Positions 1 through 31,787 of a DNA stretch of 31,787 nt are shown in pieces. Location: positions 1 to 31,787 of the IMG/VR virus record IMGVR_UViG_3300029267_003537; one strand, given 5' to 3'. Position 1 is the first letter of the stretch. Each line of letters opens with the position of its first letter. A program made the translations under genes and the position numbers. Source of the DNA: a virus. Under the pieces are notes generated by a model, which was not told the origin of the DNA, did no database searches, and saw nothing but the letters and a program-made list of their open reading frames with translations.

Positions 1-382
1 TGTCGACGACGTCATAGCGCAGCGTCTCGACCGGCGGCAGGTACGGCATCAGCCAGTCGACGAGGTACTCCGTGATGCGCGCGCCGAGGAGCACGCCGGA
101 CCGGAGCAGCTCGTCGGTCAAGTCGTCGGACGAGATGACGCCGACCACCTCGCGGTCGCCCTCCTTGAAGCCGACCTCACCGCGGACCGCGCTCGCGTCA
201 AAAGCCTGCGGCCGGTAGGTCTGTTGGTCGACGCCAAGCGTCAGCTCGTGCGGGTGATCCGTGAGGCGGTAGATGTCCGCGGTCTGGCTGCGCGTCGGCC
301 GGATCTCCCAGCAAGTCGCCGGGCGCATCAGAGTCGCGCTCCGAACCTTGGAGTCGATCGCCGGCGTGAGATTCAAGGACAT
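1..382 (-). CDS. DUF2163-family tail-tip protein, truncated at window edge
   Basis: The reading frame opens at an ATG (382) and runs off the left edge without a stop; 127 complete codons are visible. The N-terminus reads MSLNLTPAIDSKVRSATLM, followed by a CWEIRPTRSQTADIYRLTDH segment, an ELTLGVDQQTYRPQAFDASA segment and ITEYLVDWLMPYLPP. This is the pattern of the N-terminal DUF2163 domain (a cysteine-containing strand, a 'TDH..L' stretch, and a 'Y.VDW' strand). In phages and gene transfer agents this protein (the gp13 position) sits at the tail tip, after the DUF2460 protein. The frame overlaps the upstream gene by 185 bp, which is odd (see that entry). The missing C-terminus would lie to the left of the window. 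Confidence 0.72.
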   Translation of the reverse strand, partial: MSLNLTPAIDSKVRSATLMRPATCWEIRPTRSQTADIYRLTDHPHELTLGVDQQTYRPQAFDASAVRGEVGFKEGDREVVGVISSDDLTDELLRSGVLLGARITEYLVDWLMPYLPPVETLRYDVVD

Positions 383-974
383 AGGGACGTACCTGCTCGA
401 TGATGCTCGCCGCGGAGGAGAGCGAGAGGGGCGTGCTCGGCTCGGGGATCTCCGGCGCGCCGTTGCGGATGTGCTGCTCGTGCCAGTCGAGGAGGCGCGG
501 CGGGTCGGTGAAGTCCTCGAAGAGCGCGAGGCGCATCGACTTGGGCAGCGTCGGGAGCAGCTCCCACAGCGGACCCTGGATGCGCCCAGTCGTGCGGAGG
601 TCGAGCGCCGCCGTCATGCGCAGGCGACTCAGCCACGAGTCCCGCTCCGTCGCCGCGCGCAGCTCGCCGGCAACGTCGTCGGCGAAGAGGCGCTCGAAGT
701 GCTCATGCAGTCCGAGCGCGTGGTTGTAGAACCGGACGAACTCGCGCAGCCGGTCGCGCCACTTCTTGCCGGCGAGGTACGTCACGCCCCCGCCCGTGCT
801 CCCCGCGAACGCCTCGGCCATCGTCACCGCCCGCGTCTCCAGCTCGCGAAGCGCCTGCTGGTACATCCCCCAGAGGTCGCACGCCCCCGCCTTCTGGACG
901 ATGAAGTGGTCGACCTGGAAGTCGGTATGCCCGGAGCGGTGGGCAGTAAGGAGGTCGAGGAGCGCGTGCTGCAT
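198..974 (-). CDS. Unknown protein between fibre gene and DUF2163 gene
   Basis: I do not recognise this family. The ATG at 974 lies 2 bp after the stop of the fibre gene, which is why I prefer it to the longer frame. It encodes 258 aa, mostly helical in appearance, with aromatic-rich stretches (DLWGMYQQALRELETRA, EFVRFYNHALGLHEHFERLF, DPPRLLDWHEQHI). After about residue 197 (EQVRPYV) the sequence overlaps the DUF2163 gene for 185 bp, and the last 60 residues have the Arg/Pro/Asp-rich look of an out-of-frame translation. In the frame of the alternative stop at 373 the gene would end just inside the DUF2163 start. Either the long overlap is real, or a frameshift (biological or an assembly error) lies near 380-450. 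Position between tail-tip genes suggests a tail or fibre-associated structural role, by context only. Confidence 0.6.
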   Translation of the reverse strand: MQHALLDLLTAHRSGHTDFQVDHFIVQKAGACDLWGMYQQALRELETRAVTMAEAFAGSTGGGVTYLAGKKWRDRLREFVRFYNHALGLHEHFERLFADDVAGELRAATERDSWLSRLRMTAALDLRTTGRIQGPLWELLPTLPKSMRLALFEDFTDPPRLLDWHEQHIRNGAPEIPEPSTPLSLSSAASIIEQVRPYVLESHAGDRLQGSERDSDAPGDLLGDPADAQPDRGHLPPHGSPARADAWRRPTDLPAAGF

Positions 975-976
975 GG

Positions 977-2248
977 TCAGGCGAACTGGAGCTGCGCGGC
1001 CATGCCGCAGCACTCCTTGTAGAAGTCGGAGAGGTTGGCCTGGAACGTCCAGGTGGCCACCCCCTCATCGTAGTACCAGACGTCATCGTTTGAGACGCCA
1101 ACATTCGTGCCGGACTGGCAGCCCATGAGGACCGCGCGGTCCGTCACCGTCGGATGCTTCGACGCGCCGGGGCTCGGCACGTTCGCGTTCCCGTGCACCT
1201 GCTTGACGCTCCACGCGCCTGCGGTCCCGAGGCTCATGTCGTATGCGTAGTGCAGGTTGGTTGCGTCCGCCGTCGTCGGGCTCGGGTAGCCGCCGACGAT
1301 GTGCAGGTTGCCGGAGTCGTCGCCGAAGACGCAGCCCTCGTCCTGCTGAATCACGTTGGGGTTCGTCGGCGCCGTCGCGCCCGTCTCCGACGCACGGGTG
1401 TATTCGTAGATCAGGTTCCAGTTGCTCGGCGTGCTCGGGTTCGGATTCAGCTCCGTGACGAACTGCACTCCAGTCGTCGCTCCGTCCGTTCCAGCGCACC
1501 CGCGTACTACACTCGTTCCTCCGCCGACGTTGCTCAGCTCCGTCCACGTATCGGTGACGTCCCACTCGAAGATGTCCGTCCCCATGATGTGGAAGTAGAT
1601 GGCCTTGCTCGCGTTGACGAGTGCGCACTTCACGGACGAGCTGGTCGTGCTCGCGGTGAACCGAGATTTCTCGGTGAAGGTGTCGACGACGTACTGCCAA
1701 TGCCGCTGCGCGCTCGAACTGTCGTCGTACGCGCGATGGCAGATGTTCGACAGGAAGAACGCGCCGCCGCCCACGAAGCGCGCAGTCTGCGGGCTGGACG
1801 CCGCGACAGACTTGGTGCTCACCTGGGAGATGTGCTCGTAGTAGATGACCGTCCGGTCGCTCGTCGTGTTGTTCTCACCCCAGAGCGCAGAGTAGTTGGG
1901 GTTCGGGTCGCCGGCGGAGCCGATCGTGCGCGCGTCGAGAACCCAGTCGCCGGCGGCGCTGCCGTTGCTCGCGAGGCTAAGCTTGTAGCTCTCCCCGTCC
2001 GCGAGCGTGCCAACCGTCGAGCCCGTCGCGTCCTTCACCGTGACGTCGAAGCCCCCCGTACCGATGTTGCACACGATGAACTGGATCCCGCCGAGACGCA
2101 GCAGCCGCGCGTCGGGCAGCGTTACATCGAGGTCGGCGTCCGCCTCGATGAGGTTGACGAGGTTCGAGTGCGGGGTGATCGCGACGTCGGCCGTCTGCGA
2201 CTCCAGCAGGTTCACGCCGCCGTACCGTGCTTCGCGCGAGATGCTCAT
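977..2248 (-). CDS. Probable tail fibre / receptor-binding protein with Kelch-like repeats
   Basis: 423 aa, ATG at 2248 overlapping the preceding stop as TGATG, so translation is probably coupled. Residues 1 to about 105 form a beta-rich module with LPDARLL, GGIQFIVCNIGTGG and DWVLD motifs, closely like the C-terminal part of the upstream DUF2460 protein. The rest is rich in Gly, aromatic and Thr/Ser residues with Kelch-like strands: GTDIFEWDVTDTWTEL, HIVGGYPSPTTADATNLHY, and NDDVWYYDEGVATWTFQ. A repeated 'yD...tW' pattern after a GG pair is typical of Kelch beta-propeller blades. I infer a tail-tip attached propeller that contacts the host or another fibre. Function is by architecture and location; no catalytic motif is visible. 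Confidence 0.65.
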   Translation of the reverse strand: MSISREARYGGVNLLESQTADVAITPHSNLVNLIEADADLDVTLPDARLLRLGGIQFIVCNIGTGGFDVTVKDATGSTVGTLADGESYKLSLASNGSAAGDWVLDARTIGSAGDPNPNYSALWGENNTTSDRTVIYYEHISQVSTKSVAASSPQTARFVGGGAFFLSNICHRAYDDSSSAQRHWQYVVDTFTEKSRFTASTTSSSVKCALVNASKAIYFHIMGTDIFEWDVTDTWTELSNVGGGTSVVRGCAGTDGATTGVQFVTELNPNPSTPSNWNLIYEYTRASETGATAPTNPNVIQQDEGCVFGDDSGNLHIVGGYPSPTTADATNLHYAYDMSLGTAGAWSVKQVHGNANVPSPGASKHPTVTDRAVLMGCQSGTNVGVSNDDVWYYDEGVATWTFQANLSDFYKECCGMAAQLQFA

Positions 2249-3210
2249 CAGATCAGGAACCAGGTGCGCGTGCCCGAGAACGTCCCGAGGTACAGCTCGA
2301 CCGTCGTGTTGATGAGGAACGACGAGGTGACTACGGCGCCGCCGGCAGACTCGATCGAGAGCGTCTCCGATCCACGGTTCGTGAGCACGAACCACGGACC
2401 GCCCTCCGGTAGATCAGTCGTGTCCGGGAGGATGACCTTGAGCGAAGCGACGCCGGGCTGGAACACGTTGAGCAGCGCGCCGGCCGCGTTGAGCTGGACG
2501 TCCGCGTCCTGCATGTCGTCGTGGTCGAAGCTGCCGCCGCGGTCCAGCTCGTGGTTGAACGCAGCCGTCGCCAGCTCCTCCTCCACCGTGATCGTCGGCA
2601 GGTTGCCGACGTCGAGCGCTTCAAGCGCGATGCCGAAGAACTCGTCTGCCTCGCGGCTGAACCGGGCGTGAACGTCGAACTCGCAGCCGCCCTTGATCGT
2701 CCCCGACGGCGCCGACGAGAACGTGACCACGCCCGAGATGAGGTCGACACTCCAGCCGGTCGTCGTCTCGACGTCGTCCTCGCTGATCTTCACCGTTCCG
2801 TCGACGAGGTGCGTCAGGTTCCGCAGCTTCGTCGTCGGCCCCGAGACGTAGCGCTTGACCATCTGGTAGGTGGTGCTCGTCAGCTCGACGAGCAGCTCGT
2901 CGGTCGCCGTGACGGCGTCGTCTGACGGGCGGTACGTCGTGCCCGTCGCCGTCGTCGCGTGGTCGAGCCAGTCCTTCACGCGGAAGGTGTTGGCCCGCCC
3001 CTCGCGCGCCAAGTAGAACCCGTAGAGCGTGTAGAGGTCATCGATGCTCGCGATCCCGCGCGAGACCTCGAAGCGCCGCCGGCCGTTCGGCCAGAACTGC
3101 ACCGCGCGCGCCGGCCCAGCGCGCAGCTCCACGACCTTTGTGTTGAAGCCGGGGCCAAAGGTCGAGCCCTTCGAGTAGGTCTCCGGCAGGCGTACGTCGT
3201 GGAAGCTCAT
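2248..3210 (-). CDS. DUF2460 distal tail protein with C-terminal extension
   Basis: 320 aa, ATG at 3210 in an ATGA overlap with the tape measure stop. The N-terminal 220 residues match DUF2460: MSFHDVRLPE start, GPGFNTKVVELRAGPARAVQ, NGRRRFEVSRG, DDLYTLYGFYLAREGRANTF, and RVKDWLDH (the F..kDw.D signature). This family (gp12 in gene transfer agents) forms the distal tail ring below the tube. Usual members are about 200-220 aa; this one carries about 100 extra residues (from about 225), containing ADVQLNAAGALLN, VILPDTTDLPEGGPWFVLTN and a final TRTWFLI. That module resembles the N-terminus of the next gene, so the extension probably forms a fibre-docking or fibre-like domain. Confidence 0.82.
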   Translation of the reverse strand: MSFHDVRLPETYSKGSTFGPGFNTKVVELRAGPARAVQFWPNGRRRFEVSRGIASIDDLYTLYGFYLAREGRANTFRVKDWLDHATTATGTTYRPSDDAVTATDELLVELTSTTYQMVKRYVSGPTTKLRNLTHLVDGTVKISEDDVETTTGWSVDLISGVVTFSSAPSGTIKGGCEFDVHARFSREADEFFGIALEALDVGNLPTITVEEELATAAFNHELDRGGSFDHDDMQDADVQLNAAGALLNVFQPGVASLKVILPDTTDLPEGGPWFVLTNRGSETLSIESAGGAVVTSSFLINTTVELYLGTFSGTRTWFLI

Positions 3211-6200
3211 CGGCCGAGGCGGAAGCTGCGCCGCTGGTCGTCGTCGATCTGCCGGCGGCTCCGTCGGAAGCTGTCGGCGTCAGGCGTCGTGATGTTGAAC
3301 ACGGTGGTCATGCTACGCGGACCCTCGACGTTCCGGCCGAGCGGGTCGCGGTCGCGCGTCGGCGCCGGGCGCGGAGCCGGAGCGGCCGCCGGCGTCGAGC
3401 CGAGGAGCCCGCCGCGCTGCATCGGCGTCAGCTCGCCGTCCGTCCGCACGCCGAGGTTCCCGTCGGACAGGCGCCCGATCGGCAGAGCCACGCGCCGGCC
3501 GCCGATCGAGGCCATCACGCCGAGACCCCCGCCGGCGAGCTGTTCGAGCGGGAACACGCCCTCCTTGCGCGCGCCCTCGCCGATGAGCGCCTGCGGCACC
3601 ATCGTCGGCGAGGAGACCACGCCCGAGGCGAGTCCGGCCGACAGCCCGCGGTCGAGCCGGCCGCCGCGGGCGAGCGCCGTCACCCGCCCGCCGCCGCCGA
3701 CCAGGCCGCGCGCGCCGGCAGCCGTGGCCGAGCCGACCGCGCTGCCCGTCCCGAGGATCGACGCCGCCTGCGACGCAGCCGAGAGGATCGCGCTGGCGGC
3801 CGCCTGGCCGCCTGAGGCGAGCGCAGAGGCCGCGGCCGACCCGGCGGACCCCAGGGACGCTGCGACGGACTGGGCGGCCGTGGAGAGCGCTGCGGAGGCA
3901 GCCTGCGCCGCGGCGACCTCGCCGGAGCCGAGGTTGGCCCCGATGCCAGCGCCGAGCTGCCCGAGCTGCTCCGCGAGCGGGCGCGTGACGAACTGCTCGA
4001 AGCCGATCTCGGCGATGCGGAGGCCGACCCGGTTGATGACGTCCTCCAGCTCGCCCCCGCGCAGCGCCAGCTCCGCGAGCCCGTCGCCGATCGTCCGGCC
4101 GACGCCCTCCCCGATCTCGCCGTACTGGCGGATCAGCTCCACCTGCCGTTCGAGCGCCGCGATCTCGTCGCGCCGCGCCTCGACCTGATCGAGCGCGCGC
4201 TCAAGCTCCCGGTCGGACAGCTCCGCCGCGGACCGGAGCACCTCGTCGCGCGCTTGCAGGATGGTCAGCTCCGTGCGCCTCTCCGCGCCCGCGAGCTGGA
4301 GTAGGTCGATCTCGGTCTGGATCGTGTCGACCGTCTGGAGCGCGACCGCGAGCCCGAGCTGCCCACCGCGCAGCGTCCCGCTCGGCGCCGGCTCGGCTGC
4401 AGCTTCACGCGCAGCAGCCTCAGCCTCCGCGATCTCGTCGAGCTGCCGCTCGATGTCCGCCAGCTTCTCGGGGTCGACCGTCGGGATGACCGGGATGTCG
4501 ATGCCGCCGCGCGAGGACAGGCCGAGGCCGCCGAGGAGACCGCCGAGCGTGGGGTTGCGCGCGAACGATTGGAGCCCGTCGCTGATGATGCCGCCGACCT
4601 GCTCCGCGATCGCCTCGCGCCGCTCGACACGCGCCTGCTCGATGCGCCCGAGTGCCTCGTCGATCTCCGCGAGGATCCGCGCCGGGTTGAACGTCAGGTC
4701 GAAGTCGTTGAGGAACTGCTCGCCCTCGCGCCCGAACGCCGCGCGGATGAGCGCGCGCGCGCGTCGGATGCCCGTGGCGATCTCGCCGACGTAGTCGCGC
4801 TCGAACGCAGCAGCGAACTCCTCGCCGGCCGTGCGCAGCAAGCCGGTCGGCGCGAGCCCCGCCTCAAGGCCGGACGAGAAGCGCGCGATGGACTCAAGGA
4901 TCGCACGCGGACTCGACAGGTCGATGTCGGCAAAGAGGTCCCCGATGTTCGCGATCTTCTCGACCTGGCTACTGATCGTGTTGAACGCGCCGACGAAGAG
5001 CGCGATGACCTTGTTGAGGAAGAATCGCGCGACGTCGAACACGACCTGCATCGCATCCCCGAAGTTGAATCCGAGGATGAGCATGAGCGCCCGCACCTTC
5101 TGGACGAGGCCGCGGTCGATGACCTCGATGAAGTCGCGCGCGAACTCGACCGCGAGGCGGACCGTGACCGTGAACAGCGTCGCGAGCACGCGGAACGCTG
5201 CGCCGAGTCGACGCACGCCGACCTCCCACGTGGCGGCCCAGACGTCGCCGACGCGCGAGCTACGCCCGCCGAAGCTGATCGACGCATCCTCGACGAGCTT
5301 GAACGCGCCGGCGAGTGTCGCCAGCGCGGCGACCGCAATGCCGACCGGACCCGTGGCGAGGGTGAGGATGACGCCGCCGGCGGCGACGAAGAAGCCCACG
5401 ACCTTGATGCTCGCGAGCGCGCCGAGCGCGAGGCCGGCAACCTGGATCGAGCGCGCGAGCACGAGTCCCGCGGTCGACGCATTCTCCATCGCACCCTCCG
5501 CGCCGGCGAGGATGCGGATTGCCTCCGCGAGCGTGTCGACGATCGCACGCAGCGCGCCGTCGCTCTCCTCGAACGACAGGACGAGCGCCTCGCTCGCAGC
5601 CGCGAGTCGACGGAACGCACCTGCGAGCGTGTCCTCCTGGATGTTCGCGAGACGCTGCGCCGTACCGGACGCCTCGTTTTGCGTCTCGACGAGTGCCTCT
5701 AGCGCGTCGATCGACTCGCTGAGGATGATGCCGCCCGCCGCCTGCCGGCGACCGAAGATGCGGAAGAACTGATCCGCGCTCGTCCCCGCTTCACGGAACA
5801 GGCGGAGGATGCGGAAGAGCGGAGGCGTGACGCCGTCGGCGCTCTCCTGCGTCAAGTCGAAGAGGTCGACCGACACGCCGAGCTGCTCGGCGAGCGCCTC
5901 GAACTCGCGACGCGCCATCGACGTCGGCGCCGAGAGCGCCGCGAGGATGCCGCGGAGCTGTGTGCCGGCGAGCGAGCCCTGCAGACCCGCGTCGCCGAGC
6001 TTGCCGATCGCCGCCGTCGTCTCCTCGATGCTCAGCCCGAGCGCGCGCGCCACAGGACCGGAGAGCTTGAGCGCCTCCGCGAGCTGCGTCACATCCGTGT
6101 TCGTGCGTATCGTCGTGTTCGCGAGGACATCGGCGACCCGGTCCATCTCGGTCGCGTCGAGCGCGAACTGCTTGAGTGCGTTCGAGGCGAGGTCGGCCGC

Positions 6201-6713
6201 CGAGCCGAGGTCGATGGACGTCGCCGCCGCGAGCGACAGCGTGCCCGGCAGCGCGCCAAGGATCTCGTCGACCTCGAAGCCGGTCCGCGCGAGGAAGAGC
6301 TGCGCCTCGCCCACCTCGCGCGCAGAGAAGCGCGTCGACGCGCCGAGCCGAAGCGTCGCAGCACGGAGCCGGTCGAACTGCTCCGCCTGCGCCGCGGCCG
6401 ACTGGTTCACGCGGATCGCGATGCCCTGGACCTGCGCCATCGTCTCGCCGTAGCGCGAGAGCGTGCGGATGCCCGGGGTCGCCGCGCCGATCAGCGCGAG
6501 CCCGCCGAAGAGCGAGCGCATCTGCCGCGTGAGCTGCTGGGTCTCACGCCCGAGCCGGCGCGTCGTCCGCGTCGCTCGGCCCTGCGTCCGGTCCCAGCGC
6601 GTGACCGTGCGCTCGTTGCGGTCGACCGATCGGTCCAGCTCGTCGACGCGCCGGCGCGCTTGCTGCACGCCGGTCGTCTTGATCCGCAGCTCTAGCTCAG
6701 CGAGGTCGACCAT
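3207..6713 (-). CDS. Tail tape measure protein (TP901-type core)
   Basis: 1168 aa, the longest gene, sited directly after the frameshifted tail chaperones as expected. ATG at 6713 has a GGAG Shine-Dalgarno 7 nt upstream and overlaps the end of the chaperone extension by 17 bp. Residues 1-80 are charged and coiled-coil-like (VQQARRRVDELDRSVDRNER). Residues about 85-340 match the TP901 tape measure core: ETMAQVQGIA, LGASTRFSAREVGEAQLFLA, DLASNALKQFAL, ADVLANTTIRTNTDVTQLAE, AIGKLGDAGLQGSLAGTQLR. A hydrophobic block lies at about 424-471, a likely membrane-insertion segment used during DNA ejection. The last 250 residues are Ala/Gly/Ser-rich then Pro-rich. It sets tail length; at about 0.15 nm per residue the tail would be about 175 nm (inference). 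Confidence 0.93.
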   Translation of the reverse strand: MVDLAELELRIKTTGVQQARRRVDELDRSVDRNERTVTRWDRTQGRATRTTRRLGRETQQLTRQMRSLFGGLALIGAATPGIRTLSRYGETMAQVQGIAIRVNQSAAAQAEQFDRLRAATLRLGASTRFSAREVGEAQLFLARTGFEVDEILGALPGTLSLAAATSIDLGSAADLASNALKQFALDATEMDRVADVLANTTIRTNTDVTQLAEALKLSGPVARALGLSIEETTAAIGKLGDAGLQGSLAGTQLRGILAALSAPTSMARREFEALAEQLGVSVDLFDLTQESADGVTPPLFRILRLFREAGTSADQFFRIFGRRQAAGGIILSESIDALEALVETQNEASGTAQRLANIQEDTLAGAFRRLAAASEALVLSFEESDGALRAIVDTLAEAIRILAGAEGAMENASTAGLVLARSIQVAGLALGALASIKVVGFFVAAGGVILTLATGPVGIAVAALATLAGAFKLVEDASISFGGRSSRVGDVWAATWEVGVRRLGAAFRVLATLFTVTVRLAVEFARDFIEVIDRGLVQKVRALMLILGFNFGDAMQVVFDVARFFLNKVIALFVGAFNTISSQVEKIANIGDLFADIDLSSPRAILESIARFSSGLEAGLAPTGLLRTAGEEFAAAFERDYVGEIATGIRRARALIRAAFGREGEQFLNDFDLTFNPARILAEIDEALGRIEQARVERREAIAEQVGGIISDGLQSFARNPTLGGLLGGLGLSSRGGIDIPVIPTVDPEKLADIERQLDEIAEAEAAAREAAAEPAPSGTLRGGQLGLAVALQTVDTIQTEIDLLQLAGAERRTELTILQARDEVLRSAAELSDRELERALDQVEARRDEIAALERQVELIRQYGEIGEGVGRTIGDGLAELALRGGELEDVINRVGLRIAEIGFEQFVTRPLAEQLGQLGAGIGANLGSGEVAAAQAASAALSTAAQSVAASLGSAGSAAASALASGGQAAASAILSAASQAASILGTGSAVGSATAAGARGLVGGGGRVTALARGGRLDRGLSAGLASGVVSSPTMVPQALIGEGARKEGVFPLEQLAGGGLGVMASIGGRRVALPIGRLSDGNLGVRTDGELTPMQRGGLLGSTPAAAPAPRPAPTRDRDPLGRNVEGPRSMTTVFNITTPDADSFRRSRRQIDDDQRRSFRLGR

Positions 6714-7487
6714 TGAAGCACTCCACCCAGGTGACGTCGAGTGCCCTCAGGATGTCGACCTCCCACGGCGCGAGGTCGAATCCACCCAACGCCGACCAGG
6801 CTACCACTTCCGAGAACGGGATTGGGTTCGGGCCGCCCGCGTGCCACGAGCGGGTGCCGGAGAGGTCGAGGAACGCATGGACGTACCAGTCGAGGCCGGC
6901 CGGACACTGCGCGTCCGTGCCGGCCCCAAGCTGCTCTGCGACGAACTCATCCGGGTCCCGGCCGAGAGTCTTGGCCGCCTGCCGGAGATGGGCGGACCGC
7001 GTCGCGGTGCCCTTCGCCGTGGCCGGCTGCTCGCCCGCGAACAGAACCCGCGCGTACTCGATCAGTTCGTCGAGGACTCCCCCAGCCAGGCGTTGTCGTC
7101 GTCGATGAGGTCGGCGACCTGGTCCTCGATCCAGCCGAAGCGCTCGAACAGCGCGAGCGTCTGGTCCTTGGTCGCGCCGGCCGGCAGCGTCTCGCCGTCG
7201 ACCTCGATGTTCACGTACTCGTACACGACCGCGGCGAGCAGCTCGCGCTCGTCCATCGTCGTGTCGCCGAGCCCGCGGACACGGCCGCCGCGCCCGACGC
7301 GCACGCGATCCATGCGCTCCTTCTTGACGCGCCGCTCCGCGTCCTTGTAGCGCCGCGACTCGGGACCGTAGAGCCGGAGCCCGACGGGCTCTTTGCCCTC
7401 CGTGTAGAGCTTCTCGCCCGCGAAGCTGAGGTGGAGGAACGCGCCTTGCTCGGAGGCGCCGCTGAGGTCGAACTTGGAAAGGTCCAT
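6697..7487 (-). CDS. Tail assembly chaperone GT fusion, made by -1 frameshift
   Basis: A second frame extends past the stop of the first chaperone gene down to a TGA at 6697, reading GVLDELIEYARVLFAGEQ, then RSAHLRQAAKTLGRDPDEF, GLDWYVHAFLDLSGT and FSEVVAWSALGGFDLAPWE. It has no ATG and no GTG until near its end, so it cannot easily be an independent gene. It lies in the -1 frame relative to the upstream chaperone, the direction used by lambda G/GT. A run of five G (minus strand, 7083-7079) in the CTG GGG GAG codons is the likely slip point: a P-site tRNA-Gly on GGG re-pairs with GGG one base back. The fusion would be about 263 aa, and acts with the shorter form to load tape measure protein during tail assembly. 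Confidence 0.75.
7062..7487 (-). CDS. Tail assembly chaperone (gpG-like)
   Basis: 141 aa, ATG at 7487, located between the tail tube gene and the tape measure gene, the standard place of the lambda G equivalent. The sequence starts MDLSKFDLSGASEQGAFLHL, has a FAGEKLYTEGKEPVGLRLYGP region and a helical, acidic second half (MDERELLAAVVYEYVNIEVDG, QTLALFERFGWIEDQVADLI). 'GaflhL..p.G..lyt.....p..i.lyG.dS..y' is the pattern of phage tail chaperones. It terminates at TGA 7062, but a fraction of ribosomes should shift at the G run 15-20 nt before the stop to make the GT form. No clear Shine-Dalgarno is next to the start; a GAGGAG lies about 22 nt upstream. Confidence 0.8.
   Translation of the reverse strand: MDLSKFDLSGASEQGAFLHLSFAGEKLYTEGKEPVGLRLYGPESRRYKDAERRVKKERMDRVRVGRGGRVRGLGDTTMDERELLAAVVYEYVNIEVDGETLPAGATKDQTLALFERFGWIEDQVADLIDDDNAWLGESSTN
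7079..7083 (-). promoter_or_regulatory. Putative -1 ribosomal frameshift site (GGGGG run)
   Basis: On the minus strand the zero-frame codons read CTG GGG GAG, and the five-G run allows the GGG-decoding tRNA to slip to GGG in the -1 frame. The -1 frame then stays open to 6697. This is not the canonical lambda GGGAAAG heptamer; the A-site codon would re-pair poorly, so slippage with only the P-site tRNA bound is more likely. No downstream stimulatory structure was established. Confidence 0.6.
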
Positions 7488-7523
7488 GTGGTGTAGGGGG
7501 TGCGTTGGGTCTCCTCGGGTGCA

Positions 7524-7539
7524 CGGCGCACACGCGCCG
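7524..7539 (-). terminator. Hairpin after tail tube gene
   Basis: A perfect 6-bp GC stem (CGGCGC / GCGCCG) with an ACAC loop (GTGT on the transcript) lies 8 nt past the stop of the tail tube gene. No U-tract follows, so it may be a weak terminator or an RNA 3'-end stabiliser rather than a full intrinsic terminator. Confidence 0.35.
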
Positions 7540-7546
7540 CCGAATC

Positions 7547-9031
7547 TCAGACGTTGAGGCTGTTGCTCACCTGGATGGTCAGGAAGCTCGGGCGCGTCGT
7601 GCCGCCGGCGACCGCGAGGCCCGACTGCTTGAGCGCACGGAACGGCATCTCGATCGCGATGGGCCCCTCCTGCGGCGGGTCGATCGCACCGCCGTTGTAC
7701 TTCACGCGGGGGAACACGATCGACATGAACTCGCCGGCCACGTTCGGGTCGTCGAAGCGCGTCCAGATCGTCGACTCCGTCTCGTTCACGAACTTGTTGA
7801 ACAGCGTCTCGTTCTCGAAGTAGACGTTGAGCGTGCCCTGGATGTTGGCCTGCCCACCGAAGACGTCGGGCGAGAAGCGCGAACCGATGACGGGGTTGAG
7901 CGAGCGGTTGCGCGACAGCGTGAAGTCCAGCGAGGTCGCCACCGCGTAGCGCGTGCCGCCCTCGTAGATTTCGCCATCGAACGCCGCGAGCGGGGAGGTG
8001 CCGTTGGCCGCGATCGGGTCGATGGCCGACGTCGACGAGGACGCGAGCGCGACCGCGCTCATGCCGAGCAGACCGAAGCTGCCGCCGATGATCGACTCCG
8101 GCTCGACGCTCAGCTGCATCTCGTTCACGGCGACGCCGTTGAACACCTGGTACTCGCTGATGTCGGAGAACGCCCGTTCGAGGAGGAACGTGCAGATGTC
8201 CGTCCCGATGTCGATGCGCTTCCCGGGGAACACGAGCGATTTGCCGCTCGCTTCCGATTCGCTGCTCGGCGTCGTCGTGCCGTCGGTCGTCGAGACGACG
8301 GACAGCTCCGTAGCCGCGACCGCCGTCACGCGCCAGTCGCCGTTGTTCGCCGTGTCGAAGAGCGTCGTGCGGATGATGTCGCCGGGGCGGAAGCCGTCGG
8401 TGATGAAGCTACCCGCGGCGCGCGTGAAGCCACCGGCTGAGGAGACACCCATGTCCGGCGACCCCGTGACGGCGATGTCGGTGTCCCACTCGCGCCCCAT
8501 CGCGAACTCGATGAAGTCGTCGTAGTCCTCGCGCGACAGCTGGAACCCAGGCGACCCGACCACGCGGTTGAAGCCGTGACGCACATCGGTCTCCATGCCG
8601 TCGGCGTCGACCTCCTCGGACTCCAGCAGGTTCTTCTCCAGGTTGACGTTCCGGCCCGTCGCGCGCAGCGTCGAGAGGGCGATGCGCGCGGTCTGCGCCG
8701 TCGCAGCCGTCTCGTCCACGATGACGTCGTTGTCGTCGAGGACGGACAGAACCGTGGCGGTGACGCCCCACACGCGCCACGTTCCGTTGTTCGCCGCGTT
8801 CGTGAAGCCGCTCGTGACGATCTTCTGTCCGCGGAAGAATCCGTCGTCGACGAAGCTGCCGGACGCGCGAGTGAAGAGCGAGAAGCCGGCGCCGGCCGGC
8901 GCGGTCGCCGTCGCTCCGATGCTGGTGACGGGGGTCGTGAGGGCGGCCGGCGTGGCGTTGCGAGTGCTCTCGCGGCAGTAGCGCAGCGAGGCGCGCGTGC
9001 CGGAGGCGAGGATGGTTCCGGTGCTGGACAT
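7547..9031 (-). CDS. Major tail tube protein with two repeated insert domains
   Basis: 494 aa, ATG at 9031. The start MSSTGTILASGTRASLRYCRE is typical of tail tube proteins of siphoviruses (an 'R..l.y..E.t' strand), and the region around 120-180 (ALSTLRATGRNVNLEKN, FQLSREDYDDFIEFAMG) and 265-494 (KRIDIGTDICTFLLERAF, GVAVNEMQLSVEPESIIGGS, FEIPF-like MPFRALKQSG) fits the tube beta-sandwich. Two copies of a beta domain are embedded at residues 53-98 and 202-246: FTRASGSFVDDGFFRGQKI...NNGTWRV and FTRAAGSFITDGFRPGDII...NNGDWRV. Such domains probably decorate the outside of the tube. It lies between the terminator-like gene and the chaperones, as expected, and would be abundant in virions. Confidence 0.85.
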   Translation of the reverse strand: MSSTGTILASGTRASLRYCRESTRNATPAALTTPVTSIGATATAPAGAGFSLFTRASGSFVDDGFFRGQKIVTSGFTNAANNGTWRVWGVTATVLSVLDDNDVIVDETAATAQTARIALSTLRATGRNVNLEKNLLESEEVDADGMETDVRHGFNRVVGSPGFQLSREDYDDFIEFAMGREWDTDIAVTGSPDMGVSSAGGFTRAAGSFITDGFRPGDIIRTTLFDTANNGDWRVTAVAATELSVVSTTDGTTTPSSESEASGKSLVFPGKRIDIGTDICTFLLERAFSDISEYQVFNGVAVNEMQLSVEPESIIGGSFGLLGMSAVALASSSTSAIDPIAANGTSPLAAFDGEIYEGGTRYAVATSLDFTLSRNRSLNPVIGSRFSPDVFGGQANIQGTLNVYFENETLFNKFVNETESTIWTRFDDPNVAGEFMSIVFPRVKYNGGAIDPPQEGPIAIEMPFRALKQSGLAVAGGTTRPSFLTIQVSNSLNV

Positions 9032-9046
9032 GGCTGAGAGTCGGTG

Positions 9047-9496
9047 TCAGGAGGAGACGGGGGTGAAGACCCGCCAGCGGATCGTCACCGTCTTGAAGAT
9101 CCACAGCGAAGAGCCGCGGTCGTCGGCCGAGTCCCGATAGGGCGCCCTCTCGGTCCGCTCGATGATGGCCGTGAGGCCGTCAGCCGTCAACGACTGGCCC
9201 GCCTCGAACGCCTCGGCGACCGCCTGAGCGAGCGCGTCGGCGTCCTCGGTGCCACCCGTTCCCGGCGTGAACACTGCGTAGGTCGTGGTCCCGGTCGCCT
9301 CGATGAAGCCGGTCGAGGACTTGGACTCGCCGAGGATCGAGACGAACTCCCGCACCCACAGGTCCCCAGGATTGGGGTCCGGCGGGGTGAAGCTGCGCCC
9401 TTCCCACGCGAGCCGCGCCTCGGGCGGCAGCGTCGAGACGGTCTTGAGCCGCGCGCGGAAGAGGCGCCGGAGCGCGGATTCGTTGAGCATCGCCAT
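9047..9496 (-). CDS. Tail terminator-like protein (DUF4128-like)
   Basis: 149 aa, ATG at 9496; a second in-frame ATG follows at 9490. The signature stretches are TLPPEARLAWEGRSFTPPD, GDLWVREFVSI, TTYAVFTPGTGGTEDADALA, EAFEAGQSLTADG and a final VTIRWRVFTPV. This pattern (W-G-F-P, W-V/L-R, Y.vFTP.GtG...A..LA..v...F..G) is that of DUF4128 minor tail proteins, which occupy the tail terminator position of siphoviral gene orders. It should cap the tail tube and connect it to the head. It lies directly before the tail tube gene and after the gp10-like gene, supporting the call. Confidence 0.75.
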   Translation of the reverse strand: MAMLNESALRRLFRARLKTVSTLPPEARLAWEGRSFTPPDPNPGDLWVREFVSILGESKSSTGFIEATGTTTYAVFTPGTGGTEDADALAQAVAEAFEAGQSLTADGLTAIIERTERAPYRDSADDRGSSLWIFKTVTIRWRVFTPVSS

Positions 9497-9499
9497 CGG

Positions 9500-9955
9500 T
9501 CAGAGCTGCCTTCGGACCTCGCCGACTGCGCGCGACAGGTTGGCGGCCAGCTCACGGAACGTCGCGCCGTAGATGCCGTCGGGCTGGTTGTTGGTCTGCG
9601 CGCTCCATCCGTTCTCCAGCCGGCGCGCGTAGGGGAGGCTGTTCGTGATGTGCACCGTGACGCCGAAGCGCGCGCGGCTGAGCGTACCCTGCACCCGGTT
9701 CAGGTCCGACGGCGACGCCTCGCGCGTGACGCCGGCGCGGCTGCTCCGGCTCGCACGCGGCGGCTCGACCGAGGGGTCGATGCGGTTGATCGTCAGGCGG
9801 TGCGACGAGCGGAAGCGCCCCGTGTCCACAGGCGAGCGCTTGATGATCCCTGCGTAGGCGTCGAGCGCGAGCTTGCGGAGCACGAGGTCGGGGGCGAGCT
9901 GCGTCTTGCGGACGAACTCGCTGACGTCGGCGCGGAACTTGGCGGGCGTCGTCAT
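9500..9955 (-). CDS. HK97 gp10-like neck / head-tail completion protein
   Basis: 151 aa, ATG at 9955, one base past the previous stop. The motifs LALDAYAGIIKRSPVDTGRF (the conserved 'P.dTG.lr.S' stretch), SSHRLTINRIDP, and VHITNSLPYARRLENGWSAQ (the 'i.n...Ya..lE.G.S' stretch) followed by PDGIYGATFRELA are the classical HK97 gp10 family pattern. Members act in the head-tail neck or as tail completion proteins. Position just before the terminator-like gene is as expected. Length is normal for the family. Confidence 0.82.
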   Translation of the reverse strand: MTTPAKFRADVSEFVRKTQLAPDLVLRKLALDAYAGIIKRSPVDTGRFRSSHRLTINRIDPSVEPPRASRSSRAGVTREASPSDLNRVQGTLSRARFGVTVHITNSLPYARRLENGWSAQTNNQPDGIYGATFRELAANLSRAVGEVRRQL

Positions 9956-9956
9956 C

Positions 9957-10346
9957 TCAGCTCCTACAGATCAGCTCGGTCAGCGCGCGCGAGTCGCCGG
10001 AGAAGAACTCCCGGACGCGCACGATTTGGAACTCTCGGCCGGCGACCGTGACGTACACCCGCGCGTTGGTCGCGGGGATCGGGTCGAACGCCGCATCGTC
10101 CAGATCCTTCGACGCGCAGAACACGACGACGTCGGTTGAGAGGATCGCGTTGTCGCCGCGGCGCTGGTCGTACTCGACCGGCAGCGGCGGCGTGGTCTTG
10201 AGCGACACGCTCGTCGACGTCGTCGATGCCACGCCCGTTGCGCTGTCGTACGTCTCGGACTGACGCACGAACAGCGCGGGGTCGTCGGTGAAGAGACCGA
10301 CGATCGTCTCGGCGAGCTGCCGGAGGCTGTTGTCGAGGAGGCCCAT
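9957..10346 (-). CDS. Putative head-tail connector (head closure) protein
   Basis: 129 aa, ATG at 10346 in a TGATG overlap with the previous stop. Starts MGLLDNSLRQLAETIVGLFT, followed by a DPALFVRQSETYDSATGVAST segment and strands such as VEYDQRRGDNAILSTDVVVF and NARVYVTVAGREFQIVRVRE. A short N-terminal helix and then a beta-barrel-like region with 'd..i..gd..v.i.g..y.V..v' is typical of siphoviral head closure/connector proteins. No single family can be assigned confidently; the slot between the DnaT-like and gp10-like genes supports a neck role. Confidence 0.6.
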   Translation of the reverse strand: MGLLDNSLRQLAETIVGLFTDDPALFVRQSETYDSATGVASTTSTSVSLKTTPPLPVEYDQRRGDNAILSTDVVVFCASKDLDDAAFDPIPATNARVYVTVAGREFQIVRVREFFSGDSRALTELICRS

Positions 10347-11101
10347 CAGGAGCGGTAGAGCGGCAGCATCTTGGCGCCGTGCTGCGCCTCGGGTTCGAGG
10401 TAGCCGAGCGGCGAGAGGAGCGAGAGGATGTTCTGAGGCACGACGTCGATGCGCTCCTCCGACCCGACCTTGACCGCGATCGGTCCGAGCCGCGCCTCCT
10501 CGATGCCCTGCCCGAGTAGGCCGGGCTGCTCGAAGCGGTTGCGCTCCAGGAGCGACAGCGCCAGCTCCGCGGTCGCCTCCTCCAGCAGCTCCGGGATCAG
10601 GTCGAAGTCTAGGTTGTACCCGTCCGCGTCGACCACGCCGGAGCGCGGCCAGCGGAGGCGTTGCTCCTCGGTCCGCTTCGACCCGTACCAGCGCATCATC
10701 TGATCGAGCAGCCGCGTCGCCCAGACGAGCGCCGCCTCGCGATCGTTCGCCGTGAGCCGCTCGACCACCGCATCGTCGGCGACGTCGGCGGTCAGCGCCG
10801 GCTCGATCTTGAGCGCGCCGTCGGTGCGGAGCGGCGACGTCACCGCGTAGACGGTCGAGTGTCCGGCGAAGCGCACGCGGCTCTCCTTCGTCCACAGGCC
10901 GGTGCCCGTGTCGACGTCGATGCTCCGCGCGCCGGCCGTCGCGCCGCCGTTCGCGAGCCAGCCAGCGGCGTCAGGCTCGTCGCTCGCGCTCGTCCACGCC
11001 GTCGCGTACAGGCGCGCGCCGAGGATCTCGTCGGCGCGCGCGACCGAGCAGTAGCTGTTGGCCGAGGAACCTTTGACGGTCGTGTCGATCGGGGTGCTCA
11101 C
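10346..11101 (-). CDS. DnaT-like / head-tail adaptor family protein
   Basis: 251 aa from a GTG at 11101, chosen because it forms a GTGA overlap with the previous stop and because the conserved N-terminus VSTPIDTTVKGSSANSYCSV begins there. Conserved features are SYCSVARADEILGARLYATAW, a helical ANDREAALVWATRLLDQMMRW, YGSKRTEEQRLRWPRSGV (the 'G....Q.L.WPR' signature), and LIPELLEEATAELALSLLE. This set matches the family annotated in phages as putative DnaT-like ssDNA-binding protein, found at the head-tail adaptor position of siphoviruses. A structural adaptor role is more likely here than DNA binding. Residues about 60-110 form an extra beta insert. Confidence 0.75.
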   Translation of the reverse strand: MSTPIDTTVKGSSANSYCSVARADEILGARLYATAWTSASDEPDAAGWLANGGATAGARSIDVDTGTGLWTKESRVRFAGHSTVYAVTSPLRTDGALKIEPALTADVADDAVVERLTANDREAALVWATRLLDQMMRWYGSKRTEEQRLRWPRSGVVDADGYNLDFDLIPELLEEATAELALSLLERNRFEQPGLLGQGIEEARLGPIAVKVGSEERIDVVPQNILSLLSPLGYLEPEAQHGAKMLPLYRS

Positions 11102-11793
11102 TTGAAGGTCTCCGTGGGCATGACGTTGTGGTACTCCGAGAGGATGTGACGGATGGTGCGCGCCGCGCCAACGACGATCTCGCGCTGCATGACCGTCGGT
11201 TCGATCGTCCCGTCGGGAGCGACCTCGACGCCCGTGCCCCCGGCTTCGTCGCGCGCGCGGAAGTTGAACGACAGGTACGCCATCCAGTGCCCTTCGCAGA
11301 CGTGCCCAACGAGCGGCACGATCGAGCCCACATGGTCGTCGGACTCGTACAGGTTCTTGAGCGCGCCCGGCTTGAGGTGCTCGGTCGAAAGCGTCACGCC
11401 GTTGCCCTTGTCGCTCGCGACATCCGTGAGGAGCTTGAGGTACGGGCCGTCCGCGAGCCAGTCCTGCCACTGGGCGTGGATGAGGCGCGTGCGGTCGGAT
11501 GCTACCTCGTAGCGGATCGAAACCTTGACCTCGCACCCCGGCTTCGGCACGCCGCCGTTGTTCCGCGCGACGAGGAACATCGCGCGCGAAGCGCCGGCGT
11601 TGCGGCGCGCCATCTCCAGGGTGTCAAGAACACGCTGCATGCCTTCGTAGCCTCGTCGGGTTGCTTCCGCCTCCCCACGCTGGACACGGCGCGCGTACGC
11701 GCTCGCGATCTCGCGAACGCCCCAGGCGACCGCGAGCAGAACGCTGATCTTGGCGTCCTCCATCGAGAGGGCGAGGAGCGGGTTGGCATTCAC
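11098..11793 (-). CDS. Unknown protein in the neck region
   Basis: 231 aa from a GTG at 11793 that overlaps the preceding stop as GTGA. I do not recognise the family. The first 60 residues are helical (MEDAKISVLLAVAWGVREIA, ETRRGYEGMQRVLDTLEMAR-like stretch); the remainder alternates strands and loops with VSIRYEVASDRTRLIHAQ, WLADGPYLKLLTDV, GHVCEGHWMAYLSFNFRARD and a C-terminal QREIVVGAARTIRHILSEYH helix. It sits between a small beta protein and the DnaT-like adaptor, so a virion or head-assembly role is likely by position only. Confidence 0.7.
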   Translation of the reverse strand: MNANPLLALSMEDAKISVLLAVAWGVREIASAYARRVQRGEAEATRRGYEGMQRVLDTLEMARRNAGASRAMFLVARNNGGVPKPGCEVKVSIRYEVASDRTRLIHAQWQDWLADGPYLKLLTDVASDKGNGVTLSTEHLKPGALKNLYESDDHVGSIVPLVGHVCEGHWMAYLSFNFRARDEAGGTGVEVAPDGTIEPTVMQREIVVGAARTIRHILSEYHNVMPTETFK

Positions 11794-12188
11794 GGGTTGA
11801 TGACGTTCGGGAGGATGGTCAAGGTGCCGACGGCGAGGACGATCGCGTTGCCGTTCGAGTCGACGCCCTCCAGCTCGTGATAGTACGTGCCTTCGAGGTC
11901 TTCGGTGTCCGCCGCGATGAGCTGGACGTCGGCGCGCTCGTCGTTGTCACCGGCGATGTCGATCTCGTTCCCACCAGTCGACGCCTGCGCGGTCGTGCTC
12001 TTCTTCTCCAGCACCGGGTGTCGACGGAACGCAACCGTCGAGGCGTTGTCGTACGGAACGACTGCCCAGCGAAGCACGCTGTACGCCGTCAGGTCGTCCG
12101 GCGTGTCGCTGTCCGTGTCGGTCACGGTGAAGCGCGCGGACACGCGGGTCCCCGCGTACATCGAGAGGTTCTGGTCTGTCGAGGTCAT
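11790..12188 (-). CDS. Small beta-rich structural protein
   Basis: 132 aa, ATG at 12188 overlapping the stop of the repeat protein as ATGA. The sequence NLSMYAGTRVSARFTVTD, DDLTAYSVLRWAVVP, ERADVQLIAADTED, LEGTYYHELEGVDSNGNAIV, LAVGTLTILPNV shows the plan of small phage proteins with an Ig/BppU-N-like fold ('G.t......d..g...DLt..t...w.v......... y...l...D..G....l..G.i.i'). These often join fibres or baseplate parts to the particle, but here the gene lies in the head-neck block. Function is not certain; the similarity is a visual one. Confidence 0.6.
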   Translation of the reverse strand: MTSTDQNLSMYAGTRVSARFTVTDTDSDTPDDLTAYSVLRWAVVPYDNASTVAFRRHPVLEKKSTTAQASTGGNEIDIAGDNDERADVQLIAADTEDLEGTYYHELEGVDSNGNAIVLAVGTLTILPNVINP

Positions 12189-14824
12189 GTCGAGAGGCTC
12201 CGCGTGCCAAGGAGGTTGACGTTCACGCACCGCGCGCCGACCAGCGAGGCGTTGATCGAGCGCGCGCCGACGAGCGTCGCGACGACGTCGCGAGACCCAG
12301 CGAGCGTGACGATCTCGACCACCTCGGCGACCGGTGCCCCAGAGCCAGTCGCCGTCGCGGTCGCCACGCCGGCCGCGCTTCCGTCGAGCGCAGCCGTCGC
12401 AGCCAGGGTAGCCGCAGCCGTCGCGGTCGCCGCGATCGACACGGAGAGCGCGACCGTCGCTGCGAGACGGAATGCCGGAAGCGTCGCCGCGCCCGCGATC
12501 GAGCCCGCGAGCCGGCCGAGCAGCCGCCCGGTCGCCGTCGCCGTCGAGGATCCGGCCGACGTGCCGTCGAGCGCGCCGATGCCGACGAGCGTCGCGCGAG
12601 GGGTCGGCCGCGCGCTCGCCTGCACGCTCCCGTCGAGCGCCGCGGTCGCGGAGAGCGTCGCCGTCGTGGTCGAGGTGCCCGAGACCGTCCCGCCGAGGTC
12701 GCCGAGCGGCGCGAGCGTCGCTGACGTGGTCGAGGTGCCCGCGATCGTGCCCGCGAGCGCCCCCGTGCCCACGAGGGCGCCGTCGGTCGTCGCCGCGCCG
12801 GCCGACTCACCGGCGACCGTCCCTGATCCGAGAATCGAGGCGGCCGCGGTCGAGGAGCCGCTGACGTTGGCGGAGAGCGCGCCCGGGGAGCCCACGGCGG
12901 CCGAGGTCGAGGCGGCGCCGGCGGCAGAACCGCTCAGAGCTCCCCTGCCGCTCGCTGTCGCCGCGGCGGCCGCGAGGCCGGCCGAGGACCCGCCGAGCGC
13001 AGCGGACGCGCTCAGGGACGCAGTGAGGGCGCTGGTGCCCTCCGCCGTGCCGGTCAGCGCCGCGGCTGCGGCCAGGGCGGCCGTCGTCGCCGCGAGCCCC
13101 GCCGCAGACGCGCTCAGCGCGCCCGTGCCGACGAGGGCCGCGTCGGTCGACGCGAGGCCCGCCGCGGAGCCGTCGAGCACGCCAGGCGCAGCCACGGCGC
13201 CCTCCGTCGTCGCGGCGCCGTCGGCCGAGCCCGCGAGCGCGCCGGTGCCCACGAGGGCGCCGTCGGTCGTCGCCGCGCCGGCGGCCGAGCCGTCGAGCGT
13301 CGCCGCGCCCGCGAGCGTCGCGGTAGCCGTCGCCGCGCCGGCCGCGGACCCGTCGAGCACGCCCGCGCCGACGAGGATGCCGTCGGTCGTCGCCGAGCCC
13401 GCGGCCGAGCCATCGATTGCAGCGGTCGCCGAGAGCGTCGCCGTCGTTGTCGCTGCGCCGGCGGTCGACCCGTCGATCGGGCTCAGGGTCACGGCCGCGC
13501 CAATCGACGCCGTCGTCGTCGACGTGCCGAACGTGAAGCCGCTGATCTTCTGGTCCTGGACGGTGCCGGAGCCAGAGCCAGTGATCAGCAGCGTCCCGTC
13601 GCCTTCGCCGTCGGTGATCTTCTGGATCGCCAGGTAGGCAAAGTCACGATCGGGGCTGACGACGTCCGTGTAGTCGAGCGTAAATCCGCTTGCCGTCAGC
13701 TCGTCGATCTCCGCCGAGATGATCGTCGCGCCCGAGGCGTGATTCCGAAGGTGGACCACCTTGTTGGCGGCCAGCCGGTCGTCGTTGTCCGTGTTGGCGG
13801 AGCCGTTCTCTTCGCGAGCCGAGAACGCAGCAACGTCGAGGTTCGCGCCGTCGAAGAACGCGAGGCTCATGTTGCCGACGGTCAGAAGCGACCCGGCAGC
13901 CGCGGCGTTGCCCACCGGCACGTACACGAACTCGGGGTAGAACCCAGCCTCGTTGTACGCCTTTGACGTCACGCTGGTGCTCGTCGTCGCGCCGGTCTCG
14001 ACATGGACGTTGGCTCCGCCGACGTTCAGCGCGAGTCCGATCGTCCGATCCCCCGGACCCACGCCAGCGCTGAACTCCGAGATGTCGAAGCCCGTCGAGG
14101 TGAAGTTGTCGACGATGTTCGCGCCGTCGATACTCCCGGGGTTCGAGCTGTGGTCGTGCTGGATGCTGATGCGGTCGTTGAAGTACCCGCGCACCGACTG
14201 ACCGTTCGCCGTCCCGTCGTTGACGAGCATGACGGAGACACCCTGGTCCGACTGCGTGAAGACGCCGAACTGCATCTTCATCTCGGCTTCCTCGTCCGTG
14301 CTCCCGTGCATGTTCACGGTGAAGCCACAGTCGACCTCGAATCCCGTGGTCACGGTCGTCGGGGAGGTCGCGCCGGGAGCGTCGGCGCTGAACGCGAACG
14401 CTTGCGTGCCGTCTCCGTAGAACAGGACGACGATGATCGGGATGGTCGTCGTGGGGTTCGTGTCGATGTCGAACCGAACGCCATCCGTGATCCAGGAGTT
14501 GAACGACAGCTCCATGAGCGCCGATGCGCCGTCGTCGTCAGGATCGGGCAGGTAGACGCAGCGCGTCGCGCTTCGAGTCTGACCGCTGTTGGCCGAGGCG
14601 CTGGCGTCCTGCGACCAGTAGCCCACCGCGTACTCGTTCGTTCCGTCGCCGACGCCCCAGCTCAGAGTAATGTCGTCGAGGTTCGAGTCGACCACCCGGT
14701 GCCTGCTGCCCAGGACGAGGAAGCCAACAGGAGTCCCCTTGCCCGACACCGTGACGTCGAGCGTGCTCGCGCTGGTCGAGACTAGGGTCGTGGAGACCTG
14801 GGCTTCAAAGTGACGGGCAACCAA
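12185..14824 (-). CDS. 879-aa structural-type protein with tandem 20-residue repeats
   Basis: The frame starts at a TTG (14824) 5 bp after the previous stop; no ATG or GTG is available in frame near it. Residues 1 to about 440 are beta-rich and contain TPVGFLVLGSRHRVVDS, SFNSWITDGVRFDIDT, DCGFTVNMHGSTDEEAEM, GFYPEFVYVPVGNAAAAG and FAYLAIQKITDGEG; this may be a concanavalin- or jelly-roll-like virion domain, but I cannot name the family. Residues about 449-831 are about 19 imperfect 20-residue units of the form xLdGSaAGaAtTdaaLvGtG. Residues 840-879 are four 10-residue units of the form tLvGaRsinA. It is likely a surface decoration or fibre-like protein. It lies between small structural genes and the neck genes. 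Confidence 0.75.
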   Translation of the reverse strand: MVARHFEAQVSTTLVSTSASTLDVTVSGKGTPVGFLVLGSRHRVVDSNLDDITLSWGVGDGTNEYAVGYWSQDASASANSGQTRSATRCVYLPDPDDDGASALMELSFNSWITDGVRFDIDTNPTTTIPIIVVLFYGDGTQAFAFSADAPGATSPTTVTTGFEVDCGFTVNMHGSTDEEAEMKMQFGVFTQSDQGVSVMLVNDGTANGQSVRGYFNDRISIQHDHSSNPGSIDGANIVDNFTSTGFDISEFSAGVGPGDRTIGLALNVGGANVHVETGATTSTSVTSKAYNEAGFYPEFVYVPVGNAAAAGSLLTVGNMSLAFFDGANLDVAAFSAREENGSANTDNDDRLAANKVVHLRNHASGATIISAEIDELTASGFTLDYTDVVSPDRDFAYLAIQKITDGEGDGTLLITGSGSGTVQDQKISGFTFGTSTTTASIGAAVTLSPIDGSTAGAATTTATLSATAAIDGSAAGSATTDGILVGAGVLDGSAAGAATATATLAGAATLDGSAAGAATTDGALVGTGALAGSADGAATTEGAVAAPGVLDGSAAGLASTDAALVGTGALSASAAGLAATTAALAAAAALTGTAEGTSALTASLSASAALGGSSAGLAAAAATASGRGALSGSAAGAASTSAAVGSPGALSANVSGSSTAAASILGSGTVAGESAGAATTDGALVGTGALAGTIAGTSTTSATLAPLGDLGGTVSGTSTTTATLSATAALDGSVQASARPTPRATLVGIGALDGTSAGSSTATATGRLLGRLAGSIAGAATLPAFRLAATVALSVSIAATATAAATLAATAALDGSAAGVATATATGSGAPVAEVVEIVTLAGSRDVVATLVGARSINASLVGARCVNVNLLGTRSLST
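12188..12307 (-). repeat. Four 10-residue C-terminal repeats
   Basis: The last 40 residues of the 879-aa protein are four tandem units: TLAGSRDVVA, TLVGARSINA, SLVGARCVNV, NLLGTRSLST. They form a second, shorter repeat class after the 20-residue repeats and may form one coil or strand of a beta-helix per unit. Confidence 0.75.
12332..13480 (-). repeat. About 19 tandem 60-bp repeats coding 20-residue units
   Basis: Units include PIDGSTAGAATTTATLSATA, TLDGSAAGAATTDGALVGTG, ALAGSADGAATTEGAVAAPG and TVAGESAGAATTDGALVGTG. Seventeen are exactly 20 residues, one is 22 and one is 21. Near-identical DNA blocks recur at multiples of 60 bp, for instance around 12776 and 13256 (480 bp = 8 units). The pattern suggests expansion by recombination or slippage, with a beta-solenoid or extended rod as the likely fold. 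Confidence 0.9.
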
Positions 14825-14828
14825 CGCA

Positions 14829-15239
14829 TCAGATGGTGAGCGTGAGCGAGGACACGGTCACGAGCTGCCCTGCGGTGATCGAGGTATCGTCCAGCTCCAG
14901 CTCGGCACCGGAAGACGTCGCTCCGACGTCGCCGTTGACCCACGGCGTGCCGCTCCCGTCGACGAGCTGGAAGCATCCCGCCGTACCCGACGCCACCGCC
15001 TCCGCCGCGGTGATCGCGTTCGCGGAGAGGGTGGCGCCGTTCGACGTCTGCGACGCACCGGGAAAGGCGGGGTTGGACAGAGCCAGCGTCGCCAGGAGCG
15101 TGCCCGCAGGCAGCGCGTCCGGGTTCGACGGCTGGCTCCCCGTGTAGATTTTCAGATCGCCGCCACCGGACAGGTCGAGCGAGTCGACGATGTCGTTCAG
15201 GCAGTCCTGCGCCCTGGTCTTGGCGATCCGTACCGCCAC
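14829..15239 (-). CDS. Conserved phage minor structural protein
   Basis: 136 aa from a GTG at 15239 with GAGGA 7 nt upstream, placed inside the end of the preceding gene. The sequence has DLKIYTGSQPSNPDALPAGT, LLATLALSNPAFPGASQ, ASGTAGCFQLVDGSGTPW, VNGDVGATSSGAELELDD and SITAGQLVTVSSLTLTI. This 'l.iYtG..P......aGtlLatl.lsnPaf......G' plan is shared by a widespread family of small phage virion proteins found near the capsid or tail genes. Exact role is not known; it follows another protein of the same kind of size and context. Confidence 0.7.
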   Translation of the reverse strand: MAVRIAKTRAQDCLNDIVDSLDLSGGGDLKIYTGSQPSNPDALPAGTLLATLALSNPAFPGASQTSNGATLSANAITAAEAVASGTAGCFQLVDGSGTPWVNGDVGATSSGAELELDDTSITAGQLVTVSSLTLTI

Positions 15240-15242
15240 GGA

Positions 15243-15683
15243 TCAGTCCTCGGTGATGTCCAGGTCTCCGGCTTCGATCTCCGGCGTGATGCCGGAGGAC
15301 ACGGCGAGCGACGCGGTGAACGCGCCCTTGTAGAGCAGCTTGCCGGTGCCCGTCGAGTCCGTCCCGACACCGAAGTGCGTAATCGTCTCGGAGCCGCCCG
15401 TGCACTGCGGGAAGGTGATCGCCGCAGCGTTCGTCGCGAGGTTCGACGCGACCGTCCAGCCGCCCGAGTTGCGCGCCACAGCCACGCGAGCGTAGCTCGT
15501 GTACGCAGCCTCGTTGGTCTCCTGGTCGCCCGCCTCACCGGGGTCGCCGGTGTGGAGCGAGACGTAGAGGCTGCCGGCGGTCGCCGAGCCCTGCAGCCCG
15601 GTCGCGTCGCCGATGTCGCCCGTGTCGGTGTTGTTGAACAGGAGGTCGAGCAGGTCGTTCTCCCAGGCGTTCGTCTTGGTCAT
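15243..15683 (-). CDS. Conserved phage structural protein, tail-fibre-like family
   Basis: 146 aa, ATG at 15683. The pattern ENDLLDLLFNNTDTGDIGDA, GSLYVSLHTGDPGEAGDQET, NEAAYTSYARVAVARNSGGW, TVASNLATNAAAITFPQCTG, ITHFGVGTDSTGTGKLLYKG is a very widespread phage family, often labelled tail fibre or minor structural protein. The 'lyvsLHtgdPge.g.Q.tnE..Y.gYaRv.v.R..ggw' core is the recognisable signature. Here it lies shortly after the capsid genes, so it may be a capsid or neck decoration; its labelled role as fibre is not proven. Confidence 0.75.
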   Translation of the reverse strand: MTKTNAWENDLLDLLFNNTDTGDIGDATGLQGSATAGSLYVSLHTGDPGEAGDQETNEAAYTSYARVAVARNSGGWTVASNLATNAAAITFPQCTGGSETITHFGVGTDSTGTGKLLYKGAFTASLAVSSGITPEIEAGDLDITED

Positions 15684-15726
15684 GGTGCTGTCGGGTCAGC
15701 GGTCGGTGCGAGGAGCGACGCGCGGA

Positions 15727-16221
15727 TCAGGCGCGCGCCGCGAGGATGGCTTCGACGAGGTCGGCCTTGGTCTTCGGCTGGCTGTCGAGCGCCTTCGCCT
15801 CCGGCAGCTTGGTCAGCGCGTCGAAGGTCATCGTGAGCAGCTCGTCCTTGGAGCGGGCCGCGTTCGACGGGGGAGCGGCCGGCGCCGCGGGCGCAGCGGG
15901 CGCAGCCGGAGCATCGGGAGCAGCGGGCGCCGGCTCGGGCTCGTCGCCGATGACGACGTCACCGGGACGTTCGAGGCCGACGTTGCACGTAACGATGCGC
16001 GTCGAGCCGTCGGGCAGCGTGCGACGCACCTTGTGGGTGCTGACGAGGCGCGCCTGCAGCGTGTAGGCCGCCTCGCTCGTCGGGCCACCGTCCGGCGCGA
16101 TGGTCGGCTTGGGCCGGTTCGACTCGACGCCGAGCGCGGCGAGCTTCTTGTCCAGCTCCGTCTTCATGCGGAGCAAGTCGTTGATGTGAGCCTGTTGCTC
16201 TTGCGGGCTGAGTCCGCTCAT
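15727..16221 (-). CDS. Small protein with Ala-Pro linker and HeH/LEM-like C-terminus
   Basis: 164 aa, ATG at 16221 supported by GAGGAGG 8 nt upstream; the longer upstream frame is rejected for this reason. Residues 1-30 form a charged helix (LSPQEQQAHINDLLRMKTEL), 40-90 a strand-rich part (AAYTLQARLVSTHKVRRTLP), 97-118 an Ala-Pro repeat linker (PAPAAPDAPAAPAAP and on), and 124-164 a small helical end (KDELLTMTFDAL, KTKADLVEAILAARA) that resembles HeH/LEM or SAP-type helix-turn-helix termini seen in phage head proteins. A possible head-associated or neck protein; function is not assigned. Confidence 0.7.
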   Translation of the reverse strand: MSGLSPQEQQAHINDLLRMKTELDKKLAALGVESNRPKPTIAPDGGPTSEAAYTLQARLVSTHKVRRTLPDGSTRIVTCNVGLERPGDVVIGDEPEPAPAAPDAPAAPAAPAAPAAPPSNAARSKDELLTMTFDALTKLPEAKALDSQPKTKADLVEAILAARA

Positions 16222-16362
16222 GGTCTGTGCCTCCTCGGGCTTCTTGGGGTGTGGTCTCCGCGCCCGGGAGTCGAGCGCGGTGGAAAGTGGCGAGGAGCGC
16301 GAGCAGGGCAACCCGAGCCCCTCGCCTGACGTTGCACCCGAGGAGGCCGCAACGCGAATCGG

Positions 16363-16605
16363 TCAACGCGGCGCGCGGGGGCGCGCCACCTTCTCGCCCT
16401 CGGATGAGACATCGTCGTCTCGCGAGAAGAAGCCCTGAGCTGCGATGGCCACGGCGCCCGCGATCAACGAGACGTCGGTCGCGTCCCACCCGTTCGCGAG
16501 CGCGTCGGCGACAGCGCCAGCGATGATCGCGACCGCAGCCGCGACGGCTGCGATCGTCGTCTTGCGGCTGCGCACGGCGCCGGCGGGGATCGGGGTACGT
16601 GCCAT
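16363..16605 (-). CDS. Holin-like small membrane protein with two TM segments
   Basis: 80 aa, ATG at 16605 with GGAG 6 nt upstream. Two hydrophobic segments are visible at about 17-36 (TTIAAVAAAVAIIAGAVADA) and 44-60 (DVSLIAGAVAIAAQGFF), joined by a short turn with NGWDATD, and followed by a charged tail ending ARPRAPR. Size, two membrane spans and a charged C-terminus fit class II holins. The location after the capsid gene, not next to an endolysin, leaves other membrane roles possible; no endolysin is present in this window. Confidence 0.6.
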   Translation of the reverse strand: MARTPIPAGAVRSRKTTIAAVAAAVAIIAGAVADALANGWDATDVSLIAGAVAIAAQGFFSRDDDVSSEGEKVARPRAPR

Positions 16606-16636
16606 CGGATGCTCCGTCTTGGGGTAGTCGGGAGGC

Positions 16637-16670
16637 GCGCCCGCTGCCGCGCAGATCGGGCAGCGGGCGC
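16637..16670 (-). terminator. Strong hairpin after major capsid gene
   Basis: A perfect 12-bp stem (GCGCCCGCTGCC pairing with GGCAGCGGGCGC) with a 10-nt loop starts 15 nt past the capsid stop. It is the strongest inverted repeat I found. There is no U-tract, so it may act as a partial terminator or as a 3'-end stabiliser of capsid mRNA. Confidence 0.6.
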
Positions 16671-16684
16671 ACCGGTCGCCTCGA

Positions 16685-17824
16685 TCAGCCGAGGACGCGG
16701 CAGCCCAGCTCACGACGGACGACGTTCGCGCCGTACAGGATGTCGTAGCTGAAACGGTCGCGCTTGTGCTCGCGCGTCATCTCCAGGCGCAGCGCGAGGC
16801 CGGACACCGGATCGACCGCGGTCTCGATGATCGAGCCGGGGTGACGCGAGCCGGCGAGCGGGCGCGTCGCGAAGGCGATGGCGTCGCGGTGGAACGCGAG
16901 GTTCATCACGTGCGAGCCGACGCCGCCGGTGTCGCCCGGGCCGATGACGTCGACGCCGTCGGCGACCGCGACCACGAGGCCGGGCTCGATGTTGATGAGG
17001 GTCGCCGAGGCGCCGCCCGTCGAGCCGGTGATGACGTAGGTCTGATCGTGACCCGTGAACTTCACGATGTCGCCGACGTTGAACGCGCCCGAGCCGGTGT
17101 CGATCGCGACCTCCTTGTCCCCGATGGCGGAGCCAGCCGTGCCGGTGTTCGTCACGTAGCCGGCGGCGGCGCCGACGGTGTGCGACTGCACGTTCTGGTC
17201 CATGAACATGTCGAAGCCGAGGCGTCGCGTGATCTGACCTTCGAGGATGGCGGCACCGCCGACGCCGAAGCTGGCGTCGTGGAACGCGCGCAGCTCCAGC
17301 GCCTCCGCCTCGGCGTCCGCGTTCATGACGAAGCGCCGATCGTTGAGGGGAGCGAGCTGGTTGTTGAGCACCTTGCGCGCCTGCGTCGCGTCGGCGACGG
17401 ACGAGGTGAACGGGGTCGTGCCCGCGGTGCCCTGCACGCCGTAGAACTTCGTGCCGAGGCCGAGGAGGAACTGGTCGACCTCGTTCGCGAGCGACCGGAT
17501 CGCCGAGGAGGCCATCATCGGCAGCGCGCCGTTCTGGACCTCCATCATGTCCTTGTCGGTGAGGTAGAACGGCGCCTCCTTCCACCGCGTCAGCGGGATC
17601 GACACCGTGCCCGGCGTCTGGGTCGCGGTGCTCGGGGGCGTCGCGCCGGGCGTGACGTCCTGCACGGCGACGTCACTCGGAAGCGGGACGTCGATGCTCG
17701 AACCCTGCGGACCCGCCAGGGTCTCGTACTCACGGTTCACGAGGAGGGGCATCACCGCCATCTCACGGAGGGCCATGAGGCCCTGCGCGAGCAGCTGCGG
17801 GATGACGTTGCTGAGGTCGTTCAT
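16685..17824 (-). CDS. Major capsid protein, P22 coat-like (HK97 fold)
   Basis: 379 aa, ATG at 17824. The N-terminus MNDLSNVIPQLLAQGLMALR, EMAVMPLLVNREYETLAGPQ and a following GSSIDVPLPSDVAVQDVTPG fit the P22 gp5-type coat family ('...reaL..L...mv...lv.rdYe...g...v.v..P'). Further features are LTRWKEAPFYLTDKDM (the conserved 'd....f.ltd.d'), SLANEVDQFLLGLG, DRRFVMNADAEAEALELRAF, GFDMFMDQNVQSHT, and a beta insert (GDIVKFTGHDQTYVITGSTG) which is an Ig-like or I-domain type insertion seen in this family. It follows a hairpin-containing gap and precedes a strong hairpin. The Shine-Dalgarno GGAG lies only 2 nt from the start and within a short CTCC/GGAG inverted repeat, which is unusual for a highly made protein. 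Confidence 0.87.
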   Translation of the reverse strand: MNDLSNVIPQLLAQGLMALREMAVMPLLVNREYETLAGPQGSSIDVPLPSDVAVQDVTPGATPPSTATQTPGTVSIPLTRWKEAPFYLTDKDMMEVQNGALPMMASSAIRSLANEVDQFLLGLGTKFYGVQGTAGTTPFTSSVADATQARKVLNNQLAPLNDRRFVMNADAEAEALELRAFHDASFGVGGAAILEGQITRRLGFDMFMDQNVQSHTVGAAAGYVTNTGTAGSAIGDKEVAIDTGSGAFNVGDIVKFTGHDQTYVITGSTGGASATLINIEPGLVVAVADGVDVIGPGDTGGVGSHVMNLAFHRDAIAFATRPLAGSRHPGSIIETAVDPVSGLALRLEMTREHKRDRFSYDILYGANVVRRELGCRVLG

Positions 17825-17910
17825 GGCTCCAATGGAGGTCGGTTGGGTTCACCCGCTCGGAGAGAAGGCACGAGCGGTGTGGCTCTGCGCTTCCTCTCCG
17901 CGAGGTGAGC

Positions 17911-17928
17911 CCCACCCTCCGGGGTGGG
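17911..17928 (-). other. Hairpin in capsid leader (7-bp stem)
   Basis: CCCACCC and GGGTGGG flank a TCCG (minus strand CGGA) tetraloop, about 83 nt upstream of the capsid start. Could be a transcript structure controlling translation or RNA stability; no U-tract follows. Confidence 0.5.
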
Positions 17929-17973
17929 AGCCGCGCCGACCTGAGACCCACGACGGGCTGACGGTCGGCCGGT

Positions 17974-17994
17974 GCGCGTCCTCGCAGGACGCGC
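17974..17994 (-). terminator. Hairpin after lipoprotein gene (9-bp stem)
   Basis: A perfect 9-bp stem (GCGCGTCCT / AGGACGCGC) with a 3-nt loop lies about 54 nt past the stop of the lipoprotein gene. It has no U-tract. It may mark the end of the upstream transcript, or a processing/stabilising element ahead of the capsid gene. Confidence 0.45.
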
Positions 17995-18047
17995 CGCTCA
18001 GCACGAGGGCGGATGGTAGCCGGCGCCTCGCGCGGAGCGCAACCCCC

Positions 18048-18416
18048 TCAGCCCGGGGGCTCCTCGCCCCGCGGACCAGCGTCGATGAGCGCCGCGAGCC
18101 GCTCGCTCTTCGCTCGCGCCCAGACCCGCAGGAGGCCGAGGACCGCCGCGAGCGCCGCTGCGCCGGCCGTCCAAAGCGCCTGAGTCCTGTGCTGGGCGAG
18201 CCAGGAGCCCCCAGAGCCCGTGCCCTGCGCCGGCGGGTCCTCGGCCGCCGGAGGGTCCCCGGGCTGATCCTGCGCCGCTGGGGGAGCCGTGTCGGCGCCC
18301 TGCTCCGCCCGCTCCTCGACCGACGCCGGCACGGCCGCGTCTGAGCCCGACGAGGACTGGATGAGGAAGCACCCCGGGAGCGGCGCGAGGACGGCGAGCG
18401 CGAGGAGCCAGCGCAT
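18048..18416 (-). CDS. Lipoprotein with C-terminal TM segment, spanin-like layout
   Basis: 122 aa, ATG at 18416. A signal peptide MRWLLALAVLAPLPGC ends in a lipobox-like LPGC with Cys16 (Pro at -2 is unusual). Residues 20-75 are a Pro/Ala/Gln/Asp-rich, disordered periplasmic linker, 81-99 a hydrophobic helix (LWTAGAAALAAVLGLLRVWA) with Arg/Lys residues after it, and 100-122 a short cytoplasmic tail. A lipid anchor at the outer membrane plus a C-terminal inner-membrane helix is the layout of unimolecular spanins (such as T1 gp11), which fuse the two membranes at lysis. The short linker and the lack of neighbouring endolysin make this tentative; any small membrane lipoprotein is the alternative. 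Confidence 0.7.
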   Translation of the reverse strand: MRWLLALAVLAPLPGCFLIQSSSGSDAAVPASVEERAEQGADTAPPAAQDQPGDPPAAEDPPAQGTGSGGSWLAQHRTQALWTAGAAALAAVLGLLRVWARAKSERLAALIDAGPRGEEPPG

Positions 18417-18425
18417 CGCCGGAGC

Positions 18426-18980
18426 CTACTCTGCGCCGGCCGGCTTCGGCCTGTCGATCCGAGCGCCGTGCGCCGACCACTCCCGCTCGGCGAGGTCCCA
18501 GACCTTCTGCTCGTCACGCCAGCGCTGCGCCCACTGCCGCGCGTCCCGGTCCATCATGTCGACGCCGTAGGCGTAGCCGGCGCCGTCCATGTCCGCGCCG
18601 AACACGCGCACGACCGACGCGCCTTCGCCGACCGCGCGGCTGATCGTCGCGAAGATGGTCAGGTTGAGCGTGTAGAACGTCGGCTTGGTCCGCGGCAGGA
18701 AGCGCGCGCGGAAGTCCTCCTCGATGTCGGGGTACGCCCACGTGCGAACGCCGTGCTTCGCCCACGCCTTCGCCTGCCGCTCCTTGCACCAGAGCACCGG
18801 GAGCGGCTCGTCCCGGACGAGGATCTGCGTGAACTTGTGCGGCGGGTCGAGCGCAGACCAGACGTCGACGCGAAGCGGCGCGAGGACCGCCGTGTTGATC
18901 GCGACCACGGGCCCTTGAAGGTCAGAGTCCCGGACCGCCGCGAGCGACGGCCCGGGTGCGAGGATCGACCACGTGCTCAC
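18426..18980 (-). CDS. MptE/DUF115-like protein (possible sugar- or nucleotide-binding)
   Basis: 184 aa, ATG at 18980 in an ATGA overlap with the previous stop. The start STWSILAPGPSLAAVRDSDL is a 'GnGPSL'-type loop, followed by VVAINTAVLAPLRVDVWSAL and DPPHKFTQIL, then PTFYTLNLTIFATISRAV and VRVFGADMDGAGYAYG. This order (GPSL loop, 'aiN.a......D.w.a.D', then 'I..fG.Dm') is typical of the DUF115/MptE-like Rossmann-type proteins that occur in motility and glycosylation loci and in some phages. A glycan or nucleotide-sugar role is possible, but I cannot assign an activity. Confidence 0.6.
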   Translation of the reverse strand: MSTWSILAPGPSLAAVRDSDLQGPVVAINTAVLAPLRVDVWSALDPPHKFTQILVRDEPLPVLWCKERQAKAWAKHGVRTWAYPDIEEDFRARFLPRTKPTFYTLNLTIFATISRAVGEGASVVRVFGADMDGAGYAYGVDMMDRDARQWAQRWRDEQKVWDLAEREWSAHGARIDRPKPAGAE

Positions 18981-19297
18981 GCGGTCAGCAGGAGCACGCC
19001 GATACGGGCCGCGATCCCCACCATGCTCTTCTGGATGAACGCGCTGACGTTGGCGCCGACGGCGACGCTCGACGCCGCCGTGATGTTGCGCCTGATGACG
19101 ACGAGCGACTGCTCGGCGACCGCGGTGTCCTCGCCGCGCATCTGCGCCGCGAGGATCGCCGCCGAGAGGTCGAGCGCCTGAACGGCTTGCTGCCGCACCG
19201 CGTCGCCCGCGTCCGCGAGGTTGTCGATGTGCGCCTCCAGCAGCGCACGCTCCTCGTCCAGCAGTTGCCGGCCGAGGTCGCCCAGGGAGTCGCTCAT
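18977..19297 (-). CDS. Unknown small protein with hydrophobic C-terminus
   Basis: 106 aa, ATG at 19297 overlapping the lipoprotein stop as ATGA; its own stop overlaps the next gene start. The first 65 residues are acidic and helical (GRQLLDEERALLEAHIDNLA, QQAVQALDLSAAILAAQMRG). The last 35 residues (AASSVAVGANVSAFIQKSM, IAARIGVLLLTA) are hydrophobic and could be an amphipathic or membrane helix. No family recognised. Coupling to the lipoprotein gene suggests the two act together at the cell envelope. Confidence 0.65.
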   Translation of the reverse strand: MSDSLGDLGRQLLDEERALLEAHIDNLADAGDAVRQQAVQALDLSAAILAAQMRGEDTAVAEQSLVVIRRNITAASSVAVGANVSAFIQKSMVGIAARIGVLLLTA

Positions 19298-19560
19298 TCG
19301 TCGACCTCAGCCTCGGCCGCCTCGATGCGCAGCTCCCACGAGTCGAGCGCCTGCGTGAGCGCCACGCCGTTGACGCCGGAGAGGTCCGGGTCGTTGGCGG
19401 GGTCGCCGTCCGCGAGGTCGCGCACGATCGGGGAGACCAGCTCGTACGTCGCGCGGTCCGCCTCGACGTACGCCCGATCCGGGCGCAGCGTCGTGAAGTG
19501 CTCGCAGGACGCGAGCATCGGCAGCGTCAGCGCCGCGATCGTCAGGGTGAGTGTCTTCAT
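19294..19560 (-). CDS. Small lipoprotein
   Basis: 88 aa, ATG at 19560. It begins MKTLTLTIAALTLPMLASCE: a positively charged start, hydrophobic core and a canonical LASC lipobox with Cys19, so lipid modification at the outer (or inner) membrane is expected. The mature part is acidic (RPDRAYVEADRATYELVSPI, VRDLADGDPANDPDLSG, SWELRIEAAEAEVDE). It is too long and too little proline-rich to be called an Rz1 with confidence, but an outer-membrane spanin or a superinfection-exclusion lipoprotein are the likely options. It lies between the scaffold gene and other envelope-type genes. Confidence 0.7.
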   Translation of the reverse strand: MKTLTLTIAALTLPMLASCEHFTTLRPDRAYVEADRATYELVSPIVRDLADGDPANDPDLSGVNGVALTQALDSWELRIEAAEAEVDE

Positions 19561-19574
19561 GGCCGGAATGTACC

Positions 19575-20402
19575 TCAGTCCTGCGCGACGCGCTTCTCGC
19601 CCTTCGCGATGGCTTCCATGTTCTTGCCGATCGCGACGGGGTCGCGCGCGACGAGCCCCTTCTGGTCGTCCTTGCTCTCCGGCGCGTCGTTGCCGCCACT
19701 GCCGCCGCCTCGCGCCGGCTCGAAGAAGAACGAGCGCCGGTCGAGCAGCTCGTGTTGCACGTACTCCTCGGGCTTGATCGGCGAGCCGTCCTCGGCCATG
19801 AGGTCCTTGCGCTTCGGGACGAGGTTGCCATCCGCGTCGGTCGTCCAGTCCGCGCGGATGCGGTCGGCGAGGTCGAGCTTGGCGCCCGAGCGCACGCGGA
19901 GGTTCCGCTCGTCGATCATGCGCGTCACCTTGTCGAGCGCCTGCATCGAGGTGTAGTTGCCGACGAGCTTCTCGTGCTGGCTTTTCAGCTCGGAGTACGC
20001 CTCGCGCGCCTGCTTCACCTCCTTGTTCTTGTCGTCGAGCATCCGCGCGGTGCGGCGCTGCACGACCTCGTCGATGTTGCCGGCCTGGATCAGCTTGCGC
20101 TCCTCCTCCTCCTCGATCTCGCCGATGCGCTCCTGGAACTTCTTGACCGCCTCGGGGTCGATGCCCTCGAACTGCGAGCGGAGCTGCCCCATCTCGCTCT
20201 TCATCCGTTCGAGCTGCTGGTTCAGCGCGCGGTTGCGGTCGCGGAACTCGGCGAGCCGGTCGTCGTTGCCGCCGCTCGCCGGCGGCGCCGCGCCCTCGAT
20301 CTGGATGTCATCGCGGAGGTGGAACGCACCGTCGCGCTCTTCGTAGAGCCCGCGCGCGTAGTCGGGGATGTCGTCTTGGCTGTCGTACTTCTTGCGGAGC
20401 AT
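19575..20402 (-). CDS. Capsid scaffold protein
   Basis: 275 aa, ATG at 20402 with GAGGA 7 nt upstream. It lacks hydrophobic cores and is dominated by a long charged coiled coil from about 50 to 160 (RDRNRALNQQLERMKSEMGQ, QERIGEIEEEEERKLIQAGN, VKQAREAYSELKSQHEKLVG). The C-terminus is basic-acidic and mobile (DPVAIGKNMEAIAKGEKRV), as in scaffold proteins that bind coat subunits. Position after portal and Mu-F-like head protein and before the coat gene is the standard scaffold slot. Alternatives (protease-scaffold fusion) are not supported, since no protease motif is seen. Confidence 0.78.
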   Translation of the reverse strand: MLRKKYDSQDDIPDYARGLYEERDGAFHLRDDIQIEGAAPPASGGNDDRLAEFRDRNRALNQQLERMKSEMGQLRSQFEGIDPEAVKKFQERIGEIEEEEERKLIQAGNIDEVVQRRTARMLDDKNKEVKQAREAYSELKSQHEKLVGNYTSMQALDKVTRMIDERNLRVRSGAKLDLADRIRADWTTDADGNLVPKRKDLMAEDGSPIKPEEYVQHELLDRRSFFFEPARGGGSGGNDAPESKDDQKGLVARDPVAIGKNMEAIAKGEKRVAQD

Positions 20403-20417
20403 GGTGTGGTCCTCGGG

Positions 20418-21581
20418 TTAGTTGAGCAGCTGCTTGACGGGGACGAGGTTGCCGCCCGAGTCGATGAGCTGCGAGAGTGTAATCTGCCCTTCCTTCCAGG
20501 CGTCGAACAGCTCGGGGCCGAGCTTGTTGCGGGCGAACTCGTCACCCTTGATGTTGAGCCAGTCGTCGAACGTGCGCACGCGACCGGAGCCGATCTGCCC
20601 GTCCATCGTAGCGCGAGCGCTGTCCGGCACCGTGTTCAGCTTGTCGAGCCGGCGCCCGGACGCGCGCTCGATCAGCTCGTCCCACGAGTACGTCACGGGT
20701 GAGAGTTGCGTCCGGCACTTGAAGTGCCACGGCGGCGGCCCCGGGAAGCCCTCCTGCGTCGCGCTCGTCGGGAACGGCTCGCCGTTGACGTACCACGCCG
20801 ACCCGGTCCGCGCCATGCAGATGCGGCTCGTCCGGCCGTCGAGCGTGGTCACGGCTTCGTAGCCCTTGATGAGGTCGCCGTTCTCCTCGTAGACGTTCAT
20901 CGCCGCGCGGTTGCCCACCGACTGCGCGCTCGTTCGCACGAGCGTCTCGGCCTGGTTGCGCGAGACGTCCATCGCGCCGCCGGTGAACTCGCGCACGCGC
21001 TTTGTCCGCCCGCGCGGCGTCGTGATCTCGATGGTGCGCCCGGTCGAGCGCCCACGCACGCGGCGGATCAGCTCCTCGTTCGTCTCGCCCTGCTGGATGC
21101 CGAGCCGCATCTCGCGCGCGAAGCGGCGCCGCGTCCCCTCCGCCTGCCCGTTCCACCAGTCGCGCGCCGGCTCGCCAAGCACGACGTCGCGGTCGACGAG
21201 CGCGCGCAGCTCCGAGCGCGTGAGCGTCGGCGCGACGATGTTCACGCGGAACAGGCCGTTGAGGACGGACACCGCCTCGCCCTGCATGAAGGTCGCCGCC
21301 TCCAGTGCACCGCGCGCGGACTGCGTCGCCGCCGTCGAGTAGCGCCCCGCGATGACCGTGCGTGTCTCGCGGAGCAGCTTCTCCAGCCGCCGGCGCTTGA
21401 GCGACTCCGACGAGAGGCCGGCGAGGTCGGCCGCCCTGAGCTGCCGCACGAGGTCGGTCTCCAGCACACGGAGCGTCGAGACGACACGCGCGCGTGTCGT
21501 CAACGTGAGCCGGTTGAGGTCGATCTGGCTGCTCGTCAGCTCGACCGCCGCCAGCTCGGCCGCGTTGAGGTTCTCGGCCAT
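20418..21581 (-). CDS. Mu F-like minor head (morphogenesis) protein
   Basis: 387 aa, ATG at 21581. The C-terminal half carries the Phage_Mu_F/SPP1 gp7 signature: DVSRNQAETLVRTSAQSVG and NRAAMNVYEENGDLIKGYEA, TTLDGRTSRICMARTGSAW (residues about 245-265), and FPGPPPWHFKCRTQLSPV (about 282-298). Cys and His in the RICMA and HFKCR motifs likely bind a metal. Such proteins sit inside the head near the portal and can be ejected with DNA. It directly follows the portal gene, as is standard. Confidence 0.9.
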   Translation of the reverse strand: MAENLNAAELAAVELTSSQIDLNRLTLTTRARVVSTLRVLETDLVRQLRAADLAGLSSESLKRRRLEKLLRETRTVIAGRYSTAATQSARGALEAATFMQGEAVSVLNGLFRVNIVAPTLTRSELRALVDRDVVLGEPARDWWNGQAEGTRRRFAREMRLGIQQGETNEELIRRVRGRSTGRTIEITTPRGRTKRVREFTGGAMDVSRNQAETLVRTSAQSVGNRAAMNVYEENGDLIKGYEAVTTLDGRTSRICMARTGSAWYVNGEPFPTSATQEGFPGPPPWHFKCRTQLSPVTYSWDELIERASGRRLDKLNTVPDSARATMDGQIGSGRVRTFDDWLNIKGDEFARNKLGPELFDAWKEGQITLSQLIDSGGNLVPVKQLLN

Positions 21582-21590
21582 GCGCGCCTA

Positions 21591-23189
21591 TCAGCCCTCG
21601 TCGTCGTCGTCGCCCTCGTCGTCGTCGGGCGGCCGCCGGTCCTCGCGATCCGGCGACAGCGCAGCGTCGAGCCCGCCGCCGGGCGGGCCGCCGATGATCG
21701 CCGCCGCTTCGTCCTCGGCCGTCCAGGCGTCGGGGTACAGCTCGCCGCGGTTCAGGTTGAAGTAGTACACCGGCCACGACATGAGCCCGCCTTGGACCTG
21801 CTGCATGAGCGCGGCGAGGAGCTGCGGCGAGAGACCCGCGGTGCCGAAGTCCTGGTTGAGCTGCACGCCGACCTCGGTCCCGATCCCGCGGAACTGCGCG
21901 AGGAAGCCGAGCGTGCGCGTGAGTCCGCGCGACGTCGCCTGCGCGATGCGCGAGAGCGCGGACTGCTCGCCGGCCTGCCGGAGCTTGACCGTCTCGGCCG
22001 CTTCCTGCGCGCCGGCACCGGGCTGCTCCTCGATGAGCCGACCGCCGAGCGCGGCCATGTGCTTCTCCTTGCGCTCCATCGCGTCCTTGAGCGTCGACAG
22101 GCCGGCGCCGGAGAACTCCAGGTAGCCCGCCTTCGCTTGCGGGTTGTCCGTCACCCAGGCGTAGCCGGAGCCGATCGCGAGCGGGCCGTTGAAGTCAAAG
22201 CCCGCGGCGTACGGCTGCGGGAGCGCGGTGAAGTGCATCCCGTGTTCGTAGTCGGCGCTGTTGCGGTAGTGGCTCAGGTTCACGACCGCGATGTCTTGCA
22301 GCGGCGGTTTCTCCGGCTTCGCTCGGTTCGTCGTCGCGTTGAAGAACACGAACGGGATTTCGCGGAACAGCACACCGCCGGCCGCACGCGGAACAGCGCG
22401 GTAGCTGAACGAGAACTCAGACTCGCCGCCGTCACCCGTGCTCGACTCGACCTCGTCCCAGACCTCCTGGTAGTACACGAGCCCGTCCTCGAAGTCGGTC
22501 GGCGAGAGCCCCTGCTCAGCGAGGAAGTCCTCGACCTGCATCTGCTCCTCTTCGTCCGTGCGCGGCACGGGCGCGCCGAGCCAGAGGATGCGGTAGCGCT
22601 CCATCTCGCGCGCGTGTCCGTCGACCTCGACGACGTTGCCAGACTTCTCGCGGAGCGCGACCATCGTCAGCCGCCGGCGGCCGTCGATCAGGTCGTGCTC
22701 CCAGTTGACGATCGACTCGGCGACGTACGTCGCGATGTACGGTTCCGCGTTCTCGTCCGCGTCGCGCGGGAGGTCGACGAGGTGCCCGAACCTGCCGATG
22801 CCCACGACCTCGTCGAGCGTCTCGTCGATGACCTCGTGGAACGAGTCGAGCGAGGCGCCGGCGTACGTGAGCGCCTCCTCCTGCGCGGCCGGCCACGTTA
22901 CGTCCGGCTCCTTGCGCATGATCGCGCCGACGAGCCCATCGCGCGTCCGGCCAGTCGCGTTCATGAACACGGCGCGGTCGCGGTAGCTTTCGTACGTCGA
23001 GACCCGCGTCTCGCTCGGCTGCGGATAGCGCTCGCTGCCCGTCGGCTGCCCGGCGAGCGGCGGGAGGTAGCGCTTCGACACCGAGGGATGCTTGACGCGA
23101 TCCTCGCCGCCGACGACGTCACGCTGCCGGCGCCACTTGTCGTGGTACTCATCGAACTTGCGGTGCTTCTTGCTCGGATCGAACGACAT
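21591..23189 (-). CDS. Portal protein (DUF4055 family)
   Basis: 532 aa, ATG at 23189. The motifs RDRAVFMNATGRTRDGLVGA, PDVTWPAAQEEALTYAGASL, IDETLDEVVGIGRFGHLVDL and PYIATYVAESIVNWEHDLID match the DUF4055 portal family ('yr.Ra.f.n.t.rt..gl.G..f......P......', 'gGr.g.lvD.p', 'i..Y....ii.W'). Later features are KPPLQDIAVVNLSHYRNSAD and GAGLSTLKDAMERKEKHMAA, also typical of portals. The C-terminus ends in an acidic tail (DDDEGDDDDEG). It forms the DNA gateway of the head. No obvious Shine-Dalgarno precedes the start. Confidence 0.9.
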   Translation of the reverse strand: MSFDPSKKHRKFDEYHDKWRRQRDVVGGEDRVKHPSVSKRYLPPLAGQPTGSERYPQPSETRVSTYESYRDRAVFMNATGRTRDGLVGAIMRKEPDVTWPAAQEEALTYAGASLDSFHEVIDETLDEVVGIGRFGHLVDLPRDADENAEPYIATYVAESIVNWEHDLIDGRRRLTMVALREKSGNVVEVDGHAREMERYRILWLGAPVPRTDEEEQMQVEDFLAEQGLSPTDFEDGLVYYQEVWDEVESSTGDGGESEFSFSYRAVPRAAGGVLFREIPFVFFNATTNRAKPEKPPLQDIAVVNLSHYRNSADYEHGMHFTALPQPYAAGFDFNGPLAIGSGYAWVTDNPQAKAGYLEFSGAGLSTLKDAMERKEKHMAALGGRLIEEQPGAGAQEAAETVKLRQAGEQSALSRIAQATSRGLTRTLGFLAQFRGIGTEVGVQLNQDFGTAGLSPQLLAALMQQVQGGLMSWPVYYFNLNRGELYPDAWTAEDEAAAIIGGPPGGGLDAALSPDREDRRPPDDDEGDDDDEG

Positions 23190-23195
23190 CGTGCG

Positions 23196-25007
23196 TCAGG
23201 ACTGGAGGTAGGCGATCAGGTGCCAGCGGTTGTTCCACTGCGGCACGTTCGAGCGCGCGAGCGCACCGAGCGCGTCGTCGCTGCCGGCGAAGGCGCGGAC
23301 CCACTCGTCGGCGTCCTCGCAGTCGACAGCGAGAGCCACGCGGAGCGCGGTGCCGTAGTAGTAGCTGCTCGTGTTCGTCGAGGCGCGCTTGCCGTCGACG
23401 TCGCAGCGATACCACGGCGCGGGAGCGAGCGGGTCGCGGCAGGTTTCGCAGATGAACGTCGCGAGGCGGCGCATCGCCTTGGTCAAGTCGCCGGCGTCAA
23501 CGTCTAGGTCGCATCGACTCGCGAGCCAGAGCGCGTAGAGGAACATCGTCTCCTGGTACGTCTGCGTGACCGCGTAGACGGGCAGGTCCGTGTAGCTCTG
23601 CACGCTCGCGCCGAGCGCCTCGAACTCGAAGCGGAACTGGCGCGCGTAGACCGTCGCCTCCTTGTTGTGCGTCCACGCGCAGATGCCGCCGTGCGCGGTC
23701 TGGTGATCGAGCACCGTCGCGACGGCGTCCTCCAGCCACTCGCGCGACTGCTGCGTGCCGTTCAGCTTGAGGTCGAGCGCGTTCAGGACCATCGTCCACG
23801 CCTCGCCGCGGTCCATCATCCCGCGCGCCTGGTCGCGGAGCCAGCCGCAGTCGAGGCGCGCGGCCGCAGCCATGTCGCGGACGGCGTCGAGCGCGAACGG
23901 CGTCTGGAAGCGCTGCGCGAGGAAGGCATACGGGGCGAAGAACCGAGGCGCGTGCTGGAGGTCGTAGCTGCCGGCGAGCGCGTACTTGTGGCTGTCGATC
24001 CAGTCCTCGTCGAAGCCGTACACGTTGGCCGACTGGTTCGGGATCATGCGCTCGGTCGGACCGATCGAGAGCCCGAAGCCGGGGAGCACGCGCCCGAGCT
24101 GCAGCGGCTCGCCGCCGTCGGTTAGGTAGCCGCGCTGCGGCCGGCGCTCGACCTCCCACAGCCAGCGGTTCGCGAGGTGGTACAGGTCATCCTCGTCGAG
24201 CGCAGCCTCGAACTCGGCGAAGTAGTCGAAGCGGATCCCGCTGCCGCTGCCCCAGCCGCCGTAGTCGCCGACGAGCGATGCGAACTCGCCGGAGCCGTAG
24301 CCGTCGCGGATGAAGGCGAGCGCGTCCTCACGCGCGCGCTCACGGACGCGGTCGAGGTAGCCGATGTCGCCGGTGACGGTGCGGTCGAAGCCGTCGACGT
24401 ACTGCGCCCCGCGCGCGTCGAGGTGCGGCGCGTCGCGGAGCGCGGCCGCGGCGAGCGGGTGCACGCTCACCGGCTCGTCCTCGTCGGCGCCCTCGATGGC
24501 GCCCTCGCCGCCCGAGACGAGGTGCCCCGGCACGATCGCCAGCGCGACGCTGAGGCGGCAGCCCTGGTAGACGTCGGTCCCGAGGTCGACGGCGAACAGC
24601 GACGGACCACGGCGCGTCACGCGGATCCACTCGAAGCGCGGGATGATCGCGAAGCCGGCGGGCGCCTGGATGAGCAGCTCCCGGTGGAGCACGTGCGGCG
24701 TCCGCGGGCCGGTCGTCTCCCCGTTCAGGACCGTCAGGTCCAGCTCGATCCCGGGCGAGTCGCCGCGGACGGTGAGCCGGTGCCGGACGAGCGGGCCGTT
24801 GGGCACGTGGAAGCGCGTCACCCCGCCGCTGGTCGGCGCGTCGTAACCGGCGAGGCGCACCGCCCCCGTCTCCATCTGCCGCTCGCTCTCCAGCGTCAGG
24901 CCGACTGAGTCTGCGCGGAGCAGGCCGGCGTAGGGTCCGAGCGCGAGCCCGAGCCCCTTCGTCAGACGGGCGGCGGCGGGGAGCAGGAGCGGGTTCAGGG
25001 AGACCAT
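23196..25007 (-). CDS. 603-aa protein, beta domain plus helical domain, unknown role
   Basis: ATG at 25007 chosen because the upstream frame crosses the low-complexity GC region and looks non-coding; no Shine-Dalgarno is present (a CCTCC lies upstream). Residues 1-200 are beta-rich (VRHRLTVRGDSPGIELDLTV, IIPRFEWIRVTRRGPSLFAV). Residues 230-603 are helical with conserved aromatics and Gly (GWGSGSGIRFDYFAEF, YGFDEDWIDSHKYALAGSYD, FAPYAFLAQRFQTPFALDAV, YAVTQTYQETMFLYALWLAS), consistent with an (alpha/alpha) toroid. A beta-sandwich followed by such a toroid occurs in polysaccharide lyases and YetA-like proteins, but no catalytic residues can be named. It lies between sulfotransferase and portal, so a virion or surface-glycan role are both possible. 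Confidence 0.7.
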   Translation of the reverse strand: MVSLNPLLLPAAARLTKGLGLALGPYAGLLRADSVGLTLESERQMETGAVRLAGYDAPTSGGVTRFHVPNGPLVRHRLTVRGDSPGIELDLTVLNGETTGPRTPHVLHRELLIQAPAGFAIIPRFEWIRVTRRGPSLFAVDLGTDVYQGCRLSVALAIVPGHLVSGGEGAIEGADEDEPVSVHPLAAAALRDAPHLDARGAQYVDGFDRTVTGDIGYLDRVRERAREDALAFIRDGYGSGEFASLVGDYGGWGSGSGIRFDYFAEFEAALDEDDLYHLANRWLWEVERRPQRGYLTDGGEPLQLGRVLPGFGLSIGPTERMIPNQSANVYGFDEDWIDSHKYALAGSYDLQHAPRFFAPYAFLAQRFQTPFALDAVRDMAAAARLDCGWLRDQARGMMDRGEAWTMVLNALDLKLNGTQQSREWLEDAVATVLDHQTAHGGICAWTHNKEATVYARQFRFEFEALGASVQSYTDLPVYAVTQTYQETMFLYALWLASRCDLDVDAGDLTKAMRRLATFICETCRDPLAPAPWYRCDVDGKRASTNTSSYYYGTALRVALAVDCEDADEWVRAFAGSDDALGALARSNVPQWNNRWHLIAYLQS

Positions 25008-25120
25008 GAGCCGGGCGGGGTGGAGGTCGAGGTCGGGCGGCCGGCGCCGGGCGCGCCGCGGGGAAGCGTACCCTGCCCCGCTAGGCTTCGCACAGCGCCG
25101 TGTCGCTGGCTTTGCGGGCT

Positions 25121-25135
25121 CCGAGGAGTCCTCGG
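25121..25135. repeat. Inverted repeat, 7-bp arms
   Basis: CCGAGGA and TCCTCGG flank a single base, giving a near-perfect 15-bp palindrome. With a 1-nt spacer it would bind a dimeric protein rather than fold into a hairpin; a possible operator. Confidence 0.5.
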
Positions 25136-25195
25136 CCGCCCCGGGGACGTCAGAGGCCCACACGGGCAGCCAGGCGCCTTGCGCGAGCGTGCGCC

Positions 25196-25282
25196 CGCGC
25201 GCGCGTGCGCGGGGGCGCGCGCGCAGGCGTGCGCGTACGTGCGCCCGAGCGTGCGCGCGCGTACGCCCGGGCGCGCGCGTAC
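25196..25282. repeat. Alternating purine-pyrimidine (GC)n tracts
   Basis: Five alternating tracts are visible: 25196-25211 (16 nt), 25215-25225 (11), 25227-25244 (18), 25249-25266 (18) and 25271-25282 (12), separated by short G or C runs. The motif GAGCGTGCGC recurs at 25186-25195 and 25247-25256. GTACGC and GCGTAC at 25261-25282 can also pair as a 6-bp stem. Such tracts favour left-handed Z-DNA under negative supercoiling. Confidence 0.7.
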
Positions 25283-25324
25283 CCGGAGGGGGAGCGAGGA
25301 CGCAAGCCTGATCTGGGAAAAGCG

Positions 25325-25957
25325 TCAGGCCCCGTCGCCGTCGAGCGCAGCGCCGGGGTCCCAGGAGTACCCGTAGCGCTCGAAGTCCGAGCCGCCGAGG
25401 TCGTGGACGCGGCGGATGCATCGAGGCTCGCTGTACACGCGCTCGATGACCTCGACCGTGGCGACCGGCTTCCGGTTCACGTGGGGGAGCGGGGCGTGCT
25501 CGATGTCGAGCGTCGCGCAGAGCCGGCGCCAGTCCTGATCGAGCGACTCGAAGCGGACCACGAGCCGGTCGTCCACGTTCGGGCCGGCGTAGTGCGCCGT
25601 GTCGCCGCGCGCGAACTCCGGCAGCTCCGAAGTCAGGAACGGCCAGGGCTCGATGCCCTTGGGGAGCGCGCGCTGCGCCCAGAGCGCGGCGAAGCGCGCG
25701 AACGGGTTGCGGATCGACGCGCCGACGCGGTAGCCGCGGCGCTCGATGAGGTTGCGCGTGATGGCCGCGGTCTCGCCGAACCGGCCGTGCATCCAACCGA
25801 TCCCGTGCCAGCGCATCGCCCACCGGTCGGCGTCCGGCGGCAGCTCTTTGGTCCCGGGCTTCGGCGTGAGGTGCGGGCGGAGCGCGGCCGTGATAGACGA
25901 GCCGGCGGTCTTCGGCACGTGCGCGAACAAGAGCTTGAGGTCGTGAGCGACGAGCAT
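25325..25957 (-). CDS. Sulfotransferase-family protein (Sulfotransfer_2-like)
   Basis: 210 aa, ATG at 25957 with GGAG 8 nt upstream. Residues 10-21 (LFAHVPKTAGSS) are the 5'-phosphosulfate loop that binds PAPS ('ihiPKtaGtS'). Residues 81-95 (SIRNPFARFAALWAQ) are the 3'-phosphate-binding segment ('RdPyeR..S.y'). A following LVVRFESLDQDWRRLCATL and HVNRKP are also typical of the family. It would move sulfate from PAPS onto a hydroxyl or amine of a glycan or other small molecule; the acceptor is unknown. The gene is 4 bp past the terminase stop, inside the morphogenesis operon, where such an enzyme is not expected. Host surface or capsid-glycan modification is an inference. Confidence 0.82.
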   Translation of the reverse strand: MLVAHDLKLLFAHVPKTAGSSITAALRPHLTPKPGTKELPPDADRWAMRWHGIGWMHGRFGETAAITRNLIERRGYRVGASIRNPFARFAALWAQRALPKGIEPWPFLTSELPEFARGDTAHYAGPNVDDRLVVRFESLDQDWRRLCATLDIEHAPLPHVNRKPVATVEVIERVYSEPRCIRRVHDLGGSDFERYGYSWDPGAALDGDGA

Positions 25958-25960
25958 GGG

Positions 25961-27436
25961 TCAGACTCCGTGCAGCCGCAGCTGCCGCATCGCTTCGCGG
26001 TCGAGCGGGTAGAGGAACTGGACGGCGTAGTCGCGCGCTTCGAGGAGGTGCGACATCGCCTCGGTGTCGGTCTTGCCCTTCCGCTCGGCGGTGTAGCTCA
26101 GCATGTACTTGATGAGGTGCTTGCACCACGGCGCGAACGTCAGCCGCACGCGCCCGCTGCTCGGGCGGAGCATGGCGTTGACGGCGTTCTCTCGGTCGCG
26201 CACCGCTGTCGCCTGCCGGTAGGCGTTCACGCGCAGCCCCGCCATCTCCAGGAACTTGAAGTCGGTCATGCCGGCGGGCGCGTTGGTTCTACGCTGCCGG
26301 CCGGCCGGGTCGGGGTAGACGTCGCGGAGCGGCGCCTTGACCTCGACGACGGTGTCATCGTTCCGGCCGACGCAGTACGGCTTGACCCAACCGGGCTCGC
26401 CGTAGCGCGCCGTCAGCTCCGCGGCGAGCGAGGGCGTGTCGCTGTTCGGCAGCTCGATCTCGTCGAAGAAGTGGATGTGCGGCTCCGGCCCCGGGCGATG
26501 CCAGAACACCGCGGCGCTCATCGGGTTCACGTTGAAGTCGATGCCGGCGCCGAGCAGCGCGCCGTCGGGCATCGAGAGCGGGACCACGTTCTCGGTCCGG
26601 TTGAAGCCGTAGTAGACGAGCCCTTTGGTCAGGTTGACGAACTCGCCGTGCACGTAGCTCGCCGCCATGACGTCGTCGAGCGCCGAGAGCAGGTCTTCGA
26701 CGTAGCCGCTCCGGTTCGCGAGGTTCTCGCTCGTCGACGCGCGCGCAAGGCCAACGTCGAGCGTCTCGCTCAAGTCGCCCTCGAACAAGTCGTAGCCCCA
26801 GTTCATCCCCTCGGGCGTGCCGGCGAGAGCGATCTCGGAGTACGCAGACCTGCCGTTGCGCACGCGCTTGTGGAGCTGGTCGAACACGGCGCGCGACTGG
26901 ATGAACGGCTCGTCCATGTACGCAGCGGACGGGTTGCCGCCCTTGAGCCGGTCCGGCTTGTCTCCGGAGAGGATGCGGATGGCGCCACGCTTCCGAATCA
27001 CGCGGCCGGTCCTCGGGTGCGCGTAGACGTGGCGGAACGTGAACTGGAACGGCTGCGCGCGGCGGAGGTCCCACTCGAACGTCTGCCCGAGTGCGCGACG
27101 CAACACGGCCTGCCCTTCGAGCGCGTCCTCGAACGCAGGAACGAGCGGGTCCTGCGCCATACCGTACGTCGGCGAGACCATCCACACCGGGATCCCGTTG
27201 TTCATCGCGGCGACGGCGATGGCGCGCTTCGTCAGGATGTTCGTCTTCCCCGCGCCGTAGCCGCCGACGAATCCCTTGATGAAGTTGGGGAGCGCCCAGA
27301 AGCGGCGCTGCCCGGGCCACATGCCGCCGACGGCGATGCGCCCGTTCTCGTCGAGGACGGGGTCGTCCTTGCGGAACAGGGTGTGCGCGTGCCGTTGTAG
27401 CTCGGCGAGTCGCGCCGCCGTGGTGAGCGCGACCAC
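25961..27436 (-). CDS. terL: Terminase large subunit
   Basis: 491 aa from a GTG at 27436, just past the methyltransferase stop. The ATPase domain has Walker A GGYGAGKT (residues 58-65), a Walker B NPSAAYMDEP with D175/E176, and the coupling motif ALAGTPEG (203-210). The nuclease domain has GIDFNVNP (D300), FFDEIELP (D325-E328) and a C-terminal HLLEARDYAVQF (D469), the usual three acidic sites. It cleaves the concatemer and pumps DNA into the head via the portal. Length and motif spacing are normal for TerL. A weak Shine-Dalgarno (TAGGG) precedes the start. Confidence 0.95.
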   Translation of the reverse strand: MVALTTAARLAELQRHAHTLFRKDDPVLDENGRIAVGGMWPGQRRFWALPNFIKGFVGGYGAGKTNILTKRAIAVAAMNNGIPVWMVSPTYGMAQDPLVPAFEDALEGQAVLRRALGQTFEWDLRRAQPFQFTFRHVYAHPRTGRVIRKRGAIRILSGDKPDRLKGGNPSAAYMDEPFIQSRAVFDQLHKRVRNGRSAYSEIALAGTPEGMNWGYDLFEGDLSETLDVGLARASTSENLANRSGYVEDLLSALDDVMAASYVHGEFVNLTKGLVYYGFNRTENVVPLSMPDGALLGAGIDFNVNPMSAAVFWHRPGPEPHIHFFDEIELPNSDTPSLAAELTARYGEPGWVKPYCVGRNDDTVVEVKAPLRDVYPDPAGRQRRTNAPAGMTDFKFLEMAGLRVNAYRQATAVRDRENAVNAMLRPSSGRVRLTFAPWCKHLIKYMLSYTAERKGKTDTEAMSHLLEARDYAVQFLYPLDREAMRQLRLHGV

Positions 27437-27439
27437 GCC

Positions 27440-27979
27440 CTACCCCCAGCGCAGGATGGTGTAGCGCCCGCGGATCTCGACGTCGATGGAGTCGAGGCGG
27501 TCGACAAGGCGCAGCCACTCCGACGGCTGCAACCCGCCGGACGGGTGGAGGTTCTTCTCGTCGACGCCACGGAAGCCGGACTGCGGGGTGCTGTCGATGA
27601 TGTGCGTGCCGGCGGCGGCGACCCGGTTCAGCTCCTCGAACACGCGGGGGAGGTCGGCGGTCGCAACGTGTTCGAGGAAGTCGCACGAGACCGTGCGCTC
27701 GAACGAGCCATCGTCGAACGGGAGCCGGCGCGCGTCGGCGATGCCGGCGCGGTCGTCGATCCCGTGCGTCTTCCAGATGAGCGGGAGCTGCGTGTTGAAG
27801 TCGACGCCGCGCCACGCCGGTCGACCGACGAGCGCGAAGCCGGCGCCGCAGCCGACGTACAGGACGCGCGACGCAACGCGGTCGATCTCCGCCAGCTCGT
27901 CGGCGAAGTCTGCCGCGAGGTGGTCGACGGCGTAGTACCGCAACAGCGGTTGGCGTTCGTAGTCGGCTGCTTCGGTCAT
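27440..27979 (-). CDS. Class I SAM-dependent methyltransferase
   Basis: 179 aa, ATG at 27979, ATGA overlap with the previous stop. Motif I is VLYVGCGAG (39-47), followed by GVDFN (D60, the acidic residue for the ribose), ADARRLPFDDGSF (81-93) and RTVSCDFLEHVATADLPRVF (motif IV-like, 'D..ehv'). This is the type-11 methyltransferase order ('vLdvGcG.G', 'D.....lpf.d.sfd.v......lehv.d....l.E..Rv'). The fold and SAM binding are clear; the acceptor is unknown. It is not a DNA methyltransferase by its motifs (no DPPY or PC). Placed between small and large terminase genes, it is an insert in the packaging block. Confidence 0.85.
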   Translation of the reverse strand: MTEAADYERQPLLRYYAVDHLAADFADELAEIDRVASRVLYVGCGAGFALVGRPAWRGVDFNTQLPLIWKTHGIDDRAGIADARRLPFDDGSFERTVSCDFLEHVATADLPRVFEELNRVAAAGTHIIDSTPQSGFRGVDEKNLHPSGGLQPSEWLRLVDRLDSIDVEIRGRYTILRWG

Positions 27980-28275
27980 AGCTGGTACTCGTCTCCGTCC
28001 TCGTCGACGATGATGCGCGTGATGCCGGCCCTCTTGTTCAGGCCGAGAACGACGCGCGCGCCGAGCGGTGTGATGGTAGCAGTCCGGCGCCCGTCCTCCG
28101 ACTCCGCCGAGAGCGGGCGGAGCCAGCCACGACGGATGAGCTGCTTGCGTACGTCGGTCGGCACACAGGCGTCGAACTGCTCATCCGAGGAGAACGTCGA
28201 CCAGATCGCGTCGAGCCAGCCAGCGAGGAAGCTGTCGGTCGAGTCGAGCGGATCGGTCAGCGGGTCGTTGGTCAC
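27976..28275 (-). CDS. Unknown small protein, winged-helix-like
   Basis: 99 aa, ATG at 28275, ATGA overlaps at both ends. Residues 1-45 are acidic and helical (SFLAGWLDAIWSTFSSDEQF); residues 47-80 (KQLIRRGWLRPLSAESEDG, RRTATITPLGARVVLGL) have the 'L...Gwl......r...iTplG..vl' form of a winged-helix wing and recognition region. It may bind DNA near the packaging genes, but this is inference from a short pattern. Confidence 0.65.
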   Translation of the reverse strand: MTNDPLTDPLDSTDSFLAGWLDAIWSTFSSDEQFDACVPTDVRKQLIRRGWLRPLSAESEDGRRTATITPLGARVVLGLNKRAGITRIIVDEDGDEYQL

Positions 28276-28739
28276 AGGTACTCGAACGGCAGTTCGGCCG
28301 CCGCCTCCTCATCGGTGATCGCGTCGGTGATCTCGTCGGGCGCCGTGTTCGCGTCCGGGTGGTAGTCGGGGTGCCGGCGTTCGAGCAGCAGACGGATCGC
28401 AGCGACGTCGCCTGCGTTCGCCTGTCGCTGGAGCGCCTCGACGGTAGCGGTGCGCGCGAGCGTCGTCCACCGGTCCATGTCCGCGGCGAGGTCGGGGTTT
28501 TCGGCGCGAAGGCGGAGTAGCGCTTGCGGCGTGATCTTGAGCGCGGCGGCAATCTCGGGCGTCGACGCCTGCGCCTTGCACAGCCGGCGGATCAGCGCGC
28601 GCCGCTCTTCTTCGTCGTCGAGGTCGACATCGTCACTCGACGTCGTCGGCCGGTGCTCGATCGTCGTCGTCGGGAGGTCCTGGATGGCCTCCTGCCAGCA
28701 TGTCGCGAGTAATCCGCGTGACCAGTTTCCGCGCGTCAT
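28272..28739 (-). CDS. Candidate terminase small subunit
   Basis: 155 aa, ATG at 28739 with GAGGAG about 10 nt upstream; this start lies 107 bp inside the end of the preceding gene. Residues 45-80 look like a helix-turn-helix (LIRRLCKAQASTPEIAAALK, ITPQALLRLRAENPDLAADM), and residues 95-125 (TATVEALQRQANAGDVAAIR, LLLERRHPDYHPD) match the 'a...gd..ai.f.L.rr.p..y' stretch common in small terminases. It lies two genes before TerL. It would recognise the packaging site; the family assignment is by motif and position, not certain. Confidence 0.6.
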   Translation of the reverse strand: MTRGNWSRGLLATCWQEAIQDLPTTTIEHRPTTSSDDVDLDDEEERRALIRRLCKAQASTPEIAAALKITPQALLRLRAENPDLAADMDRWTTLARTATVEALQRQANAGDVAAIRLLLERRHPDYHPDANTAPDEITDAITDEEAAAELPFEYL

Positions 28740-29376
28740 GTGCGTTCAGCTCCTCTTGGATGATGGCGACGACGCCACGGAACCAGGCTACCAGTTCGTC
28801 CGGGGACACGCTGCGCTCGGCGGAGAGGCGGATGCGCCACGTGTCGGCCTGCTGCTTCGATAGCTTCGCGGCAGCGTCGGCGAACGTGCGCAGCGCGTTG
28901 TCCTCGGCGACGCCGCGCTCCAAGAGCTGCCCGAGCTGCCCGAGCTTCACGGCAGCCTCGGCCGGGTCGTCGCGCGCCTCGCGCATCTCGCGGTACAGCT
29001 CCAGCGCGCGGAGCCTGAACTCCGGCGTGTCGCGCTCGTTCACGCGCGTCGCCGCGCGGCGCACGATCGTCTCGGTCAGGGCGATCGTCTCGACCATGTC
29101 GAGCAGCCCCTCGCGATTCTCGATCGCTTCGTTGTAGCTCGCGAGGATGCGCCCCTGGAGCGAGGTCGCATAGCGCCCGTGGATCGGCGGCCGGCCGCCT
29201 CCGACCACGCCGCCGTGCATCCGGCAGACCTCGAAGCCGGGCGTCTTGCCGTTCTTGCAGCGCGAGCCGTCGCGCGCGCGCGCACGGCACCGGTCCGGCT
29301 CGTCGCCGTTCTCGAACGTGGCGCTGGTCGGCCTGCCCTTCGGCCGCGCCTTCGGTCGGTCCGGTCGTCGCGCCAT
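28633..29376 (-). CDS. HGG-motif zinc-binding-type phage protein
   Basis: 247 aa, ATG at 29376 with AAGGAG 11 nt upstream. Residues 28-56 carry C30, C40, C51 and H54 (DRCRARARDGSRCKNGKTPG, FEVCRMHGG), a likely zinc knuckle, followed by GGGRPPIHGRYA, the 'HGG..gap.gn.na..HG' signature found in phage proteins just upstream of terminases. The rest is helical (ETIVRRAATRVNERDTPEFR, DAAAKLSKQQADTWRIRLSA). It may act as an alternative small terminase or a DNA-binding accessory. Its 3' end overlaps the next gene by 107 bp. Confidence 0.75.
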   Translation of the reverse strand: MARRPDRPKARPKGRPTSATFENGDEPDRCRARARDGSRCKNGKTPGFEVCRMHGGVVGGGRPPIHGRYATSLQGRILASYNEAIENREGLLDMVETIALTETIVRRAATRVNERDTPEFRLRALELYREMREARDDPAEAAVKLGQLGQLLERGVAEDNALRTFADAAAKLSKQQADTWRIRLSAERSVSPDELVAWFRGVVAIIQEELNAHDARKLVTRITRDMLAGGHPGPPDDDDRAPADDVE

Positions 29377-29480
29377 GCTGATAGTTGCTCCTTTTCACAG
29401 CCCCATAGGGTTATTCGCTCGCGCGATCAGCGTGGCCGGCCACGCGCGCGCCCCTCGTCGATCCTAGCCTGCCGGCGCGC
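29377..29480 (-). promoter_or_regulatory. Intergenic region before the late operon
   Basis: This 104-bp gap is less GC-rich than its surroundings and holds the 16-bp palindrome at 29430-29445 plus the Shine-Dalgarno of the HGG gene. It separates the small accessory genes from packaging genes. A TAGGAT hexamer near 29465 and CCTATG near 29405 are possible -10 elements, with no convincing -35 partner. Confidence 0.45.
29430..29445. repeat. Perfect 16-bp palindrome
   Basis: GCGTGGCCGGCCACGC is self-complementary. With no loop it suits binding by a dimeric regulator. It lies about 54 bp upstream of the HGG gene start, at the boundary between the accessory and late genes. Confidence 0.6.
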
Positions 29481-29843
29481 TCAGACTCCCCAGGCGCCCG
29501 TGTCGCTGCGCTCGCGCCCGCCGGCGTCCGAGGAGCCGTCCGCCGCCTCGGGCTCGCCTGCGGGCGTTGAGGGCGCCGTGATCCGCCCGGTGAGCGGGTC
29601 GAGCCGCGCGCGCGACGGGATGCCGATCGTGCCCGCCTCGATGACCTCGACCACGGCGAGCCCGTCGAGCGAGTGCCGCCACGCGATGCTGTCGCCGGTG
29701 CCGCGGACGCGCTCGCGCGTCTGCCGGCAGACGCCGCGGAGCCTGTCGACGACGAGCCCGCGGCCGACCGCGGCGCCGACGGCGAAGCCGGCGACGGGGA
29801 GCACGATGGCGAGGACGAGCAGCGTGGTCTCGGTGTCGGTCAC
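29481..29843 (-). CDS. Small membrane-anchored protein
   Basis: 120 aa from a GTG at 29843 that overlaps the previous stop as GTGA; the longer in-frame upstream part is out-of-frame translation of the neighbour. Residues 7-32 (TLLVLAIVLPVAGFAVGAA and on) form one TM helix, followed by a basic stretch (RLRGVCRQTRERVRG) and a soluble part (SLDGLAVVEVIEAGTIGIPS, ARLDPLTGRITAPS). The topology is N-out or N-in single-pass, unknown. Not recognised; last gene of the accessory set. Confidence 0.65.
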   Translation of the reverse strand: MTDTETTLLVLAIVLPVAGFAVGAAVGRGLVVDRLRGVCRQTRERVRGTGDSIAWRHSLDGLAVVEVIEAGTIGIPSRARLDPLTGRITAPSTPAGEPEAADGSSDAGGRERSDTGAWGV

Positions 29844-30151
29844 GCCTCGCCCTCCTCGTCGACACCCTCGCCCCACTCGGCGTCGGACCAGGAGAGCCCG
29901 GTCGTCTTGGTCACGAGCGAGTAGCGGCAGAGCCCGGCGAGCGTCGGGATGAGCGTGTTGTCCTGCGCGCGCGTCACCCAGCCGCGGACGAGCGCGACCG
30001 CCACGACCTCGTCCCACGACAGGTGCGTCGGCGCGGTATCGACCGGCGTCTTGCGCAGGCGGGTCCGGTCGATTGGGTAGTGGCGCGCGGTGAACACGAC
30101 GAGCGCGTCGACCGCCGCTTCGAGGTCGGAGTCGTGGGTCACGTGGGCCAT
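29840..30151 (-). CDS. Unknown small protein
   Basis: 103 aa from ATG 30151; an alternative GTG at 30142 (VTHDSDLE) would give the GTGA overlap usual in this genome and is equally likely. The sequence has DLEAAVDALVVFTARHYPID, LSWDEVVAVALVRGWVTRAQ, LIPTLAGLCRYSLVTKTTG and an acidic end (WGEGVDEEGEA). No family recognised; the size and helix-turn-helix-like spacing hint at a small regulator, but this is weak. Confidence 0.6.
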   Translation of the reverse strand: MAHVTHDSDLEAAVDALVVFTARHYPIDRTRLRKTPVDTAPTHLSWDEVVAVALVRGWVTRAQDNTLIPTLAGLCRYSLVTKTTGLSWSDAEWGEGVDEEGEA

Positions 30152-30456
30152 CGTTCACTCTGGTGCTGAATCGCGGCACGCGCGATGTCGGTCAAGTTGA
30201 TCTGGTGGGACGCGGCGACTCGCGCGACGGCGCCGAGTACGACAGCGAGCGAGTCGGCGACTGCGCGGGTGTTGACCTGGAGCCCGTCGGCGAGCCCGCG
30301 GTGCATCGACGCGGCGAGGTCGGCGTGCGCGCGCAGCTCATCGGCGTCGAGCATGACGAGCGTGCGCGCGAGCGATTCGACCGCCTCCTCGTGGACGAGG
30401 TCGGTGTTCGGGCGCGCGTTGACGCGCGTCTGGAAGTCGAGCAGTCCAAGCTCCAT
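30139..30456 (-). CDS. Unknown small helical protein
   Basis: 105 aa, ATG at 30456, 4 bp past the previous stop. It is rich in Ala and Leu and mostly helical (EAVESLARTLVMLDADELRA, HADLAASMHRGLADGLQVNT, AVADSLAVVLGAVARVAASH). The N-terminus MELGLLDFQTRVNARPN is less regular. No family recognised. It overlaps the next gene by up to 13 bp. Confidence 0.6.
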   Translation of the reverse strand: MELGLLDFQTRVNARPNTDLVHEEAVESLARTLVMLDADELRAHADLAASMHRGLADGLQVNTRAVADSLAVVLGAVARVAASHQINLTDIARAAIQHQSERWPT

Positions 30457-30460
30457 GTCG

Positions 30461-31231
30461 CTACGGGGTCGGGTCGAAGGGGACGGGCACGACGTACGTC
30501 GTCGCATCGAGACGCAGCTTCACGCGCTCGATGCCCTCGCGCGCTGCGTAGAGCATGTTGGCTGGCGACGGGCAGAGCAGGCGGGGGCGGCCGCCGCGGT
30601 GCGTCCAGACGGCGTAGCCGATTGGGATGTCGCTCTTCATGAGCTGCGTCGCGCGCTCGGCGAGGTCGAACGCTTCGGGATGATCCAACGGCACGCGGTA
30701 GGCGACGATGAAGCGGATCGAGCGAGGCTCGGACTTGGTCGGCCGTCGCCTCCAGGAGTCCTCGACGAGCAGCTCAGGGACACAGTTCGGTCCGGCCTCG
30801 CCGACGCGCCGATGCTCCAGGATGAACGTCCCAGCCGGAGGCATGAACATCGTCAGGCCGTGCTCCTCGGGCGGGTCGTCGAGCCGGTGCATGTCGCGCG
30901 CGAGCGGCGGCGTGCGGAGCGGCTCCGGCCGGCGGAGCGGCACGTACATCTCTCGATCAGGGCGCCACTCTTCGGTGTCGATGTGGCACCGCCCCTGTCC
31001 TCGTTCCGGCTCAGGGGCCGCAGGCTTCGCCTGCTCGCGCGCAGGCTCCTCGGGCTCCGGTCGGACGTCGACGCGGCGCGCGTCGCGTGCGCGGCGAACC
31101 AGGAGCCCTGGCGCGGCGATCAGCGCGGCGGCGCTCGACGCGGCGAGCGCGAGGCAGGCGTCGCCGGCCCTGTCGCACAGGTCGGCGGCCGCCTCGGCGC
31201 GCTCCTCGACCCAGTCGCGGACGTCGGTCAC
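30461..31231 (-). CDS. Unknown protein with N-terminal membrane segment
   Basis: 256 aa from a GTG at 31231 that overlaps the XRE gene stop as GTGA. A hydrophobic stretch at about 26-45 (CLALAASSAAALIAAPGLL) follows an acidic helix, then a Pro/Glu-rich linker (RPEPEEPAREQAKPAAPEPE) and a globular C-terminal part (LTMFMPPAGTFILEHRR, PRSIRFIVAYRVPLDHPEAF, IPIGYAVWTHRGGRPRLLC). I do not recognise the domain. It follows the regulator directly and may be coregulated. Confidence 0.6.
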   Translation of the reverse strand: MTDVRDWVEERAEAAADLCDRAGDACLALAASSAAALIAAPGLLVRRARDARRVDVRPEPEEPAREQAKPAAPEPERGQGRCHIDTEEWRPDREMYVPLRRPEPLRTPPLARDMHRLDDPPEEHGLTMFMPPAGTFILEHRRVGEAGPNCVPELLVEDSWRRRPTKSEPRSIRFIVAYRVPLDHPEAFDLAERATQLMKSDIPIGYAVWTHRGGRPRLLCPSPANMLYAAREGIERVKLRLDATTYVVPVPFDPTP

Positions 31232-31470
31232 AGGAGCGAGTCGACGGGCACGCCGAGAACGACGGCGATGCGGGTGAGCACTTCGAGCGACGGGCGCGCG
31301 GCGCCGGTCTCGATGTTCGCGATCGCTGGCCGGCTCCGGTCGACGAGCGCGGCGAGGTCTTCCTGCCTGAGCCCGCGGGCGATGCGCGCTTCGTACACGG
31401 CCTGCCCGACGCCGGCGATGCGTCGCTCGACGATCGTCCGCACGCGCGCCGCGGTGGGGAGGTTGCTCAT
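31228..31470 (-). CDS. XRE-family helix-turn-helix regulator
   Basis: 80 aa, ATG at 31470 with GGAGAG about 8 nt upstream and ATGA overlap with the previous stop; the longer upstream frame is rejected. Residues 22-78 (GQAVYEARIARGLRQEDLAA, LVDRSRPAIANIETGAARPS, LEVLTRIAVVLGVPVDSLL) are a full HTH_3/cro-CI domain with the 'R...gl.Q..lA....s...i..iE.G...Ps...l..ia..l' form. It likely controls early or lysogeny genes; no partner protein or operator could be placed. Confidence 0.85.
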   Translation of the reverse strand: MSNLPTAARVRTIVERRIAGVGQAVYEARIARGLRQEDLAALVDRSRPAIANIETGAARPSLEVLTRIAVVLGVPVDSLL

Positions 31471-31712
31471 CGGGGGCTCTCCAACGGCAGCGGCGGCGCG
31501 TCGACCACCTCGGTCCAGAGGTCGAACTCGACCAGGCTCCATCCGAGTGGATCGCCGCACTCGTGACACGGCTCGCCGTCCTCGTCAACGATGATGACGT
31601 AGCGCTGCCACTCGTGACGCATCGGCGGCCCGTGGTGGAGGACGAGCATCGCAGCGAGGAACGGTGTCCCGTCCCTCGGTGCGGAGTCCATCGGCTTCCA
31701 TGTCTCGGTCAT
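31467..31712 (-). CDS. Small phage protein of the 'SAPRDGT' (DUF551-like) type
   Basis: 81 aa, ATG at 31712. Begins MTETWKPMDSAPRDGTPFLA, the 'W.pi.taP.DGt.il' stretch of small DUF551-like phage proteins, which carry one short conserved start and a variable end. A later CHECGDPLGW has a Cys-x2-Cys pair that could bind a metal. Stop overlaps the regulator start as ATGA. Function of the family is not established. Confidence 0.7.
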   Translation of the reverse strand: MTETWKPMDSAPRDGTPFLAAMLVLHHGPPMRHEWQRYVIIVDEDGEPCHECGDPLGWSLVEFDLWTEVVDAPPLPLESPR

Positions 31713-31743
31713 CGTCGGAGTGTTGCTGGGGCTGACGTCGCCG

Positions 31744-31787
31744 TCAAAGGTTTGCGTTCCTGTAGTCGTCGTCTGTCAGCGTGAACT
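31744..31787 (-). CDS. C-terminal end of an upstream gene (partial)
   Basis: Thirteen codons enter from the right edge and end at TGA 31744 (FTLTDDDYRNANL). The codons end mostly in G or C, as in the other genes. Another frame running to 31709 would give the usual ATGA overlap with the next gene, but its codons end in A often, so I prefer the first; the evidence is slight. Confidence 0.35.
   Translation of the reverse strand, partial: FTLTDDDYRNANL

Follow-up and report, generated by a model that had tools for sequence, protein, structure and literature searches.

What does a phage build from a protein in which a unit of 20 residues recurs 19 times in tandem? The question is raised by one gene of a bacterial virus (IMG/VR record IMGVR_UViG_3300029267_003537), for which the window, that is the stretch of DNA analyzed, spans the entire record of 31,787 bases. 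An earlier note, made from the letters of the DNA, had described the repeat as part of a virion-type protein with an implied repetitive fold, perhaps a surface protein of variable length.

The repeat gene and its structural operon

The structural genes of the window lie on the minus strand and are of the tailed-phage type, as judged by PHROG and Pfam matches. The order is terminase (TerL, 25961-27436), portal (21591-23189), head morphogenesis (20418-21581), scaffold (19575-20402), a P22-like major capsid protein (16685-17824; phrog_283, Pfam P22_CoatProtein), phrog_240 (15243-15683), phrog_3758 (14829-15239), the repeat gene (12185-14824), phrog_1084 (11790-12188), head-tail adaptor Ad1 (10346-11536; PHROG match to phrog_477), Neck1 (9500-9955), tail terminator (9047-9496), tail tube (7547-9031), and tape measure (3207-6713). 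The repeat gene thus sits after the head genes and before the head-tail adaptor genes, Ad1 being the nearest annotated structural gene downstream, and this position in a head/tail operon bears out the description as a virion-type protein. The phrog_240 gene is filed as a ‘head protein’ in PHROGs (E 1.7e-21), and the same gene was matched by the Pfam family PF23140 (Gp80, Podophage GP4 fiber I protein; E 7.9e-24) and by PDB 8jou chain a (E 6.1e-10). The phrog_3758 gene (E 9.8e-26) encodes a virion structural protein of the head and packaging class. Relatives of the major capsid protein (38-54% identity) carried no such repeat gene at the equivalent position among the loci read, so the cassette is not tied to this capsid lineage.

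Three other features of the operon were observed. A glycoside hydrolase gene (2248-3210, minus strand; phrog_2913) directly follows the tape measure gene and is a possible tail-tip cell-wall enzyme. Pfam labels 10346-11536 as ‘DnaT_2, putative DnaT-like ssDNA binding protein’; PHROGs and context point to the Ad1 connector, so the Pfam name looks misleading. A small tandem repeat of Gly/Ala codons with a period of 9/18/27 is present at 15871-15930, within an unassigned gene (15727-16311) adjoining the capsid gene.

The repeat gene is an open frame of 879 codons on the minus strand, and its product starts with an N-terminal domain, continues with the repeat block, and closes with a short C-terminal tail. 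The start is TTG at 14824 or GTG at 14821, of which GTG is likelier because the orthologue described below starts with GTG. A plus-strand frame (11877-13637, 586 residues) was rejected as a gene; it is periodic only through its overlap with the repeat gene. The minus-strand frame was preferred over this mirror frame because a conserved orthologue exists for the minus-strand frame only.

The N-terminal domain (residues 1-432; 13529-14824) is non-repetitive and mostly beta by composition. Searches of Pfam, PHROGs, PDB, and phage records returned no match to it, and with two orthologues added to the query there was still no PDB match. The repeat block (residues 450-832; 12329-13477) contains 19 tandem units of about 20 residues with the consensus LdGSaAGaATttaaLvGtGa, and A, T, G, and S make up most of it, resulting in a low-complexity composition. 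Units start at residues 450, 470, and so on to 730, then at 752, 772, 793, and 813. Position and unit agree with the earlier note within 3 bases, as does its count of 17 units out of 19 with exactly 20 residues; the unit at 730 has 22 residues and that at 772 has 21. Lag-20 identity was 0.38 over residues 431-845, whereas 2,000 shuffles reached at most 0.26 at any lag from 5 to 64. The same lag-identity test detected no period in the N-terminal 430 residues.

At the DNA level, Tandem Repeats Finder reported a 60-bp array at 13116-13411, and GC content in the repeat region was 73-75%. The 60-bp blocks at 12776 and 13256 had been called near-identical, which was overstated: the 60 bp from these two positions are 73% identical, and the best in-register pair nearby (12758-12817 and 13238-13297) reaches 85% identity, including one uninterrupted match of 38 bp. 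Recombination between such blocks, as proposed in the earlier note, is a possible source of changes in copy number.

The C-terminal tail (residues 833-879; 12188-12328) carries an imperfect repeat of about 10 residues (GSRDVVATLVGARSINASLVGARCVNVNLLGTR). Arg-spaced repeats of this kind were dropped as a universal C-terminal statistic, since the pattern is present in 28% of background frames. The stop codon of the repeat gene overlaps the ATG (12188) of the phrog_1084 gene (132 aa, E 1.4e-5) as ATGA. This overlap suggests that translation of the two genes may be coupled.

Unit number in the orthologue and predicted fold of the repeat

The orthologue (L289:1563-3428) was obtained from a search for relatives of the neighboring phrog_240 protein. 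Its N-terminal domain is 46% identical to that of the window over 424 aa (E 1e-106), the tail motif GSGAPVAEV...LAGxRD is kept (LAGARD in L289), and a phrog_1084 gene overlaps there with the same ATGA junction. The two loci differ upstream: in the window phrog_3758 separates phrog_240 from the repeat gene, whereas in L289 the two lie side by side with a 64-b gap. Between these conserved ends L289 has 9 units, all 20 residues apart, compared with 19 units in the window. Unit identity was 0.43 within the window, 0.37 within L289, and 0.35 between both phages, which fits weakly with units having been duplicated within lineages.

Length differences of whole units were also observed among near-identical phages. 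In a group of Rhodobacter genomes and metagenomes, the L113 protein is exactly 20 residues shorter than those of L143, L148, and L196, and L158 and L189 show further length differences; in a marine group the proteins differ by two or three units. Repeats can be collapsed by short-read assembly, and single cases among such near-identical phages are therefore weak, but the L289 comparison does not depend on near-identical units. The earlier note had suggested that copy number could vary and had proposed a comparison of unit counts in relatives; it is clear from the 19 and 9 units of the orthologous pair, and from the exact gains and losses of 20 residues, that the number is not fixed.

The residues D, E, N, Q, K, and R occupied 0/170 odd unit positions and 20/170 even positions in the 17 clean units of the window (Fisher p 1e-6). 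The 218 distinct units of relatives showed the same alternation over positions 1-15. Such alternation is the signature of a putative strand that buries one face and exposes the other. Fixed-length units, alternating positions, and charge-free inner positions, the features sought for a solenoid, were all found. For seven units, AlphaFold2 was given an alignment of 75 rows built from natural, diverged repeats and returned a solenoid-like model (pLDDT 76.9, pTM 0.66) with two strands per unit, of about 9 and 6-7 residues. The full-length model without an alignment was useless (pLDDT 31.6).

In a second-look alignment, the repeat model aligned best with beta-helices and the CsgA curli fibril. The values were Z 13.4 and rmsd 2.6 for 4opw, Z 13.3 and rmsd 2.1 for SufD (5awf), and Z 12.2 but rmsd 7.9 for the curli fibril (8enq), the last being a structural likeness only. 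Curlin (CsgA) repeats were not recognized by sequence, as no Pfam family was found in the window protein at E 1. Foldseek with the model found no PDB match with E < 0.1; two phage proteins without an assigned function were matched at E < 1e-3. No PDB chain matched the repeat protein or a profile built from its homologues in Burkholderia phages.

AlphaFold2 is known to turn perfectly repeated random sequences into confident but false solenoids, in which charges stack in the interior (PMC11795689). The repeats used here are diverged and their inward positions are charge-free, which argues against this artefact without excluding it. The beta-solenoid or rod of the earlier note is therefore upheld in part: strict alternation and the repetitive model (pLDDT 77) support it, but it is unproven given the solenoid bias of AlphaFold2. 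The structure prediction that the note had proposed as a check returned a repetitive fold and not a non-repetitive one.

Two other arrangements of the repeat were considered. Phage fibre shafts are usually trimeric, and the GP4 fibre entry 8jou has three chains of a partner protein of the gp57 type (described below). Both points favor units that are beta-rich but trimerise into an intertwined fibre shaft instead of a single-chain solenoid; the monomer model is self-consistent, and we regard this arrangement as rather unlikely. It is unlikely, too, that the block serves as a flexible and mostly disordered linker of Ala, Gly, Ser, and Thr instead of folding into a rod. The low-complexity composition and the known tendency of AlphaFold2 solenoid models of repeats to mislead (PMC11795689) would suit a linker, but the 20-residue length is fixed in diverged phages and alternate positions are charge-free, neither of which a disordered linker requires. 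The published false solenoids had internal stacked charges, whereas the predicted-inside positions here are the charge-free face.

Gene association and spread of the repeat

The upstream gene 15243-15683, on the same strand and a member of PF23140, provides the Gp80 (phrog_240) component of the GP4 fiber I cassette in the window. The downstream partner position is held by phrog_1084, with its ATGA overlap and with no match to 8jou, while genes of the gp57 type (the 8jou chain D family) follow the repeat gene in L097, L122, and others. Across repeat loci, phrog_240 was the commonest upstream neighbor (10 of 75 upstream proteins). With a phrog_240 model built from eight members, and counting clusters with at least 2 kb of upstream sequence, a phrog_240-like gene was found on the same strand within 5 kb upstream in 18 of 26 repeat clusters, including that of the window, and was absent in the other 8. 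Some repeat genes lie 2-4.7 kb away from phrog_240, with other genes intervening. The gene also occurred in 9 of 96 other pattern-match loci, and most of these 9 have 20-residue repeats that our filter had missed.

A reverse test, which did not depend on the way the repeats had been identified, used phrog_240 loci chosen irrespective of repeats and having at least 2 kb downstream. A periodic gene was present within 4.5 kb downstream in 33 of 54 loci, with period 20 in 25 and period 40 in 8 and no other period; the 54 loci include close relatives of each other, and the effective number is smaller. In the upstream control any periodic gene was found in 7 of 67.

This association bears on whether the same rod might stand on the capsid shell, as a head decoration or head-fibre protein, and not on the neck or tail. 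The gene lies among head genes, and phrog_240, phrog_3758, and phrog_19041 (the family of the repeat protein gp56 of phage BcepIL02) are all filed as head and packaging. Pfam, however, names the phrog_240 family for the GP4 fiber, and the BcepIL02 cassette is followed immediately by tail fiber genes, of which the first (gp58) matches PDB 8jov, GP4 putative tail fiber. A place on the head is quite unlikely on this evidence.

Single-protein searches with the whole protein or its N-terminal part found no relatives in viral contigs, phage records, or genome contigs, an outcome probably explained by masking of the repeat in low-complexity filtering. Many phage loci were recovered with a DNA pattern that called for three units spaced 60 bp apart. 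Matches to a looser pattern included many short-period artefacts (GCRAG, GSSAG), which were filtered out, leaving 41 clusters at 60% identity (rounded to about 40 below); these contain one cluster of five chromosomal look-alikes and a few others (for example L055 and L093) with period 20 and a different unit. In phmmer the window repeat block alone reached about 20 other loci at E < 1e-3; given the biased composition, such links show likeness of pattern, and common descent is not proven thereby. N-terminal domains are unrelated in sequence: that of the window had no match among the first 240 loci. Pfam assigned no family to the repeat in ten proteins tried, except for one sub-threshold match. 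In L292:4580-7240 (plus strand) and L309, a single protein carries an N-terminal domain, then the 20-residue repeats, and then a phrog_1082 tail assembly domain.

The chromosomal matches, such as GSSAGKATTVGNTTYYYNANG (L169, L213, L214, L232, L235), share the spacing but lie outside any phage context, and we did not treat them as relatives. They are short open frames of gut and rumen bacteria with 20-residue units such as GSSAGKATTVGNTTYYYNAN. A quite different phage frame of extreme size, L055:3017-14143 (minus strand), encodes at least 3,708 residues with Tyr/Gly-rich repeats (QYTGQVNETYTGQY...).

That the repeat arose only from tandem duplication of GC-rich DNA, without any function of the protein under selection, as 73-75% GC and 60-bp units up to 85% identical might suggest, is already disfavored and highly improbable, because the frame, the spacing of 20 residues, the overlap, and the two ends are all retained in the orthologue despite about 35% unit identity between the phages, and the spacing is constant across about 40 clusters.

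A probable length-variable appendage and its known counterparts

The gene product is probably a structural component of an appendage on the virion, with a length-variable, beta-rich shaft, encoded in a cassette of the phrog_240 / GP4 fiber-I type. The 19 units would form a regular shaft rich in beta-strands, with two short strands each, most simply a beta-solenoid, giving a stiff rod whose length would scale with unit count. The N-terminal domain would be the head that is swapped between phages, at the exposed, distal end, where we infer a binding role. The C-terminal tail and the translationally coupled small protein are probably on the attachment side, and together with the Gp80-type leader they may anchor the shaft to neck or tail. 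Gain or loss of whole units would let appendage length drift while both ends remain unchanged.

The repeat protein is likely present in the virion particle, as judged from gene context and the annotation of homologues. In BcepIL02, gp55 (phrog_240), gp56 (20-residue repeats; phrog_19041, virion structural protein), and gp57 are all annotated as virion-associated. Virion mass spectrometry of JC1 detected the flanking homologues gp53 and gp55, and the repeat protein gp54 was undetected (PMC9144972); few tryptic sites are only a possible excuse for its having been missed.

It is possible, though short of probable, that the 20-residue unit is a widespread and unnamed phage shaft module. It would act as a molecular ruler whose unit count sets fibre length, with Gp80-type leaders and swapped N-terminal heads, and would have been exchanged among short-tailed, long-tailed, and other phages. 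A literature search, which the GP4 fibre paper lay outside, found no description of this module, its spread, its Gp80-type tie, or its variable count. The reach of a phage depends on the length of its fibre shaft. A module counted in 20-residue steps, variable between orthologues and tied to a structurally known fibre protein, would allow a direct test of whether length is tuned to the host surface or drifts. It would also name a repeat now filed as ‘hypothetical protein’ in many records and account for the dissimilar appearance of phrog_240 neighbors.

Repeated shafts are already known from phage fibres, and three systems can be compared with the window. One is the fiber I complex of Ralstonia phage GP4 (PDB 8jou): the window neighbor 15243-15683 matches its Gp80, but the repeat protein matches no chain of any solved structure. 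BcepIL02 gp56 and its Bcep22-like homologues, like the window gene, lie directly behind phrog_240 and before a small beta protein, and have period 20 and an Arg-spaced C-terminal tail. Compared with the window protein, gp56 is shorter (285 aa) and lacks the large N-terminal domain, its repeats are more diverged (lag-20 identity 0.21), and its next gene is of the gp57 type, not phrog_1084; gp57 itself matches 8jou chain D (E 2.9e-20). The hypothetical protein WWT39678.1 (625 aa) of Microcystis phage Mae-JY04 is dissimilar to the window protein in the sequences of its N-terminal domain and tail, but it shares the gene order, the plan of N-terminal domain, 20-residue repeats, and Arg-spaced tail, and the ATGA-type overlap with a small next gene.
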